Below, piece by piece: positions 1-64,000 of a stretch of 64,000 bases of DNA. This DNA comes from Rhodobacterales bacterium HTCC2255 (GTDB lineage Bacteria; Pseudomonadota; Alphaproteobacteria; Rhodobacterales; Rhodobacteraceae): the NCBI GenBank assembly GCA_000153745.1, contig DS022282.1, positions 354,027 to 418,026 of the forward strand, read 5' to 3'. Made by a program: the position numbers and the translations under genes. Numbering within the stretch: position 1 is the first letter of the stretch; every line of letters starts with the position of its first letter. The notes under the pieces are model-generated. The model made no database searches, was not told the DNA's origin, and saw only the letters and a program-made list of their open reading frames with translations.

Positions 1-1
1 A

Positions 2-517
2 TTGAACGATGCCATTGGTATAGAAAATGGAATAATGACAACTATTCATTCTTACACAGGTGATCAACCAACATTAGACAAAAAGCACACTGATTTATAT
101 AGATCAAGAGCTGCAGCGATGAGCATGATACCCACTTCAACTGGAGCAGCTAAAGCAGTTAGTCTTGTTTTACCTGAACTAGCAGGAAAATTAGACGGAT
201 CAGCGATAAGAGTTCCCACACCTAACGTATCATGCGTAGATTTAACATTTCAAGCAAGTAGAGATACAAACATTGAAGAAATAAACGCAGCAGTAAAGAA
301 GGTAGCAGAAACATCTATGAAGGGTGTATTAGATTATGATCCAGAGCCAAAAGTATCCATAGATTTTAATCATGACACTCACTCTTCAAATTTCGCACCA
401 GCTCAAACAAAAGTTTTAAATAACCGTTTAGTAAGAGTGTTAAGTTGGTATGATAACGAATGGGGTTTTTCTTGCAGAATGGCTGATACTGCAATTGCAA
501 TGGGCAAACTATTATAA
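2..517 (+). CDS. gapA: Glyceraldehyde-3-phosphate dehydrogenase, C-terminal part (5' end outside window)
   Basis: Oxidises glyceraldehyde 3-phosphate to 1,3-bisphosphoglycerate in glycolysis, or the reverse in gluconeogenesis. The visible 171 residues are the catalytic domain after the active-site cysteine: [10 protein letters not shown], the TSTGAAKAV phosphate-binding stretch, RVPTPNVS and the terminal [10 protein letters not shown] motif are all present. The catalytic Cys and the cofactor-specificity residues lie upstream of the window, so NAD or NADP preference cannot be read. The reading frame is open to the left edge, so the TTG at position 2 is not a real start. pgk follows after 80 bp, a normal glycolytic order. 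Confidence 0.96.
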
Positions 518-597
518 ATAGTTACTTTAGACACAAAAAAATATTATTCTTGGATTAAAATATTCAAAAATAAAATAGTAATAACTGGAGATAGCGA

Positions 598-1788
598 ATG
601 GCATTACGCACATTAGATGATTTTAATCTAAAAAATAAAAATATTCTGATACGTGTCGATATGAATGTTCCCATTCATAATGGGCAAGTAACAGATTCCA
701 CTAGGCTTTCTCGGGCAGTACCAACAATACTAGAGGTGCTAGAAAAAGGTGGTAAACCAATACTTTTATCACATTTTGGACGCCCTACTCGTGGATTTGA
801 CTTAACAATGTCAACTCAACAAGCCGTTACCGCATTATCAAATAGATTAAAAAAGCGCGTTCATTTTGCTTCATCATGTATTGGCGAAACTGCACAATTA
901 GCCGTAAATACATTACCAGAAGGAGATGTGCTATTACTAGAAAATACCCGTTTCCATCAGGGTGAGAAAAAAAATGATCCTGAATTTGCTGCTGAATTAG
1001 CAAAGCTAGGCGATATATTTGTATCAGATACTTTTTCCACTGCACACAGGGCACACGCGTCTGTTGAAGCATTAGCACGTATAATGCCTAGTTGTGCAGG
1101 AAGACTTATGGAAGAAGAAATATCAAGATTAGAGAATGTATTAAGTTCACCAAAAAAACCTGTAATGGCAGTAGTTGGTGGCGCAAAGGTATCTTCCAAA
1201 TTGCTTTTATTGGAAAACCTAATAAGCCCAATGGATAAAATTGTAATTGGTGGTGGAATGGCTAATACATTTTTAGCTGCTAAAGGATATAATATAGGCC
1301 AATCTTTGTGCGAACATGAAATGCAAGATACTGCGCGCTCAATAATGGAAAATGCAAAAAAAATGAATTGCGAAATAATATTGCCCATTGATATTGTTGT
1401 AGCAAAAGAATTTGCCGCAAATACAAATTGTGAAACCTTACCAGCGGACGCTTGCCCTGCTGATTCAATGATTTTAGACGCAGGATCTCAAACAATTAAA
1501 CTTATTCATGAACACTTGAAACATACAAAAACAGTTATATGGAATGGGCCTTTAGGAGCATTTGAAGTTCCTCCATTTAATAAAGCTACAGACGCTGCTG
1601 CAAAGTATGTTGCAGAATTAACTCAATCTGGAAAGATATTATCAGTTGCAGGTGGTGGTGACACAGTTTCAGCACTCAATGGTAGTGGGTCTGCAGATAA
1701 GTTTACATATATTTCAACTGCAGGCGGAGCATTCCTCGAATGGCTTGAAGGTAAAACTTTACCTGGGGTTGCAGTTTTAACATCTTAA
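598..1788 (+). CDS. pgk: Phosphoglycerate kinase
   Basis: Transfers phosphate between 1,3-bisphosphoglycerate and ADP to give 3-phosphoglycerate and ATP. The 396-residue length is normal. The substrate motif DMNVP is at residues 21-25, the GGAKVSSK nucleotide-domain motif at 194-201, and the C-terminal GGGDTVSAL loop near residue 355. A GGAG ribosome site sits just before the ATG. It lies 80 bp after gapA and 24 bp before the aldolase gene, so the three probably share a transcript. Nothing is missing or unusual in the protein. Confidence 0.97.
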   Translation: MALRTLDDFNLKNKNILIRVDMNVPIHNGQVTDSTRLSRAVPTILEVLEKGGKPILLSHFGRPTRGFDLTMSTQQAVTALSNRLKKRVHFASSCIGETAQLAVNTLPEGDVLLLENTRFHQGEKKNDPEFAAELAKLGDIFVSDTFSTAHRAHASVEALARIMPSCAGRLMEEEISRLENVLSSPKKPVMAVVGGAKVSSKLLLLENLISPMDKIVIGGGMANTFLAAKGYNIGQSLCEHEMQDTARSIMENAKKMNCEIILPIDIVVAKEFAANTNCETLPADACPADSMILDAGSQTIKLIHEHLKHTKTVIWNGPLGAFEVPPFNKATDAAAKYVAELTQSGKILSVAGGGDTVSALNGSGSADKFTYISTAGGAFLEWLEGKTLPGVAVLTS

Positions 1789-1812
1789 AATAAATAAAGG
1801 GCAGAATAAAAT

Positions 1813-2703
1813 ATGGCGCATTATGAAAAATTACAAAAAATCATAAGTGGAAATGGTTTCATTGCTGCCTTAGATCAAAGCGGTGGATCCACACCAAAAG
1901 CACTGTTGCAATATGATGTAGACCAAAATTATTATACAAATGACACAGAAATGTATGATCAAATACATTCTATGAGAGCACGTATAGTTTCTTCACCATC
2001 ATTTAATTCAAAGAATATAATTGGTGCCATATTGTTTGAAATGACTATGAACAAACAAATAAATGGAAAAGCATCTGCAACATATTTATGGGAAGACCTT
2101 GGAATTGTTCCATTTTTAAAAATAGACTCAGGCTTGGAACCTGAAGAAAATGGTGTTCATTTATTGAAAGATATTTACGAAATAGATAGAAAGCTAGAGG
2201 TTGCTGTTTCTAAAGGAATATTTGGAACAAAGATGAGATCAGTAATAAACTCAGCATCAGAAAAAGGTATCAATGAAGTTGTAGAGCAACAATTTAAGAT
2301 TAGTGAACAAATAAATAAATATAACTTAGTTCCCATTATTGAGCCTGAGATAACCATATCAATTGCCGATAAGGAAAACGCAGAAAAAATTCTTATGAGA
2401 TCTATTTTGAATAATTTAGATGAATTACCAAAAGATTCAAAAGTAATATTAAAGCTATCATTGCCAGAAATTATGAATTTTTACTTACCATTACTTAATC
2501 ATCCAAACGTATTACGTGTTGTTGCACTTTCAGGCGGATACAATCAAAGAAATGCATTGGATAAATTACGATGCAATAATGGAATGATAGCAAGCTTTTC
2601 AAGAGCCTTAACTGAAGGTTTAAGTATAAATCAAAACGATGATGAATTTAATTCAATAATTGATAAATCAATTCATGATATCGCAACAGCTTCAAAAATT
2701 TAA
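1813..2703 (+). CDS. Fructose-bisphosphate aldolase, class I
   Basis: Cleaves fructose 1,6-bisphosphate to dihydroxyacetone phosphate and glyceraldehyde 3-phosphate through a lysine Schiff base. The 296-residue protein has the class I signature ALDQSGGSTPKAL at 19-31, the segment MRARIVSSPSF near 54-64, and a candidate Schiff-base lysine at K214 in VILKLSLPE. No class II zinc ligands are seen, so this is the metal-free type. An AAAGGGCAG ribosome site precedes the ATG. It sits 24 bp after pgk, which fits the gap-pgk-fba block. The family is clear; I leave the symbol empty because naming of bacterial class I aldolases (fda, fbaB) varies. Confidence 0.93.
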   Translation: MAHYEKLQKIISGNGFIAALDQSGGSTPKALLQYDVDQNYYTNDTEMYDQIHSMRARIVSSPSFNSKNIIGAILFEMTMNKQINGKASATYLWEDLGIVPFLKIDSGLEPEENGVHLLKDIYEIDRKLEVAVSKGIFGTKMRSVINSASEKGINEVVEQQFKISEQINKYNLVPIIEPEITISIADKENAEKILMRSILNNLDELPKDSKVILKLSLPEIMNFYLPLLNHPNVLRVVALSGGYNQRNALDKLRCNNGMIASFSRALTEGLSINQNDDEFNSIIDKSIHDIATASKI

Positions 2704-2798
2704 AATAAATACAAATTGATTCGATTAGGGATTCACAAACAGAATCACATATGTCATAATAGCTTTAAGCAGGAATAAATATCTGCAACGAGGTGAGA

Positions 2799-3104
2799 AT
2801 GGCATATAGACGATCACAAAAAGTTGGATTGAGCACAGCACTATTTTTTGCATTATTTTTAGCACTTACAAGTTACTTTGTTTTTGCAGCAATTCAGGGT
2901 GATTATGGCCATATTAAGAGAATACAGGTAGAGTCCGAAGAAAGACGTCTTGTTCTTCGGCTGGAGGCGCTAAAATTAGAACGCGAACAACTAAAAAATA
3001 AAACCTATAGATTGTCTGATGGTTATTTAGATCTTGATTTATTAGATGAACGTGTTCGAAAAGTATTAGGAATGGCTCGGGTAAATGATGTCATTATACG
3101 CTAA
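2799..3104 (+). CDS. FtsB/DivIC-family septum formation initiator
   Basis: A small single-pass membrane protein of the cell-division FtsB/DivIC family, which bridges FtsL and FtsQ in the divisome. The 101 residues show a short basic N-terminus, one membrane helix at about 11-33 and a charged coiled coil at about 40-70 with heptad-like leucines, followed by a conserved-looking VRKVLGMAR segment. I choose ATG 2799 because AGGTGAG at 2791-2797 is its ribosome site; the GTG at 2793 lies inside that site. In many alphaproteobacteria this gene sits between eno and pdhA. Here pdhA follows, but eno is not adjacent. Confidence 0.82.
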   Translation: MAYRRSQKVGLSTALFFALFLALTSYFVFAAIQGDYGHIKRIQVESEERRLVLRLEALKLEREQLKNKTYRLSDGYLDLDLLDERVRKVLGMARVNDVIIR

Positions 3105-3234
3105 GTAATTGTATTTATACATATTAATACAAACTTAACATGCAAGACAATAATTTATAAATTCTGCGTGCCTTTTGCTTTACAATAGATTATAATAATA
3201 GTTCAATATTAAACCTTTTAAGGGATCTATCGAT

Positions 3235-4224
3235 ATGGCAAAAGCTAAAAAGAAAGCTAAAGCAAATATATCAGCCGATGAATTGCATAAATATTATCGC
3301 GAAATGTTATTAATTCGACGTTTTGAAGAAAAGGCTGGGCAATTATACGGCATGGGCCATATAGGTGGATTTTGCCATTTATATATCGGACAAGAAGCTG
3401 TTGTCGTCGGACTTGAAGCAGCTGCAAAAGAAGGCGATAGCAGATTAACTTCATATCGTGATCATGCCCATATGCTAGCATGTGGCCTTGATCCTAAAGG
3501 AGTTATGGCTGAGCTGACTGGTCGAAAAGATGGTCTATCTAAAGGTAAAGGCGGCTCTATGCATATGTTTAGCAAAGAGAAAAAGTTCTATGGAGGTCAT
3601 GGAATTGTCGCCGCTCAAGTCCCGATCGGAGCTGGATTGGCTCTAGCCAATAAATACAGAGGTGAAGATACTGTCACTTTTACATATTTTGGAGATGGTG
3701 CAGCAAATCAAGGGCAAGTCTATGAAAGCTTTAACATGGCGGCTCTTTGGAAACTCCCAGTGATTTTTGTAGTAGAAAACAATAGATATGCTATGGGAAC
3801 AAGCCTGCAACGCGCAGCCTCTACTCCTGATTTTTATACAAGAGGAGAAGCATTTGGAATTGCTGGAGCAGTTGTAGATGGAATGGATGTGTTAGCAGTA
3901 AAAGCCGCTGGCGAGCTTGCAGTAGAACACTGTCGCGCAGGCAATGGTCCCTTTGTATTAGAGGTAAAAACTTACCGGTATCGGGGTCATTCAATGTCAG
4001 ATCCAGCTAGATATCGCTCTAAAGAGGAGGTAAAAAATGTTAAGGATAATCAAGATCCGATAGATATGGTTAAAGAAATGTTGATCCAAGGTGGCCATTC
4101 TACTCAAGATGACCTTAAGATAATTGATAAAGATATAAAAAAAATCGTTCAAGAGTCTGCAGATTTTGCAATCGCAAGCCCAGAACCTGACCTAAACGAA
4201 CTTTACACAGATATTTTGGTTTAA
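3235..4224 (+). CDS. pdhA: Pyruvate dehydrogenase E1 component, alpha subunit
   Basis: Thiamine-diphosphate-binding subunit of the E1 heterotetramer that decarboxylates pyruvate and passes the acetyl group to E2. The 329-residue protein has the TPP motif GDGAANQGQ at 153-161 closing with NN at 182-183, and the conserved loop YRGHSMSDP at 249-257. The N-terminus is lysine/alanine-rich and probably flexible. AAGGGATC precedes the ATG. It heads a tight pdhA-pdhB-pdhC operon with 12 bp and 10 bp spacers. Length and motifs are normal for alphaproteobacterial PdhA. Confidence 0.97.
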   Translation: MAKAKKKAKANISADELHKYYREMLLIRRFEEKAGQLYGMGHIGGFCHLYIGQEAVVVGLEAAAKEGDSRLTSYRDHAHMLACGLDPKGVMAELTGRKDGLSKGKGGSMHMFSKEKKFYGGHGIVAAQVPIGAGLALANKYRGEDTVTFTYFGDGAANQGQVYESFNMAALWKLPVIFVVENNRYAMGTSLQRAASTPDFYTRGEAFGIAGAVVDGMDVLAVKAAGELAVEHCRAGNGPFVLEVKTYRYRGHSMSDPARYRSKEEVKNVKDNQDPIDMVKEMLIQGGHSTQDDLKIIDKDIKKIVQESADFAIASPEPDLNELYTDILV

Positions 4225-4236
4225 GGAGTAGAACCT

Positions 4237-5625
4237 ATGACAATCAATATCCTTATGCCCGCATTATCACCTACTATGGAAGAAGGCACACTAGCAAAAT
4301 GGTTAGTTAAAGAAGGTGATATCGTTCAAAGCGGTGATATCATGGCAGAAATTGAAACAGATAAAGCTACAATGGAATTTGAAGCTGTGGATGAGGGAAC
4401 AATTGGTAAAATCTTAATTCCAGAAGGTACTGAAAATGTAACCGTTAATACTGCCATAGCAATTTTATTAGAAGATGGTGAAAACCTTTCAAATCTTAAT
4501 GAAGTATCTTCACCAGTCGCGGCTGATAAATTAGAAAAAACAATAACTTTAACAGAAAATGTAATTTCGAAAGATATTATCGAACAGTCAACAAAAATAT
4601 CAAATAAATATATTGAATCAGAATTAATACCTGATGGAACAACATTTACACCAACTACAGTTCGTGATGCATTACGAGATGCAATGGCTGAAGAAATGCG
4701 ATCAAATGATAATGTATTTCTTATGGGCGAAGAAGTTGCAGAATATGAAGGTGCATATAAAGTTTCTCAAGGGCTTCTTGATGAATTTGGGGACAAACGT
4801 ATCATTGATACTCCCATTACCGAACACGGATTTGCTGGTATTGCAGTAGGTGCTGCATTTGGTGGCTTAAATCCCATTGTTGAGTTTATGACTTTTAATT
4901 TTGCTCTACAAGCAATGGACCATATCATAAACTCTGCTGCGAAAACCCTTTATATGTCTGGCGGACAAATGGGTGCACCTATGGTATTTCGAGGTCCAAA
5001 TGGAGCAGCCTCAAGAGTTGGTGCTCAACATTCTCATTGCTTTGCTGCTTGGTATGCTCAAATTCCAGGACTTAAAGTAGTCATGCCATATTCAGCAGCT
5101 GATGCAAAAGGTTTATTAAAATCAGCCATTCGAGATCCTAACCCTGTAGTATTTTTAGAAAATGAAATGTTGTATGGGCGTACTTTTGAAGTACCTGATT
5201 TAAAAGATTTCACAGTACCAATTGGGAAAGCAAAGATTTGGCGTGAAGGTTCTGATGTCACTTTGGTGAGTTTTGGGATTGGAATGCAATATGCACTTGA
5301 AGCCGCTGAATTATTAGAAGCAGACGGCATATCTGCTGAGGTTATTGATTTACGGACTATAAGGCCAATAGATTATGATACATTGATTAATTCAATAAAG
5401 AAAACAAATCGCTGTGTAACAATTGAAGAAGGATTTCCTGTTGCCTCAATAGGCAATCATCTTTCTGCGGTAATAATGGAACGTGCATTTGATTACCTCG
5501 ATGCACCGGTAATTAATTGCACAGGTAAAGATGTACCAATGCCATATGCAGCAAACCTTGAAAAGCTTGCTCTTGTCACTACACAAGAAGTGCTAGAAGC
5601 CGTAAAGCAAGTAACTTATAAATAG
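4237..5625 (+). CDS. pdhB: Pyruvate dehydrogenase E1 component, beta subunit with N-terminal lipoyl domain
   Basis: Second subunit of E1. Residues 1-78 form a biotinyl/lipoyl domain with the lipoylation site [10 protein letters not shown] (K43). A linker of about 55 residues follows, then the transketolase-like pyrimidine and C-terminal domains from about residue 133 ([37 protein letters not shown]). The extra lipoyl domain is a known trait of alphaproteobacterial E1-beta, and it is nearly identical to the lipoyl domain of the next gene, so recent exchange between the two is likely. AAGGAG precedes the ATG. Length 462 residues. Confidence 0.97.
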
Positions 5626-5635
5626 GAGAACAATT

Positions 5636-6898
5636 ATGCCAATAAATATTCAGATGCCGGCTCTTTCTCCTACAATGGAAGAAGGCACTCTTGCAAAATG
5701 GTTAGTTAAAGAAGGCGATACAGTTGAAAGTGGCGATGTGATGGCCGAAATTGAAACTGACAAAGCGACAATGGAATTTGAAGCCGTTGATGAAGGTGTT
5801 ATTGGAAAAATAATTGTACCAGAAGGATCAACTGGCATTAAAGTAAATGAAATAATCGCCATTTTATTAGAGGATGGAGAAAATTCTTCAAATATTAAAA
5901 CTAATGACCCTGAAAATAAACAAGATGTGGTAGATATCATTAAAAATGATGAAAAAACACCAGTCATAAAATCAGAAAATACTGATCTAAAATTTTCAAA
6001 AGAGAGAATTTTTGCAACACCATTAGCTAGACGCATAGCCCAATCTACTAATGTAGATCTAGCCAATATAAAGGGATCTGGGCCTTATGGACGAATTGTA
6101 AAAGCTGATGTTCAATCAAAAAATGCCATCGCTTTAGAAAAAGCACCCAAAACTCAAATAACAAGTTCTGTAACATCTGAAACAATAAAGGCCATGTACA
6201 AAGATAGAGAATTTGCTGAAATACCACTTGATGGAATGCGAAAAGTCATAGCAAACAGACTAACTGAAGCAAAACAAACAATACCTCATTTTTATCTTCG
6301 AAAATCCGTTAATTTGGATAAATTATTAATTGTTAGATCTGAAATGAATACTGGATTGATAGATCAAGGCATAAAAATATCCGTAAATGATTTCATAATA
6401 AAAGCAAGTTCACTTGCCTTACAAGATATACCACAAGCAAATGTAGTTTGGGCTCAAGATCGAATATTACAAATGACTTCCTCAGACGTTGCTGTTGCAG
6501 TATCTGTTGAAGGCGGATTATATACTCCAGTTATTTTTGATAGTGAGAAAAAGACGCTTTCATCGTTATCCTTGGAAATCAAAGATCTTGCATCTCGCGC
6601 AAGAGATAAAAAACTTTTACCAAATGAATATCAAGGTGGTAGTTTCGCTATATCTAACCTTGGCATGATGGGTGTTGAAAATTTTGACGCAGTTATAAAT
6701 CCACCACATGGATCTATTCTAGCAGTTGGAGCGGGCACAAAAAAACCTATAGTAAAAGAAGATGGAACTATATGCGTTGCAACAGTAATGTCCTTAACAT
6801 TGTCTGTTGACCATAGAGCTATTGACGGAGCACTAGGTGCAGAATTTTTAGCAAAAATTACAAATTACTTAGAAAACCCATTAACTATGTTAGTTTAA
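5636..6898 (+). CDS. pdhC: Dihydrolipoamide acetyltransferase, E2 of pyruvate dehydrogenase
   Basis: Core acetyltransferase of the pyruvate dehydrogenase complex; moves acetyl from lipoamide to CoA. Domains in order: a single lipoyl domain (1-78, K43), a peripheral-subunit-binding domain around 123-160 ([22 protein letters not shown]), and the catalytic domain from about 195. The active-site HRAIDG motif has H393 and D397. The 420-residue length is typical. AGGAG precedes the ATG. The E3 gene lpd, which often follows, is absent: cysE lies next on the opposite strand, so E3 must be encoded elsewhere. Confidence 0.96.
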
Positions 6899-6935
6899 TA
6901 ATATCTCATTATAAATATCATAATAGGATGTTATT

Positions 6936-7760
6936 TTATGAAGTCTTTTCACAACCTTCAAAAAATTGATCCATTGTTTGAGAGGGCTGGTCACAGCCAG
7001 CCTCCCCAACAATTAATCCAGGCACTCCTGCTACAGTTTTGCAAGGTGGTATATCTTTTAAAACAACAGAACCAGCTGCAATTTTAGAACAATATCCTAC
7101 AGTTATATTTCCTAATATTTTAGCACCAGCACCAATTAAAACACCGTTTTCAATCGTAGGATGCCTATCCCCATCAGCTTTACCAGTTCCGCCAAGCGTA
7201 ACTGAATGTAACATTGATACATTATCACCAACACGAGATGTTTCACCAATTACAATTGAATGGGCGTGATCTATCATAATACCACAACCCAAAACAGCCC
7301 CTGGATGTATATCAACGCCAAACACTTCCGAACACCTCATCTGAATAAAATATGCTATCTCTTTTCGATCATTTTTCCATAGCCAGTGAGAAACTCTATA
7401 AGCTTGTAATGCCTGATAACCTTTAAAAAAAAGCATTGGTTGCAGCATTTGATGGCAAGCTGGATCACGATCAAAAACAGCGACCATGTCTGCTCTTGCA
7501 GATAATGCAATCGAGTCGTCTGTAGATAAAACTTCATCAACAATTTCACGTAAGATTTGTGCTGGCATTTCCTCTGAGGACAACTTTAATGATATTCTAT
7601 AGCTAAGTGCTTTTCTAAAAGTATTATGGTGCAAGATACTTGAATGAACCATTCCACCCATTAATGGCTCTGCAAGAATCAAAGCTGAAGCTTCATTCTG
7701 AATTCTACCCCATACAGGATCTATATTTTGAAGTTTTTTATTTGGCTGAGACATAACCAA
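6936..7760 (-). CDS. cysE: Serine O-acetyltransferase
   Basis: Acetylates L-serine with acetyl-CoA to O-acetylserine, the acceptor for sulfide in cysteine synthesis. The 274-residue protein has the N-terminal helical domain (PVWGRIQNEA, near 15-25) and a C-terminal left-handed beta-helix of hexapeptide repeats with the family stretch IDHAHSIVIGET and SVTLGGTGK. The C-terminal tail ends in a short polar segment rather than the classical Ile that docks into cysteine synthase. ATG at 7754 is an alternative start. It is convergent with pdhC and faces the glycosyltransferase island from its other side. Confidence 0.95.
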   Translation of the reverse strand: MVMSQPNKKLQNIDPVWGRIQNEASALILAEPLMGGMVHSSILHHNTFRKALSYRISLKLSSEEMPAQILREIVDEVLSTDDSIALSARADMVAVFDRDPACHQMLQPMLFFKGYQALQAYRVSHWLWKNDRKEIAYFIQMRCSEVFGVDIHPGAVLGCGIMIDHAHSIVIGETSRVGDNVSMLHSVTLGGTGKADGDRHPTIENGVLIGAGAKILGNITVGYCSKIAAGSVVLKDIPPCKTVAGVPGLIVGEAGCDQPSQTMDQFFEGCEKTS

Positions 7761-7941
7761 TCTTTCATTAGGCTGATTAACTAATACAACTATTAGAGAA
7801 GACTATATATATTAAAATACTTATTTAACAATACATTTGGAACTTAACTTTCTAATTGAAACATAATATACAATTATATTATTATACCTTTAATCTCATA
7901 AATTGATACTTCATGAATGGTTACAATATTAAGGCACTACT

Positions 7942-8691
7942 ATGAATTCAGAAGTTTCCAATATAAAGTGTTTTATTATTCACTTAAAACGCGCAAATAA
8001 GCGCAGGAAGTTTGTTGATGAAATAGTTAATAATATGCCTATTGCATCAGAAATTATAGACGCCATAGATGGGAGCTTATTACCAGAAAAAGAGATTAAC
8101 AGCATCTTATCAAATAAAAAAATTTGTAACCCTAAATATCCTTTTAATATAAATTTAGGTGAAATTGGTTGTTTTCTCAGCCATAGGGAAGCTTGGCAAC
8201 GGATAGTAGATCAAAAACTTGAAGCAGGTTTAATAATAGAAGATGACGTAAGAGTTAACACACCAATATTTAATAAATCATTAAATTTTACATTAAGATA
8301 CATTAGAAAATATAAATACATTCAATTTCAAGTACGTGAACCTAATCGGCGTGCTGATATAATTGAAACTGAAAATAAATTAAAAATATTAAATCCCTTA
8401 CCAGTACACCTAAGAACTTCAGCACAACTCGTTAGCTTTGAAGCTGCTGTGGAGTTACTAAATAAAACTAAAAAAATAGACCGACCTGTCGATACAACCT
8501 TACAAATGTTTTGGGAAACTAAAATTAAATGTTATTGCGTAAACCAATCAGGCATATCTGATCATACCTTGGAAGCTGGTGGAAGCACATTGGCTCATAA
8601 AAACCATTCTAAACATAAAATTTTAAGAAATATTAAACGTTTAGAATACAGATTAAAAATATTCTATTTATCACAATTTCAAAAATATTAG
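7942..8691 (+). CDS. Glycosyltransferase family 25 (LPS/LOS biosynthesis)
   Basis: A 249-residue GT25-type transferase, the family of bacterial lipooligosaccharide galactosyltransferases. Visible features: the N-terminal CFIIHLKRA strand (10-18), GEIGCFLSHREAW (73-85) and the donor/metal motif IIEDDV (98-103). No signal peptide or membrane helix, so it acts in the cytoplasm on a surface-glycan precursor. It opens a three-gene block, with the next gene 10 bp away. Base composition is strikingly AT-rich with many AAA/ATA codons, which suggests a horizontally shuffled surface-glycan locus. Sugar donor and acceptor cannot be told. Confidence 0.85.
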   Translation: MNSEVSNIKCFIIHLKRANKRRKFVDEIVNNMPIASEIIDAIDGSLLPEKEINSILSNKKICNPKYPFNINLGEIGCFLSHREAWQRIVDQKLEAGLIIEDDVRVNTPIFNKSLNFTLRYIRKYKYIQFQVREPNRRADIIETENKLKILNPLPVHLRTSAQLVSFEAAVELLNKTKKIDRPVDTTLQMFWETKIKCYCVNQSGISDHTLEAGGSTLAHKNHSKHKILRNIKRLEYRLKIFYLSQFQKY

Positions 8692-8701
8692 AGATATAAA
8701 T

Positions 8702-9559
8702 ATGATTTATACACGCATAAGAGGTGGACTTGGAAACCAATTATTTCAATATAGTGCTGCACGATCTTTAGCTGATTATTTAAATGTCTCATTGGGCCTC
8801 GATACAAGAGAATTTGATGAAAATAGCCCATATAAGATGTCTTTAAATCATTTTAATATACGCGCTGATTTAAATCCACCCGATTTAATAAAACACAAAA
8901 AAGATGGAAAAATAGCTTATATAATAGATCATATCAAAGGAAACCAAAAAAAAGTCTACAAAGAACCATTTCTAAGTTTTGATAAGAACCTATTTTCAAA
9001 TGTTGATGGAACTTATTTAAAAGGATATTGGCAATCTGAAAAATATTTCCTTAGAAATAGAAAAAATATTTTAAGTGATATAAATCTTATTAAAAAAACT
9101 GATAAATTTAATACTATAAATTTAAAAGAAATAAAGAAATCGACATCAATATCCTTGCATATAAGAAGAGGTGATTATTTATCAAATGAATCTTATAATG
9201 AAACACATGGCATATGTAGTTTATCATATTATACAGATGCTGTTGAATATATTAAAAACCGTCTGGGAGAAAATATTAAAGTTTTTGCTTTCTCTGATGA
9301 TCCTGATTGGGTGCTTGAGAATTTGAAACTTTCAGTCGATATCAAAATTATAAATAATAATACATCTGCAAATAGTTTTGAGGATCTTAGACTTATGCTT
9401 AATTGTGATCATAATATTATCGCTAATTCTTCTTTTTCATGGTGGGGAGCTTGGCTTAACCAAAACCCAGAAAAAATTGTAATATCACCAAAAAAATGGT
9501 ATAATAAAAAACAATTACAAAATGCTGATATTGTTCCATCATCTTGGCTTAAGTATTAA
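8702..9559 (+). CDS. Alpha-1,2-fucosyltransferase-like glycosyltransferase (GT11)
   Basis: GT11 transferases add fucose (usually from GDP-fucose) in alpha-1,2 linkage to a galactose of a surface glycan. The 285 residues show the GT11 hallmarks: RGGLGNQLFQYSAAR at 7-21, the GDP-binding HIRRGDY at 153-159, and NSSFSWWGAW near 242-251. Soluble, no signal. It lies between a GT25 and a GT10 gene with 10 and 18 bp spacers, so it is co-transcribed. GDP-fucose synthesis genes (gmd, fcl) are not in the window. Family assignment is firm; linkage is by family only. Confidence 0.9.
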   Translation: MIYTRIRGGLGNQLFQYSAARSLADYLNVSLGLDTREFDENSPYKMSLNHFNIRADLNPPDLIKHKKDGKIAYIIDHIKGNQKKVYKEPFLSFDKNLFSNVDGTYLKGYWQSEKYFLRNRKNILSDINLIKKTDKFNTINLKEIKKSTSISLHIRRGDYLSNESYNETHGICSLSYYTDAVEYIKNRLGENIKVFAFSDDPDWVLENLKLSVDIKIINNNTSANSFEDLRLMLNCDHNIIANSSFSWWGAWLNQNPEKIVISPKKWYNKKQLQNADIVPSSWLKY

Positions 9560-9577
9560 TTGTTTTGGTAAAATATT

Positions 9578-10447
9578 ATGAAAAAGAATAATAAAGATCC
9601 AGCAATTGCGTTTATTCCATATGGTCAATGGCTTTCATTGAATTTATCCTCATTAGATCTTGATAAACTTTATTGGCCTATTGGACGCCCAGAAAGATTA
9701 ATGAATAGTACAATAGGTGATTTGCTTAGTACTGATCATTTAATAACATTTCCGCGAAAACCTGTTTTCTTTTTTCCTAGACCCAAAATAAAAGCAAAAA
9801 TATCGATCATAATTGTGGAACCTGATAAAATTCACAATAAATATCTATTCCTAGCGTTTATTTTTAATATGCGCTTCTATAAGATAATGACTAAAAATCG
9901 CAATCTATTAAATCAAATAAGAAATGGTTCTTTTTTTTACTTTGGGTCAACTTTTATAAAAAACATTGATCAAGTTGATACTAAAAAATCTCAATTAGCA
10001 TCTATTATCGCTTCGTCTAACAATAAGCTAGAAGGGCATAAGCTTAGACATTTAATCATAAAAAAAATTAATGATTTAGATATAAATATTTCAATTTTAG
10101 GAAGAGGATATAATCCTTTTACTCATAAAGAAGATGGCTTAAAATCTTTTATGTATTCTATAGTCATAGAAAATATTAAAGAAAATGATTACTTTACTGA
10201 AAAAATTGTTGATTCATGTTTATGCAATACAGTTCCAATATATTGGGGTGCCCCAAACATATCCGATTATTTCGACATCAGAGGTATGATTATCTGTGAT
10301 AGTTTGGATGAAATAATGGATGCATTAAAAGAAATAAATAGTGACGATTATAATTCAAGAGAAAAATGGATTCATAAAAACAAGCTAAAAGCTATTTCGC
10401 ATGCAGATTATATTAAACGTGCTGCAGAAGTTATATTAAAATCTTGA
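9578..10447 (+). CDS. Glycosyltransferase family 10 (alpha-1,3/1,4-fucosyltransferase-like)
   Basis: The C-terminal half carries the GT10 donor-binding signature: VIENIKENDYFTEKI, then VPIYWGAPNISDYF (about 198-230). This is the region that binds GDP-fucose in Helicobacter-type alpha-1,3-fucosyltransferases. The N-terminal half is poorly conserved and very AT-rich, with FFPRPK near 60-70. No signal peptide. It ends the glycosyltransferase block and converges on mltG with only 4 bp between stop codons. Together with the GT11 gene it suggests a doubly fucosylated, Lewis-like surface epitope, which is inference. Confidence 0.85.
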   Translation: MKKNNKDPAIAFIPYGQWLSLNLSSLDLDKLYWPIGRPERLMNSTIGDLLSTDHLITFPRKPVFFFPRPKIKAKISIIIVEPDKIHNKYLFLAFIFNMRFYKIMTKNRNLLNQIRNGSFFYFGSTFIKNIDQVDTKKSQLASIIASSNNKLEGHKLRHLIIKKINDLDINISILGRGYNPFTHKEDGLKSFMYSIVIENIKENDYFTEKIVDSCLCNTVPIYWGAPNISDYFDIRGMIICDSLDEIMDALKEINSDDYNSREKWIHKNKLKAISHADYIKRAAEVILKS

Positions 10448-10451
10448 GTTA

Positions 10452-11438
10452 TTATTTATTTTTACGTTCAATTTTACGCCACTTAGAAACATTCAAATTA
10501 TGCTCTTGTAAAGTTTTAGAAAAAACATGACCACCAGATCCATCAGCAACGAAATAGAAAAAATCAGTATCTTTGGGATTTAGTGCTGCCTCTATTGCTA
10601 ACTTACCGGGGTTGCCAATTGCTGATGGAGGTAATCCAGTAAATTTCCTTGTATTATATTTGGTATTTTTATCTAAATCAGACTGTTTAATAGATCGCAT
10701 ATTTTTAGGATTACCATCTGTAAACTCATAAACAATCGTGGAGTCCATACCTAAAGGAATGCCAGATCTAAGGCGGTTCATTATGACACCTGAAACTAAT
10801 TTCAATTCATCTGTTTGAGGTGTTTCTTTCTCAATAATTGATGCAATAATTATAGCATCTTTTTTAGAATGAAAGGGCAAATCATTTGATCGTAATTTCC
10901 ATGCATTATCTAATATAACATCTTGAGTATCAGACATTTTTTTCAAAATATCCCTACGTTTATCACCTTGTTGATATGAGTAAGTGTTGGGAGCTAAGCT
11001 TCCTTCAATTGGCAATGGCCCAATCCCCCCTTCCAATTCTAAATTAGATTTTAATCTCTCTACAATTTGATATGAAGTAAAACCTTCAGGGAACGTAATT
11101 TGTTTATTTATTGACTTGCCAGAGGTTAATAGTGCGAGGACATCATGCATTGATGATTTTTTGGAAATTAAATAATTACCAAATTTTAATTTATTATCTT
11201 GATTAGCATATCTAGCCCATACATTAAAAATTGTAGAATTATTTATTATTCCTAACTTTTCTAAATCAGCTGAAACACTTCTAAATCTATCGCCTTTCTT
11301 AACTTCAAAATTTATATCAGATCTTAATGGGCCCTCATTTTGATATTGATTTTTTGCCCAATAGACTAAACCTGCAATAATCACAAAAATTACAATTAAA
11401 AAATTCACAAAGTTGGCAGCTAAATGACGCGCAATCAT
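10452..11438 (-). CDS. mltG: Endolytic murein transglycosylase MltG
   Basis: Cuts nascent peptidoglycan strands at the inner membrane and so terminates glycan polymerisation. The 328-residue protein has one N-terminal membrane helix (about 10-27), a LysM-like middle part and the YceG catalytic domain with the essential glutamate in IIASIIEKE (E203), followed by VSGVIMNRL and MDSTIVYEF. Its ATG overlaps the fabF stop in a TAATG, so the two are translationally coupled. It is the last gene of the fab operon, the usual alphaproteobacterial position. Confidence 0.95.
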   Translation of the reverse strand: MIARHLAANFVNFLIVIFVIIAGLVYWAKNQYQNEGPLRSDINFEVKKGDRFRSVSADLEKLGIINNSTIFNVWARYANQDNKLKFGNYLISKKSSMHDVLALLTSGKSINKQITFPEGFTSYQIVERLKSNLELEGGIGPLPIEGSLAPNTYSYQQGDKRRDILKKMSDTQDVILDNAWKLRSNDLPFHSKKDAIIIASIIEKETPQTDELKLVSGVIMNRLRSGIPLGMDSTIVYEFTDGNPKNMRSIKQSDLDKNTKYNTRKFTGLPPSAIGNPGKLAIEAALNPKDTDFFYFVADGSGGHVFSKTLQEHNLNVSKWRKIERKNK

Positions 11439-12694
11439 TATATAACTTTACCCATTACCAAGGAAGCATTAGTTCCACCAAACCCAAATGAGTTTGACAA
11501 GACCACATTTATTTCGCGTTCGACAGCTTCTAAAGGCGCTAAATTTAATACTGATGGCACAGGATCGTGTAAATTTAATGTGGGAGGGGCTAATTGGTCA
11601 CGTATTGCCAGTATACTAAAAATAGCTTCAACTGCACCTGCAGCTCCCAATAGATGTCCAATTGCTGACTTAGTTGATGACATTATAGCATTTCCAGATT
11701 TTGAACCAAGTAACCTTTCAACTGCACCTAATTCAATTGTATCGGCCATAGTCGATGTTCCATGTGCATTTATATAATCAATTGCACTTGGTTCTAATCC
11801 AGCTCGCTTAATAGCGGCTTCCATAGAGCGATAACCACCATTACCATCTGATGCTGGCGCAGTAATGTGATGAGCATCACCGGACAAACCATACCCTAAT
11901 ATTTCAGCATATATCTTAGCACCTCGTGCCAGCGCATGTTCATACTCTTCAAGGACCAGTACACCAGCCCCCTCTCCCATTACAAATCCATCTCGGTTTT
12001 GATCGTACGGTCTTGATGCACTTTTAGGATCTTCTCGATGAGCAGTTGATAGAGCTTTACATGCATTAAAACCAGCAATGCCAATCTCACAAATAGGATT
12101 TTCAGCACCACCAGCAAGCATAACATCTGCATCACCAAACTGTATTAATCTAGCTGCATCGCCAATAGCATGCGCACCTGTCGAACATGCAGTCACAACT
12201 GCATGGTTTGGTCCTTTAAAACCGTGTTTTATGGATACTTGTCCAGAAATAAGGTTTATCAAACATGATGGAATGAAAAATGGTGAGACTCTGCGAGGAC
12301 CACGTTCTTGTAATGTGAGAGAAGTGTCGGCAATAGTTGACAACCCGCCAACGCCTGAACCTATCATCACACCCGTTCTAAAAAAATCTTCTTCTTCTTT
12401 TGGAATCCAACCACTATCAGCTACAGCCATGTCTGCTGCTGCCATGCCATAAAGAATAAAATCATCTACTTTTCTGCGTTCTTTTGGCTCCATCCAATCT
12501 GATGGATTAAAAGTACCATTGGAACCATCACCAAATGGAATTTCACAAGCGTAATTAGTCGCAAAATTATCTGCATTAAATCTTGTAATTGTGTTCGCAG
12601 CATTTTCACCAGAAATTAAACGTTTCCAGGTTTCTTCCACACCACAAGCTAATGGTGAAACCATTCCAAGACCAGTTACAACTACTCGACGCAT
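11438..12694 (-). CDS. fabF: 3-oxoacyl-[acyl-carrier-protein] synthase II
   Basis: Condensing enzyme that extends acyl-ACP with malonyl-ACP. The 418-residue protein has the full Cys-His-His triad: C170 in TACSTGAHA, H311 in NAHGTSTMAD and H347 in KSAIGHLLGAAG. A GAGGG ribosome site precedes the ATG. It lies 144 bp downstream of acpP. A strong terminator hairpin in that gap (12786-12822) suggests that most acpP transcripts stop before fabF, giving ACP in excess. It is coupled to mltG by a one-base overlap. Confidence 0.97.
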   Translation of the reverse strand: MRRVVVTGLGMVSPLACGVEETWKRLISGENAANTITRFNADNFATNYACEIPFGDGSNGTFNPSDWMEPKERRKVDDFILYGMAAADMAVADSGWIPKEEEDFFRTGVMIGSGVGGLSTIADTSLTLQERGPRRVSPFFIPSCLINLISGQVSIKHGFKGPNHAVVTACSTGAHAIGDAARLIQFGDADVMLAGGAENPICEIGIAGFNACKALSTAHREDPKSASRPYDQNRDGFVMGEGAGVLVLEEYEHALARGAKIYAEILGYGLSGDAHHITAPASDGNGGYRSMEAAIKRAGLEPSAIDYINAHGTSTMADTIELGAVERLLGSKSGNAIMSSTKSAIGHLLGAAGAVEAIFSILAIRDQLAPPTLNLHDPVPSVLNLAPLEAVEREINVVLSNSFGFGGTNASLVMGKVI

Positions 12695-12785
12695 TTTTTT
12701 GCCCTCAATTAATATTCTTTTCTAGACTTTAAACTAAATTCAACAATCACTGCAAGCAATCCAGTCTAATTTTGAAACTTTAGAC

Positions 12786-12822
12786 AAAAAAAAACGGTAC
12801 ATCAGCAAGGATGCACCGTTTT
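12786..12822 (-). terminator. Rho-independent terminator after acpP
   Basis: An inverted repeat pairs 12791-12803 with 12810-12822: 13 bp, one of them a G-U wobble, with a six-base loop. Read on the minus strand it is followed by an uninterrupted run of T. It stands 17 bp past the acpP stop, between acpP and fabF, and so probably attenuates rather than fully ends transcription into fabF. Confidence 0.88.
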
Positions 12823-12838
12823 TAAAAAATGTATTTAC

Positions 12839-13072
12839 TTAGGAAGCTTCAGTAATGAATTTAACTGCGTCGCCAAAAGACTGGATAGTCTCTGCTGCAT
12901 CGTCAGGAATTTCAATTCCAAACTCTTCTTCAAAAGCCATTACTAGTTCAACAGTGTCCAAGCTATCAGCGCCAAGATCATCAATAAATGATGCGCCTTC
13001 AATTACTTTGTCTTCGTCAACACTTAAATGTTCGACAACAATTTTCTTAACACGATCTGCGATGTCACTCAT
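12839..13072 (-). CDS. acpP: Acyl carrier protein
   Basis: Small acidic protein that carries fatty-acid intermediates on a 4'-phosphopantetheine arm. The 77 residues hold the modification site DSL in [10 protein letters not shown] (S37) and the helix [14 protein letters not shown] place the start at 13072 (MSDIADRV): AGAGGA lies a standard distance ahead, and the start agrees with the family length. A longer reading from 13096 adds eight residues without support. Two small hairpins sit in its leader, and a strong terminator follows. Confidence 0.97.
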
Positions 13073-13090
13073 GATATATTCCTCTTGATA

Positions 13091-13127
13091 TGGCAATTAT
13101 GCCATTTAGAAAGTCGCGTGAAGCGAC
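13091..13127 (-). promoter_or_regulatory. Two short hairpins in the acpP leader
   Basis: Within the 196-bp gap upstream of acpP, GTCGC at 13113-13117 pairs with GCGAC at 13123-13127. Also, TGGCA at 13091-13095 pairs with TGCCA at 13100-13104, ending about 18 bp before the start codon. They are GC-rich for this genome, which suggests a conserved 5' leader structure. Whether they regulate ACP synthesis or stabilise the message is not known. Confidence 0.4.
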
Positions 13128-13268
13128 AGGGTTAGTAAACTCGTTTTGTTATAATTATTTTATAACTGTGCCGCGCTATAACATACAAATATGATATGGC
13201 AAATGAAATCGTAAAAAAATAGTAACTCTAGTATTTTTTTGCCTATAATTTATCGTTTTTAGATATCC

Positions 13269-13823
13269 TTATATATCAAGTTGCTTCCATTGACCGTTTG
13301 GAATGTCATCAATTGTAAAGTTGCCTATACTATAGCGTATTAAACGTAACGTAGGAAAACCTATAGCAGCTGTCATGCGACGAACCTGACGATTGCGCCC
13401 TTCCGTTATTGTGATCATCAACCAACTATCGGGTATCGCCTTACGATATCTAATTGGAGGTAGTCGATCCCATAAGCCCTCAGGTTTATCAATAATTTCA
13501 GCTTCAGCTGGTTTTGTTATTCCATCTTTTAGAGTCACACCACTTTCCAAAACTTTGATATCATCCTGTGTAGGGGTTCCCTCAACCTGAACAACATAAG
13601 TCTTTGGCCATTTATGTTTTGGGTTAGATATTTCTTGCTGTAAAACACCATCATTTGTCAAAACCAGCAATCCTTCACTATCTTTATCCAAGCGACCAGC
13701 TGCATAAACGCCCGGCATATCAATAAATTCAGATAAAGTCTTTCTTTCCGAAGCCTCAGTACCTTTATCTGTAAACTGCGACAAAACATTAAAAGGTTTA
13801 TTAAAAAGGATAACTTTAGCCAT
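13269..13823 (-). CDS. rluE: 23S rRNA pseudouridine synthase, RluE-like
   Basis: Member of the RsuA/RluE family of pseudouridine synthases. The 184-residue length and the absence of an N-terminal S4 domain match RluE, which modifies a single uridine in 23S rRNA. The catalytic aspartate is D46 in [11 protein letters not shown]. The family's second motif is GRNRQVRRM, followed by [13 protein letters not shown]. It lies 29 bp after fabG on the same strand, inserted between fabG and acpP in an otherwise canonical fatty-acid operon. The exact target base is inferred from the family. Confidence 0.82.
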
Positions 13824-13851
13824 TTTGAATCACGTTTTCTTTAAATGTTTC

Positions 13852-14589
13852 TTAAATCATCACCATTCCACCGTTAACATGTAACGTTTGTCCAGTTATG
13901 TAACTTGCCTCATTAGAAGCAAGAAAAGCTACTGAAGCTGCAATTTCATCTGCTTGTCCCATACGGCCTTGAGGAATAGCATCCAGCATATTCTTCATCA
14001 CATTTTCCGGTAATTCTGCAGTCATCGCAGTTTCAATAAAACCAGGGGCAACACAATTAGCCGTTATTCCACGTGTCGCAATTTCTTGTGCAAAAGATTT
14101 AGTCATCCCAATCATACCTGCTTTAGAAGCCGCATAATTAACCTGACCTGCGTTCCCAGTAACGCCAACAATTGATGTGATATTTATAATTCTACCAAAT
14201 CGTTTCTTCATCATTGTGCGCATGACAGATTTCATTAAGTGCATTGTTGAAGTTAAATTTATATCTATTACTTGATGCCAGTCATCATCAGACATTCTCA
14301 TAAATAAATTATCTTTTGTAATTCCCGCATTATTTACCAAAATATCGATGCCTCCCATTTCTTCAGAAGCTTTTTGTGGCAATGCTTTAACAGCATCGAC
14401 ATCACTTAGATTACATGGAACGATAAAAGCTCTATCGCCTAAATCATCCGCGAGTGCTTTTAATGGGTCTATTCGTGTACCAGACAATGCCACTTTTGCA
14501 CCTTGTCCATATAATGCCCTAGCAATTGATCCCCCGATTCCACCAGATGCTCCAGTAATTAATGCACATTTACCTTCTAATTCAAACAT
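13852..14589 (-). CDS. fabG: 3-oxoacyl-[acyl-carrier-protein] reductase
   Basis: NADPH-dependent reduction of 3-oxoacyl-ACP in fatty-acid elongation. The 245-residue short-chain dehydrogenase has the cofactor loop TGASGGIGG (12-20), NNAGITKDN (86-94) and the catalytic set N111, S139, Y152 and K156 (YAASK). The C-terminus VNGGMVMI is typical. AAGGT lies before the ATG. It follows fabD by 10 bp, so the two are co-transcribed. Confidence 0.96.
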   Translation of the reverse strand: MFELEGKCALITGASGGIGGSIARALYGQGAKVALSGTRIDPLKALADDLGDRAFIVPCNLSDVDAVKALPQKASEEMGGIDILVNNAGITKDNLFMRMSDDDWHQVIDINLTSTMHLMKSVMRTMMKKRFGRIINITSIVGVTGNAGQVNYAASKAGMIGMTKSFAQEIATRGITANCVAPGFIETAMTAELPENVMKNMLDAIPQGRMGQADEIAASVAFLASNEASYITGQTLHVNGGMVMI

Positions 14590-14599
14590 ATCGATACCT

Positions 14600-15535
14600 T
14601 TATTTGAGCTTTAATACTGCAGCACGAACGCTACTTGTATCAAACACTTGATTAACATTTATTTCTCTATCAATACGACGCACCATTCCAGATAACGCCT
14701 TACCTGCTCCAATCTCATAAACTTCTGATACTCCTTCAGAACTTATAAATTCAATGCTTTCTCGCCATCTAACTGAACCAGTTACCTGTTCAACTAATAA
14801 GTCTTTTATTGTTTCACCATTTACTTCTTTATTTGCTTTTACATTGGCGACCAATGGAACGATTGGGTCTTTTAATATAATTTTACTTAAGGCTTTAGCC
14901 ATAGTATCTGCAGCCGGCTGCATTAATGAGCAATGAAACGGAGCAGAAACAGGCAATAGTATAGCTCGTTTAGCTCCTGCATTTTTTGCTAATTCAATTG
15001 TTTCCTCGACTGCATTTTTATGGCCAGAGATTACAACCTGGCCTGGATCATTATCGTTTGCTGCTTGGCAAACTTGATCGTTAGCAATTGAATTGGTTAA
15101 TTGAGAAACAGTTTCAAAATCTAAACCTAGAATTGCAGCCATAGCTCCAACACCAAAAGGAACGGCATCTTGCATAGCCTTTCCTCGTGTGCGTAATAAT
15201 TTAGCTGTATCCATTAAACTTAACGAGCCCGCAGCACACAATGCAGAATATTCTCCAAGAGAATGTCCTGCAATGTAAGAAGCTTGACCAAAATCAATGC
15301 CCTCAGACTCTAATGATTTAATTGCGGCAATTGATGTAGCCATCAAGGCTGGTTGCGCATTTTCAGTTAAAGTTAATGTTTCGATATCACCATCCCAGAT
15401 CAATGCTGATAAGTCTTGATTTAGAGCATCGTTAACTTCTTCAAAAACATTTTTCGCAACCAAAAAGTTTTCGGCCAAATCTTTGCCCATTCCAATAGCT
15501 TGAGCACCTTGTCCTGGGAATAAAAAAGCATGCAT
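14600..15535 (-). CDS. fabD: Malonyl-CoA:ACP transacylase
   Basis: Loads malonate from CoA onto acyl carrier protein. The 311-residue protein carries FPGQGAQ (6-12), the nucleophile in GHSLGEYSA (S92) and the partner histidine in SAPFHCSLM (H200). AAAGGAG precedes the ATG. It heads the minus-strand fatty-acid operon and is divergent from rpsF, with 261 bp between the two starts that must hold both promoters. Confidence 0.96.
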   Translation of the reverse strand: MHAFLFPGQGAQAIGMGKDLAENFLVAKNVFEEVNDALNQDLSALIWDGDIETLTLTENAQPALMATSIAAIKSLESEGIDFGQASYIAGHSLGEYSALCAAGSLSLMDTAKLLRTRGKAMQDAVPFGVGAMAAILGLDFETVSQLTNSIANDQVCQAANDNDPGQVVISGHKNAVEETIELAKNAGAKRAILLPVSAPFHCSLMQPAADTMAKALSKIILKDPIVPLVANVKANKEVNGETIKDLLVEQVTGSVRWRESIEFISSEGVSEVYEIGAGKALSGMVRRIDREINVNQVFDTSSVRAAVLKLK

Positions 15536-15704
15536 ATTTCATTTCTCCTTTATATCGATAGTTTGTGATTACCGATTTAATAAATAATTCAAAAGTTAAT
15601 TCTTTTATATGAAATGTTGCTTGATACTTAAAGCAAATTAAAGAGAATTATGATTATTACTATTGCCTATTGCAATTTTCAGATATCGCAATATAAGCAC
15701 ATCA

Positions 15705-15744
15705 CTTCTGCAAATTCTTTCAACGCGGTAGCCTCTCGTATACG
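15705..15744 (+). promoter_or_regulatory. Hairpin in the rpsF leader
   Basis: CTTCTGC at 15705-15711 pairs with GCAGAAG at 15738-15744, enclosing 26 bases that include a smaller CTCG/CGGG stem. It ends about 52 bp before the rpsF start. In many bacteria the S6:S18 complex represses its own operon through a leader structure. I see a leader hairpin, but I could not match the known S6:S18 consensus with confidence. Confidence 0.35.
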
Positions 15745-15796
15745 GGTGCAGAAGATTAATTCGTATTTTGAAGCACGCTAAATTTGAGGTACTGAT

Positions 15797-16156
15797 ATGG
15801 CGCTCTACGAGCACGTATTTATTTCGCGTCAGGACTTGTCCAACGCACAAGCTGAAGGTCTAATTGAACACTTCAGTGCAGTTCTTTCTGATAATGACGG
15901 TAAAGTTATTGATCAAGAGTACTGGGGCCTAAAAACAATGGCTTATAAAATTAACAAAAATCGCAAGGGTCATTATGCATTTTTAAAATCAGATGCACCA
16001 TCTTCTGCGGTTCAAGAGATGGAACGTTTGATGCGTTTACATGAAGATGTTATGCGCGTCATGACTATTCGTGTTGATGAGCATGAAGAAGGTCCATCTG
16101 TAGTAATCCAAGCGAAATCGGCAAAAGAAGAACGCCGTCGCGAACGTGAACGATAG
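15797..16156 (+). CDS. rpsF: 30S ribosomal protein S6
   Basis: S6 binds S18 and the central domain of 16S rRNA. The 119 residues begin with the S6 strand [12 protein letters not shown], contain [21 protein letters not shown] and end in an arginine/glutamate-rich tail (ERRRERER). GAGGTACTG precedes the ATG. It is the first gene of rpsF-rpsR-rplI; rpsR starts 16 bp downstream. Confidence 0.96.
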
Positions 16157-16172
16157 AGAAAGGACTAAAACC

Positions 16173-16400
16173 ATGGCTAACAAACCATTTTTCCGCCGTC
16201 GTAAATCTTGTCCTTTCCTTGGTGATAATGCACCAAAGATCGATTACAAGGATACAAAACTATTGCAACGCTACGTTTCAGAACGTGGTAAAATCGTACC
16301 ATCACGCATAACAGCAGTATCAGCAAAGAAACAACGCGAATTAGCTAAAGCTATAAAGCGCGCTCGTTTTCTTGCACTTCTGCCATATGCAGTGAAGTAA
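16173..16400 (+). CDS. rpsR: 30S ribosomal protein S18
   Basis: S18 binds S6 on the platform of the small subunit. The 75-residue protein carries the conserved [16 protein letters not shown] and the basic [14 protein letters not shown]-like end ([16 protein letters not shown]). I choose ATG 16173 ([12 protein letters not shown]) because AAAGGA lies before it and the length is then standard. An upstream ATG at 16146 would overlap rpsF and add nine residues that do not belong to the family. Confidence 0.96.
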
Positions 16401-16410
16401 GGAGTACATC

Positions 16411-17049
16411 ATGCACGTTATCCTACTTGAACGCGTAGCCAAACTAGGCCAAATGGGTGATATTGTTTCTGTAAAACAAGGTTTTGCACGGAATTTTTTA
16501 TTGCCACAAGGTAAAGCACTTCGCGCCACTGATGCAAATAAAGCTTCTTTTGAATCTCAAAAAGTGACTTTAGAGGCAAAAAATCTAGAAACTAAAACTG
16601 AAGCTGAAGCAATTTCTAGCAAATTAGATGGTCAACAGTTCATTATAATTAGATCAGCTTCTGATGCTGGTGCACTATATGGATCTGTAACTAATCGTGA
16701 CGCTTCTGATGTAGCTTCTGCTGAAGGTTTTAAAATTGATAAGAAACAAGTAATTTTACAGGCCCCTATTAAAGAATTAGGGTTACATAAAGTTGGCGTT
16801 TCTCTTCATCCTGAAGTTGAATGTTCTATTGAATTAAATGTTGCAAGATCGACAGAAGAAGCTGAATTACAAGCTTCTGGTCAATCAATTCAAGACTTAG
16901 CAGCAGCTGCAGAAGCTGAAGCAGAGTTTGAAATTGCAGAATTATTTGACGATATGGGTTCGGCTGCAGCACTTGATGAAGACGGCAACGAACTTATCAA
17001 AGACGAGCCAAAGGCAAAAGTAGAACCAGAAGAAAAAATTGAAGAATAA
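16411..17049 (+). CDS. rplI: 50S ribosomal protein L9 with acidic C-terminal extension
   Basis: L9 binds domain V of 23S rRNA and helps keep the reading frame. Residues 1-50 are the N-terminal L9 domain ([15 protein letters not shown], then [16 protein letters not shown]), followed by the long connecting helix and the C-terminal domain to about 148. The last 60 or so residues are an acidic, alanine/glutamate-rich tail, which makes it 212 residues against about 150 in E. coli. Such tails are common in alphaproteobacteria. A strong terminator follows. Confidence 0.95.
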
Positions 17050-17065
17050 ATAAAATTTTACATTT

Positions 17066-17099
17066 AAGGGGGTTCATGGCAACATGAGTCCCCTTTTTT
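17066..17099 (+). terminator. Rho-independent terminator of the rpsF-rpsR-rplI operon
   Basis: Bases 17066-17078 pair with 17083-17095 over 13 positions (two of them G-U wobbles), closed by a GCAA tetraloop and followed by a run of T to 17099. It starts 16 bp after the rplI stop. Confidence 0.92.
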
Positions 17100-17119
17100 A
17101 TTAAATTTTGGTAAGTATT

Positions 17120-17497
17120 ATGGAAATAACAAAATCAATTAATGTATTAGGCGAAGTTTTAAAACCTTGCTCAAAATCACCATTAACAGGATTTTATCGT
17201 GATGGATGTTGCAATACAGGAAAAGATGATCATGGATGTCATACAGTATGTGTGGTTCTAACATCTACATTTTTAAATTTTTCAAAATCACGAGGTAATG
17301 ATTTAATAACTCCCAGACCTGAATATAATTTTCCTGGATTGAATCCAGGCGATAGATGGTGTTTGTGCGCTGAGCGTTGGAAAGAAGCTCATTCTTATGA
17401 TTCCGCTCCCAATGTTATCCTAGAAAGTACACATCTAAAAACTCTCGAAACAATTCCAATAAAAGACCTTCAGGAAAAAGCATTTGATATAAATTGA
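17120..17497 (+). CDS. DUF2237 family protein
   Basis: A 125-residue cytoplasmic protein of the DUF2237 family, found across proteobacteria with no established function. The family pattern is clear: NVLGEVLKPCS, TGFYRDGCCNTG, HTVCVVLTSTFLNFSKSRGNDL and PGDRWCLCAERW. Conserved cysteines (CC, C, CLC) suggest metal binding or redox chemistry, which is inference. ATG 17120 gives the family's normal N-terminus; a TTG at 17108 would add four residues. It stands alone after the rplI terminator and 128 bp before the aminotransferase. Confidence 0.85.
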   Translation: MEITKSINVLGEVLKPCSKSPLTGFYRDGCCNTGKDDHGCHTVCVVLTSTFLNFSKSRGNDLITPRPEYNFPGLNPGDRWCLCAERWKEAHSYDSAPNVILESTHLKTLETIPIKDLQEKAFDIN

Positions 17498-17625
17498 ATA
17501 TTTATTGATTTTGTGCGTTTTTTAATACAATACCGACAAAAGTGGTCGTAAAAATCCATGACTTAGTCCTTAAAATTTGCAAATTTCAATATCAAGAGTA
17601 CAAAATCTAGATAAGGAGTGTATCC

Positions 17626-19002
17626 ATGGATTACGCCACAACAAACGATATCCAAGAAATAGTTGAAGCTGATCGCAAAAATGTTTGGCATCATCTTATT
17701 CAACACAAACCATTTGAAAGCCAAATCGACCCTAGAATAATCGTTGAAGGCAAGGGAATGCGTGTGTGGGATCAGCACGGTAAAGAGCATCTAGACGCTG
17801 TATCTGGGGGTGTATGGACTGTAAACGTTGGATATGGCCGTGAACGTATTGCTGATGCAGTTCGCGATCAATTGGTTAAAATGAATTACTTTGCTGGTTC
17901 TGCTGGATCGATACCAGGAGCAATTTTTTCAGAAATGTTGTTAAGTAAAATGCCTGGCTTGACTAGAGTTTATTATTCAAATTCTGGTTCTGAAGCGAAT
18001 GAAAAAGTTTACAAGATGGTTCGTCAAATAAGCCATAAACATCATAATGGTAAAAAACATAAAATTATATATCGTGAACGTGATTATCATGGCACTACAA
18101 TTACTAATCTCGCAGCAGGCGGACAAGAAGAGCGTAATGCACAGTATGGTCCATACACACCTGGATTTGTAGAGATTCCTCATTGCTTGGAATATCACAA
18201 TCAATATGGCGAAGGTGATTATACAAAACATTCTTTAGATGCAATTGAAGCCGTTATCTTACGTGAAGGCGCAGACACAATTGGTGCAATGGTACTTGAA
18301 CCAGTTACTGCTGGCGGAGGTGTCATCACACCACCTCAAGGTTATTGGGAAGGTGTACAAGCTTTATGCAAGAAATATGAGATCCTTCTTCATATTGATG
18401 AAGTAGTTTGTGGAGTGGGCCGTACTGGAACTTGGTTTGGCTATCAACAATATGGAATTAAACCAGATTTTGTTACAATGGCTAAGGGTGTTGCCTCTGG
18501 ATATGCAGCAATTTCATGTACAGTAACAACAGAAGCAGTCTTTGACATGTTTAAAGATGCTGAAGACCACATGGGATATTTTAGAGACATCTCAACATTT
18601 GGTGGTTGTACTGCAGGGCCAGCTGCCGCTATTGAAAATATGAAAATAATTGAAGAAGAGAACCTACTCAGAAATACAACTGAAATGGGTGAATATCTTA
18701 TGGGCAAGTTAGGCGAGCTCAAAGATAAGCACAAATGTGTTGGTCAAGCTAGAGGAAAAGGTTTATTTTGCGGCCTAGAATTAGTATCTGATCGTGAAAC
18801 ACACACTCCAGCTGATGAAAAAATGGTTCAAGCTGTTGTGGGTAATTGTATGGCCCAGGGAATAATTATTGGCGCAACCAATAGATCTGTACCGGGTTAC
18901 AATAACACATTATGTCTTTCTCCAGCCTTAATCTCTACAAAAGATGATTTAGACCAAATTACATCATCCATGGACAAAGCAATAACTGAAGTCTTTGGTT
19001 AA
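17626..19002 (+). CDS. tpa: Taurine-pyruvate aminotransferase
   Basis: Class III PLP aminotransferase that converts taurine and pyruvate to sulfoacetaldehyde and alanine. The 458 residues match the Tpa pattern I know: ADRKNVWHHLIQHKPFE, IIVEGKGMRVWD, DAVSGGVWTVNVGYGRE, SNSGSEANEKVYKM, DYHGTTIT, HIDEVVCGVGRTG (D258) and the PLP lysine K287 in FVTMAKGVASGYAA. GGAG precedes the ATG and a perfect terminator follows. No sulfoacetaldehyde acetyltransferase (xsc) or taurine transporter is adjacent, so the pathway is split on the chromosome. A related omega-aminotransferase role cannot be excluded. Confidence 0.88.
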   Translation: MDYATTNDIQEIVEADRKNVWHHLIQHKPFESQIDPRIIVEGKGMRVWDQHGKEHLDAVSGGVWTVNVGYGRERIADAVRDQLVKMNYFAGSAGSIPGAIFSEMLLSKMPGLTRVYYSNSGSEANEKVYKMVRQISHKHHNGKKHKIIYRERDYHGTTITNLAAGGQEERNAQYGPYTPGFVEIPHCLEYHNQYGEGDYTKHSLDAIEAVILREGADTIGAMVLEPVTAGGGVITPPQGYWEGVQALCKKYEILLHIDEVVCGVGRTGTWFGYQQYGIKPDFVTMAKGVASGYAAISCTVTTEAVFDMFKDAEDHMGYFRDISTFGGCTAGPAAAIENMKIIEEENLLRNTTEMGEYLMGKLGELKDKHKCVGQARGKGLFCGLELVSDRETHTPADEKMVQAVVGNCMAQGIIIGATNRSVPGYNNTLCLSPALISTKDDLDQITSSMDKAITEVFG

Positions 19003-19010
19003 TAAATATT

Positions 19011-19039
19011 AGATAAAAGCCCTACACGGGCTTTTATCT
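19011..19039 (+). terminator. Terminator after tpa
   Basis: A perfect 12-bp stem pairs 19011-19022 with 19028-19039 around a five-base loop (TACAC), starting 8 bp past the tpa stop. The U-rich part lies inside the descending arm; there is no long T run afterwards. It could also serve transcripts arriving on the minus strand from the tRNA side. Confidence 0.85.
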
Positions 19040-19114
19040 AGGTCATAATATTAAAACATTTCAATACGGTAATTATCGTATTTACTCAATTTATATATAA
19101 TTTGAAGATAAGTG

Positions 19115-19199
19115 TGGTACCCAAAGCCGGACTTGAACCGGCACTCCGTGAGGAAACGGATTTTGAATCCGTCGCGTCTACCAATTCCGCCATTCGGGC
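19115..19199 (-). tRNA. tRNA-Leu (anticodon CAA)
   Basis: Read on the minus strand this is an 85-base leucine tRNA with a long variable arm. The acceptor stem starts GCCCGAA, the D-arm contains GGCGGAATTGGTAGACGC, the anticodon loop is TTCAAAA with CAA at its centre, the T-arm contains GGTTCAAGTCC, and CCA is encoded at 19115-19117. Two acceptor pairs are G-U wobbles. It reads UUG codons. Confidence 0.95.
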
Positions 19200-19340
19200 T
19201 TAGCACACTTATGTTTCGTGTAGCTAAAGTAATTAAGGTCGTCAACGAAATAGTATCACTGATTTGTAATATTAATTATGATTAATACTTGACCACTTGA
19301 GTTTTCCCTGATCTTAAACTTATTTTACCTGGATTTAATT

Positions 19341-19919
19341 ATGTTAAGAAAATTATATGACTGGACTTTATCATTTTCTGATAGCCAATACTCATTATGG
19401 GTATTGGGGTTCATTGCTTTTATTGAGAGTTCATTTTTTCCAATTCCTCCACATATTTTGATGATACCTGTCATTATCGCAGCTCCAAGCCGTGCTTTTT
19501 TAATAGCATCTATTGTAACGATTGGATCTGTCAGTGGCGGTGCTTTTGGTTATTTCATTGGGAGCCAGCTTTTCAACTCAATAGGTTTACCGATACTTGA
19601 ATTTTACCATAAGATTGAGAGCTTTGAACTATTTAAACAACAATTTAATGCACAAGGGCATTGGGCAGTTTTGATAGCAGGACTTACACCATTCCCATAT
19701 AAAGTGATTACAATAACCGCAGGGTTAACTGGAATGTCGTTTGCTACATTTATGTTATGGTCAATGATTGCCAGAGCAACAATATTTTTCGTTATTGCAG
19801 GTCTATTATGGAAATTTGGATATCCAATACGAGAATTTATTGAAAAAAGATTGGGACTAATGTTTACTTTATTTTGTATAATTTTAGTTCTTGGCTTTAT
19901 TATGGTGAAAGTATTATGA
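19341..19919 (+). CDS. DedA/YqaA-family inner-membrane protein
   Basis: A 192-residue polytopic protein of the DedA/VTT-fold superfamily, whose members flip or transport lipids and support envelope homeostasis. Features: FIESSFFPIPPHILMIPVI near 27-45, GAFGYFIGSQLF, and the motif AGLTPFPYKVITITAG near 113-128 with the conserved proline and lysine. Four to five hydrophobic segments are visible. Its stop overlaps the dsbB start in ATGA, so the two are coupled. Substrate is unknown. Confidence 0.85.
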   Translation: MLRKLYDWTLSFSDSQYSLWVLGFIAFIESSFFPIPPHILMIPVIIAAPSRAFLIASIVTIGSVSGGAFGYFIGSQLFNSIGLPILEFYHKIESFELFKQQFNAQGHWAVLIAGLTPFPYKVITITAGLTGMSFATFMLWSMIARATIFFVIAGLLWKFGYPIREFIEKRLGLMFTLFCIILVLGFIMVKVL

Positions 19920-20377
19920 ACATTTATCGACTAGTTGGCGTTGTTACTTTAGGTTCAATTCTAATTTTAAGTAGCGCGTTCTTTTTCGAATATGTATTAG
20001 GTTATTCTGCTTGTAAAATGTGTATCTGGCAGCGCTGGCCACATGCATTAGCAATTTTAATAGGCATTATAATACTATCAACAAGATTAAAAATATTATC
20101 AATTTTTGGCGTATTATCGACCTTAACTACCGCTGGTATTGGGTTTTATCACGCTGGTGTTGAATATAAATGGTGGAGCGGTCCATCATCCTGCACTTCC
20201 AAAATAAATACGGAAATATCAGCATCCGATTTATTAAATCAGATCTTGAGTGCCCCAATAGTTAGATGCGACGATGTAGTTTGGGACTTATTTGGTATAT
20301 CAATGGCTGGTTGGAATGGTATTTTAAGTATAGCACTTAGCTGTATCTGGGCTCTTATTTTGTTGAAAAAACAATAG
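19916..20377 (+). CDS. dsbB: Disulfide bond formation protein B
   Basis: Inner-membrane quinone reductase that reoxidises DsbA. The 153-residue protein has four membrane helices, the first periplasmic pair C33/C36 in YSACKMCIWQRW and the second pair C93 and C118 (SSCTSK, VRCDD). I choose ATG 19916, which overlaps the DedA stop; an earlier ATG at 19874 would lie inside the DedA gene and add 14 residues. No dsbA is adjacent. Confidence 0.9.
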   Translation: MNIYRLVGVVTLGSILILSSAFFFEYVLGYSACKMCIWQRWPHALAILIGIIILSTRLKILSIFGVLSTLTTAGIGFYHAGVEYKWWSGPSSCTSKINTEISASDLLNQILSAPIVRCDDVVWDLFGISMAGWNGILSIALSCIWALILLKKQ

Positions 20378-20383
20378 CAAATA

Positions 20384-20968
20384 TCAGCTCTCTAATTCGG
20401 CATCCCAATATAAATAATCAGTCCAACTTTCATGCAAATAATTTGGTGGAAATTTTCGTCCAGCATTCATCAATTGACCAATAGATGGCTGAATGACAGG
20501 CCTACGCAACTGTAGGCCAGACTCCTTGATTGATCTAGCGGCTTTCCTGAGATTACATGGACTGCAGGCAGCAACAACATTTTCCCATGTAGTTTTGCCA
20601 CCTCGAGATCTAGGTAATACATGATCAAAAGTCATTTCACCCTGAGATCCACAGTATTGACAAGTAAACTCATCTCTTAGAAATAAATTAAATCTTGTAA
20701 ATGCTGTTGAAGTAGATGGTTTTACATAGTTTTTTAAAACTATAACTGAGGGTATTTTAATATTAACAGATGGTGAATGAACAATATCATCGTATTCAGC
20801 AACTATATTTACACGATCTAAATAAGCAGCTTTAACTGCATCTTGCCAACTCCACAAAGACAACGGGAAATAAGACAAAGGTCGATAATCAGCATTTAAT
20901 ACAAGTGCAGGCTTTTGATTAAGTTTACCAGGTGATCTAACAAAATTTTCCGTAAAATCAGTATTCAT
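20384..20968 (-). CDS. HNH endonuclease family protein
   Basis: A 194-residue soluble protein with a C-terminal HNH domain: a zinc knuckle C103/C106 (CQYCG) and C135/C138 (CSPC) around the catalytic strand TFDHVLPRSRGG (H116) and N130. The N-terminal 90 residues (VLNADYRPLSYFPLSLWSWQDAVKA) are typical of a widespread chromosomal HNH protein of alphaproteobacteria and cyanobacteria with housekeeping-like distribution. No toxin, methylase or phage gene is nearby, so a defence role is not supported. Convergent with dsbB. Confidence 0.88.
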   Translation of the reverse strand: MNTDFTENFVRSPGKLNQKPALVLNADYRPLSYFPLSLWSWQDAVKAAYLDRVNIVAEYDDIVHSPSVNIKIPSVIVLKNYVKPSTSTAFTRFNLFLRDEFTCQYCGSQGEMTFDHVLPRSRGGKTTWENVVAACSPCNLRKAARSIKESGLQLRRPVIQPSIGQLMNAGRKFPPNYLHESWTDYLYWDAELES

Positions 20969-21087
20969 ATGCTTTTAGAAACCCTTAATATAATTTCAGT
21001 CATTTTGATATAAATTCAATATATCAAAAATACTATATATACGCATATAAAACCTTCAACCCCCTATATAGTGTTTTTTTACAGCAT

Positions 21088-21738
21088 TTATAAAATATTT
21101 TTTATAAATTGAAGAGCCGCACGTAAGCCATCTTCTGTTATACTATGCCCTGCTCCTTTAGATGTAAGCGTATATACTTCAAAATTAGCTTTTACTAATG
21201 TATCCGCCGCAATATTTAATTCCTCATATGGTACAACATCATCCTCATCACCATGAACAAGTAGAATTGGTGGTTTTTGCACGGCCTCTTTCTCCAATAA
21301 TTCTGGTTGCATTAGCATACCCGCTATACCAATAACCCCAGCAATTTTTTCATTCTTTCTTGGTGCAAGGTGCAGACTCATCATACAACCTTGAGAAAAC
21401 CCAAATAAAAAAATTCGTTCAAATGGTATTCCAGTATTTTCATTTATTTCATTTAAAAAAAGATTTAATTCTTTTGTTGCTTCATCACGCCCTTTTTTAG
21501 CATTTTCCAATGATGATCCGTCTAATCTTGGTATTGGAAACCATTCATATCCAAAAGGATTCATAGTGCTTTTATTAGGTGCGTCCGGTGACATGAAAAT
21601 CGTATTTGGCAAATGAATTTTCAATGAGTCAGCCAAATTCAACAAATCAGCACCATCGGCTCCATAACCATGTAAGAAGACAACCAAACTATCAGATTTA
21701 CCTGATAAAGCTTGAACTACGTGATTTTTTAATGGCAT
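21088..21738 (-). CDS. Phospholipase/carboxylesterase family serine hydrolase
   Basis: An alpha/beta hydrolase of the acyl-protein-thioesterase/carboxylesterase type. The 216 residues carry the oxyanion strand VVFLHGYGADG (19-29), the nucleophile in GFSQG (S115), the acid in HGDEDDVVP near 168 and the histidine in GAGHSI near 200, a complete triad. No signal peptide, so cytoplasmic. AGGAA precedes the ATG. It stands alone between the HNH gene and the cobalamin genes. The natural ester substrate cannot be deduced. Confidence 0.85.
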   Translation of the reverse strand: MPLKNHVVQALSGKSDSLVVFLHGYGADGADLLNLADSLKIHLPNTIFMSPDAPNKSTMNPFGYEWFPIPRLDGSSLENAKKGRDEATKELNLFLNEINENTGIPFERIFLFGFSQGCMMSLHLAPRKNEKIAGVIGIAGMLMQPELLEKEAVQKPPILLVHGDEDDVVPYEELNIAADTLVKANFEVYTLTSKGAGHSITEDGLRAALQFIKNIL

Positions 21739-21822
21739 TAATTAATTCCTATTAATGGTAATATATTTTTAAAAGATTATGATATAATCATATCAACTTA
21801 CTGATTTAAAACAATAATAATT

Positions 21823-22557
21823 TCAAATTATATTATTCAACCACTTCATTGCTTCTTCGACATTTTCAGCTGAATTAGTTGTTAATGGTAATTTTGGTCG
21901 GTTTAGTAATACTACAGGTATATTTAGGTTTCTTGCGGCTAATATTTTAGAAAATCCACCTGACCCTCCTGAATTTTTTACAACCAACCAGTCAATTTTG
22001 TGCTTTTTGAACAATGATATTTCTTCTTGAACTGAAAAAGGAGGCTTTCCAATTAAATATTTACCGAATTCAAATGGAAATTTAGTATCTGGGATATCTA
22101 TTACACGGCATAAAAGATTTCTTTCAGACATGTTATAAAATTGGTTTAAAGTATTTCGCCCTGTGCCAACAAATACATTTGTTTCACAAGGAATAATATT
22201 ATTTAATTCTTTGAGATCATTGATATAATGCCAATTATCAGACTTCTCTGGATGCCACTCAGGCCTATTTATTAATAAATGATTTATTTTCAATTCTTTA
22301 CATATCTTAGTTGATGTATTTCTCATTGTACTAGCAAAAGGATGCGTTGCATTTATAACCCACTCAATCCTTTCGTTTTGAATAAAATTTTTAAATCCAT
22401 CCATCCCACCAAATCCACCAAAATGAGTTTTAAGTGAAAGATTTAGTGGTTTTTTTGTAACACCAGCAAGAGATGCAATTGCTGGAATTTTTGCCAAATT
22501 TAATATATCACATATACTTCTTGCTTCATGGGATCCTGCTAAAATCAACCCTGTCAT
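21823..22557 (-). CDS. cobK: Precorrin-6A reductase
   Basis: NADPH-dependent reductase of the corrin ring (CobK/CbiJ family). The 244-residue protein has ILAGSHEARSICDIL at the N-terminus, the family segment WVINATHPFASTMRNTS (near 70-85), VFVGTGRNTL and VVKNSGGSGGFSKILAARNLNIPVVLLNRP near the C-terminus. Its ATG overlaps the cbiD stop by 4 bp, so the two are co-translated. It works with CbiD, CobA and CobB of this locus; the other ring enzymes are outside the window. Confidence 0.9.
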   Translation of the reverse strand: MTGLILAGSHEARSICDILNLAKIPAIASLAGVTKKPLNLSLKTHFGGFGGMDGFKNFIQNERIEWVINATHPFASTMRNTSTKICKELKINHLLINRPEWHPEKSDNWHYINDLKELNNIIPCETNVFVGTGRNTLNQFYNMSERNLLCRVIDIPDTKFPFEFGKYLIGKPPFSVQEEISLFKKHKIDWLVVKNSGGSGGFSKILAARNLNIPVVLLNRPKLPLTTNSAENVEEAMKWLNNII

Positions 22558-23597
22558 TTGGCGCGGCCTAATATAATTCCTGCTCTATTGATAACAATAG
22601 TATCAACATCAGTATTAGCCCCCTTCAAAGCGTCTATAATGCGCAAACGTGCTTCATATGCAACTCTATGTGCCAGTTCACTTCCTGCCCTTTCAACAGC
22701 CTCTAGCGCTGTATTCGAATCTGATACATCAATACTGCACCAGTCATTTAATTTGTTAAAATCAACTTGCGAGCGCGATGAGTGTAAATCAACTGCTCCT
22801 TGGGCAAGTTTAACCATTTTACCAATTCCACCACCAATTGTAATTTTGGGCACTGGTTTTTTTGCAATATATTTTAATAATCCGCCTGAAAAATCGCCCA
22901 TATCAAGCATTGCATGGTCAGATAATCCATATAGCTCTTGAACTACTTTCTCTGATGTAGCACCAGTGCATCCAGCCACATGCTCCAAGTTGTTAGCACG
23001 AGCCACATCTATACCTCTATGAATAGAAGCAATCCAAGCCGCACAACTAAATGGCCTAACTATACCTGTTGTTCCCAAAATTGATAATCCACCAACTATG
23101 CCAAGTCGACCATTCCAAGTATTCAAAGTAATCTCTTCACCATTTGGGATTGAAATAATTATATCTAAGAATGGTTTATATCCATAAAAAGATGCCTGAT
23201 CATTAACCACCTCTGTCATCATTTGTCTTGGAATAGGATTTATAGCGGGTTCACCTATGCTTATTGGTAAACCTGCTTTTGTAACAGTACCCACTCCCTC
23301 ACCCGCTTTAAAAATAATTCCAGAATTATTTTCGAGAACTCTTACAATGATAAGTGCACCGTGCGTCACATCTGGATCATCACCTGCATCTTTTGTAATT
23401 CCAACTTCTGCCCACCCAAGTCCACTATCAGTATGTGCCAGTGGAAATATTGGTTTCTCACCTCTGGGCAATGTAATGGTAACATCTTTTTTGAAGCCAT
23501 TACCCCATAAAGCATCTAATGCTGCTTTTGTAGCGGCAGTTGCACATGCTCCCGTGGTCCAACCACGTCGCAGATCTGTGTTAGGTTTTCTTGTCAT
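22554..23597 (-). CDS. cbiD: Cobalt-precorrin-5B C1-methyltransferase CbiD
   Basis: SAM-dependent methylation at C1 of the corrin ring. The 347 residues begin with the CbiD signature LRRGWTTGACATAATKAAL (9-27), contain LGTTGIVRPFSCAAWIASIHRGIDVA and end TIVINRAGIILGRAK. CbiD replaces CobF at this step, so the organism uses the CbiD variant of the route. It is divergent from cobA with about 120 bp between starts. The protein is complete. Confidence 0.93.
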   Translation of the reverse strand: MTRKPNTDLRRGWTTGACATAATKAALDALWGNGFKKDVTITLPRGEKPIFPLAHTDSGLGWAEVGITKDAGDDPDVTHGALIIVRVLENNSGIIFKAGEGVGTVTKAGLPISIGEPAINPIPRQMMTEVVNDQASFYGYKPFLDIIISIPNGEEITLNTWNGRLGIVGGLSILGTTGIVRPFSCAAWIASIHRGIDVARANNLEHVAGCTGATSEKVVQELYGLSDHAMLDMGDFSGGLLKYIAKKPVPKITIGGGIGKMVKLAQGAVDLHSSRSQVDFNKLNDWCSIDVSDSNTALEAVERAGSELAHRVAYEARLRIIDALKGANTDVDTIVINRAGIILGRAK

Positions 23598-23717
23598 TAA
23601 ATTATATTATATAAATCTTTTACACCGACGCCAGTTCTTATCTATTATGCCGAAAAACTCTTAAATAATGTCGTGGTTTCTCTCGCCATTGCTGCCTCAT
23701 TACTTCATATTAAAGAT

Positions 23718-24572
23718 ATGTTAAATACGATTCCCCTGCCTAAGCACAATTGGCCAATTTTACAGCCTGGCTGGGTGTGGCTTTGTGGAGCAGGCCCTGG
23801 AGATGCAGGTTTACTAACACTGCATGCTTTAAACGCTCTTCGCCAAGCAGATGTTATTGTATATGATGCATTAGTCGGACCTGACATCTTAGAATGGGCT
23901 AATTCTACTGCTGAATTGATTTATGCTGGTAAAAGAGGTGGGAAACCATCCGCCAAACAGCGTGATATTTCACTACATTTGGTTGAATTGGCAAAAAAAG
24001 GAAAAAAAGTTTTACGATTAAAAGGTGGTGACCCTTTTGTTTTTGGTAGAGGTGGTGAAGAAGCTCAAACATTAGTCCAACATCAAATACCCATTCGTAT
24101 TATTCCTGGAATATCAGCAGGTATTGGAGGGTTAGCATATGCAGGAATACCTGTTACACATCGAGACGTTAATCAATCTGTAACTTTTGTAACAGGTCAC
24201 GATCAGAGCGGTGAAAGCCCATCATCACTCAACTGGAAAGCCATCTCTGATGGCTCACAAGTATTAGTAATATATATGGGAATAAAGCATATAAGTAGAA
24301 TAACATCTGAGTTAATAAAAGCAGGTAGATCTGTTAGTGAACCAGTTGCAGTTGTGACCAATGCCACTACAGATAATCAGCAAGTATTAGAAACCACTCT
24401 TGGGTCTATGAAAGTTGACTTGGAAAAAACCGGAATGTCGCCACCAGCTATTATATGTGTTGGTAAATCTGTGCTGATGCGCCAAGCACTAGACTGGCAA
24501 AGTATGATTTCTGGCAATTCACCTCGCAACACGGATCCTCTCAACAGAGGTCGCCCTGCTGAAGCCTCATGA
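23718..24572 (+). CDS. cobA: Uroporphyrinogen-III C-methyltransferase
   Basis: SUMT; methylates uroporphyrinogen III twice to precorrin-2, the branch point to cobalamin and siroheme. The 284 residues show the SAM-binding strand GWVWLCGAGPGDAGLLT, YDALVGPDILEWA, RLKGGDPFVFGRGGEE and PGISAGIGGLAYAGIPVTHR. No CysG-type dehydrogenase domain is fused. I place the start at ATG 23718; an upstream GTG at 23673 adds 15 hydrophobic residues with no ribosome site. The last codons overlap the cobB start by 4 bp. Confidence 0.93.
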   Translation: MLNTIPLPKHNWPILQPGWVWLCGAGPGDAGLLTLHALNALRQADVIVYDALVGPDILEWANSTAELIYAGKRGGKPSAKQRDISLHLVELAKKGKKVLRLKGGDPFVFGRGGEEAQTLVQHQIPIRIIPGISAGIGGLAYAGIPVTHRDVNQSVTFVTGHDQSGESPSSLNWKAISDGSQVLVIYMGIKHISRITSELIKAGRSVSEPVAVVTNATTDNQQVLETTLGSMKVDLEKTGMSPPAIICVGKSVLMRQALDWQSMISGNSPRNTDPLNRGRPAEAS

Positions 24573-25840
24573 ATAACCCATCAGGGATCATTTTGTCTGC
24601 TCCAAGCTCTGGATGTGGAAAAACAACAATAACACTCGCATTATTAAGAGCACTTAAGCGAGAAGGATTGCAAATAAAGTCAGCAAAAAGTGGGCCAGAT
24701 TATATTGATACACGCTTTCATGCTGAAGCATCTGGTTCAGAATGTTATAATTTGGATGCATGGGCTATGAATCCTGATCAGCTATGTAAACTTGCCAATG
24801 AAGCCACCCAACTTATTGTCGAGGGCGCAATGGGATTGTTTGACGGCGCACCTCCTGACGGTAAAGGTTCTACCGCACATCTAGCGACTATATTAAACCT
24901 GCCAATTATATTAATTCTTGATGCTTCATCACAAGCCCAATCAGTTGCAGCATTAACTTTAGGATTTCAAAAGCTTGATCCTAATATTAAAATATCAGGT
25001 ATAATATTAAATAAAGTTGGGAGTGATAAGCATAAAAGGATTCTTACAAACGCCTTAAAGCCATTAGGAATTCCTATTCTTGGTTCGATATATCGGCATC
25101 AAGAGTTATCATTACCATCTAGACACCTTGGATTGGTTCAAGCTCAAGAGTTGGAAAATTTAGATGCATTTTTAAACAATGCTGCAGATATAGTTACTAA
25201 TTCAATCGATATTAAAAATATATTAAAATTGATGAAGCCTATACAAAAGGCAAAACAAAAAACAAATTTATTTTTACAACCTCCATCACAATCAATTTCT
25301 ATTGCCAATGATGCTGCTTTTTCTTTTACATACCCGCATATTTTAAAAGAATGGCGTAGAATAGGCGTTGAAATTTCTTTTTTTTCTCCATTAAAAAACG
25401 AAGCTCCAAAAAAATCAGATTTAGTTTTTTTACCAGGTGGGTATCCAGAATTACACGCAGAAAAGCTTGCGAATGCTGATATTTTCAAAAGTTCAATGAA
25501 AAAAGCCAATGCAGTTTATGGCGAATGCGGTGGCTATATGACGATGGGGAATGGTATTATTGATTCAAAAGGTAAAAGGCATGAAATGCTAAATCTTTTA
25601 AATCTAGAAACCAGCTTTGAAAACAAAAAGTTACATTTAGGGTATAGAAATTTATCACCCCAAAGTATTTGGTCATCAAACTTAAAAGCTCATGAATTTC
25701 ATTATGCATCAACTCTAAAGGCGGAAGGTAAATCATTATTTAAAGCAAAAGACTCCGAAGGTAATAAATTGCCTGATATGGGGCTTATTAATGGCTCTTT
25801 TTCAGGCAGTTTTGCGCATATAATTGGTTCAAATTCATAA
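24569..25840 (+). CDS. cobB: Cobyrinic acid a,c-diamide synthase (CobB/CbiA)
   Basis: ATP-dependent amidation of corrin side chains using glutamine. The 423-residue protein has an N-terminal dethiobiotin-synthetase-like P-loop SAPSSGCGKTTITL (about 8-21), KSGPDYIDTRFH, and a C-terminal class I glutamine amidotransferase domain with LPGGYPELHAEKL and the catalytic cysteine in YGECGGYMTMG (around 310). Its start overlaps cobA (ATGA) and its stop overlaps the MFS gene (TAATG), so three genes are translationally linked. Confidence 0.93.
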   Translation: MNNPSGIILSAPSSGCGKTTITLALLRALKREGLQIKSAKSGPDYIDTRFHAEASGSECYNLDAWAMNPDQLCKLANEATQLIVEGAMGLFDGAPPDGKGSTAHLATILNLPIILILDASSQAQSVAALTLGFQKLDPNIKISGIILNKVGSDKHKRILTNALKPLGIPILGSIYRHQELSLPSRHLGLVQAQELENLDAFLNNAADIVTNSIDIKNILKLMKPIQKAKQKTNLFLQPPSQSISIANDAAFSFTYPHILKEWRRIGVEISFFSPLKNEAPKKSDLVFLPGGYPELHAEKLANADIFKSSMKKANAVYGECGGYMTMGNGIIDSKGKRHEMLNLLNLETSFENKKLHLGYRNLSPQSIWSSNLKAHEFHYASTLKAEGKSLFKAKDSEGNKLPDMGLINGSFSGSFAHIIGSNS

Positions 25841-27045
25841 TGAAAACCAACGATAAACTTGCAAAACGCAATCTATACATAATGATGGGTGCTCAAGCAT
25901 TTGCAGGAGGGCAAATGCCAATGCTATTTATAGTAGCAGGTTTAGCTGGCCAGTCTTTTGATATAAATATTTGTTGGGCAACATTGCCAATATCTTTGAT
26001 AGTGTTTGGCTCAATGACCACTGCACCTTGGCTTTCAAGCATTATGCAAAATTTTGGCAGACGGTTTGGATTTATTATTGGATCATCTGGAGGCGCTATT
26101 GGTGGCGCCCTTGGAGCTTATGCATTGTACCAAAACTCTTTTCCTTTATTTCTATTAGCATCTTATTTCTCTGGCATATACATGTCTGCTCAAGCGTTTT
26201 TAAGATTTGCAGCTATTGATACGGCTTCCGAAGAATTTAGGCCGAAAGCTATTTCTTATTTAATGGCGGTTGGTCTTATACCTGCTGTCTTAGGTCCTCA
26301 ACTAGTAAAATTGACTGCAGATATGTTTGTTATACCTTTTATTGGTGTGTATTTATCTGTCATTGCAATTAATATAATTGGCTCAGTATTTTTTCTTTTT
26401 TTAAAAATACCATTGCCAAAGGCAATTCATAATCAAACAAAAATGGGCAGAACAAGATTAGAACTTTTGAAATCACCAAAAGTTACAGTTTCTATTATAT
26501 GCGCAATGGTATCTTATGCATTAATGAACCTTGTAATGACTTCAACTCCTCTAGCAGTTGTAGGCTGTGGGTTTGACCACAAAAACGCAGCCGACATTGT
26601 AATGGCTCATGTGCTAGGCATGTTTGTACCAAGTTTTTTTACAGGACATTTAATTGTAAAATATGGCGCACCACGTATCATTTCTATAGGACTTATAATC
26701 CTTACATTTGCTGGGATCTCCAACTTATTAGGAATAGAACTCATTAACTTTTACATTGGATTAATATTTCTAGGTATTGGTTGGAACTTTGGCTTTATTG
26801 GGGCAACGACAATGCTAGCCTCTTCTTATACAGAAAATGAAAGAGGGAAAGCTCAAGGAATGAATGACTTTTTTGTTTTTGGGTTTGTTACTCTAGCATC
26901 ACTAGCGTCAGGATCACTGATGAATTGCTCAGCAAATACACCGGCAGATGGGTGGACATCTGTTAATCTTGCTATGATTCCATTTCTAATCTTAGCAGGA
27001 TGTTCATTGATATGGCTTTCTAAAAAAGACTTGGAAAAAATTTAA
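25840..27045 (+). CDS. MFS transporter coupled to cobB
   Basis: A 401-residue major facilitator superfamily protein with about 12 hydrophobic helices, a central basic loop (around 195-215, KMGRTRLELLKSPK) and the family-type motif ENERGKAQGMNDF near 327-339. Its ATG shares a base with the cobB stop, which implies co-translation with cobalamin synthesis genes. Substrate is not evident from sequence. A role linked to corrinoids, cobalt or an amidation precursor is inference from context. It converges on the next gene with 2 bp between stops. Confidence 0.8.
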   Translation: MKTNDKLAKRNLYIMMGAQAFAGGQMPMLFIVAGLAGQSFDINICWATLPISLIVFGSMTTAPWLSSIMQNFGRRFGFIIGSSGGAIGGALGAYALYQNSFPLFLLASYFSGIYMSAQAFLRFAAIDTASEEFRPKAISYLMAVGLIPAVLGPQLVKLTADMFVIPFIGVYLSVIAINIIGSVFFLFLKIPLPKAIHNQTKMGRTRLELLKSPKVTVSIICAMVSYALMNLVMTSTPLAVVGCGFDHKNAADIVMAHVLGMFVPSFFTGHLIVKYGAPRIISIGLIILTFAGISNLLGIELINFYIGLIFLGIGWNFGFIGATTMLASSYTENERGKAQGMNDFFVFGFVTLASLASGSLMNCSANTPADGWTSVNLAMIPFLILAGCSLIWLSKKDLEKI

Positions 27046-27047
27046 AG

Positions 27048-27824
27048 CTAAAAAGTCCTTTTGATTACTTTACTAAAAAGTAATAGTTTTTTTATAAATT
27101 CAGATGGATAAAGTATTCCCGAAATTACACTTTTTGGATTTTTCTGTACCTTTATCAAAATACCTTTTGAAAGCCATGCAAGCCTGAGCGCAGGAATAGC
27201 TGACTTATCTGAAAACACTACAGAGTTCATTTTATTTAAAGCTGTATTTGCTAATAAAGAGACAGCATTTTCAGTCCCATTGACCAAAGGGTATCTATTA
27301 TTTTCTTCAAGAATTGGGATCGCAACAAATAGCCGTGCTATTCCATCACCATAACCGTATTCTTTTGCTGAATTTATATCAGAAAAAGGCATTCCAACTG
27401 CCAAACATGCCAATGCCATCAAATTACCTGAAGTTGCCATAATATAATCATCAAATGCATACGCGTGGTCATGCGGTTTTTTGTAAATATCCCATCGTCT
27501 TGCATTTATTAATTCGATAAATAATTGTTTTGGTAAGTTTTTCTGTTTAATCAATTTTGCGAGTGGGATTATTACTTCATGCTTGCGTATTGTATTTCCC
27601 TGAAATATTTCATCGATACTATCTATCCACCATTGTAGGCGCATCTCTGAAATCATTGGCTCCTTAGTAACCCACGGGGCTCTAACGACCTCTAAATTAA
27701 AAGCAAAAATAACAAAAAGCGCACCCCGTTCTTTTACTGGAGCGCTCATTATTGCTAAAAATCTATCGTGGTCTCCACGACGAACGAGATCAGCACAATT
27801 ACCAATATCTTCTTCAAAATTCAT
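27048..27824 (-). CDS. Squalene/phytoene synthase-fold protein, NDUFAF6-like
   Basis: A 258-residue protein of the trans-isoprenyl diphosphate synthase fold. I see LQWWIDSIDEIFQG (63-76) and a weak helix YAFDDYIMATSGNLMALA, but not the paired DxxxD metal sites that phytoene and squalene synthases need. Mitochondrial NDUFAF6, a complex I assembly factor, has the same degenerate form and alphaproteobacterial relatives, so an assembly role is more likely than isoprenoid synthesis. The call rests on motif loss, not on a search. Its ATG overlaps the cimA stop (TAATG). Confidence 0.65.
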   Translation of the reverse strand: MNFEEDIGNCADLVRRGDHDRFLAIMSAPVKERGALFVIFAFNLEVVRAPWVTKEPMISEMRLQWWIDSIDEIFQGNTIRKHEVIIPLAKLIKQKNLPKQLFIELINARRWDIYKKPHDHAYAFDDYIMATSGNLMALACLAVGMPFSDINSAKEYGYGDGIARLFVAIPILEENNRYPLVNGTENAVSLLANTALNKMNSVVFSDKSAIPALRLAWLSKGILIKVQKNPKSVISGILYPSEFIKKLLLFSKVIKRTF

Positions 27825-29446
27825 TATTCGGGCTTCATATTATCACGAATTAATTTCCAATTAATAGCGTCCAATAAAGCTTCAAAACTTGCGTCGACAA
27901 TATTAGCGGAAACACCCACAGTAGACCACCTCCTACCCTGACCATCTTGACTATCGATTATGACCCTAGTCACCGCATCCGTTCCACTACCAGTAATTCT
28001 CACCTTATAATCAGTTAAAGTCATATCATCGATACAGTTTTGATATGGCCCTAAATCTTTGGCCAATGCTTTAGACAATGCATTTACTGGACCTTGATCA
28101 CCACAATCTGGATCCATACTTTCCGAAACAGACAAAACTTTATTTTTTCCTATTTTAGCAACAACAACTGCTTCTGACAAAGAGACCATATTGCCATATT
28201 TATTTTTTCGTTTTTCTACAGTTACCCGATAACGTTTGATCTCAAAAAAAGTTGGTAGTTGACCTAAAATTTTACGTGCGACTAATTCAAATGATGCTTG
28301 AGCACTATCATATGCATAGCCTCGATCCTCACGATCTTTAATGGCATTCAATATTTCACTTAACCGACTATCTTGTGAATTAATTTCAAGACCAGCGTCC
28401 ATTAACCTTTTCTTGAGATTTGACTGCCCTGCCTGATTAGACATTGGAATTATACGTTCATTCCCAACAACACTAGGATCGATATGTTCATAGGTTTGAG
28501 GATCCTTTAAGATAGCTGACGCATGAAGTCCTGCTTTATGCGCAAATGCAGATGAACCTACATATGCAGCCCATTTGTCTGGTACCCTATTTAAAATATC
28601 ATCTAATGTCCTTGAGATGCTTGTGAGAGAACTCAATTTATTAAGATCAACACCTGTTTCATATAGACTTGAATATGGATCTTTTAGGAGCAGAGTCGGT
28701 ATGAGGGTTACTAGATTTGCATTACCACAGCGCTCACCAAGACCGTTTAAAGTCCCTTGAACTTGCCTAGCTCCCGCATCAATGGCAGCTAATGAATTCG
28801 CAATTGCATGCTCAGTATCATTATGTGTGTGGATACCTATGCGATCTCCTGGAATACCACTGTCAATTACTGCTTTTGTTGCTGAGAATACTTGTGATGG
28901 TAACGCTCCACCATTTGTATCACACAAGACAATCCACCTTGCACCAGCTTCATAAGCAACTTTTGCTGCTTTCAATGCATAATTAGGATTCTCGCGATAT
29001 CCATCAAAAAAATGTTCACAATCAAAAAGTGCTTCGCGCCCCTTAGAGACAATGTGCCTCACACTATCTGAAATATTGCTTAAATTCTCTTCTAAAGAAA
29101 TTCCTAATGCTTTTGTTACATGAAAATCATGTGTTTTTCCAACCAAGCAAACACCTGGTGTATTTGCGTTTAACACTGCAGATAGAACTTCATCATTCTC
29201 AGCTGATTTACCTGATCGTTTTGTCATGCCAAAAGCTGTGAAAGTTGCTTTTAATTGCGGGTTAGTATTAAAAAAATCACTGTCTGTTGGGTTTGCACCA
29301 GGCCAACCACCTTCAACATAATCAATACCTAATTCATCTAAAGCATTTGAAATACGGATTTTATCATCAACTGTAAAATTTACACCTTGAGTTTGTTGTC
29401 CATCTCGAAGAGTTGTATCATATAAGTAAATTCTTTCACGCTTCAT
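27824..29446 (-). CDS. cimA: Citramalate synthase
   Basis: Condenses pyruvate with acetyl-CoA to (R)-citramalate, a threonine-independent entry to isoleucine synthesis. The 540-residue length, the start motif [15 protein letters not shown] (10-24) and [12 protein letters not shown] are those of the CimA group rather than LeuA. The metal site HTHND is near 207, and the C-terminal LeuA-type regulatory domain (about 410-540) is present, so isoleucine feedback is likely. It overlaps cysS by 4 bp and the following gene by 1 bp in a tight three-gene operon. Confidence 0.9.
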
Positions 29447-30810
29447 AAAAAATCCTCCAGCAAAGAGCTATTAAACTTTGGGCCCTTGATAAGTTTTATC
29501 CCATCTTTACTCATTTGCACATCTAGACCTGCGGATATAAATAAATTTTTTAAATTATCCAATTCAGTAAATTCTTTTGTTTTCATAGCCTTATCTCTTG
29601 ATGCTAATATTATTTCTTCAAGTTTTGATAAGTCAAAAGTATTTTCCTTTACCCAAGCACCCATCTGGTCACTCAACAAGCCAAGAATTTGAGCAGATGA
29701 TTTTAATTCTTCTATATTTCCACTTTTTGCAAGCCCATGAAGTACTGTTAGAGCTTTTGAAGTATTTAAATCGTCATTTAGTGCATCAATTACACCTTTA
29801 GAAATATGCTTTGTGACCTGAACACCATTAGTTAGTTTTCGCCATTTACGTAAAGTTAATTCAGCCTCTTCAGCTTTTTTAACTGTCCAATCCATTGGCT
29901 TGGAATAATGAGTGCTCAAATATACAAATCTAACAACTTCACCAGAGAACCCTTTATCCAACAATTCCTTAACAGAGAAAAAGTTTCCAAGTGACTTAGA
30001 CATTTTCTTGCCCTCGACTTGAAGCATTTCATTATGAAGCCAAACATTTGCAAAGCTATCTTGCCCACAACATGCACAACTTTGTGCTATTTCATTTTCG
30101 TGATGCGGAAACTGCAGGTCTAATCCACCACCATGAATATCAAACTTTTCACCAAATAATGCTCTCGCCATTGCAGAACATTCAATATGCCAACCTGGCC
30201 GCCCAAATCCCCAAGGACTTTCCCAACCAGGTTGATCATTATTTGATGGCTTCCAAAGAACAAAATCCATAGGGTTTCGCTTATATGGAGCAACTTCGAC
30301 ACGTGCACCTGCGATCATGTCATCAATAGAGCGCCCTGATAATTCTCCATAAGCCTCATATGAGCTAACATCGAACAATACATGGCCTTCTGCAACATAT
30401 GCATGTCCTTTTTTTATTAATTCAGAGGACATTTCAATCATTTCAGATATGTATTCTGTAGCTCTTGGTGCATAATCTGGCTCCAAGGCACCCAAAGCAG
30501 TCATATCTTCGATATACCAATTAATGGTTTCATTCGTAATCTCACGGATAGATTTTCCTGTTGAAATGGCTTTGATATTAATTTTATCGTCAACGTCAGT
30601 GAAATTTCTGGCATAGCTCACAGAATTAATTCCATAGGTATGCCTTAGCAATCGATAAAGAATATCAAAAACAACAACAGGTCGAGCATTTCCAATATGC
30701 GCTCTATCATATACAGTCGGTCCACAAACATACATGCGTACATTTCTTTCATCTATGGGCTTAAAAGCCTCTTTTGTACGGTTTTTGACGTTATAAAGCT
30801 TAATAGACAT
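29443..30810 (-). CDS. cysS: Cysteinyl-tRNA synthetase
   Basis: Class I aminoacyl-tRNA synthetase for cysteine. The 455-residue protein has the HIGH-type motif AHIGNARP (37-44), KMSKS at 269-273, zinc ligands C29, C211, H236 and E240, and the anticodon-binding helical C-terminus. I start at ATG 30810 (MSIKLYN), preceded by GGAGGAAATG; the upstream ATG at 30843 adds 11 residues foreign to the family and overlies that ribosome site. cimA follows with a 4-bp overlap. Confidence 0.95.
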
Positions 30811-30981
30811 ATTTTTCTCACATTTCCTCCTTTCAAGTATCACTTTGCTAAAAGAATGAAAATAAAGAACCTTATCTAAAGCGAAGTAATTATTTTGAAT
30901 AATAAATGTTTTAATGTATTTTAAATTGCTACTTTAACATTAAAAGCTTATCTTTTTTGATTAGAGTACGGGGTAAGTAAA

Positions 30982-31800
30982 ATGATTTTATTAAAAAATT
31001 TATTGATATTTTTCTTTTTGTTATTTGCAACTAATTCATCTGCAAAAAGCTTTCCTGTGCAAACCACTCCATATATTAGTGATTATGCAAATCTTTTAGA
31101 TCCAGAAACTGAAGCTCGTCTTACTAAAACAATAGTAAAACTTAGACAAGATTTAGATTTAGAATTAACTATAGCTACAATTGAAACTCGATATGATTAT
31201 GGAAATTTCAATTCTATAGAAGAATTTTCATATGGACTTTTTAAAAGTTGGAACCTTGGAAATTTAGCAAGAAATGATGGCGTCTTAATCTTGATATCTC
31301 GCTCAGATGGCGAAATGCGCATCGAAGTTGGGTCAAGCTATGGTGAAATATACAATAAAAGAATGGGTTTAGTCATTCAGAACCATTTTTTACCATACTT
31401 TCAGGGCAATCAAATAGCAGAGGGCATTGAGCTAGGAACATATGAGATAATTAATAGATTGCAGCCAACATATGATATTATTGATCCAAACCAACTAGAT
31501 AAAATTACATTAAGTGCAGCAATTAAACGCACAAGTTTTTGGCGTGTGATAGAAGATAAATATCTTTTAATTGTATTTATTGGCATAGTACTCTTTTTGA
31601 ATTTTGAGACTAGAATGCGAGATATTTTGATTGGATTGCAAAGATGTCCAAATTGCCGAAGAGGCCAATTGAGAAGAGAAAAAACTATTAAAAAACGTAG
31701 AACCACATCTAAACCTGGCAAAGAACTTATGAAAACGTTTTGTAATAGTTGTGATTATAGTTCAGTTGAGCACAGATCTATACCTTCTATTCGAGATTGA
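30982..31800 (+). CDS. TPM-domain membrane protein with C-terminal zinc ribbon
   Basis: A 272-residue exported/membrane protein. A signal peptide (about 1-21, ending NSSAKS) is followed by a TPM domain at 27-165 (ISDYANLLDPETEARL, GVLILISRSDGEMRIEVG), the fold of YgcG and plant thylakoid TLP18.3. A membrane helix spans about 190-207, and the cytoplasmic tail has two cysteine pairs (CPNC and CNSC) that form a zinc-ribbon-like unit. Function is unknown; TPM domains bind phosphate-like ligands in some proteins. It is followed by an inverted repeat. Confidence 0.78.
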   Translation: MILLKNLLIFFFLLFATNSSAKSFPVQTTPYISDYANLLDPETEARLTKTIVKLRQDLDLELTIATIETRYDYGNFNSIEEFSYGLFKSWNLGNLARNDGVLILISRSDGEMRIEVGSSYGEIYNKRMGLVIQNHFLPYFQGNQIAEGIELGTYEIINRLQPTYDIIDPNQLDKITLSAAIKRTSFWRVIEDKYLLIVFIGIVLFLNFETRMRDILIGLQRCPNCRRGQLRREKTIKKRRTTSKPGKELMKTFCNSCDYSSVEHRSIPSIRD

Positions 31801-31824
31801 AGGTGAAGTGATCAGGATGATAAC

Positions 31825-31860
31825 GTATCTAAATTTCTAAAGGGGACTAAATTTAGATAC
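31825..31860. repeat. Perfect 12-bp inverted repeat after the TPM gene
   Basis: GTATCTAAATTT at 31825-31836 is matched by its exact complement at 31849-31860, with a 12-base loop. It starts 24 bp past the TPM stop. No T run follows on the plus strand, so it is a weak terminator at best; a stabilising 3' hairpin or a protein site are alternatives. Confidence 0.6.
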
Positions 31861-32247
31861 GCATTTAATATGTGGCGTACGTTCAATTTATTTCAAGGTT
31901 AAAGATTGAAGTGTTTGCAGGGTGATTAATATAAACTTTAAAGAGTTAACCAGATTTTATTCAATGAGTATGCTTATTCATATTATGACTAAAACATATT
32001 TAAATAAAAAAATTTCCTAACAATCTCTGCCTCCAGCTAAATAAATAGTAAATTTTCCAATTATTTGTAATATTTATTTAAAAAAAACTTTACAGAATCT
32101 AATATCTGCAGCAATCTTTATCCATGATTGATTTAGATTGGATGACATGTTTAATTTCTCGCACTATTGGTGCCGGGCGTGGACGTGCTGCAAGAGGATC
32201 ACCAAATACTTTTTGAGACAAATTTTTAATTCAAAAAGGGATATTAT
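31861..32247. other. Long intergenic region with a possible small ORF
   Basis: Together with the preceding repeat, this is the only gap over 300 bp in the window (31801-32247). Most of it is very AT-rich and featureless. A sharply more GC-rich patch at about 32160-32205 can be read as a 30-codon frame on the plus strand (ATG at 32125, stop at 32215-32217) or as a 40-codon frame on the minus strand (TTG at about 32223, stop at 32101-32103). Neither has a convincing ribosome site. The last 20 bases carry the AAAAAGGGATA ribosome site of the mttB-like gene. Confidence 0.4.
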
Positions 32248-33786
32248 ATGACAAATGTTACTCGTAGATCAGGTGGTCGCTCAGCTCGGCAAGCTTTGAG
32301 ATCTTCAAAATTATCTGATGATCTAAGACCAATCAGGCCAGGTATGGAAGGTGGTAAATATAAACCACTTTCTGAGTCTGACACACTAAGAATTCACCAC
32401 GCAGCTCTTGATGCTTTAGAGCAAATTGGACTAGCTGACGCACCCCCAAGTGGGGTAGAAATATTAACTAATGCAGGCGCAATACTAGGAGATGATGGTA
32501 GAATTAGATTTCCTCGTGCATTGGTTGAAGACATGCTAGCGAAAGCTGCTAAATCAATCACCTTATATTCTCGAGATGGTAAAAATGATTTAGATATTGG
32601 TGGTAATCGTGTTCACTATGGTACAGCAGGAGCTGCAGTGAATCTTGTTGATATCGATGGAAATAATTACCGTGAATGTTTACTCCAAGATCTTCACGAT
32701 GCAGCTAAAATAACGCAGCAGCTTGACAATATACACTTTTTCCAAAGACCGATGGTATGTAGAGATATCGCAGATAATTTTGAAATGGATATGAACACTA
32801 TTTATGGTGCAACATCTGGAACTTCAAAACACATAGGATCTAGCTTTACTGAACCATCTTTTATTCCTGGAATTTTAGAACTTATATATGACATTGCAGG
32901 TGGTGAGGATGCGTTTCGTGAACGACCATTCATATCAAATAGTAATTGCTTTGTTGTGCCGCCAATGAAATTTGCCACTGAAGCATGTGAAGTGATGGAA
33001 GCATGTATTCGTGGTGGCATGCCAGTATTATTACTTTCAGCGGGAATGGCTGGTGCAACTGCACCTTCAACCGTTGCTGGTGCAATTGTACAAGCTGTAG
33101 CAGAATGTCTTGCAGGCATTGTATATGTAAATGCTATGAAGCCTGGACATCCTGCAATATTTGGCACTTGGCCTTTTGGATTAGATTTAAGGACTGGTGC
33201 AATGAGTGTCGGATCTGGGGAACAAGCATTATTAACCGCAGGATGCGCCCAAATGCATAAATTTTATGGTGTTCCTGGAGGTGCAGCTGCTGGTGCATCG
33301 GACTCAAAAATGCCTGATATGCAAGCAGGTTGGGAACAAATGTGTTCAAGCGTAATGGCTGGGTTATCTGGATTAAACATGGTTTATGAGGCAGCAGGCA
33401 TGCATGCTTCTTTACTTGGTTTTTGTCATGAATCATTAATACTAGGTGATGATTTAATTGGTCAATCAATGCGATGCGTGAGGGGTATTGAGGTAAACGA
33501 TGAGACATTAGCTTTAGATCAAATTGCAGATGTATGTTTAAATGGCCCTGGCCATTATCTAGGCACTGATCAAACATTGGGTAGAATGCAATCTGATCAT
33601 GTTTATCCTCAATTAGGGGATAGAACCAGTCCAAAAGAATGGGCTGAAATTGGAAAGCCCGTATTAACTGAAAAAGCCACAAAAATAAAAGAAGACATTT
33701 TATCAAAACCATCAGAAGTTGCTTTTGATCCTATCCTTGATGCAAATCTCAGAAAGAAATACAAAATACACTTAAATATGAACTAA
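32248..33786 (+). CDS. Trimethylamine methyltransferase (MttB) superfamily protein, non-pyrrolysine type
   Basis: Corrinoid-dependent methyltransferases of this superfamily move a methyl group from a quaternary or tertiary amine to a corrinoid protein. The 512-residue protein has an arginine-rich start, then the MttB barrel (GTAGAAVNLVD, YGATSGTSKHIG, GTWPFGLDLRTGAMSVG, PGGAAAGASDSKMPD). The frame is continuous, so there is no in-frame amber pyrrolysine codon; such homologues include glycine betaine methyltransferase. No cognate corrinoid protein lies nearby. AAAGGG precedes the ATG. A HupE-type permease follows after 13 bp. The substrate is unassigned. Confidence 0.88.
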   Translation: MTNVTRRSGGRSARQALRSSKLSDDLRPIRPGMEGGKYKPLSESDTLRIHHAALDALEQIGLADAPPSGVEILTNAGAILGDDGRIRFPRALVEDMLAKAAKSITLYSRDGKNDLDIGGNRVHYGTAGAAVNLVDIDGNNYRECLLQDLHDAAKITQQLDNIHFFQRPMVCRDIADNFEMDMNTIYGATSGTSKHIGSSFTEPSFIPGILELIYDIAGGEDAFRERPFISNSNCFVVPPMKFATEACEVMEACIRGGMPVLLLSAGMAGATAPSTVAGAIVQAVAECLAGIVYVNAMKPGHPAIFGTWPFGLDLRTGAMSVGSGEQALLTAGCAQMHKFYGVPGGAAAGASDSKMPDMQAGWEQMCSSVMAGLSGLNMVYEAAGMHASLLGFCHESLILGDDLIGQSMRCVRGIEVNDETLALDQIADVCLNGPGHYLGTDQTLGRMQSDHVYPQLGDRTSPKEWAEIGKPVLTEKATKIKEDILSKPSEVAFDPILDANLRKKYKIHLNMN

Positions 33787-33799
33787 CAAAGGGCTTAAA

Positions 33800-34375
33800 A
33801 TGAACAAATACATATTTTCGACAGCCTTATTATATTTCTTTTCTACGGATTTAGCGTTTGCCGTTGGTGGTACGGCAAGCGTTCTAACTGGTTTATTGCA
33901 CCCTATTCTTGGTTTTGACCATTTAATTGCTATGATAGCTGTGGGTTTATTATCAATCCAAATTGGTGGAAAACACATTTTAGGATTGCCTGCATGTTTT
34001 GTTTTAATACTTTTTATTGGAGCATTAATTGGGCTTTTGGCCATTCCAATACCCCAAGTTGAAGGTGTAATTAGCCTATCAGTAATAGTTCTTGGAATTG
34101 CTATTGCATCTCAATCTAGAATTGGCATTTGGATAGCTTATCCAATTGTGGCAATATTTGCCTTTTTTCATGGGCATGCACATGGTGGTGAAATACCCTC
34201 TTTAGGAAACCCAACATCATATATCACTGGCTTTTCAATTGCATCGGCTATTTTACATTTTCTTGGCATCGGAATTGGCACCATTTCAAGAACAAAAAAA
34301 ATTAGATCAATGATAGGTGCTGCATTCGCTGGGATAGGATTACATATGATATTGTTGATATATGGTTTAATTTAG
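33800..34375 (+). CDS. HupE/UreJ-family metal permease
   Basis: A 191-residue membrane protein with a cleavable-looking N-terminus (about 1-21, TDLAFA) and six hydrophobic segments. The metal-site signatures of HupE/UreJ are present: GLLHPILGFDHLIAMIAVG near 31-49 and FFHGHAHGGEIP near 114-125. The family takes up nickel or cobalt. It starts 13 bp after the MttB-superfamily gene, so the two share a transcript; because that enzyme needs a cobalt corrinoid, cobalt is the more likely ion here (inference). No hydrogenase or urease gene is nearby. Confidence 0.88.
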   Translation: MNKYIFSTALLYFFSTDLAFAVGGTASVLTGLLHPILGFDHLIAMIAVGLLSIQIGGKHILGLPACFVLILFIGALIGLLAIPIPQVEGVISLSVIVLGIAIASQSRIGIWIAYPIVAIFAFFHGHAHGGEIPSLGNPTSYITGFSIASAILHFLGIGIGTISRTKKIRSMIGAAFAGIGLHMILLIYGLI

Positions 34376-34818
34376 TCAGGCACTCTAAAAAAAACAGTCT
34401 TCTCACCCATTGGCCCAAAATCAAAATTAAACCTTAAAGTTTCACTTGGGATTAAAGTAGAGTCTGTCAATAAGCGAAAACTCTTTTCAGATGTTTCGAA
34501 TTGTTCTCCAGGAGACAGCTGTAAGAAATCCAACTCTGACCAAATCGTTTTTCCGAATATGTTAAACCCACGTTCAATTTTAGCATTAGTTTTTTCCATA
34601 CTAAACTGCATAACTTCAATATTTCTTAAAATGATAGGCACAGATAAAGAATTTGTAAGTTTAAGCTCAAGGGCTTTCCAAATTAGATTATCAGCCATGA
34701 TATTGTTACTATGAATCTCAATATTTACTTCTTCAATGTTATCATTGTGCCCAATTTCAGCATGAGAGATATTTACGGAAAGTAATATAAAGAAAATAGA
34801 TAATATAAGCTTTTTCAT
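34372..34818 (-). CDS. Exported hypothetical protein
   Basis: I do not recognise this 148-residue protein. It starts with a clear signal peptide (KKLILSIFFILLSVNISHA, cleavage near 20). The remainder is predicted to be beta-rich: LELKLTNSLSVPIILRNIEV, a central WSELDFLQLSPGEQF and a final FNFDFGPMGEKTVFFRV. The layout is reminiscent of the periplasmic copper chaperone PCuAC, but the His/Met copper ligands are absent. It overlaps the HupE gene end by 4 bp tail to tail and lies 12 bp downstream of marC on the same strand, so it is probably co-transcribed with marC. Confidence 0.6.
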   Translation of the reverse strand: MKKLILSIFFILLSVNISHAEIGHNDNIEEVNIEIHSNNIMADNLIWKALELKLTNSLSVPIILRNIEVMQFSMEKTNAKIERGFNIFGKTIWSELDFLQLSPGEQFETSEKSFRLLTDSTLIPSETLRFNFDFGPMGEKTVFFRVPD

Positions 34819-34830
34819 GACAGTTAACTT

Positions 34831-35442
34831 TTAAATAACCCCTAGTCCATTCAAGCCATCAACTACGAATTGAACGGATAACGCAGCCAACAGCATGCCC
34901 ATTAATCTTGTGATTACGTTGATACCAGTTTTGCCCAACAATCTTTCAAATGGACCACCCAAAGAAAAGAATATGAATGTTAGAAACACCACTGAAATCA
35001 TCGCAGATAAAACTACCAAAGTAGATGTAACGCCTGAAACATCGCTATCTAGCAACAAAATCATCGTAGCCATAGAACCCGGTCCCGCTATTAATGGTGT
35101 AGCAAGGGGAAAAACTGAAGGATCATCGTGAACATCCATTTCAGTTTGCTCTTCTCTACGCTGACCGCGTTTACTAAATAGCATCTCTACCGCGGTTAAA
35201 AAAAGAAGTAGCCCGCCAGATATTTTAAAAGCAGGCATACCTATACCTATAAAGCTTAATAAATTTTCTCCAAGCAAACCAAATAGTAGTAATATTCCAA
35301 GTGCAACTGAACATGCCCTTAATCCTATTTTTAAACGATTTTTATTATTACCAAGTGTTAAAGATATAAAAATTGGTAGTAATCCAATTGGATCAATTAC
35401 CAAAAATAGCATTACAAATGCAGTTACAAATAATTCAAACAT
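34831..35442 (-). CDS. MarC/UPF0056-family membrane protein
   Basis: A 203-residue protein with six hydrophobic helices and the MarC pattern: FLVIDPIGLLPIFISLT near 15-31, GGLLLFLTAVEMLF, and PLATPLIAGPGSMATMILL near 112-130. Members are inner-membrane proteins once linked to multiple antibiotic resistance, a link later withdrawn; function is unknown. It is transcribed divergently from the DEAD-box gene and is followed by the exported hypothetical protein after 12 bp. Confidence 0.9.
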   Translation of the reverse strand: MFELFVTAFVMLFLVIDPIGLLPIFISLTLGNNKNRLKIGLRACSVALGILLLFGLLGENLLSFIGIGMPAFKISGGLLLFLTAVEMLFSKRGQRREEQTEMDVHDDPSVFPLATPLIAGPGSMATMILLLDSDVSGVTSTLVVLSAMISVVFLTFIFFSLGGPFERLLGKTGINVITRLMGMLLAALSVQFVVDGLNGLGVI

Positions 35443-35610
35443 TTAAGAATCCAAAAAATACAATTAGATAACATTCTATCCATTTTCTTTATATTTATTA
35501 CAAGGAAAAGGTTATACTTTTATCAGTTTAACACTATACATTGGCTCAAATAAGGAATATCGCGCCACAATAGGCAAAGTTTTGCGTTTTTGGGTTTTAG
35601 CATTCTAGCC

Positions 35611-35696
35611 TTTTGGTAACATTTGGGGTTTACCAAAAATTGGATGTTAACCTGTAGTGATCCTCCCACTGGCTTAAGCCATGGAACACTGCCATG
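35611..35696 (+). promoter_or_regulatory. Structured leader upstream of the DEAD-box helicase gene
   Basis: Three symmetric elements follow each other in the 270-bp gap before the helicase. TTTTGGTAA at 35611-35619 pairs with 35630-35638. TGGCTTAAGCCA at 35670-35681 is self-complementary. CATGG at 35680-35684 pairs with CCATG at 35692-35696. The patch is GC-richer than its surroundings. It looks like a folded 5' leader, as seen in cold-regulated helicase mRNAs, but the class is not identified. Confidence 0.45.
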
Positions 35697-35712
35697 ATAA
35701 GAAATAATAATT

Positions 35713-37716
35713 GTGATAAAAACATTAGAAGATGCACTTGCAAAACAAGGCTACGATACACTTACTCCTGTGCAATTAGAGGTAAGTAAAAAAGAGTTTG
35801 AAAATTCTGATTTATTAGTTTCAGCGCAAACTGGATCAGGAAAGACCGTTGGATTTGGCATCGCCATTGCGCCAACAATATTAAAAGACGCAATAAATTT
35901 TGACAAAGCAGTTGCACCTTTAGCATTAGTGATCGCTCCTACCCGAGAGTTAGCTATGCAAGTTAAAAGAGAATTAACTTGGTTATATGGAATGGCTAAA
36001 GCAACTATAGCATCATGTGTTGGTGGTATGGATATGCGTGATGAACGAAGATCACTTGAACGTGGTTCACACATAGTTGTGGCAACACCAGGGCGCTTAA
36101 GGGATCATATTCAGAGAGGATCAATTAACTTATCTCAAGTAAAAGCAGTAGTTTTAGATGAAGCTGATGAAATGTTAGATCTCGGTTTCAGAGAAGATTT
36201 AGAATTTATTCTTTCTGAGGCGCCTGAAAGTAGACGGACTTTGATGTTCTCAGCAACAGTTCCTCGTGCAATTGTTAATTTAGCAAAAAGTTATCAAAAA
36301 GACGCAATTCGTATTACCACTGTATCAGACACAAAACAGCATGCTGATATTGAGTATATTGCTATGACCGTGTCACCTAGAGATGGAGAAAATGCCATTA
36401 TAAATGCCCTTAGGTATTATGAAGCGCCTAATGCTCTTGTATTCTGCAACACAAGAGCAATGGTTAATCGATTAACATCTCGATTATCAAATCGTGGTTT
36501 TTCAGTTGTTGCGCTTTCAGGTGAACTATCCCAATCAGAACGAACTCATGCCTTACAAGCAATGCGTGATGGCAGAGCTAGAGTTTGTGTCGCAACAGAT
36601 GTTGCAGCACGTGGAATTGATCTTCCAAACCTAGATTTGGTTGTGCATGCTGAACTACCCCAAAATCATGAAACTATGCTTCATAGGTCAGGTCGTACTG
36701 GCCGTGCTGGCCGTCAAGGTGTTTCAGCTATGATTGTACCTAGTCGATTTCGTAAAAAAGCAGAACGTTTGTTACAATTAGGGAAAGTAACTGCAAATTG
36801 GCAAGATGCTCCTTCTGCGAAACAAATAATTGAAAAAGATCAGGAAAGACTCTTGTCTGATAGCACTTGGACAAATTTACCAACATCTGCAGAAAAAGGC
36901 AGTGTAGATAAATTAACAGAAACATTTAATATAGAACAACTAGCAACTGCATTTTTCCGTTTATACATTGCAAATCAATCTGCACCGGAAGAACTAGCTC
37001 CATCAGGTGCAACTGGAGCACCTAAACCACGTGGCGAATTTGGACCAACAGTTTGGTTCTCAATCAGTGGTGGTCGTGAAGCAGATGCTAATCCACGCAG
37101 AATGCTCCCTATGATTTGCAAAGCAGGTAATCTTTCACGCGATGACATCGGTGCCATAAGAATACAAGATACTGAAACTTTTATAGAAATACTAAAATCA
37201 AGTGTAGAGGGATTTCTGAAAGCTATAGGGTCAAATAAAGAAATTGAACCAGGAGCCTGGCTGAAACAACTATCTAAAGCTCCAAAAATTAAAACTTCAC
37301 CACGTGATAAATTTGACAGGTCAGACAAAAATGGGAAACCTTTCAAATCAAAAAAGAAATGGGATAGTGATACAAGTAGAGACGATCGTGATCCATGGGA
37401 TATAGAGCCCCAAATACGTCGTACAAAACCAAACCCAAATAAAAACCCTGAAACACGACCAGAAGGAGGAGTTATCCCCCTAAAAGGCCGTGATAAAAAA
37501 GAATCCAAACCCGATAGTAGGAATAAAGGAAAACCAAATTGGTCAAATGAAGGCGGTAAAAAATCTAAACCAAAAAACCGCGCAAGACCAAAACCAGACG
37601 GGGAAAAACAAAACACACAAAAAGAAAATTCAAAAAAGAAAAAAATTGATCGCCCTAGAAAAGAAAAAACAAACGCACCAAGAGGGAAAAATGCTGTTTT
37701 AAAGCGTAGAAAATAA
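35713..37716 (+). CDS. DEAD-box RNA helicase with DbpA-type RNA-binding domain
   Basis: ATP-dependent RNA helicase, probably for ribosome assembly or RNA decay in the cold. Domain order in 667 residues: a RecA core with AQTGSGKT (38-45), PTREL, TPGRL, DEAD at 149-152 and FSAT near 178; a second RecA domain ending HRSGRTGRAGRQG; a DbpA RNA-binding domain around 445-515 (PTVWFSISGG, IGAIRIQDTETFIEI); and a disordered lysine/arginine/proline-rich tail of about 130 residues. Start codon is GTG with only a weak ribosome site. A structured leader precedes it and an inverted repeat follows. Confidence 0.92.
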   Translation: MIKTLEDALAKQGYDTLTPVQLEVSKKEFENSDLLVSAQTGSGKTVGFGIAIAPTILKDAINFDKAVAPLALVIAPTRELAMQVKRELTWLYGMAKATIASCVGGMDMRDERRSLERGSHIVVATPGRLRDHIQRGSINLSQVKAVVLDEADEMLDLGFREDLEFILSEAPESRRTLMFSATVPRAIVNLAKSYQKDAIRITTVSDTKQHADIEYIAMTVSPRDGENAIINALRYYEAPNALVFCNTRAMVNRLTSRLSNRGFSVVALSGELSQSERTHALQAMRDGRARVCVATDVAARGIDLPNLDLVVHAELPQNHETMLHRSGRTGRAGRQGVSAMIVPSRFRKKAERLLQLGKVTANWQDAPSAKQIIEKDQERLLSDSTWTNLPTSAEKGSVDKLTETFNIEQLATAFFRLYIANQSAPEELAPSGATGAPKPRGEFGPTVWFSISGGREADANPRRMLPMICKAGNLSRDDIGAIRIQDTETFIEILKSSVEGFLKAIGSNKEIEPGAWLKQLSKAPKIKTSPRDKFDRSDKNGKPFKSKKKWDSDTSRDDRDPWDIEPQIRRTKPNPNKNPETRPEGGVIPLKGRDKKESKPDSRNKGKPNWSNEGGKKSKPKNRARPKPDGEKQNTQKENSKKKKIDRPRKEKTNAPRGKNAVLKRRK

Positions 37717-37720
37717 ATAA

Positions 37721-37745
37721 ACCGCTAACAATATCAGTTAGCGGT
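37721..37745. terminator. Bidirectional terminator-like hairpin
   Basis: A perfect 9-bp stem pairs 37721-37729 with 37737-37745 around a seven-base loop, between the convergent helicase and proline-racemase-family genes. T-rich sequence follows mainly on the minus-strand reading. Confidence 0.7.
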
Positions 37746-37767
37746 GTAATAAGTATATGAAACTATT

Positions 37768-38799
37768 TTATTTTATTACTGGCCAAGTGTCAGAAATTCT
37801 GTAACCTTCAGGCCACGGGTCACTTGGATCAAGCGTATATTGGTGTGTTCCTGTTACCCACCCTCGCCCAGTTATCTGAGGTCTGATAGCATCCATGCTA
37901 CCAACTTTAGTCTTTCCAAGTATTTTACCATGAAATTCAGACCCTATAATGGATTGCCCAGTAAAGTGATCTCCAGTTTGCATTTGACCCTTTGCATGTA
38001 ATATTGCCATTCTAGCAGATACAGCAGTTCCCGTTGGTGATCGGTCTAACTTCCCAGGCTTAATTGAAACTATTGATTTTGCGCATAGTCCAGTTTCATT
38101 TTTTTCAACTTCACCCGCAAACAAGCAAAAAGAATGATGCTTCCAATTGGGTTGCTCTGGATGATGGAATTTCAACTGAGCATTAGCTGCATTTGTTATC
38201 TTAACACCAATTTCTGCTAGGTCTTTTGCCTCATCTATATTTAAAGAAAGACCTAATGCATTCGGATTAACAACAACAAAACTATCACCTCCAAAAGCAG
38301 TATCAACTTTAATGCTTCCAAAGCCCTCAACATCTAAATAAACGTCAAGAAGGCTAGAAAATGATGGTAAATTTTCTAATTCTATTTTTTTTGCTTTACC
38401 ACTCTCACAATAAGCTCTGATGCTAACAAGTCCGCCTGGGGCTTCTAATGTCATTTCTGTTATTGGCTCTTGAATGGGAATAATACCTGTATCTAGTAAA
38501 ACTGTAGCCACACAAATAGAGTTTGAACCAGACATTGGGGGTGTATCCTCAGGTTCCATTATTATAAACGCTGCATCTGCTAATGCATTTTTTGGAGGAA
38601 CTAATAAATTTACATGCCTAAATACACCACCCCTTGGTTCATTAAGTACAAAATTTCGTAAAGTAGCGTCATTTGCAATCCAAGTACGTTGGTCCCAAAT
38701 TGTATCACCAGGTGGTGGCAAAACACCACCTACAATAACATCCCCTACCTCACCCTCAGCATGGCATGAAACGACATGTATGATTTTTTTTGCTTGCAT
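37768..38799 (-). CDS. Proline racemase family protein (hydroxyproline dehydratase/epimerase-like)
   Basis: A 343-residue member of the proline racemase/4-hydroxyproline epimerase/trans-3-hydroxyproline dehydratase family. The two catalytic positions, cysteine in true racemases, read serine (S90 in MSGSNS) and threonine (T256 in DRSPTGTA). The Thr is the dehydratase-type residue; the Ser is the less usual partner, and the His next to it is also Ser. A divergent ornithine-cyclodeaminase-family gene fits the second step, reduction of pyrroline-2-carboxylate. I start at ATG 38799 ([10 protein letters not shown]), because 28 further upstream residues are hydrophobic and non-family. Confidence 0.85.
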
Positions 38800-39002
38800 T
38801 GAAAATAATCTTTTACATTTATATTTTATTAAATAAAAAAAATATCGGTTATTCAATAGGTTATTTTGAAACAACATTATCAAATTTTATCTTCTTCACT
38901 ACATTCTATCTGAAATGCATTGAAAGAGAATTAATTTACTTTAGAATTAAAAGCATAATTCCTTTTATTAAAAATAAGAAATTGCAACATAGGTATAAAC
39001 TC

Positions 39003-39947
39003 ATGTCATTAAGAATGATAACTTATAAAGAAACAAAAAAATTAGTATCATGGTTAGAAGCAATGGACGCATTACGAGCTGGGCATTTTCTCAAGGAAGC
39101 ACAAGTTGGTGATACATTTCTTGGTTCAAAAAATGCTATATTACTGAGCAGATCTGCATTCATTGAGGGATTAGGGTATGGTGTAAAAGCAGTAACTGCC
39201 ATGGCAGAAAACTCTAAAAGAGGATTACCTACCGTTCAAGGAGCAATGATGGTTTATGAACCTATTACTGGAGAGTTAAGTGCTATTATTGAAAGCAAAC
39301 TAATAACTGAAATAAAAACAGCTAGTGACTCAATTTTAGGCGCAAAATTGTTAGCACGAGAAAATAGCAAACATTTGCTAATTATAGGTGCTGGTACTGT
39401 AGCAGAAAGCCTTATTTATGCTTATTCCAAAGCATTCCCTGATTTAGAAAAAATTACAATCTGGGCTAGAAATACAAAAAAAGCAGAAATCTTAATAAGT
39501 AAAATCAATGGATTAAGTCCCACTATTGAAACCAGTGATGATATAGCACTATCAGCTTCCACTGCCGATATAATTAGCACTGCAACAATGGCACATGAAC
39601 CAGTTCTCAAAGGGAAATGGGTAAAGCCTGGTACTCATATTGATTTAATTGGAGCATTCACTTCAGATATGAGAGAAGCTGATGATTTTTTAATGTCTTC
39701 AGGTTCAATTTTTGTTGATAGCAGAGCCACAACAATTGAACACATTGGAGAATTAACGATTCCTATTTCAAATGGGATAATTAGTAAAAATGATATAAAA
39801 GGAGATTTCTATGATTTGATTCCTTCATCAAAAGGTGGAAGAAAATCAAACGATGAAATAACCATATTCAAGAATGGTGGTGGTGCACATTTAGATCTTA
39901 TGATTGCTAAATATCTTATAGAAATTTCTAATAATAGTATTTCATAA
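39003..39947 (+). CDS. Ornithine cyclodeaminase/mu-crystallin family reductase
   Basis: A 314-residue NAD(P)-binding protein of the ornithine cyclodeaminase/mu-crystallin family, which includes alanine dehydrogenase and delta-1-pyrroline-2-carboxylate reductase. The Rossmann motif IIGAGTVAESL is near residues 121-131; KAVTAM and PTVQGAMMVYEP lie in the substrate domain. Divergence from a proline-racemase-family gene supports the pyrroline-2-carboxylate reductase role (inference). I start at ATG 39003; the frame is open for 71 more codons upstream, but that part is AT-rich non-coding sequence. Tail-to-tail overlap of 6 bp with the next gene. Confidence 0.87.
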   Translation: MSLRMITYKETKKLVSWLEAMDALRAGHFLKEAQVGDTFLGSKNAILLSRSAFIEGLGYGVKAVTAMAENSKRGLPTVQGAMMVYEPITGELSAIIESKLITEIKTASDSILGAKLLARENSKHLLIIGAGTVAESLIYAYSKAFPDLEKITIWARNTKKAEILISKINGLSPTIETSDDIALSASTADIISTATMAHEPVLKGKWVKPGTHIDLIGAFTSDMREADDFLMSSGSIFVDSRATTIEHIGELTIPISNGIISKNDIKGDFYDLIPSSKGGRKSNDEITIFKNGGGAHLDLMIAKYLIEISNNSIS

Positions 39948-40358
39948 AACTGATTGGTGCACTTCGATTATATTACCCTCAGGGTCATGAAAAAAAACTT
40001 GATGCCATTCTTTAGCAAATGTCGTTCCATAATCAGAATATGGTATATTATTACTATCAAGCATTGATAAGAATTCCTGAATATTATCAGTTTTGAATGC
40101 TATATGCCCTCTTTCTACTGGGTTTATTATTTCATTATGCTTAAAACCAATATCTAAATTGCGTTCAGCTAAATGCATTTGCATTTTTCCATCAGTTGCA
40201 AATTTTATCTTTCCGCTATAACCAGCATCTTTGGTTTCATCTGGCCGTGGAAACATTTCAGTAGGAATATTATCAAGACCTAATATTTTTGTATAGAAAT
40301 TATGTAACCTATCCACATCCTCTGATACAAAATTAATGTGATGAAATTCAAGTTTCAT
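39942..40358 (-). CDS. VOC (glyoxalase/bleomycin-resistance fold) protein
   Basis: A 138-residue single VOC domain with two beta-alpha-beta-beta-beta modules. Candidate metal ligands: H in EFHHINFVS at the start, E/H in MQMHLAERN, H in RGHIAFKTD and E in EGNIIEVHQ at the end. I use ATG 40358 because AGGA sits 8 bases ahead; an ATG 15 bp earlier overlaps that ribosome site. Could be a dioxygenase, isomerase or resistance protein; the substrate is unknown. Transcribed towards the reductase gene. Confidence 0.8.
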   Translation of the reverse strand: MKLEFHHINFVSEDVDRLHNFYTKILGLDNIPTEMFPRPDETKDAGYSGKIKFATDGKMQMHLAERNLDIGFKHNEIINPVERGHIAFKTDNIQEFLSMLDSNNIPYSDYGTTFAKEWHQVFFHDPEGNIIEVHQSVL

Positions 40359-40457
40359 ATTTATAATCCTCATCGATTAACATAATTTATAATAATATTT
40401 CAAAAGATTGATACTTTTTAAAAATACATTATTAAATATATCTGAATATAATTTTAA

Positions 40458-40898
40458 ATGATTGGGTTACCTATGGAAATATACATTCTAAAGTTTTTGC
40501 ATTTTTTATCAATTTTTATTGCGGGTGGTATTGGAATTGGTGGTGCAGTAGTTCAATCGGTTCATTTAAAAGCAAAACAACCCCCTACTCCACTTGTAGG
40601 ACGATCTATGCAAATATTAGGCATTATGGGTCTCGGATCTTTAATTGTATTGTGGTTTACTGGTTTAGCGTTGCACGGAATAATTTATCAAGGTGCCTAC
40701 CTTGGAACTGCTTTTGCAGTTAAATTGATAGGAGCTACTGTACTGCTTCTTATGTCTATAATTGGCAATATTCATATATATAAATCTTCCAAGAACAAAA
40801 TGCCGCCAAACGCAAGGTTAATGAAACCAATCACCTCAATTGGTAGAATAGCACTTATTTTTGTTTTAGCCGGAGCAGTTGTAACTTTTAACAGCTAA
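40458..40898 (+). CDS. Four-helix membrane protein, DUF2269/CopD-like
   Basis: A 146-residue integral membrane protein with four hydrophobic helices (about 7-30, 48-72, 80-102 and 122-143). The N-terminal KFLHFLSIFIAGGIGIGGAVV resembles the first helix of DUF2269/CopD-type proteins, with a conserved histidine. I do not recognise a specific function. ATG 40473 is an alternative start; neither has a clear ribosome site. It is isolated, convergent with the M20 gene. Confidence 0.6.
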   Translation: MIGLPMEIYILKFLHFLSIFIAGGIGIGGAVVQSVHLKAKQPPTPLVGRSMQILGIMGLGSLIVLWFTGLALHGIIYQGAYLGTAFAVKLIGATVLLLMSIIGNIHIYKSSKNKMPPNARLMKPITSIGRIALIFVLAGAVVTFNS

Positions 40899-40928
40899 CA
40901 AAAAAGATCATTTCAATATGTTTTTGTA

Positions 40929-42071
40929 TTATTTGGGCAAAGAATTAATAACAATTTTTGCCCAAAGTAAAATTCCTATATTTATTAATTCATCATTAAA
41001 ATCATAGTATGACGAATGTAATGGAAGATTATTAGGAGAATTTTCACCGTTTCCAAGTAATAGAAAGCAACCGGGAACTTGATTGCAGAAATGTGCAAAA
41101 TCTTCAGAAAAGCTCATTGCCTCTCGATCAGGCAAAACATCAAGTGCTAGTTCATTTGCACTCTGTATTACGATGTCTGTCGGCACTTGCGCATTAATTG
41201 TTTCAATAAACTCTGTATTGAAACTCTGATTAACTTCTATTTCATGCTCAGTAGCTATTCCCTGACATATTTTATCAATTAAATTTTCAATTAGATCTCT
41301 GTCAGCTGAATTTTTTGTTCGTACATCGCCTTTTATAACTGCCGATCCAGCAAGTATATTTCTTTGACCATCACTTATAAACTCGGTTACAGAAAGAACC
41401 GCACCTGATCCTGGTGATAACTTTCGGGAAATAATAGTTTGAAGTGACATTATTAATTCTGATCCGATTGCAATCACATCTTTGCAAACATGAGGCATTG
41501 ATGAATGTCCGCCAATTCCGTTTAATTCAATTTCAAACAAACTTTCACTAGAACAAATTTGCCCTACACGAGTTGAAACCTCTCCTAAAGGTGAACCAGG
41601 TAAATTATGAAATGCATATATCTCAGATATAGAAAACTTTTCAAACAACCCTTCCTCAATCATTGCCTGAGCTCCCAAGCCATGCTCTTCATTAGGTTGG
41701 AAAATGAAAACAATTCTTCCATCAAAATTTCTGTCCAATGATAACTTCTGCGCAGCACCCATTAGCATTGCCATATGGCCATCATGCCCACATGCATGCA
41801 TTATGCCTACAGAATTGGACACATAATCATGTATAGATTTCTCCTTTATAGGTAATGCATCCATATCAGCTCTCAAGGCAATGGTTTTATTGCCTTTTCC
41901 AACTTTTAGAACCCCTATAACACCAACGCCTTGATGAACTTCAAGGCCAATTCCTGTAAGGAATTTAACTATTTTTTTCTTAGTATTATCTTCACAAAAG
42001 CCTAACTCAGGATTTTTATGAAGATCATGTCTAATTTTTACAAAAGTATTAACATCAAAATTCATATGCAT
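40929..42071 (-). CDS. M20-family amidohydrolase (hippurate-hydrolase-like)
   Basis: A 380-residue zinc/manganese-dependent aminoacylase of the M20D group, which hydrolyses N-acyl amino acids or related amides. Metal-site motifs: LRADMDALP near 71-79, HACGHDGHMAML near 94-105, PNEEHGLGAQAMIEEG near 130-145, AFHNLPGSP and a C-terminal HSSYYDFND. No signal peptide. It follows an AEC-family carrier by 37 bp on the same strand, so a conjugate may be moved and cleaved by the pair. ATG 42065 is a possible alternative start. Confidence 0.88.
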   Translation of the reverse strand: MHMNFDVNTFVKIRHDLHKNPELGFCEDNTKKKIVKFLTGIGLEVHQGVGVIGVLKVGKGNKTIALRADMDALPIKEKSIHDYVSNSVGIMHACGHDGHMAMLMGAAQKLSLDRNFDGRIVFIFQPNEEHGLGAQAMIEEGLFEKFSISEIYAFHNLPGSPLGEVSTRVGQICSSESLFEIELNGIGGHSSMPHVCKDVIAIGSELIMSLQTIISRKLSPGSGAVLSVTEFISDGQRNILAGSAVIKGDVRTKNSADRDLIENLIDKICQGIATEHEIEVNQSFNTEFIETINAQVPTDIVIQSANELALDVLPDREAMSFSEDFAHFCNQVPGCFLLLGNGENSPNNLPLHSSYYDFNDELINIGILLWAKIVINSLPK

Positions 42072-42108
42072 GCCTTAGCTAAAAAAATCATTATTAAATA
42101 GATGATCT

Positions 42109-43011
42109 TTAAGCTAAATATGCAAGTGAAATTAATGAAAGCATTGAAGTCCAGACTATAACCGGAGCAATCTTATCTGTATTTACTTTGTGAAGCATGG
42201 CCAGAGCAAAAGCCATAGCACCAGATGGCCCAGCTGAATTCAAAATTGTTAAATTGTTCCAAATTTCTGGCCGATCGCCTATTTTTAAAATTGCCCACAC
42301 TACAAATGGTAGTAATAGAAGCTTTATAATCACAACAAAAGAAACTGATTTTGTTGGAATAATAGAGTGGAAAGACAAAATTACTCCAAGTGCTAAGAGT
42401 GTCAAAGGAGCTGCAGCAGCTCCAGAAAATTTCATTGCAAGAGCAACCGGTTCTGGAGTGGAAAAATTAAATAAATTTGCGAACACTCCTAAGGATATAG
42501 CTATTAACACTGGATTTTTAACAAGTTTAAGTAAAATTGGTTTAATTTTTGAGTTTCTATTACTTAAAAATTCAGTTGAAATAATAAAGAACGCAAACAT
42601 TATTGAAGCATCCCAAATCACAAGTGCAGTAATGGGATAATTATTATCAACACCATAAATCAGCTCTGAAATAGGCCATATGTATAATAAACCATTTACA
42701 AATATTGTGCACATGGCAAGTAACCAAGATTCTATAATATCTAATTTTAACACATATAAACACAGTAAGAATGTAATTAAGAACACTACAATTTGGCATA
42801 ATCCATATAGGAAAATTGCATCAAAATAAAATAAATCAATGTTAGCGTTGCTGATTAATGGGTAAATTAGAGCCGGTTGTAAAATCAAGAAAGCAATTCT
42901 GTTTAGTGTGGTTGCTTCTTCCCTTGAAATTAAATGTATTCGTCCAAATAAGAATCCAAGAGCCAAAATTGAAAAAACTGGCAGGATATTATTGGTCAAA
43001 ACCTGTATCAT
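42109..43011 (-). CDS. AEC-family carrier (auxin efflux carrier-like)
   Basis: A 300-residue membrane protein with about ten hydrophobic helices in two halves, the AEC layout. Typical elements: NNILPVFSILALGFLFGRIHLIS at the start, LAMKFSGAAAAPLTLLALGVIL near 197-218 and NSAGPSGAMAFALAMLH near 264-280. Family members carry malonate, amino acids or other organic acids, in or out. It leads a two-gene operon with the M20 amidohydrolase. Direction and substrate cannot be read. Confidence 0.85.
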   Translation of the reverse strand: MIQVLTNNILPVFSILALGFLFGRIHLISREEATTLNRIAFLILQPALIYPLISNANIDLFYFDAIFLYGLCQIVVFLITFLLCLYVLKLDIIESWLLAMCTIFVNGLLYIWPISELIYGVDNNYPITALVIWDASIMFAFFIISTEFLSNRNSKIKPILLKLVKNPVLIAISLGVFANLFNFSTPEPVALAMKFSGAAAAPLTLLALGVILSFHSIIPTKSVSFVVIIKLLLLPFVVWAILKIGDRPEIWNNLTILNSAGPSGAMAFALAMLHKVNTDKIAPVIVWTSMLSLISLAYLA

Positions 43012-43178
43012 AATGCATCCAAAATACTAATTAAAATTAAACCAGTGTCTTTCACTAAGAAAACTCAAGGTCAACTATAAGTTGGTAAGAGATATTTATT
43101 TTTAAATAGACACATTCATAATTTTACATGTAAGTTAAATTTAAATCATAGTTAATTGACATGTACTAAAGGAGCAAA

Positions 43179-44096
43179 ATGAAAAAATCTCTATTTATAA
43201 AACGGCGTAACTTTATTATTGGATCATCAGCTTTAGTTTCAGCAACAGCTTCTCAAGCATCAGCACCACTTCTTGGACCCTCAATTAGTAACTTTAGGCG
43301 CTTTCAGTTAGGGAACTTTGAAATAACTACAATACTTTCCGGTACTCGAACTATAAATAACGATCCACAAGGAATATTTGGATTAAATGTCTCAAAAGAG
43401 GTTTTTTCAGAAGTTTCAAAAAATAATAATATTCCAGATGACCGCTTTCAAATGTTTTACACTCCAACTGTTGTAAACACAGGTAATGAATTAATATTGT
43501 TTGACACTGGTCAAAATTCTGAAGGCACAGAAACTGCGTTGATATCTGCTGGCTACTACCCAGATCAAATCGATAAGGTTGTACTCACACATTTCCACGG
43601 TGACCATATTGGTGGCCTAAGGAATTCAAAAGGTAGGACATTTAAAAACGCTTCTTATTATTGTGGTGAATTAGAATATGAAGAATGGGATTTTTCTGGA
43701 AATGATACATTCGAACAAATGGTCCGCCCACTTGAAGACGAAATAAGCATGATTAATCCTGGAGATGACATAGTAAGTGGCGTAACTGCTATGGCTGCTT
43801 ATGGACATACGCCTGGGCACTTAGCATTTATAATAGAAAGTAATGGAAAACAGCTATTATTAGGTGGGGATTTTGCCAATCACTATGTTTGGTCACTTGC
43901 TTATCCAGATTGGGAATTAAGATTTGACAGAGATAGAGAAATGGCGGCTAAAACGCGGCGAAAAATATTAAGTATGCTTGCTTATGAAAAAATGCCTTTC
44001 ATAGGATATCATATGCCTTGGCCAGGTCTTGGTTATGTTGATACACATAATGATGGATATCATTATAACGCAGCAAGTTACCAAATGATGTTATAA
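43179..44096 (+). CDS. Tat-exported metallo-beta-lactamase-fold hydrolase
   Basis: A 305-residue MBL-fold hydrolase. The N-terminus KRRNFIIGSSALVSATASQASA is a twin-arginine export signal (RR at 9-10). The metal motif HFHGDH is at 138-143, followed by YGHTPGHLAF and LGGDFANHYV, giving a dinuclear zinc site. The C-terminus has GYHMPWPG, a conserved late histidine of quorum-quenching-like and alkylsulfatase-like relatives. Substrate unknown; lactonase or esterase is possible. AAGGAG precedes the ATG. It converges on the LysR gene. Confidence 0.85.
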   Translation: MKKSLFIKRRNFIIGSSALVSATASQASAPLLGPSISNFRRFQLGNFEITTILSGTRTINNDPQGIFGLNVSKEVFSEVSKNNNIPDDRFQMFYTPTVVNTGNELILFDTGQNSEGTETALISAGYYPDQIDKVVLTHFHGDHIGGLRNSKGRTFKNASYYCGELEYEEWDFSGNDTFEQMVRPLEDEISMINPGDDIVSGVTAMAAYGHTPGHLAFIIESNGKQLLLGGDFANHYVWSLAYPDWELRFDRDREMAAKTRRKILSMLAYEKMPFIGYHMPWPGLGYVDTHNDGYHYNAASYQMML

Positions 44097-44117
44097 ATTC
44101 ACTTTGATTATAAAGTC

Positions 44118-44972
44118 TCAAATAAATGAATTTATTAGCCAATCATGAAACTGTTTTGCTAATAAATTTTTATCATTGAAACGTAAATAATATCCTTCGT
44201 TACAAGATAAAACCGTTTTGTCAGCCATAACAAGCTTGCCTGATCTGATCGCGTCTTGGGCTAGGATATTACTTACTAATGCTATCCCATTCCCACTTAT
44301 AGCCAGATTCATTGCCGCACCATATGAATCAACAAAAATTTTGGGCAAAGGGTTTCCACCAAAACTTTCAGCCCATAATTTCCATCCATCTGATGTTCCT
44401 ACCGACTCAATGAGTGTAGAACTCTTTATAGTACCTGAAAATTTAGGGGATTTAAGTGCAACCAACCCACTTGGCTCTAATCTAGTAGCATTACGTCCAA
44501 ATTGTTTTTGCGAACCAAATGGTATTTCAACATCAGCTCTTACTGTATGAAAATCATCCGGCCAGATCGTACTTAAAAATCTTATATTTATTTCAGGCTT
44601 TTTATTAGTGAACTCTTTGAGGCGTGGTGAAATCAACCATTGTGCAACACTCACGGATGCAGCCACAGTAAGAACGTTTTTAGATGGAACAGTATCAAAA
44701 TTGCGAGCTGCAACTGTTAATGTCTCTAGCGCAGAACTAACTTGGGGTAATAGTTTACGCCCATCATCAGTAAGAGATAAGCCACGCGCTCTTCTTATAA
44801 AAAGGGCAACTCCAAGAGATGTTTCTAATGACTTAACATGTTGGCTAACAGCTGACTGCGTCATCCCAATTTCTTCAGCTGCAGCTGTAAAACTCAAACG
44901 TCTAGCCGCAGACTCAAAGGCTCGAAACCAAGCTAAGGGTGGTAATGCTTTAACCATGACTAAGTTATCCAT
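44118..44972 (-). CDS. LysR-family regulator (GcvA-like)
   Basis: A 284-residue LysR transcription factor. The N-terminal winged helix contains PPLAWFRAFESAARRLSFTAAAEEIGMTQSAVSQHVKSLE-type sequence (about 11-50), followed by the effector domain from about 95. The start of the helix-turn-helix is of the GcvA/AmpR subclass. It is divergent from the DUF1185 operon with 92 bp between starts, the classical arrangement for a LysR regulator and its target. ATG 44957 is an alternative start. Confidence 0.92.
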   Translation of the reverse strand: MDNLVMVKALPPLAWFRAFESAARRLSFTAAAEEIGMTQSAVSQHVKSLETSLGVALFIRRARGLSLTDDGRKLLPQVSSALETLTVAARNFDTVPSKNVLTVAASVSVAQWLISPRLKEFTNKKPEINIRFLSTIWPDDFHTVRADVEIPFGSQKQFGRNATRLEPSGLVALKSPKFSGTIKSSTLIESVGTSDGWKLWAESFGGNPLPKIFVDSYGAAMNLAISGNGIALVSNILAQDAIRSGKLVMADKTVLSCNEGYYLRFNDKNLLAKQFHDWLINSFI

Positions 44973-45017
44973 TAGTTTTACTAATACATAAGCCTACAAA
45001 TCAATTGTTTGTCAATT
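44972..45017. promoter_or_regulatory. Candidate LysR operator between the regulator and the DUF1185 operon
   Basis: Two dyads occupy the divergent promoter: TTAGTTTTACTAA at 44972-44984, which has the T-N11-A form of LysR sites and touches the regulator's start codon, and AATTG-TTTGT-CAATT at 45003-45017. Placement is right for autorepression and activation of the divergent operon; the assignment is by position and symmetry only. Confidence 0.45.
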
Positions 45018-45064
45018 AACATCAAATTAGTAAATAGTAGGTGTTGTAAAATTAGGAATATCAA

Positions 45065-45664
45065 ATGCACCCAGAGATTAGAAAAATTGTAACATATGAT
45101 GAAGAGATTCTAATTGAGGGTTTTCGCAAATCAGAAAAACCTTGGAGATTATTTGCTGTAGCAGCTGTAATAAAAAATCCGTGGGCAGGTAAATTTGTAG
45201 AAGATTTAAAGCCAGAGATCCAAGCTTATGGTCCAATCCTTGGGGAAATGATGACTAAAAGAATGCTCAAGTTAGCAGGTTCTGGCGATGCAATTGAAGC
45301 ATATGGAAAAGCAGCAGTGGTTGGGTTGAATGGTGAAATAGAACATGCCTCAGCTCTCATTCATACACTAAGATTTGGTAATTTTTATCGCGAAGCAGTT
45401 GGAGCGAAATCATATCTTGCTTTTACGAATACAAGAGCGGGTGCCAATGCCCCTATTTTGGTGCCCCTCATGGATAAAAACGACGCTGGCAGACGCTCAC
45501 ACTACCTTACAATACAGTTTGCTATATCTGATGCACCAAGAGATGATGAAATAGTCATAGTACTTGGCGCAGCCATGAGTGGTCGTCCACATCATCGAAT
45601 TGGGGATAGATATCAAGATTTGAAGGATTTAGGTCATGACCTGGACAACCCAGCCTCGGTCTAA
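45065..45664 (+). CDS. AA_synth (DUF1185) family protein
   Basis: A 199-residue protein of the family named 'amino acid synthesis' (DUF1185), whose biochemical role is not established. Family features seen: the N-terminal IRKIVTYDEEILIEGG-like start (IRKIVTYDEEILIEG), AAVIKNPWAGKFVEDL near 33-48, GEMMTKRML, YGKAAVVGLNGEIEHASALIHT near 79-100 and a C-terminal SGRPHHRIGDRYQD. Soluble, no signal. It is first in a five-gene operon with flavin-dependent oxidation genes and a divergent LysR regulator. Its end overlaps the next gene by 29 bp. Confidence 0.85.
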   Translation: MHPEIRKIVTYDEEILIEGFRKSEKPWRLFAVAAVIKNPWAGKFVEDLKPEIQAYGPILGEMMTKRMLKLAGSGDAIEAYGKAAVVGLNGEIEHASALIHTLRFGNFYREAVGAKSYLAFTNTRAGANAPILVPLMDKNDAGRRSHYLTIQFAISDAPRDDEIVIVLGAAMSGRPHHRIGDRYQDLKDLGHDLDNPASV

Positions 45665-46412
45665 ATTTGGACAACTTAATGCAATAGTTTCAGGAACTGG
45701 GAAACAACTAGTTCTTATCCATGGTGTAGGTTTGCGCGCTGAGGCATGGTCTGAACAAACATCTGAACTTAGTAAGCTTCATAAAACTGTTGCGATTGAT
45801 ATTCCAGGCCATGGCGAATGCTCTATTCCTACAGATGATTTTAGCCTAAAAGATTATGCAGAATTAATATCTGCAGCCATTACAACTCCATCAATAATCG
45901 TCGGTCATTCCTTTGGTGCAATGATTGCTTTAGAGTTAGCATTCCGCCATTCAAGAAAAGTAAAATCAGTAATTGCATTGAATGCCATTTTCAAAAGAGA
46001 TGGAATAGCAAAAAAAGCAGTAAAAAATAGATTTAATACTTTATCTAAACAATCGAATTCAGATCCCTCAAGTACTCTCAATCGATGGTTCATGCCTGAA
46101 GAGAAAAAGGCGCGTAAGGTTTGTAAGAATTGGTTAAGTTCAACTGATCCTAGGGGGTATTATAACGCTTATAAAGTATTTTCGAGTGAAGATGGGCCAA
46201 ATGAAAATGATTTAAACAAATTACATTGCCCATCATTATTTATAACTGGGTCAAGAGAACCTAATTCCACTCCAGAAATGACAAAAAATATGTATAAGCT
46301 CACTCATACTGGAAAAATGGAGATATTTGATAATGCTGCGCATATGCTTCCTATGACACATGCAAAGCACCTTAATAAAACCTTAAAAAAATTCATAATG
46401 GATAATGCTTGA
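45636..46412 (+). CDS. Alpha/beta hydrolase
   Basis: A 258-residue alpha/beta-fold hydrolase with the oxyanion strand LVLIHGVGLRAEAW (25-38), the nucleophile in GHSFGAM (S92), an acid near LFITGSREPNS and the histidine in AAHMLPM near 240. It starts inside the end of the DUF1185 gene (29-bp overlap) and its TGA shares a base with the next ATG, so all three are tightly coupled. By analogy to RutD-type enzymes it could cleave a carbamate, ester or ring-opened product, which is inference. Confidence 0.85.
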   Translation: MTWTTQPRSKFGQLNAIVSGTGKQLVLIHGVGLRAEAWSEQTSELSKLHKTVAIDIPGHGECSIPTDDFSLKDYAELISAAITTPSIIVGHSFGAMIALELAFRHSRKVKSVIALNAIFKRDGIAKKAVKNRFNTLSKQSNSDPSSTLNRWFMPEEKKARKVCKNWLSSTDPRGYYNAYKVFSSEDGPNENDLNKLHCPSLFITGSREPNSTPEMTKNMYKLTHTGKMEIFDNAAHMLPMTHAKHLNKTLKKFIMDNA

Positions 46413-47335
46413 TGGATAAAATAGATCCCATTTTACTTAGAGATGCATTTGGTAAGTTTATGACTGGCGTGACAGTTGTAACAGCCGTCAGAAGTGATGG
46501 AAAATATGTTGGCTTCACAGCAAACTCTTTTACGTCGGTATCTTTAGATCCACCAATGCTTCTTGTTTGTCCTGGTAAATTCTTATCAAGCTACAAAACG
46601 TTTTCAAACTGCAGCCACTTTTCAGTAAATATACTTTCTGAAGGCCAAGAGAAAATATCAAATATTTTTGCAACGTCAGATGATGACAGATTTACAAAAG
46701 TACCACATAAACTTGATTTAAACGGAGTGCCGACAATAGATGGCGCCACTGTGCAATTTTCTTGTACAGTGGATAATATTATTCCGACAGGAGATCATTG
46801 TGTATTGATCGGACAAGTTGATGACTTAAAATTATCAAATGAACCTGGTCTTGGATATGTTGGAGGCCAATATTTTAGTTTAGGATTAGAGCGAGCAGCA
46901 TTTAAGGACACTAGAAGCAATGCTATTTGTGGAGCAATTATCGAAGATAAAGATAACATAATCTTAGTGAAAACACCCGATGGCCTTCAGCCGCCTCAAT
47001 GCAAAGCAATAGACAGAAGCAATCAGATAAAAGATTTAAATGATACAATAATTAATTACGGTATTTCAGCAAAGTTGGGTCAAGCCTATTCAGTTTTTGA
47101 AGGAATTAAATCTAGAGAACATAGCACCTATTTCTTGGCAACTGGAAATATCAAAGACACTTCATCAGATGTTATCTCAATCCCAATATCTCAATTAAAT
47201 CAACAAAAATTTACGTCGCCAGCTATATCAAGAATGATGTCTCGATTTGCATTAGAAGCACAATCAAGAAATTTTTCTCTATACTTAGGCGATGTAGAAA
47301 AAGGTGCTATTCACGGCATTCAAGAAAGGAAATAA
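46412..47335 (+). CDS. Flavin reductase fused to a degenerate Nudix-like domain
   Basis: Residues 1-160 are a flavin:NAD(P)H reductase-like domain of the HpaC/RutF type (LRDAFGKFMTGVTVVTA, GFTANSFTSVSLDPPMLLVC, GDHCVLIGQVDDL, YVGGQYFSL), which would supply reduced flavin to the monooxygenase encoded next. Residues about 168-307 resemble a Nudix fold (ICGAIIEDKDNIILVKTPDG) but lack the GX5EX7REUXEEXGU catalytic box. The start is ATG 46412, one base inside the previous stop; a TTG at 46409 is less likely. It is followed after 1 bp by the luciferase-like gene. Confidence 0.82.
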   Translation: MDKIDPILLRDAFGKFMTGVTVVTAVRSDGKYVGFTANSFTSVSLDPPMLLVCPGKFLSSYKTFSNCSHFSVNILSEGQEKISNIFATSDDDRFTKVPHKLDLNGVPTIDGATVQFSCTVDNIIPTGDHCVLIGQVDDLKLSNEPGLGYVGGQYFSLGLERAAFKDTRSNAICGAIIEDKDNIILVKTPDGLQPPQCKAIDRSNQIKDLNDTIINYGISAKLGQAYSVFEGIKSREHSTYFLATGNIKDTSSDVISIPISQLNQQKFTSPAISRMMSRFALEAQSRNFSLYLGDVEKGAIHGIQERK

Positions 47336-47336
47336 A

Positions 47337-48371
47337 ATGGATTTTTCTCTTTTTGCACACATGGAAAGAATTACACCTGAACAAGATCATTGTGATTTAC
47401 GCGAAGAACTTATTGAATTGGCAAAAATCGCTGATCAAGGTGGGATGAGATCTCTTTGGACAGGTGAACACCACGGTATGGAGTTCACAATAGCACCAAA
47501 TCCCTTTATCAGTTTGGTTGACTTAGGTTATAATACAAAAAATTTACGCTTAGGCACAGGAACTATTATAGCACCATTTTGGCATCCAATAAAACTAGCC
47601 GGAGAAGCTGCTGCTACTGATTTAATAACCGGTGGAAGAATAGAATTAGGTATAGCCAGAGGTGCATATTCTTATGAATATGAACGACTAGTACCAGGCA
47701 TGGATGCGTGGGAAGCAGGTCAAAAAATGAGAGAAAGTATACCACTATTACGCAAATTATGGGAAGGTGATTGTGAACATAATGGAGAATATTATAATTT
47801 TCCAAAAACTTCTACTGCACCAAAACCACTTCAGAAAAACGGGCCGCCAATATGGATAGCTGCAAGAGATATTAGTAGTCATAAGTTTGGAGTTGAAAAT
47901 GGATTTAATATCCAAGTTACCCCACTCTGGATGGGTTTAGAAGAAATAGAGGACCTTATGCGGAAATTTAATGAAGCCTGTGCAAGTTATAATGGTAAAA
48001 AGCCAAAAATAATGTTGTTACACCATACATATGTGGGCTTAGATCAAGATGATGTAGATGAAGCAGCTAAAGAGCTTTCAAAATTTTATTGTTATTTTGG
48101 CGCATGGTTTCAAAATAAAAGACCAGTACAACAAGGGCAGATTAAAGCTTTATCAAAGGAAGAATTGGCGGCAAATAAATTAATGTCACCAGAGAATATG
48201 CAACGTGATTTGACAATAGGAACATCTAAGTCAGTAATTGAACAAATTAAAAGATATGAGAAACTTGGATACGATGAATATGCATTTTGGATAGATAGTG
48301 GAATGAGCTTTAAAAGAAAGAAAGAGTCTTTAGAACGGTTTATAAATGAAGTCATGCCGGCATTTAATTAA
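47337..48371 (+). CDS. Luciferase-like (LLM) flavin-dependent monooxygenase
   Basis: A 344-residue TIM-barrel oxidoreductase of the bacterial luciferase family, which uses reduced FMN and oxygen. Signs: ADQGGMRSLWTGEHHG near 30-45, LRLGTGTIIAPFWHPIKLA near 69-87, GRIELGIARGAYSYEYE, and GPPIWIAARD. The reductase partner is the preceding gene. Start at ATG 47337, with AAAGGA ahead; an earlier in-frame start lies inside the reductase gene. The family oxidises aldehydes, sulfonates, amides and heterocycles; the substrate here is unknown. Confidence 0.88.
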   Translation: MDFSLFAHMERITPEQDHCDLREELIELAKIADQGGMRSLWTGEHHGMEFTIAPNPFISLVDLGYNTKNLRLGTGTIIAPFWHPIKLAGEAAATDLITGGRIELGIARGAYSYEYERLVPGMDAWEAGQKMRESIPLLRKLWEGDCEHNGEYYNFPKTSTAPKPLQKNGPPIWIAARDISSHKFGVENGFNIQVTPLWMGLEEIEDLMRKFNEACASYNGKKPKIMLLHHTYVGLDQDDVDEAAKELSKFYCYFGAWFQNKRPVQQGQIKALSKEELAANKLMSPENMQRDLTIGTSKSVIEQIKRYEKLGYDEYAFWIDSGMSFKRKKESLERFINEVMPAFN

Positions 48372-48379
48372 GGATTAAC

Positions 48380-49858
48380 ATGGAAAACAAACCACATTAT
48401 CAACTATATATAGATGGCGATTGGGTTAGTGGAAGCACTCAACAATCGATGGATTCAGAAAATCCTGCAACTGGAGAAATTTGGGCAACTTTTGATTGTG
48501 CTTCAAAAAGCGATGTTAACCGCGCAGTAAGCGCAGCACGTAGAGCTTTAAGTGATACGTCTTGGCGCGATATTTCACAAACACAGCGTGGAAAACTACT
48601 TCATAAATTAGCAGATCTAATCGAGGAGAATGCAGAACTTATTGGGCAAGTTGAAACTAATGACAGTGGGAAACTTTTAGCTGAAACATCAACCCAAACG
48701 AGTTATGTAGCTGATTATTATCGTTATTATGCAGGGTTAGCAGATAAAATTGAAGGATCAGTTTTACCAATCGACAAACCAAATATGCACGTTTTTACTC
48801 GACGTGAACCAATTGGCGTTGTTGTAGCAGTTGTTCCATGGAATGCTCAAATGTTTTTAACTGCAACAAAACTTGGACCAGCATTAGCAGCAGGTTGTAC
48901 TGTTATCCTTAAAGCGTCAGAAATTGCACCTGCGCCAATGTTTGAATTCGCAAAATTAATACAGCAAGCTGGTTTTCCACCTGGTGTAATATCAGTTATT
49001 ACTGGTGATGCTGAAAATTGCTCAATTCCATTAACAAGCCACCCAGAAATTGATCGTATAGCTTTTACAGGAGGGCCAGATACTGCTCGACATGTAATTA
49101 AAAACTCTTCAGAGAACTTTGCCGTCACTTCTTTAGAATTAGGTGGAAAATCTCCAATTATTGTATTTGATGATGCAAACTTAGAAAGCGCAGCAAACGG
49201 ATTAATTGCTGGTAATTTTGGCGCTTCTGGACAGAGTTGTGTCGCTGGGTCTCGCGGACTAATACATAAAAATATTTTCAATGATTTAATCAAAATAATC
49301 ATTGCAAAGTCAAAAAACATTAAAGTTGGAAATCCATTAGATGCAGAAACTAATATTGGGCCTCTTTGCACTAAAGCTCAGATAAATAATATTTCTAAAA
49401 CCCTGGCTGTATCTAAATCTCAAGGTGCGAAAATTCATTTTGGTGGGAGCCCATTAAAAAGAGCAGGCAACTATATGGAGCCAACCTTGGTTGAATGTAC
49501 AAATGCAAATACAGAAACACTAAAAGTGGAAATGTTTGGTCCTATAATGTCGCTTTTACCTTTTGAATCTGAAGAAGAAGCAATTGCATTAGCAAATGAC
49601 TCAAAGTTTGGATTAGGATCTGGAATATTTACAGAAAATATAGCACGTGCACATCGCGTATCTTCAAAAATTAAAGCAGGAATATGTTGGATAAATACAT
49701 ATCGAGCTATTTCCCCAATTGCACCATTTGGCGGATACAATCAATCTGGCTACGGCCGTGAAGCAGGGTTGGATTCAATCTACGATTACACACGGACTAA
49801 AACTACATGGATAAATACATCGGATCAACCAATGCAAAACCCTTTTATAATGAGATAA
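48380..49858 (+). CDS. NAD(P)-dependent aldehyde dehydrogenase
   Basis: A 492-residue aldehyde dehydrogenase that oxidises an aldehyde to the acid. Catalytic residues are intact: N155 in VVPWNAQM, E253 in LELGGKSP and the nucleophile C287 in GASGQSCVAGSR. The C-terminal PFGGYNQSGYGREAG is standard. It is the last gene of the DUF1185 operon, 8 bp after the LLM gene, and so probably removes the aldehyde formed upstream. Followed by a hairpin shared with the convergent TPP enzyme gene. Confidence 0.92.
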   Translation: MENKPHYQLYIDGDWVSGSTQQSMDSENPATGEIWATFDCASKSDVNRAVSAARRALSDTSWRDISQTQRGKLLHKLADLIEENAELIGQVETNDSGKLLAETSTQTSYVADYYRYYAGLADKIEGSVLPIDKPNMHVFTRREPIGVVVAVVPWNAQMFLTATKLGPALAAGCTVILKASEIAPAPMFEFAKLIQQAGFPPGVISVITGDAENCSIPLTSHPEIDRIAFTGGPDTARHVIKNSSENFAVTSLELGGKSPIIVFDDANLESAANGLIAGNFGASGQSCVAGSRGLIHKNIFNDLIKIIIAKSKNIKVGNPLDAETNIGPLCTKAQINNISKTLAVSKSQGAKIHFGGSPLKRAGNYMEPTLVECTNANTETLKVEMFGPIMSLLPFESEEEAIALANDSKFGLGSGIFTENIARAHRVSSKIKAGICWINTYRAISPIAPFGGYNQSGYGREAGLDSIYDYTRTKTTWINTSDQPMQNPFIMR

Positions 49859-49860
49859 TT

Positions 49861-49889
49861 GGCACCAAGAAATAATATTAATTGGTGCC
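49861..49889. terminator. Hairpin between two convergent operons
   Basis: GGCACCAA at 49861-49868 pairs with TTGGTGCC at 49882-49889, an 8-bp perfect stem. It lies between the stops of the aldehyde dehydrogenase and the TPP enzyme genes and may end both transcripts, although the T runs are weak. Confidence 0.6.
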
Positions 49890-49898
49890 TGCAATTAT

Positions 49899-51671
49899 TT
49901 AAGTTGATACATGACTGACATTTTTGTCCGGAGAATATATGTCCAGAATATTCCAGTGGCCAGTTGTTGGGGTAGGATTGTTTATCATTGCTACATCAAT
50001 AACTGTTGGTTTATTAGATGCAATAGCGCCTCTCAATGATGGCAATAATTCAGATGCACTATTAATTTTTATACCTACTGCACCATATGCCTCTGCGATT
50101 TTAGAATAATCTGGCCCATTTTCTGGTTCTTCAGAAGTTCCTGGGAAGGTAGTGCCATAGGTAATGCCATAATGTGCTTTTTGCAAACCAGCGATTGTTC
50201 CAAAGGCATTATTATTCATTATCAACCAAATTATTCCCAGATTTAATTCAACTGCTGTTGCAAGCATTGCAGGATTTTGTCCAAATCCACCATCACCGAC
50301 TAAGCTAAGCACCACTTTATCCGGGCTTGCTAGCTTTGCTCCTATTGCTGCTGGAGGCCCGAACCCCATTGTAGCAAAACCTCCAGGAGTTAAAATAGAA
50401 CCTGGGGTTAGTATGTTAAACTGCTGGCCAACACCATTTTTATTCCATCCAACATCAGTTGTAATAATAGCATCATCAGGTAATGCATTTCTTGTGTCAG
50501 CAAGGATCCTTTCGGGCATCATTGGAAATAAATTTGAGGTAGCCATTTTAGTATTTTTTTCAATAAATGCATTTTTAAATTTTGCAATTTTTTCACGTAA
50601 CTTTGGCCTATCAAAACCTTCAGGGTATAGTTCTTTTGCTACACGCAACAAAACACACAATGCAGACTTTGCATCAGCTATTACACCAATATCTGTTGGA
50701 TAATTCCTGCCTATTTCTGATGGTTCTATATCTATATGAATAACTTTTGAGCCAGGAATATTAAATGTATATCCAGGGTACCAACTTGAACAATCAGCTT
50801 CTTTGAAGCGAGTACCAATAGCTAGAATATAATCCGCATTTAAACATGCATCATTTGTTAATTTTGTGCCCCAAAATCCTGTCATGCCAAGAAGATATGG
50901 ATGTTCATCACTAATTGCGCCTTTACCCATCAAAGAATGTGCTACAGGCAAACCCATATAATCTATAAATTCTCGAAGTTCATCAGAAGCGCCTGATAAC
51001 AAAATACCTCCACCCACATAACTAACCGGATTTTTAGAATTTGCTAATTTAGTTATAATGTCACGCGCAGTATGATCATCAATAGATGGTTTTATTATTG
51101 ATCGCATATTATCAAGAATACGATCAAATGTGTCTGATGATATAACTTCACTAAAAATATCCATAGGCACATTAACTAAAACTGGTCCAGGTTGGCCACT
51201 TTCAGCTAAATGAAATGCCTTTTCTAAGATCTCAGCTATAAGATCTGCCCTATCAACTCTCCATGCGCGCTTCACAAAAGGTTTATATATTTCATATTGT
51301 GATGCATCAGAATGCAAGTTCACTTCTTGATGTGGATGTTTGCCATAGTAATGGGTAGGAATATCACCAGCAATGACTACCATTGGGATACAATCTAATG
51401 CAGCATTTGCAACTCCTGTTGCACAATTAGTGAGGCCTGGTGATAAATGAGAGAGTACAACTGAAGCTTTTCCAGTAACTCGCGCATAAGCGTCTGCAGC
51501 ATGGCTTGCAATTTGTTCGTGCCTAACTGTTATGAAATCAATAGGGCTTTTCGACAATGCTGCCAAGACAGCTATATTTGTATGACCACATAGCCCAAAA
51601 ACATGTTTAACTTCACGTCGCTGGAGAAAGTCTATAAGATGTTCAGCTACTGTTTTTATATTATCACTCAT
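49899..51671 (-). CDS. Thiamine-pyrophosphate enzyme (acetolactate-synthase-like 2-oxoacid decarboxylase/ligase)
   Basis: A 590-residue three-domain TPP enzyme: the pyrimidine domain with the activating glutamate E52 in VRHEQIASHAADA, a central domain, and the PP domain with GDGGFGQ (459-465) closing with NNN (486-488). Length and order match acetolactate synthase, but there is no regulatory-subunit gene and the N-terminus (VFGLCGHTNIAVLAA) differs from both IlvB and sulfoacetaldehyde acetyltransferase. It is coupled to the acylating aldehyde dehydrogenase by a TAATG overlap, which suits a 2-oxoacid decarboxylase feeding an aldehyde to it (inference). Confidence 0.82.
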   Translation of the reverse strand: MSDNIKTVAEHLIDFLQRREVKHVFGLCGHTNIAVLAALSKSPIDFITVRHEQIASHAADAYARVTGKASVVLSHLSPGLTNCATGVANAALDCIPMVVIAGDIPTHYYGKHPHQEVNLHSDASQYEIYKPFVKRAWRVDRADLIAEILEKAFHLAESGQPGPVLVNVPMDIFSEVISSDTFDRILDNMRSIIKPSIDDHTARDIITKLANSKNPVSYVGGGILLSGASDELREFIDYMGLPVAHSLMGKGAISDEHPYLLGMTGFWGTKLTNDACLNADYILAIGTRFKEADCSSWYPGYTFNIPGSKVIHIDIEPSEIGRNYPTDIGVIADAKSALCVLLRVAKELYPEGFDRPKLREKIAKFKNAFIEKNTKMATSNLFPMMPERILADTRNALPDDAIITTDVGWNKNGVGQQFNILTPGSILTPGGFATMGFGPPAAIGAKLASPDKVVLSLVGDGGFGQNPAMLATAVELNLGIIWLIMNNNAFGTIAGLQKAHYGITYGTTFPGTSEEPENGPDYSKIAEAYGAVGIKINSASELLPSLRGAIASNKPTVIDVAMINNPTPTTGHWNILDIYSPDKNVSHVST

Positions 51672-53080
51672 TATGCAACCTCATTTCCATAAAATTCTCC
51701 AAATAAGTCTTGTTCTGATGGTTTATCCTCTGTGATTGGACGACTTACCCAAGTATAATTCATCATATGTTTCATTGTTACATTTTCATTCGTAATATTA
51801 CCGCCCCATATTCCGCAACCAAGGCTTGATGTCATTGGCATCCCATTCGTGTAAGACCCAGCATTTGATTTAGATTGGGGCTGCCTAACCATCATTCTAC
51901 TGACAGGGGCTACACGAGCTAAGGCATCAATATTATCATCATCATGGCTATATATGCCACACGAGTGTCCTTTTCCTGCGGTATTATAAATCTTTTTTAC
52001 TATTTTTAGAGCATCATCAAAATTTTCAAACCAATAAAGTGCCATCAGAGTAGTAAGTTTTTCTTTACTAAATTTATGCTCTGGGCCAATTTTTCCATGA
52101 TTTTCAACCATTAGGAATTTTCTATCATCTGGTATATTAAAACCAGCGGCATTAGCAATTTGTTGAGGCGGACAAGCTATGGTCGAGAATGTACGATTTT
52201 CATTTTCATCCCACATTGCAGCTTCTAATTTTTTTTTCTCATCTTCATTACAAAGATAACCACCCTCTAATTGCAAAGCTCTTAACATCTCTTTATAAAT
52301 TCTTTGTTGAATAATTATATTTCCATCTGCAGAACAACCAGAGCCAAAATCACTCGTCTTAGACATTCGAGTATTCTTTGCAGCAATTTCAATATCAGCA
52401 GTTTCATCTATAACAATAGATGAATTTCCAGCACCTACTCCATACGCGGGCCTACCAGATGAATAAGCAGCCTTAACCATTGGCTTACCTCCAGTAGCAA
52501 GTGTTAGATCACATATCTGCATTAAATATTGAGTCAAAGGTATCGAAGGCTTTTGAATTGATTGGAATAAATCTTCAGGCGCACCAACAGCTCTGCATGC
52601 ACTTCTCATTGCTTCAACCATTTTAAATGTTGTTACTGCAGTTCGTGGATGTGGCGAAAAAATTGTCGCATTACGAGTTTTTGCAGAATAAATACCAGTA
52701 ACAGGTGGAGTTAAAGCGGGGTTTGTCATTGGAATTAGTGAAGCGATTACTCCAGCCGGTTTCGCATATTTAACTAAACCTTTTTCTTCATCAACCTCAA
52801 CAATTCCAGTAGAAGGTTGTCTTAGTGCATCTCTTAAGGCGCCGTGTATCTTAAAACGTTTAGCTGGTCGCCCCAAGCGATCCCCTATCCCACTTTCATC
52901 AACACCCATTTGGGCAAGCTTTGTAAATGTTTTCTCATTACTCGAAAACCATCCAATAGCTTGCGCTAATCTATCTAATTCTTGCTGCGAATAATTCTCA
53001 ATCAACGCCATAGCTTTACGCGCACGATTTAGCAAATCGAGCGCATGCTCACGCTCTTGATTAGTAAGCTCTTTGGTCAT
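51671..53080 (-). CDS. CoA-acylating aldehyde dehydrogenase (SauS/SucD-like)
   Basis: A 469-residue aldehyde dehydrogenase of the CoA-acylating branch, which converts aldehyde plus CoA to acyl-CoA. The nucleophile is C249 in SDFGSGCSADGN, and the catalytic glutamate of hydrolytic members is absent, as expected for this branch. GVIASLIPMTNP (110-121) begins the cofactor domain. Sulfoacetaldehyde and succinate-semialdehyde dehydrogenases (acylating) are the known relatives I would compare. It overlaps the TIM-barrel gene by 20 bp upstream and the TPP gene by 1 bp downstream. Confidence 0.82.
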   Translation of the reverse strand: MTKELTNQEREHALDLLNRARKAMALIENYSQQELDRLAQAIGWFSSNEKTFTKLAQMGVDESGIGDRLGRPAKRFKIHGALRDALRQPSTGIVEVDEEKGLVKYAKPAGVIASLIPMTNPALTPPVTGIYSAKTRNATIFSPHPRTAVTTFKMVEAMRSACRAVGAPEDLFQSIQKPSIPLTQYLMQICDLTLATGGKPMVKAAYSSGRPAYGVGAGNSSIVIDETADIEIAAKNTRMSKTSDFGSGCSADGNIIIQQRIYKEMLRALQLEGGYLCNEDEKKKLEAAMWDENENRTFSTIACPPQQIANAAGFNIPDDRKFLMVENHGKIGPEHKFSKEKLTTLMALYWFENFDDALKIVKKIYNTAGKGHSCGIYSHDDDNIDALARVAPVSRMMVRQPQSKSNAGSYTNGMPMTSSLGCGIWGGNITNENVTMKHMMNYTWVSRPITEDKPSEQDLFGEFYGNEVA

Positions 53081-53963
53081 GAAATATACTTTTCCCTTTA
53101 ATATTATTAATATGGTGAGTACGCCTTTGGGATTTCACATGTCCAAAAGTACGCTTAGCATGTTGTAAACATCGTCGAGCATGTTCTTCATATCCAAGTT
53201 CATTAATTCTAGATTGATTTGGTAGCTCTATTGAGTAATCCACAGGAGGCATTCGTTCAATTATCCCCTTAAAATCAATACAACCTTCACTTGGATATAA
53301 TCGCGCATCTCTTGCGAGCTGAATCATTCCCTGTTTAGTATCTGCGATACCCGGTAATGCATCAGATATATGTAGAAAATTTAAAAACTCGCCAGGTACG
53401 TGAAGTAATTCAGCCAAATCTACACGACTTAAATGAAGGTATAATGTATCAACTAAGATACCACCGTTGGGCTGTTTTGCTGCACGAACTATATCCAATG
53501 CTTCATCTAAAGTTCTCAAACGAGAAAAAGATGGGAATTCTAGATCAACACTAAGGCCATATTGATAAGCAATTTCACAAGTCTCCGAAAAACAATCTAA
53601 AATGAAGTTTCTATCAGTACGATCTGTTGTCCATGCACTCATTATCATACGCTTTGCGCCTAATTCACCACCAAGCTCTAAGGCTCTTTCAAAGTTACGT
53701 GGATCACAATCTTCTGTAATACGTGCTAATTCTATATCTAAGACTTTAATGCCTGTAGTTTTTAGAGCAATCTTTGTAGCTGCTATCATTTGATTATCAA
53801 TTGGTGATTGTTTGAATTCTCCAGGGACATTCATAGGTATAAATCGAGGGCTTACTGCATCATAACCAGCGCGGTCGGCAATATATATCAATTCCGGTGT
53901 AGTAGCATTTATCAATGTTAAATGTGCCAAAGAGTACAATGGATCATGAGCAACTTCAGTCAT
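53061..53963 (-). CDS. Sugar-phosphate isomerase/epimerase-family TIM barrel with intact metal site
   Basis: A 300-residue xylose-isomerase-like barrel, the fold of IolE, hydroxypyruvate isomerase and 3-dehydroshikimate dehydratase. A full metal site can be assigned: E142 in DLEFPSF, D172 in ILVDTLYLH, H198 in FLHISD and E246 in YSIELPN. The 30-residue basic tail after residue 268 is unusual. It heads the segment TIM barrel - acylating ALDH - TPP enzyme; a TATGATAT inverted pair lies 58-81 bp ahead. It contrasts with the barrel in the fusion protein of this cluster, which has lost these residues. Reaction unknown. Confidence 0.8.
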   Translation of the reverse strand: MTEVAHDPLYSLAHLTLINATTPELIYIADRAGYDAVSPRFIPMNVPGEFKQSPIDNQMIAATKIALKTTGIKVLDIELARITEDCDPRNFERALELGGELGAKRMIMSAWTTDRTDRNFILDCFSETCEIAYQYGLSVDLEFPSFSRLRTLDEALDIVRAAKQPNGGILVDTLYLHLSRVDLAELLHVPGEFLNFLHISDALPGIADTKQGMIQLARDARLYPSEGCIDFKGIIERMPPVDYSIELPNQSRINELGYEEHARRCLQHAKRTFGHVKSQRRTHHINNIKGKSIFHDQRAY

Positions 53964-54020
53964 TATGAATCACCTAAATATATCTTATATTAGTTATAAC
54001 ATAATATTTATTATAAAATC

Positions 54021-54044
54021 TATGATATTATTATATTTATCATA
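54021..54044. promoter_or_regulatory. TATGATAT element, inverted pair, upstream of the TIM-barrel gene
   Basis: TATGATAT at 54021-54028 and the near-inverse TTATCATA at 54037-54044 form a dyad with about 8 bp between. The same octamer occurs before the TRAP P gene and before the Gfo/Idh and GntR genes. Candidate operator for the cluster's GntR regulator; AT-rich context lowers the certainty. Confidence 0.4.
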
Positions 54045-54050
54045 TATATT

Positions 54051-54851
54051 TTAACTATTCTTAGATATATATTTTGGTAAAAACCTTGTTGGCATCGGGC
54101 CCTTATTTCTTCCACCTTGTTCGATTTGCTCCCAAGCATGCGATAGGATTCCAACACTTCTCGACAAACAAAAAAGCCCTCGAGATAAGGGAGCAGGGAA
54201 TTCTAATTCACAAAATATAACAGCTGTTGCGCCGTCTATATTCATAGCAATATCTTTTTTAATGCTTAAATGAGATTGGATAGCTTCAGCAATATCTGCG
54301 TATTTTCCAGATACAATATTATCTTTTGCAGCTAAACGTACTAATTCCATTAGGCGTGGAGCTCTTGGGTCAATTGGTTTGTGAAATCTATGGCCGTATC
54401 CACTAATAATTTTACCATTCACACTTTTCCATTCACGCAACCCGTCTTCAATAGCAGTATCAAATTTTGCACCATTATCAATTCTTGATGATATCTCATA
54501 AAATAGTTCCGAACATTGCTCTCCGGCGCCACCATGAATGTCCCCTAACATATTGATCCCTGTAGCCATTGCGTTGTTAATCCCGACCCCACATGTTGCA
54601 GCCATTCTAGCTGCAGCTATAGAAGGTGCTTGAGGCCCATGGTCAACTCCAGCTACTAATGCAGCCTCAAATAATGAAGCCTCTTCATTTGTAGGCAATC
54701 CACCTCTTACCATCATCCAAATCATCTGTGGAAATGATACATTTCCTATCAAATTTTCAATTTCATTTCCTCTAAAAGAAATTTTTCCTGGAGACATATC
54801 AATTATTGATGTGCTCCACCAATTTCGTATTTCATCAGCATCGTTTACCAT
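54051..54851 (-). CDS. Citrate-synthase-fold lyase (citryl-CoA lyase-like), short form
   Basis: A 266-residue protein with only the catalytic core of citrate synthase. All three catalytic residues are present: H106 in GDIHGGAG, H154 in GYGHRFHK and D206 in NIDGATA. The short length matches stand-alone citryl-CoA lyase and the C-terminal part of ATP-citrate lyase rather than citrate synthase (about 430). It could cleave or form a carbon-carbon bond using an acyl-CoA made by the acylating dehydrogenase of this cluster (inference). It lies 15 bp after the fusion gene. Confidence 0.8.
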   Translation of the reverse strand: MVNDADEIRNWWSTSIIDMSPGKISFRGNEIENLIGNVSFPQMIWMMVRGGLPTNEEASLFEAALVAGVDHGPQAPSIAAARMAATCGVGINNAMATGINMLGDIHGGAGEQCSELFYEISSRIDNGAKFDTAIEDGLREWKSVNGKIISGYGHRFHKPIDPRAPRLMELVRLAAKDNIVSGKYADIAEAIQSHLSIKKDIAMNIDGATAVIFCELEFPAPLSRGLFCLSRSVGILSHAWEQIEQGGRNKGPMPTRFLPKYISKNS

Positions 54852-54866
54852 GGTATGTTTCCCTTT

Positions 54867-56630
54867 TTAAGCTTGCTGCAATATAGTTTGAGAAGATAAT
54901 CGAACAGATGCATTACGTGCACCATATCCAGAATAGCCATTTTTTCTTTGTACTATTTCAAAAAAGAAACCATCAAATAAATTTTTACTATAAATTTGAA
55001 AATATTCGCTGTTTCCATCTTGGTCATACAAAATATTCTGTTTTTTTAATTGAGCTATGAATGTATCATTTAGGTTAAATTTGTTTTTTGTTTCTTCATA
55101 GTAACCAGATGGAATAGCTAAGCTTTTAAAGCCATTTATTCTCAATAGATTTGCACTTTCAAAAATATCATCAGAAGCAAAAGCTATATGTTGTACACCT
55201 GCTCCAAATTTATCTTCAACAAATAACCCAGCAAATGTATTTAAATCTTCTGATGCATTTAGATTTAAACGCACTTCACCTTCAGGACTTTCAATAGCTT
55301 GGCTTAAAATAATCCCAGAAGGGTCATTAACATTTACTATTGAAGATTTATCCATTTCGAAAGTTGAAATATAATACAGTAACCAATCTTGCATTTCATC
55401 AAATTTCATGGTTTGTGCGATATGGTCGATACGTCGCAAACCAATAGGTTGTATAGCATCAACATCATTTGTCCTGTCAAATTCGATGTCCCATACCCTA
55501 TGCAAATCAGAGTTTTCATCGATAAAATGCACAATACTACCACCTACCCCTCGAACAGCCGGAATATTTAATTCGCCTAAGCCCACATTTTGAATAAATG
55601 ATTTTGACCCGAGAGATTTTGCTCTGGAAACCGTTTCATCTGCATTTTGCACTCGAAGTCCCATGTCACAAACAATAGCTCCATGTGCTTCAAATGCGTC
55701 ACGAGCATACCCATGTTTCTCTTTGTTTACGACAATATTGATTGCACCCTGCCGCCAAAGAACAACGTCTTTACTAAGATGTATTCGCTCTTTACGAAAT
55801 GACATGCTTAATAACATTTTTGTTAATTCATTTGATGCATTTTCATCTACTGCAAATTCTATAAATTCAATGCCAGTCGCTCGAACCCTGGAAGGAATTA
55901 ATGGTATGTCAAACTTTGCTGATGGTTCTGAAATTGAAACATCATTCAAAATATTCAACAAGGATCTATATGCACTTGCCGTACTTGGACAGTTTTTTTC
56001 TTTTATAGAAATGCACCAAGTACCATCATACCCAAATCGACTTAATATTTTTATAAAAGCTTCCAAATTTAGATCGCCAAGCTTTGGTAACAAATGTCCA
56101 TTTACTCCATCAGCAAGTTGGATATAGAATAATTTTGAAATCTTTAAATCACGTAATCTTGCGGGTCGTGATCCATCTTCCAAAACATTTGCACTATTTA
56201 AAGCAACACCAAGATTTGGATGATTGATTTTATGTATATACTGAATTGTTGCAAACTCACATTCACGAGTTGGAAGTAAAGCAACTTTCAAATCACCAAT
56301 CAAATCAAGATCTGGTATAACTATTTGTTTAGGGTCAGATATATTTAAAATTAGAATAGGTGAATTTATAGAAATTGAAAATTTTGCTGCTACTAGAATA
56401 TCTTTTTTTGAATATACTTTATTTTGAAAATTAAATGCTGCTATTCTTAAATTTGCACCTGCAATTATGCCCAAAATTTCTTCAGTTTTATTTTGAAATT
56501 GTAATATATCAAAACTACAAATTTCAACAAAATTGAAATTGGACTCTGAAATTAATTTCAATTTTTCTTCAAAATTACCTTTAACAGTATTACTAGATAT
56601 ACAGAGCACAAGACTAGCCTTGATAACCAA
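54867..56630 (-). CDS. TIM-barrel/HPPD-like dioxygenase fusion with degenerate barrel
   Basis: A 587-residue fusion like QuiC1 of Pseudomonas: an N-terminal 3-dehydroshikimate-dehydratase-type barrel (1-230) and a C-terminal hydroxyphenylpyruvate-dioxygenase-like part (250-587). By alignment from memory, the barrel's metal ligands are gone: the first Glu reads L119, the Asp reads N145, its nearby His reads N148, and the last Glu reads S208; only Q171 remains. The dioxygenase iron ligands are intact: H403 (RIDHIAQ), H481 (VQHIAFA) and E558 (FFFEIVQR). So the barrel is probably inactive while the oxygenase works. It overlaps the TRAP M gene by 17 bp. Confidence 0.83.
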   Translation of the reverse strand: MVIKASLVLCISSNTVKGNFEEKLKLISESNFNFVEICSFDILQFQNKTEEILGIIAGANLRIAAFNFQNKVYSKKDILVAAKFSISINSPILILNISDPKQIVIPDLDLIGDLKVALLPTRECEFATIQYIHKINHPNLGVALNSANVLEDGSRPARLRDLKISKLFYIQLADGVNGHLLPKLGDLNLEAFIKILSRFGYDGTWCISIKEKNCPSTASAYRSLLNILNDVSISEPSAKFDIPLIPSRVRATGIEFIEFAVDENASNELTKMLLSMSFRKERIHLSKDVVLWRQGAINIVVNKEKHGYARDAFEAHGAIVCDMGLRVQNADETVSRAKSLGSKSFIQNVGLGELNIPAVRGVGGSIVHFIDENSDLHRVWDIEFDRTNDVDAIQPIGLRRIDHIAQTMKFDEMQDWLLYYISTFEMDKSSIVNVNDPSGIILSQAIESPEGEVRLNLNASEDLNTFAGLFVEDKFGAGVQHIAFASDDIFESANLLRINGFKSLAIPSGYYEETKNKFNLNDTFIAQLKKQNILYDQDGNSEYFQIYSKNLFDGFFFEIVQRKNGYSGYGARNASVRLSSQTILQQA

Positions 56631-57909
56631 ATACTCTAGGTAACCAAAGTATCAAATCTGGAACTAACAACATGATTAAAAGTGCAGCTATTAAAATTAC
56701 CAGAAATGCCCAAATTTCTGATATAATCTCTCTTAAAGGAATATCTGTAACTGCATTTATTACAAATAATAGTATACCATAAGGTGGGGTTATTAATCCA
56801 ATCATTGAGTTTACCACAACAAGAACACCAAAATGTACTAGATCAATACCTAAAACTTCACATGTTGGTATAAAAAGTGGAACTATTACTAATATAATTG
56901 TTGTTGCATCCAGAATGCAGCCTAACGCTAAGATCAATAAATTCACAACAATTAAAAATACAATTGGGTTTACATCAGTACCTTCTAAAAGCATCGCAAT
57001 AGATTGTGGTATTTGCTCAGATATAACTATGAAGTTTAATATAAAAGCACCGCCAATAACAATGCCGACAGATGCAGATGAACGTGCACTTTCTACAAAA
57101 ACATTGAACAGTGTCTTAAATGATAAGGCTTTATAAAACAGTCCAGCAAGCAATAATGCATAAAATGCGGCTATTGCTGCAGCTTCAGTTGGTGTCGTCA
57201 CACCACCATAAATACCATATAGTAATATTACAGGCATTAGTAGTGCTGGGAAAGCATTTGCTGTTTTTCTTGGAAGCTCTCTTAAAGGAATTGGATCTTC
57301 CATTGCAAAGCCTCGTTTGCCCGCCATGTAATAATTCATAATCATTAGGACAAGACCCATAATTAATCCAGGTAGAATACCCGCTAAAAAGAGTGAACCA
57401 ATTGATGCTTTTGAAACTAAAGCATATAAAACCATTGGAATAGATGGTGGAATTATAGGCCCAATTGTTGCTGATGCAGCAGTAATAGCTGCTGCATAGC
57501 CGCGCGTATACCTGTTATCTTTAGTCATCATTTCAATGATTATTTTTCCAATTCCAGCGGCATCTGCAACAGCTGAGCCAGACATTCCAGAAAAAATTAA
57601 AGAAGCCACAACATTTACATGCCCAAGCCCACCTTTGAAACGTCCTACTGCAGCTACGCAAAAATTTAATAATCTATCAGTTATAGTTCCAGCATTCATA
57701 ATATTTGCTGCAACAATAAATAATGGCACTGCAATGAGGATAGTACTCAAATAAAACCCTTGTAAAATTTTCTCACCAGCTAAAGCAACGTCAAGACCTG
57801 AAAACCCAAGGTATACTACAGAAGCCAACATTATTGAGTAGCCAATTGGAGTTCCTATTCCAGCCAATAGGAATAGTGTCACCAAACATGAGGCAAGTTC
57901 AAAACTCAC
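56614..57909 (-). CDS. TRAP transporter large permease (DctM)
   Basis: Large membrane subunit of a tripartite ATP-independent periplasmic transporter, driven by a sodium or proton gradient. The 431-residue protein has about 12 hydrophobic helices and the DctM signatures GMSGSAVADAAGIGKI near 107-122, ATIGPIIPPSIPMVLYA, and NSMIGLITPPYGILLFV near 364-380. It overlaps the DctQ gene by 4 bp and the fusion gene by 17 bp, tying uptake directly to catabolism. Confidence 0.94.
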   Translation of the reverse strand: MSFELASCLVTLFLLAGIGTPIGYSIMLASVVYLGFSGLDVALAGEKILQGFYLSTILIAVPLFIVAANIMNAGTITDRLLNFCVAAVGRFKGGLGHVNVVASLIFSGMSGSAVADAAGIGKIIIEMMTKDNRYTRGYAAAITAASATIGPIIPPSIPMVLYALVSKASIGSLFLAGILPGLIMGLVLMIMNYYMAGKRGFAMEDPIPLRELPRKTANAFPALLMPVILLYGIYGGVTTPTEAAAIAAFYALLLAGLFYKALSFKTLFNVFVESARSSASVGIVIGGAFILNFIVISEQIPQSIAMLLEGTDVNPIVFLIVVNLLILALGCILDATTIILVIVPLFIPTCEVLGIDLVHFGVLVVVNSMIGLITPPYGILLFVINAVTDIPLREIISEIWAFLVILIAALLIMLLVPDLILWLPRVFGYQG

Positions 57910-58451
57910 GGTACATTCCTCTTTTCCGAACTTTGCTCTTCAAGAGTAATTTCTAGTTCTGTTTTTGGAGGTCCATTTTTAAAAATATTTCTAATCATCC
58001 AAGCGTATCTTGCGCCCACAGCAATCATAAAAATAGCATATATAGAAAAAACATCTCTCATAGGAATTTTTGCACCTGTAAAAGGATTTTTTACAGTGGA
58101 AGTTTTACGTATTTTCATCCAATCAATATAATCCCATGTGGGTAAGTAAATATAAATCATTCCAATTACTATTGAAAATGCACTTATAATTGCCATAATC
58201 TTTCTAATTCTTAATGGCATAGCTAAGTAAAGAATATCAAACTTCACATGATCTGACTCTCTTACAACAAAAGCACAAGAAAAGAATATCAACCAAACCC
58301 ACAAAATTCCGATGAGCTCCAGTGTCCAACCAGCTGGAGTAAAAAAATATCTTAATAATATTTGTAAAAGAAAGGTTAAAAAAATTGCTGCCAGTAAACC
58401 GCCAGCAATTGCTTTTGTAACTTGAGAGAACCCTTTAATGAGTTTACGCAT
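57906..58451 (-). CDS. TRAP transporter small permease (DctQ)
   Basis: Small membrane subunit of the TRAP system, 181 residues with four helices. The DctQ-type stretch RYFFTPAGWTLELIGILWVWLIFFSCAFVVRESDHVKFDIL-like region (about 34-74) is clear, with the conserved E and the RESDHV motif. A 4-bp ATGA overlap joins it to DctM, and 27 bp separate it from DctP. The C-terminal 25 residues are charged and cytoplasmic. Confidence 0.9.
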   Translation of the reverse strand: MRKLIKGFSQVTKAIAGGLLAAIFLTFLLQILLRYFFTPAGWTLELIGILWVWLIFFSCAFVVRESDHVKFDILYLAMPLRIRKIMAIISAFSIVIGMIYIYLPTWDYIDWMKIRKTSTVKNPFTGAKIPMRDVFSIYAIFMIAVGARYAWMIRNIFKNGPPKTELEITLEEQSSEKRNVP

Positions 58452-58478
58452 TTAATGTTCTCCCAAAATTTTATTGGA

Positions 58479-59489
58479 TTATTTACCCAATGCGTTTACT
58501 TTCTCAAGAACTCCTGCGGGCCATGTTGCAGCAAATTCACTATCTAAGTACATTGACTGCACTTGATTGCGGAAAGCAGCTGTATCTGGCTCATAAACTT
58601 CCATTCCCTGCTCTTCTAAAAATGCAACTAAACTACCTTCTAACTCTAGTTGAATCTTACGACCTGATGCAGCGGCAGCATCAGCAGCAGCTTGAACCGC
58701 AACTTGTTGCTCTGCTGTCATTGAGTTGAATGTTTCTGCACTCATAGCGATGTAGTTTAAGTCAACTAGGTGAGATGTCAAAACAATTTGATTAGTTACT
58801 TCATAGAATTTTTTATCTACAACAGTAGGTAATGGATTATCTTGTCCATCTACTGCACCTGTTGAAAGTGCTGTGTATACTTCAGAAAATGCCATAGGAG
58901 TAGGTGCTGCACCAAGTGCTTTACCTAAAAACTGCCATGCATCTGTACCAGGCATACGTAAATTAACACCAGCTAAATCTGAAGGCTTATTTACTGTAAG
59001 CTCATCTTTTGTCTGTCTCAAGTTTACTTGACGTCTACCCAAATACATTACTGATAAAAGTTTAACACCTAGTTCATTTTCAACTTTTGCTTTAAACGGG
59101 TCCATTAGAGGGTCATTAAAAACTGCTACTTGGTGATCAGCATCTTGGTGAACATATCCAGCTGTAAAAATTGAGAATTCTGGGAAGAATTGTGCTAATT
59201 CTTGAGCGGATGTTATAGACATTTCTAAATTACCACGGCTTATAGCATCAAGTTCTGTTCCCTGAGCAAAAATTGTACTATTATAGCTTGGTTCAAAGCT
59301 TGCAAAGGTTCCAACCAATGGAGCAAATACATTTGCCATTGCTATAGATCTTTGATCTGTTTCAGTTCCTGATGTTGCCATACGTAATTGAACTTTAGAA
59401 TGCCCATCAGCCAAAGCTGGCATACCAGTTGATACGCTTGCAGCCATTAAAGCCGCTACAGCAATACGACGTGTATAGTTAACTTTCAT
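58479..59489 (-). CDS. TRAP transporter substrate-binding protein (DctP)
   Basis: Periplasmic binding protein of the TRAP system. A signal peptide (1-27, ending PALA) is followed by a 309-residue mature protein. The carboxylate-binding arginine sits in VNLRMPGTDAWQFLG near 175-189, followed by ALGAAPTPMAFSEVYTALSTGAVDGQDNPLP, the DctP family core. This points to an organic acid ligand with a carboxylate. It is first of the five-gene transport and catabolic transcript, with two TATGATAT elements in the 102-bp gap ahead. Confidence 0.93.
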   Translation of the reverse strand: MKVNYTRRIAVAALMAASVSTGMPALADGHSKVQLRMATSGTETDQRSIAMANVFAPLVGTFASFEPSYNSTIFAQGTELDAISRGNLEMSITSAQELAQFFPEFSIFTAGYVHQDADHQVAVFNDPLMDPFKAKVENELGVKLLSVMYLGRRQVNLRQTKDELTVNKPSDLAGVNLRMPGTDAWQFLGKALGAAPTPMAFSEVYTALSTGAVDGQDNPLPTVVDKKFYEVTNQIVLTSHLVDLNYIAMSAETFNSMTAEQQVAVQAAADAAAASGRKIQLELEGSLVAFLEEQGMEVYEPDTAAFRNQVQSMYLDSEFAATWPAGVLEKVNALGK

Positions 59490-59543
59490 TTTTGTCCTCC
59501 CAGACTGTTAAACTGCCTCAATAGCAGTGTTTCTATTTAAGCT

Positions 59544-59593
59544 ATATCATAGCTTTATTAAAATACAATATATTTTGTAAAATATATGATATT
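59544..59593. promoter_or_regulatory. TATGATAT elements upstream of the TRAP operon
   Basis: ATATCATA at 59544-59551 and its inverse TATGATAT at 59585-59592 flank a third dyad, TACAA-N6-TTGTA at 59564-59579. The 13-mer at 59581-59593 is repeated exactly at 60726-60738. Candidate GntR operators in front of the dctP gene. Confidence 0.45.
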
Positions 59594-60665
59594 ATTGCGC
59601 TGCAACTCCATTTGTTGAAATTTTTGAAGGATTAACAACTTCAATTAAACTTTGTGTTTGAGCAGCTTTTTGAATTGCTTCGATTACTAAAAGAGTTTTT
59701 AAACCATCAAGACCAGTAACTAATGCAGCTGTCTCACCACGTATTACATCAGCAAAATTAGTTATTTGATTAATTAATGGATCTGAAGCATCTCTAGGTG
59801 TAATTGTTCCAGAAATTGGGTTCCACCAATTTCTTTCTCCTTTGTGTGACCAAACTTTTAAATCTGGAACTGACAGAGAACCTTCTGAACCACCTATCAT
59901 ATAACAAGACTCAGAAGTCATTGGATATATTGGATATTCTCGAGAAGTTAATTCCCAACTCCATGGTGACACAATACTATCAGACACAGTAACAGTTCCA
60001 ATAACTCCATTTTCAAACTTTAAAACTGCAGCAGCTAAATCTTCGTTATCAAAGCCTCTAATTGAAGGCGCCATTTGAGCTTGAACAGAGATGATTTCTC
60101 CACAAAAATATCTCATAAGGTCAATATCATGCACTAAATTAACTGAAATAGGACCTGCACCTTTTTGCGTTCTCCATGGCGCAATATCAAAATATTCATC
60201 TGGCTTATAAAACCAACATGTTGCTTGTAGAGCTCTAATATTACCAATTTCCCCACTCACTATTAATTCCTTTGCCTTTTGGATCAATGGATTATGCCGT
60301 CTGTGATGCCCCACAAGCAATGGGACTGATGCATGCTCGGCTGCATCAGTTAAAATTTTTGCTTGAATAGCAGACGTGGCTAATGGTTTTTCAACTAATA
60401 CAGGGCAAGATTTTTCAATACATTCCAAACCTTGTGATACATGTAACGGTGTTGGAGTAGACAATATTACTCCATCAGGAGATATAGCTGCAAACATTTC
60501 GTTCAAATTTGAGAAGCAGGGTATATCTAGGGAGTTTATGTCTTCCGTAGGGTTTGGTTCTACAATCGCAACTAAATTGACATCTTTTTGCTTTGAAATC
60601 GCATTAATGTGTCTTTGCCCTACCAACCCAGCACCAACAACAGCAAGCTTAATAATATTTGTCAT
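59592..60665 (-). CDS. Gfo/Idh/MocA-family NAD(P) dehydrogenase
   Basis: A 357-residue oxidoreductase. The N-terminal Rossmann fold has VVGAGLVGQRH (9-19) and the family EKP motif at 92-94 (VEKPLA); the C-terminal domain carries VHDIDLMRYFCGE near 184-196. Members oxidise hydroxyl groups of inositols, sugars and quinate/shikimate-like rings. It lies 102 bp before dctP on the same strand and is divergent from the GntR gene, so it probably performs the first oxidation of the imported substrate (inference). Confidence 0.88.
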   Translation of the reverse strand: MTNIIKLAVVGAGLVGQRHINAISKQKDVNLVAIVEPNPTEDINSLDIPCFSNLNEMFAAISPDGVILSTPTPLHVSQGLECIEKSCPVLVEKPLATSAIQAKILTDAAEHASVPLLVGHHRRHNPLIQKAKELIVSGEIGNIRALQATCWFYKPDEYFDIAPWRTQKGAGPISVNLVHDIDLMRYFCGEIISVQAQMAPSIRGFDNEDLAAAVLKFENGVIGTVTVSDSIVSPWSWELTSREYPIYPMTSESCYMIGGSEGSLSVPDLKVWSHKGERNWWNPISGTITPRDASDPLINQITNFADVIRGETAALVTGLDGLKTLLVIEAIQKAAQTQSLIEVVNPSKISTNGVAAQ

Positions 60666-60725
60666 TAGTATCCCTGGAAAATAATTAGTTATCTGAAGCT
60701 ACATTAAAGAATTTAGATTCGCAAT

Positions 60726-60780
60726 AATATATGATATTTTTTATAAAATCATTTATTATATCTTGTTGAGAAGTATCATA
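60726..60780. promoter_or_regulatory. TATGATAT elements in the Gfo/Idh-GntR divergent promoter
   Basis: The 13-mer at 60726-60738 is identical to that at 59581-59593, and GTATCATA at 60773-60780 is a near-inverse copy. Two facing copies between divergent genes fit autoregulation by the GntR protein. Bioinformatic candidate only. Confidence 0.45.
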
Positions 60781-60825
60781 TAATTGTATATTAATAAAAA
60801 TATTAACATGTTATTTGAGAAATTT

Positions 60826-61485
60826 ATGACAAAAATTATTAATACTGTAGGCTCCAGTACATATGAACACATCAAAAAAGATATTATTTATGGGAACTTA
60901 GCCCCAGGTAGTAAGTTGAAACTTGATGGGCTAAAAAAACAGTACGACGCAAGCGTATCAACTTTGCGAGAAACATTAAATCGATTATCAAGTGATGGTT
61001 TCGTTGAAGCTGCTGAACAACGTGGATTCTTTGTTCGTTCTGTATCTCGTGAAGACTTAGCTGAAATTGCAAATTTGAGAATACTTTTAGAATGCTCGGC
61101 CCTTAAAACCTCAATTGAAAATGGTAACGCTGACTGGGAAGGTAATTTAGTAGCCGCTCATCACAAATTAAAATTGATTGAACAAAAAATGTTATCTGGT
61201 GATTATTCTCAAAAAGAAACCTGGAAAAGATATGATTGGGAATTTCACAAAACATCGATTGAAGCGTGTAATTCTCAAAACTTAATGTCACTTCATGCAA
61301 TAATATTTGACAAATATTTACGGTACCAAATGCTTGTAATAACAGATAGAGGAAAAGACGCTGCATTAGAACACCAACAAATATTTGATGCTGCACTCTC
61401 ACGCAATTCATCAAAGGCAATAGAAGCTCTTGAAATACACATAAGAAAAGGCCTAGAGCACACTTTAGCTAACATGAAAATTTAA
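60826..61485 (+). CDS. GntR-family regulator, FCD subgroup
   Basis: A 219-residue transcription factor with an N-terminal winged helix (about 11-70, IIYGNLAPGSKLKLDGL, STLRETLNRLSSDGFV) and a C-terminal FCD effector domain. The FCD metal/ligand residues are in place: D137, H141, H183 and H205. It is divergent from the TRAP/catabolic cluster and is the obvious regulator, usually a repressor released by the substrate. I choose ATG 60826 after a GAGAAA; ATG 60784 and 60808 are alternatives with no ribosome site. Confidence 0.9.
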   Translation: MTKIINTVGSSTYEHIKKDIIYGNLAPGSKLKLDGLKKQYDASVSTLRETLNRLSSDGFVEAAEQRGFFVRSVSREDLAEIANLRILLECSALKTSIENGNADWEGNLVAAHHKLKLIEQKMLSGDYSQKETWKRYDWEFHKTSIEACNSQNLMSLHAIIFDKYLRYQMLVITDRGKDAALEHQQIFDAALSRNSSKAIEALEIHIRKGLEHTLANMKI

Positions 61486-61551
61486 CAAATCTAAAATCGA
61501 TAAAATTAATTTTGTTATTGGCTTTATTGAATAACACTATCATACAGAATT

Positions 61552-62427
61552 ATGATTCTTAGATATCTCAAATCAATTTTCGGTCACGCAAGATATTTTC
61601 CTTTGTGGTCAGCTCTAACTGTTTTTAAGTGGCGTGCATTTGACATCCGCTCTAGAGCATTAGGAACAACATTTAGTGTTGTAATCAGATGGTTTCCAAT
61701 AGCAAGACGACGATTTGATAGGGAGGCAAAAAAAGCTTTTCCAAATATGAAACGAAAAGCTAGGAATAATTTAGGTCGTGAAATGGGCCGGAATATGGGC
61801 CGTACTTTATTTGAAATATACCATCTTTCAGAATTTCACACATTTACACAAAAATTTAAAGTTTCTGGGCCGGGATTAGACGCATTAAAAGACGCTTACG
61901 CAACTGGCAAGGGAGCAATCATAGTTTCTGGCCACTTTGGGCAATGGGAAGCAATACGAGCTGCATTGAAGATAAATGGACTTGAAAGTGGCGCAGTATA
62001 TAGACCGAATACCAATAGACATTATCAAAGAAGATTATTAGCTGGAATTAAAGAAGGCGGTCTTCCAATACTAGAAACAGGTAAAAAAGGCACAAGAGCA
62101 TTAGTAAAACACCTTCGAGATGGAGGTATAATGTCAATTTTACTCGATGAAAAAGTATCAGAAGGAACTAGGATACCATTTCTAGGTCTAGACGCGCTTA
62201 CCTCACTTTCTGCAGCCCAATTAGCACTAAAATACAATATTCCAATGATACCAGCTTATGGTATCCGAATTGATGATAAAAACGAATTTAAGGTAGAGTT
62301 TGAAGAACCTATCCCTCACACAGATAGCTTAACAATGACACGTAATTTTAATGATAGCCTTTCAAAAAGAATTATTTCAAATCCAGAACAATGGTATTGG
62401 ATGTTAAGACGGTGGGATGGTGCTTAA
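61552..62427 (+). CDS. Lysophospholipid/lipid A acyltransferase-family protein (LpxL/HtrB-like)
   Basis: A 291-residue membrane-associated acyltransferase of the LpxL/LpxM superfamily, which adds secondary acyl chains to lipid A. The catalytic HX4E is H128-E133 in VSGHFGQWEA, followed by YRPNTNRHY and LLDEKVSEGTRIPFLG. The N-terminal 35 residues have the amphipathic character of these proteins. Lipid A is the likely acceptor, though ornithine or other lipids cannot be excluded. It stands alone after the GntR gene. Confidence 0.87.
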   Translation: MILRYLKSIFGHARYFPLWSALTVFKWRAFDIRSRALGTTFSVVIRWFPIARRRFDREAKKAFPNMKRKARNNLGREMGRNMGRTLFEIYHLSEFHTFTQKFKVSGPGLDALKDAYATGKGAIIVSGHFGQWEAIRAALKINGLESGAVYRPNTNRHYQRRLLAGIKEGGLPILETGKKGTRALVKHLRDGGIMSILLDEKVSEGTRIPFLGLDALTSLSAAQLALKYNIPMIPAYGIRIDDKNEFKVEFEEPIPHTDSLTMTRNFNDSLSKRIISNPEQWYWMLRRWDGA

Positions 62428-62491
62428 TAATAAGCATATTATTGTGTAAGCTATATATTACAATAATATTTAAAGCTCATAGGTATCGAGA

Positions 62492-63172
62492 ATGATTGTA
62501 AGAAAACCAAAATTTTTATCAGTTAAGAGTGTACCAAAGCTTTTTTGGAGTTCCCCAAAGGCGCTTACAATATCCCCTCCTCCAATCTCTGTATTATTCT
62601 TAGTTATTGGCTTGGTACTTTTTGGATTAGGTGAAGCACTATTGGTTGCTTCAGGCGCTGGCGTCAGCCCTTGGACTGTACTTGCTCAAGGGCTTACTCA
62701 AGTCACTAGTTGGAGTATTGGATATTCCACATTCATTATAAGTTTAATTGTACTTTTTTGTTGGATACCTCTTAAACAGGTTCCTGGCATTGGCACCATT
62801 CTAAATGCAATAATAATTGCATTAGTATTTGAGTATATATTACCTATTCTTCCAACTTTTGAAAATCCTTTGTTAAAAATTGCAGAAGCAATACTTGGCG
62901 TTTTAGTTACAGGCTTTGGTGGCGCATTATATCTTATAGCTAATTTAGGTCCTGGGCCCAGAGATGGATTAATGACCGGATTGCAAAAATTAACAAACTT
63001 TCCAATCGCATGGGTTAGAAGTGGAATTGAAATAACAGTTATTTTTATTGGATGGAACCTTGGTGGTATTGTAGGGATTGGAACCATAATATTTGCTTTT
63101 GGAATTGGTCCAGCAGTTGCCTTAAGCATGCACATGTTAGAAAAAATTGCTAATAAAACAACAGAAAGTTAA
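62492..63172 (+). CDS. YczE/YyaS/YitT-family membrane protein
   Basis: A 226-residue integral membrane protein with five to six helices. The YczE-type motifs are evident: LGEALLVASGAGVSPWTVLAQGL near 47-69 and LIANLGPGPRDGLMTGLQK near 147-165. Family members in Bacillus affect lipopeptide and surface functions; the molecular role is unknown. A GC-rich N-terminal arm of about 30 residues precedes the first helix. It converges on the MFS gene with 27 bp between stops. Confidence 0.82.
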   Translation: MIVRKPKFLSVKSVPKLFWSSPKALTISPPPISVLFLVIGLVLFGLGEALLVASGAGVSPWTVLAQGLTQVTSWSIGYSTFIISLIVLFCWIPLKQVPGIGTILNAIIIALVFEYILPILPTFENPLLKIAEAILGVLVTGFGGALYLIANLGPGPRDGLMTGLQKLTNFPIAWVRSGIEITVIFIGWNLGGIVGIGTIIFAFGIGPAVALSMHMLEKIANKTTES

Positions 63173-63199
63173 TCATACAAATTTATTGAAAATTCTCAT

Positions 63200-64000
63200 T
63201 TAATTTGTAGATATTTTACGTGAAAAAATAACTATCAATACTACAAGCGGTATAAGGATGCTAAATCCAATGGATAATGAAGTTATTTCAGCAAAATAAC
63301 CAATAATAACTGGTCCAAGCAATATTCCGGCGTAACCAGTTGTCGTTACAGAAGCAATTGCAATGGCGGGTGGCATAACTGTTTGTCTTCCGGCAGCACT
63401 AAAAAATATTGGAACAAGATTTGCCACACCCAATCCAATAAACATAAATCCACTCAGTGCTATTATAGTTATATTCGATAAAACGATTATTAATATTCCT
63501 AAAATTGTAATAACCACACCAAATATAAGAACCTTAAATTCTCCTATTGCCTTAACAATTTCGTCTCCTAAAAGGCGAGCAACAACCATAGCAATAGAAA
63601 AAAGAATATAACCAATACCTGCACTTTTCGGTGCAGTGAGTTCACGATCAATAATCAATAAAGCACCCCAATCAACAACAGCCCCTTCTACTAAAAAAAT
63701 AATTGCTGCAAATATGGCCAATAATATAACCACTCCTTTTGGGAGCATAAATTTAGTTTTCTTAACTGTACTCACATTTAGGAGGCGCTTCACTGTTAAA
63801 GTCATTGTAATAAAAGTTATACTTGCAGCAATAACTGATGAAGACAAAAGAGAAGTTTCAAAAAATAAAAATACAGTCATTAATCCAGCACCAGCCAACC
63901 CACCAATACTAAATTGTGCATGAAAATTTGACATAAGAGATCGTTTTTCTATTTTTTCGACTTCAACTGCATGAACATTCATTGCTACATCCAAAGTACC
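63200..64000 (-). CDS. MFS transporter, C-terminal part (5' end outside window)
   Basis: The frame is open through the right edge (the last codons read G-T-L-D-V-A-M-N), so the gene starts beyond 64000. The visible 267 residues begin in the middle of the N-terminal half, with the family stretch LDVAMNVHAVEVE and SNFHAQFSIGGLAGAG, and contain about eight helices, including VEGAVVDWGALLI and ARLLGDEIVKAIG. This is the pattern of a common bacterial MFS group near sugar and drug carriers; substrate unknown. Confidence 0.85.
   Translation of the reverse strand, partial: GTLDVAMNVHAVEVEKIEKRSLMSNFHAQFSIGGLAGAGLMTVFLFFETSLLSSSVIAASITFITMTLTVKRLLNVSTVKKTKFMLPKGVVILLAIFAAIIFLVEGAVVDWGALLIIDRELTAPKSAGIGYILFSIAMVVARLLGDEIVKAIGEFKVLIFGVVITILGILIIVLSNITIIALSGFMFIGLGVANLVPIFFSAAGRQTVMPPAIAIASVTTTGYAGILLGPVIIGYFAEITSLSIGFSILIPLVVLIVIFSRKISTN

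Follow-up and report, generated by a model that had tools for sequence, protein, structure and literature searches.

A QuiC-type fusion with a degenerate dehydratase barrel and a conserved HPPD-like oxygenase half, encoded in a candidate catabolic operon of Rhodobacteraceae

What does a QuiC-type dehydratase-dioxygenase fusion do when its dehydratase half no longer carries the residues of the dehydratase active site? This question is raised by an open reading frame in a stretch of 64,000 nucleotides from Rhodobacterales bacterium HTCC2255 (contig DS022282.1, positions 354,027 to 418,026), which we refer to as the window and in which all coordinates are given. A first-pass annotation, made from the letters of the sequence, had proposed that the barrel of this protein is a pseudoenzyme or scaffold without its metal site, and that the oxygenase half is the working part, perhaps of an uncharacterised dioxygenase class that acts on a 2-oxoacid. 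In the excerpted text of earlier reports, QsuB left protocatechuate unchanged in vitro, in a quoted assay mix with Mg and no added iron, and the C-terminal domain of QsuB-type enzymes has no reported activity (PMC7442255). Excerpts of two further papers propose that the HPPD-like half stabilises the enzyme in a structural role (PMC9324987), and ascribe the darkening of cultures with P. putida DSD to an HPPD-like activity, as a guess and not a measurement (PMC8264583).

The fusion and its dehydratase site

The fusion and the codons discussed below are located as follows:

54867-56630, minus strand: fusion ORF, 587 aa, TTG start
55887..56630, minus strand: barrel half of the fusion (residues 1-248 with linker), a TIM barrel without the dehydratase metal site
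56274..56276, minus strand: L119 codon (by alignment, Glu134 in QsuB, a metal ligand)
56196..56198, minus strand: N145 codon (by alignment, Asp165 in QsuB, a metal ligand)
56007..56009, minus strand: S208 codon (by alignment, Glu239 in QsuB, a metal ligand)
54867..55886, minus strand: oxygenase half of the fusion (residues 249-587), HPPD-like, with His403, His481 and Glu558 intact

The protein has the two-domain plan of QuiC and QsuB, an N-terminal sugar-isomerase-like barrel and a C-terminal HPPD-like domain, and a Pfam scan detected the N-terminal domain of HPPD and, in part, an isomerase-type barrel. Its NCBIfam neighbours were QuiC, the nearest, and HPPD, both under their cut-offs: it scored 312 bits with the QuiC-type model NF042435 (cut-off 1200), below which two fusions with an intact site also fell (663 and 639 bits), and 210.9 bits with the HPPD model TIGR01263 (curated cut-off 277). 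The top solved-structure match was P. putida QuiC1 (5hmq; phmmer, residues 11-581, E 1.8e-80). An AlphaFold2 model computed from a 30-row family alignment reached a mean pLDDT of 88.3, contained eight barrel strands as read by eye and matched 5hmq along its length, and Foldseek returned six 5hmq chains first (TM up to 0.86 by query length) and then HPPD 1cjx. Structure prediction against QuiC1, which had been suggested as a check on the first-pass annotation, thus gave a protein that folds and whose best match is QuiC1 itself. The TTG start, which by eye is without a clear ribosome site, lies in a 17-base overlap with the upstream TRAP large permease gene (TRAP M), and translation of the fusion may be coupled to that of TRAP M.

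The active site of QsuB comprises Arg64, Glu134, Asp165, His168, Gln191, Ser206, Arg210 and Glu239 (excerpted text of PMC7442255). We mapped residues by phmmer against 5hmq and by MAFFT alignment with QuiC-type fusions, the QsuB list being placed by motif. In the same order, the positions in the window fusion read N70, L119, N145, N148, Q171, gap, gap and S208, and Gln171 alone is kept of the four QuiC/QsuB metal-site residues (Glu, Asp, Gln, Glu) and the catalytic His. Both alignments bear out the loss of the metal site, and the eight residue numbers originally given (L119, N145, N148, Q171, S208, H403, H481 and E558) are all correct; the loss of the counterparts of Arg64, Ser206 and Arg210 is an addition to them. 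Compared with QuiC1 of P. putida and QsuB of C. glutamicum, the fusion has the same domain order, the full-length fold and an HPPD-like half with the same triad, but is without the dehydratase-site Arg, Glu, Asp, His, Ser, Arg and Glu. Judged from its sequence, it would be a variant of the QuiC-type fusion that is neither a dehydratase nor an HPPD. The predicted status of the barrel as a pseudoenzyme for dehydroshikimate dehydration is well supported by these alignments; in the model it looks like a folded scaffold, and it presumably has no catalytic activity.

The operon and its relatives

The fusion gene is part of a gene cluster with the following members:

60784..61485, plus strand: divergently oriented gene for a GntR/FCD regulator, found in 21 of 26 related loci
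59592..60665, minus strand: Gfo/Idh/MocA dehydrogenase (MocA1), with a close homolog in 21 of 26 related loci
58479..59489, minus strand: TRAP solute-binding protein (DctP), TRAP P, from a family scan
57906..58451, minus strand: TRAP small permease (Q), by its 38% identity with the small permease annotated in La 6
56614..57909, minus strand: TRAP large permease (M), 61% identical to the annotated La 6 permease beside an ordinary QuiC, with a 17-base overlap with the fusion
54051..54851, minus strand: citryl-CoA-lyase-like protein with the citrate synthase C-terminal fold (NF004864 412 bits, cut-off 261)
53061..53963, minus strand: second, separate barrel protein, with E142, D172 and E246 kept
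51671..53080, minus strand: acylating aldehyde dehydrogenase, SauS-like (425 bits, below the cut-off of 600), with Cys249 invariant
49899..51671, minus strand: ThDP enzyme, acetolactate-synthase-like, from NCBIfam and solved-structure matches

The order of the genes is MocA1, TRAP P, Q and M, fusion, lyase, second barrel, aldehyde dehydrogenase and ThDP enzyme, with the GntR gene divergent, and the operon genes overlap or sit at most 102 bases apart. The set of lyase, aldehyde dehydrogenase and ThDP enzyme distinguishes this operon from the QuiC1 and QsuB systems. The top solved-structure match of the lyase was citryl-CoA lyase 6hxp. In the second barrel, E142 and D172 align with Glu and Asp of 5hmq and E246 was assigned by eye; the three residues are kept in all 25 aligned sequences (the window and 24 loci), and the nearest folds were IolI, a putative sugar isomerase, QuiC1 and others including IolE. 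The ThDP enzyme scored highest with acetolactate synthases (up to 262 bits), a match that implies no single reaction, and reached 174 bits with cyclohexane-1,2-dione hydrolase 2pgn, which was not among the best 60 of 76 matches in a search with the N-terminal fragment of the protein. For MocA1 the best model was inositol 2-dehydrogenase, at 132 bits far below the cut-off of 355. Its assignment as a LigC/PmdC-type dehydrogenase was dropped: PmdC 9azo came fifth with 64 bits, and the best match had 104 bits.

Searching the genome collection with the fusion protein alone gave two loci, so we turned to whole-genome searches in which the ThDP protein of the operon was the bait, run on overlapping samples with different E-value limits. 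The ThDP protein, which proved the better marker, was matched in 20 of the 394 genomes that cover the family (E 1e-200). In the phylum sample it was found in 5 of 398 genomes (1e-180), and in the class sample in 6 of 385 (1e-150). The comparison comprised 26 related loci from 25 genomes, window excluded; some loci stop at contig ends, and in one genome (G312) the gene set is divided between two contigs (L048 and L068). The second barrel, the aldehyde dehydrogenase and the ThDP gene were each present in 25 of these loci, the fusion in 24, the lyase in 23, and MocA1, GntR and each TRAP gene in 21. Optional genes were a QsuD-like dehydrogenase gene directly after the fusion (6/26), an HpaI-like aldolase gene (7/26) and a gene for a protein of about 218 aa (9/26), which among the loci listed lies mostly between two dehydrogenase genes and of which the one copy scanned (L060) had no Pfam or NCBIfam match. 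The citryl-CoA-lyase family alone was a poor marker of the operon and was set aside: it matched 31 of 385 genomes. Twenty lyase-type regions, two of them chosen from fusion relatives (G033 and G022) and 18 by lyase match, comprised six with the operon, one with TRAP genes and the lyase, seven with a CaiB-like CoA transferase, called by eye, directly before the lyase, and six that were unclassified.

The fusion and the ThDP gene occur together in 25 of 26 genomes. In G259, a genome on one contig and 94% complete, the operon core occurs without the fusion, which indicates that the oxygenase is dispensable to the core. In another genome (G528), the genes for the second barrel, the aldehyde dehydrogenase and the ThDP enzyme adjoin a fusion with an intact barrel, so that the core does not always come with a dead barrel.

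The main alternative is an O2-free ring opening similar to that of inositol catabolism, in which IolE dehydrates inosose and IolD hydrolyses the ring, as does cyclohexane-1,2-dione hydrolase. Quinate would be oxidised to 3-dehydroquinate, which the second barrel would dehydrate to a 1,2-diketone; the ThDP enzyme would hydrolyse the ring, the acylating dehydrogenase would form homocitryl-CoA and the lyase would release acetyl-CoA and 2-oxoglutarate, with the fusion as an accessory enzyme that handles a side product or a different entry substrate. This route would employ every core gene and account for the genome that has the core without the fusion. It also fits the similar trio of Gfo/Idh/MocA dehydrogenase, barrel and ThDP enzyme in the IolG, IolE and IolD system, the best score of MocA1 with an inositol 2-dehydrogenase model, below cut-off as it is, the resemblance of the second barrel to IolI, QuiC and IolE folds, and the absence of AroQ from 25 of the 26 operon loci (in the one that has it, it lies on the opposite strand). 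However, no Iol model leads for the barrel protein or for the ThDP protein, and the operon goes beyond inositol catabolism by its lyase, its oxygenase and an acylating dehydrogenase that is of a different type. The near-constant company of fusion and ThDP gene, the strong conservation of the oxygenase half and the distance between cyclohexane-1,2-dione hydrolase (174 bits) and the top match of the ThDP enzyme (262 bits) also speak against this route, which we regard as unlikely.

Constraint on the two halves

To compare the fusions we defined a clade set of 23, drawn from the ThDP searches and from a whole-genome search for relatives, that lie beside a citryl-CoA-lyase-like gene, six of them with a dehydrogenase gene in between; membership was thus set by the lyase neighbour and not by active-site residues. 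The set of ordinary QuiC proteins comprised 11 fusions, namely nine relatives with a locus (of 11 ordinary-type places) together with those of G528 and G282; a second fusion-like place in G528 was left out of it. A truncated fusion (G603) was omitted from the identity counts, and the G044 fusion was assigned to neither group for its partial site: it keeps both Glu residues, has Asn for Asp and His for Gln, and carries the oxygenase triad.

Glu134, Asp165 and Glu239 were absent in all 23 lyase-linked fusions and present in all 11 ordinary ones, and the loss of the barrel ligands is therefore more than chance. The Asp165 position is occupied by Asn in 22 clade members and by Gln in one, the Glu134 position by L, Q, R, M, S, I or T, and the Glu239 position by S, A or G; the Ser206 and Arg210 positions are missing in nine of the 23. 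On a tree of the oxygenase half the 23 clade fusions form one branch (support 100/100), and on a tree with eight HPPD rows the 22 members then known also formed a branch (95/93), the simplest reading being a single loss of the barrel site for the clade, as far as the alignments allow it to be read. The family alignment proposed along with the first-pass annotation thus places the loss of these residues across an entire clade. The H403/H481/E558 triad, by comparison, was kept in 35 of 35 aligned fusions, that of G044 included.

The two halves also differ in how far their sequences are held. Among 22 clade members the mean pairwise identity was 40.0% for the barrel and 62.5% for the oxygenase half, which was the more similar half in 231 of 231 pairs, whereas among the 11 ordinary fusions the values were 72.2% and 54.0%, the barrel being higher in 55 of 55 pairs; compared with QuiC1/QsuB-type proteins, the constraint is inverted. 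In the three closest clade pairs, dN/dS was 0.26-0.30 for the barrel half and 0.10-0.125 for the oxygenase half; five of the eight pairs considered were saturated at synonymous sites and were not used, and two of their values could not be computed. This suggests that the barrel half is relaxed yet still under purifying selection, weaker than that on the oxygenase half. A barrel that remains foldable under inverted constraint argues for a scaffold, and the oxygenase half looks like the part that selection protects. Two parts of the original proposal are upheld at this level: the barrel would be a pseudoenzyme or scaffold that has lost its site residues, folds in the model and is still under purifying selection, and the oxygenase half would be the intact and more constrained part.

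The persisting selection on the barrel could alternatively reflect a different, metal-independent catalytic function gained by it, in agreement with a dN/dS well under 1 in the three closest pairs and with the confident folding of the barrel in the model. Against this, the former ligand positions vary within the clade, the Ser206 and Arg210 positions are lacking in more than a third of its members, and the Asp-to-Asn change (22/23) is the sole one that is near-constant; we consider such a new function very unlikely.

In the oxygenase half, H403, H481 and E558 correspond by sequence to the 2-His-1-Glu iron site of HPPD. An alignment with eight HPPD sequences showed that S443, N458, Q480, Q545 and N573 are also common to both, at positions which we take to line the HPPD pocket, and each of the five is present in 23 of 23 clade members; ordinary alphaproteobacterial QuiC members share these pocket residues. 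The likeness to HPPD (1cjx, TIGR01263) therefore comprises the fold, the His/His/Glu triad and a pocket Ser, Asn, two Gln and Asn. HPPD differs in that its rows form a separate branch (100/100), and in that its pocket Gln and C-terminal Phe, presumably the positions of the aromatic-ring pocket, are replaced in the clade and in ordinary QuiC alike, so that the HPPD-type ring pocket is not found in the window fusion. Position 456, before the pocket Asn, is Pro in 8/8 HPPD sequences, Thr in 10/11 ordinary QuiC proteins and Asn in 22/23 clade members (Ala in G370). Such a pocket fits an active oxygenase with a substrate of its own, as far as residues can tell, and the oxygenase half would bind iron and use O2. 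For the 2-oxoacid substrate raised in the first-pass annotation, the residues common with HPPD are a point in favour and the replaced pocket positions and the gene neighbourhood are points against, which leaves it as no more than a possibility. No second HPPD-like place was found in the window genome.

Could both halves be non-enzymatic, with the protein retained for a structural or regulatory partnership, perhaps with the second barrel, and with the triad preserved solely for iron-dependent stability? A stabilising role has been proposed for the HPPD-like half of QsuB (excerpted text of PMC7442255 and PMC9324987). However, if the oxygenase half simply stabilised a dead barrel, there would be little reason for it to keep its triad and pocket and to be the more constrained part, and we therefore think this quite unlikely.

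The quinate/shikimate link and the proposed route

Several neighbouring genes connect the operon to quinate/shikimate-type compounds. Of the gene set of a quinate operon, the window has a transporter and the fusion; a QsuD-like gene is present in 6/26 related loci and absent from the window operon, and the window genome has one Shikimate_dh_N match. One QsuD-like protein (L061) scored 193 bits with the C. glutamicum quinate/shikimate dehydrogenase 3jyo, equal to 2nlo (labelled shikimate dehydrogenase) and ahead of the next match at 119; among NCBIfam models it passed that of a shikimate dehydrogenase subfamily (303, cut-off 235) and stayed below that of quinate/shikimate dehydrogenase (204, cut-off 515). 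In G282, close homologs of GntR and MocA1 (60% and 59% identical) adjoin a gene of the AroE family and a QuiC whose barrel residues are intact. Paracoccaceae bacterium La 6 has a quinate/shikimate dehydrogenase gene and TRAP genes directly followed by an intact QuiC, and its large permease is 61% identical to that of the window, against 34% for another large permease, in G033.

A plasmid search returned 303 records, all below 60% identity, two of which were looked at. On plasmid NZ_CP081129 of Sulfitobacter sp. W002, an annotated shikimate dehydrogenase gene, three TRAP genes and a QuiC-type fusion gene lie in a row, as a likeness to the window; the difference is that the QuiC barrel is intact and that PcaC, PcaH, PcaG, a 3-keto-5-aminohexanoate cleavage protein, PcaD, PcaB and AroQ follow, all of them missing from the nine-gene operon of the window. 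The W002 TRAP proteins are 28% and 39% identical to those of the window, no closer than unrelated ones. No PcaG, PcaH or PcaB was found in the 26 related loci, and the window genome had no match to PF00775 or PF02900 (LigB), so that neither the Pca nor the Lig branch of protocatechuate degradation was found there. An intradiol and/or LigB-type dioxygenase is encoded elsewhere in 15 of 23 genomes; eight, the window genome included, have neither. Altogether, the neighbouring genes suggest a ring compound of the quinate/shikimate type as the substrate. The operon, its second barrel with intact residues and the lack of protocatechuate genes are additions to the first-pass annotation.

We therefore favour, as the probable explanation, a QuiC-derived fusion with a dead but folded barrel, whose HPPD-like half works as an Fe(II) oxygenase and whose quinate/shikimate-type operon has been rerouted. 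Its ancestor would be a two-domain 3-dehydroshikimate dehydratase (QuiC) whose barrel became a catalytically dead scaffold. The TRAP transporter would import a C7 ring acid, MocA1, in some strains together with the QsuD-like dehydrogenase, would oxidise ring hydroxyls, and the oxygenase half would cleave or otherwise oxidise the resulting C7 ring intermediate; the ThDP enzyme, the acylating aldehyde dehydrogenase and the citryl-CoA-lyase-like protein would then convert the product to acetyl-CoA and an oxoacid without passing through protocatechuate. The substrate and the order of the steps are those we infer from the gene set. The second barrel with intact residues, present in trans, is consistent with this explanation. 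Counted against it were the core without the fusion in G259, the intact barrel in G528, the replaced HPPD pocket positions, the dioxygenases elsewhere in most of the genomes, the lack of a quinate dehydrogenase-like gene in the window operon, the distance of the TRAP proteins of the Sulfitobacter quinate operon, the best match of the ThDP enzyme to acetolactate synthases and, from the literature, the stabilising role proposed for the HPPD-like half and the lack of a reported activity for it.

The chemistry that we favour within this explanation is held tentatively: the oxygenase would cleave a doubly oxidised ring on the way to 4-carboxy-4-hydroxy-2-oxoadipate, which would enter a citryl-CoA route. 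In such a scheme 3,5-didehydroquinate, a cyclic acireductone, would be cleaved between C4 and C5 to 4-carboxy-4-hydroxy-2-oxoadipate, the ThDP enzyme would decarboxylate this to citryl semialdehyde, and the acylating dehydrogenase and the lyase would yield citryl-CoA and then acetyl-CoA and oxaloacetate; the HpaI-type aldolase of some loci could split 4-carboxy-4-hydroxy-2-oxoadipate. Starting from shikimate, the doubly oxidised ring would be gallate, and a hydration step would be required. The full proposal of a new aerobic quinate/shikimate route past protocatechuate, in which the HPPD-fold half cuts the ring (didehydroquinate or gallate) and the lyase is a true citryl-CoA lyase, must be called doubtful.

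A literature search found no description of such a catabolic operon of Rhodobacteraceae and some other Alphaproteobacteria, and within its scope, which left subscription journals mostly aside, no dead-barrel fusion, no link of quinate with homocitryl-CoA and no didehydroquinate dioxygenase was described (including the excerpted texts of PMC7442255, PMC9324987, PMC8264583 and PMC6581684). For annotation, the dehydratase label would be wrong for the fusions of this clade. If the proposed route is true, the C-terminal domain of QuiC-type enzymes would gain an assigned activity, and ring-cleaving dioxygenases a new class. Because the dehydratase residues are lost, the oxygenase half is under stronger selection, the operon is defined and a candidate substrate class is at hand, the question of function becomes directly testable, and the clade is a natural means to learn what the HPPD-like half of QuiC-type enzymes does.

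Fusions and operon arrangements in G370 and G044

Among the fusions aligned, the barrel of the protein encoded in genome G370 was the oddest, with the dehydratase active-site Asp and His positions occupied by Gln and Arg, respectively, and the Arg64 position gapped. The oxygenase triad of this protein is intact.

L074:6897-8693, G370 fusion

In genome G044 (locus L073), the gene adjoining the second barrel gene is hydroxymethylglutaryl-CoA-lyase-like (L073:14751-15662), and the locus lacks the citryl-CoA-lyase-like gene. The fusion encoded near this lyase-like gene has a half-lost barrel site, and the G044 arrangement is possibly an intermediate.

Genes accompanying the operon

A cluster of five genes is convergent with the operon in the window.

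45065-49858, plus strand, five-gene cluster encoding:
199-aa protein, plus strand, no NCBIfam match at 1e-20
PcaD-like hydrolase, plus strand (NCBIfam, under cut-off)
HsaB/HpaC-like flavin reductase, plus strand (NCBIfam, under cut-off)
luciferase-like monooxygenase, plus strand (NCBIfam, under cut-off)
betaine-aldehyde-dehydrogenase-like protein, plus strand (NCBIfam, under cut-off)

When 3 loci were compared, all 5 cluster genes adjoined the operon in L035, at least 3 of them in the truncated region of L038, and none in L036.

A module consisting of a gene for an approximately 218-aa protein and extra Gfo/Idh/MocA genes was observed in L060 and 8 more of the 26 operon loci. The single copy scanned, that of L060, had no match in Pfam or NCBIfam. 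Genome G259 carries this module and lacks the fusion.

L060:9415-10071, approximately 218-aa protein

Other settings of the citryl-CoA-lyase-like family

Relatives of the citryl-CoA-lyase-like protein are encoded directly 3' of a gene resembling, as judged by eye, those for CaiB-type CoA transferases, in 7 loci (L039, L042, L045, L046, L051, L055, and L056). This neighbourhood looks like a different use of the citryl-CoA-lyase-like family.
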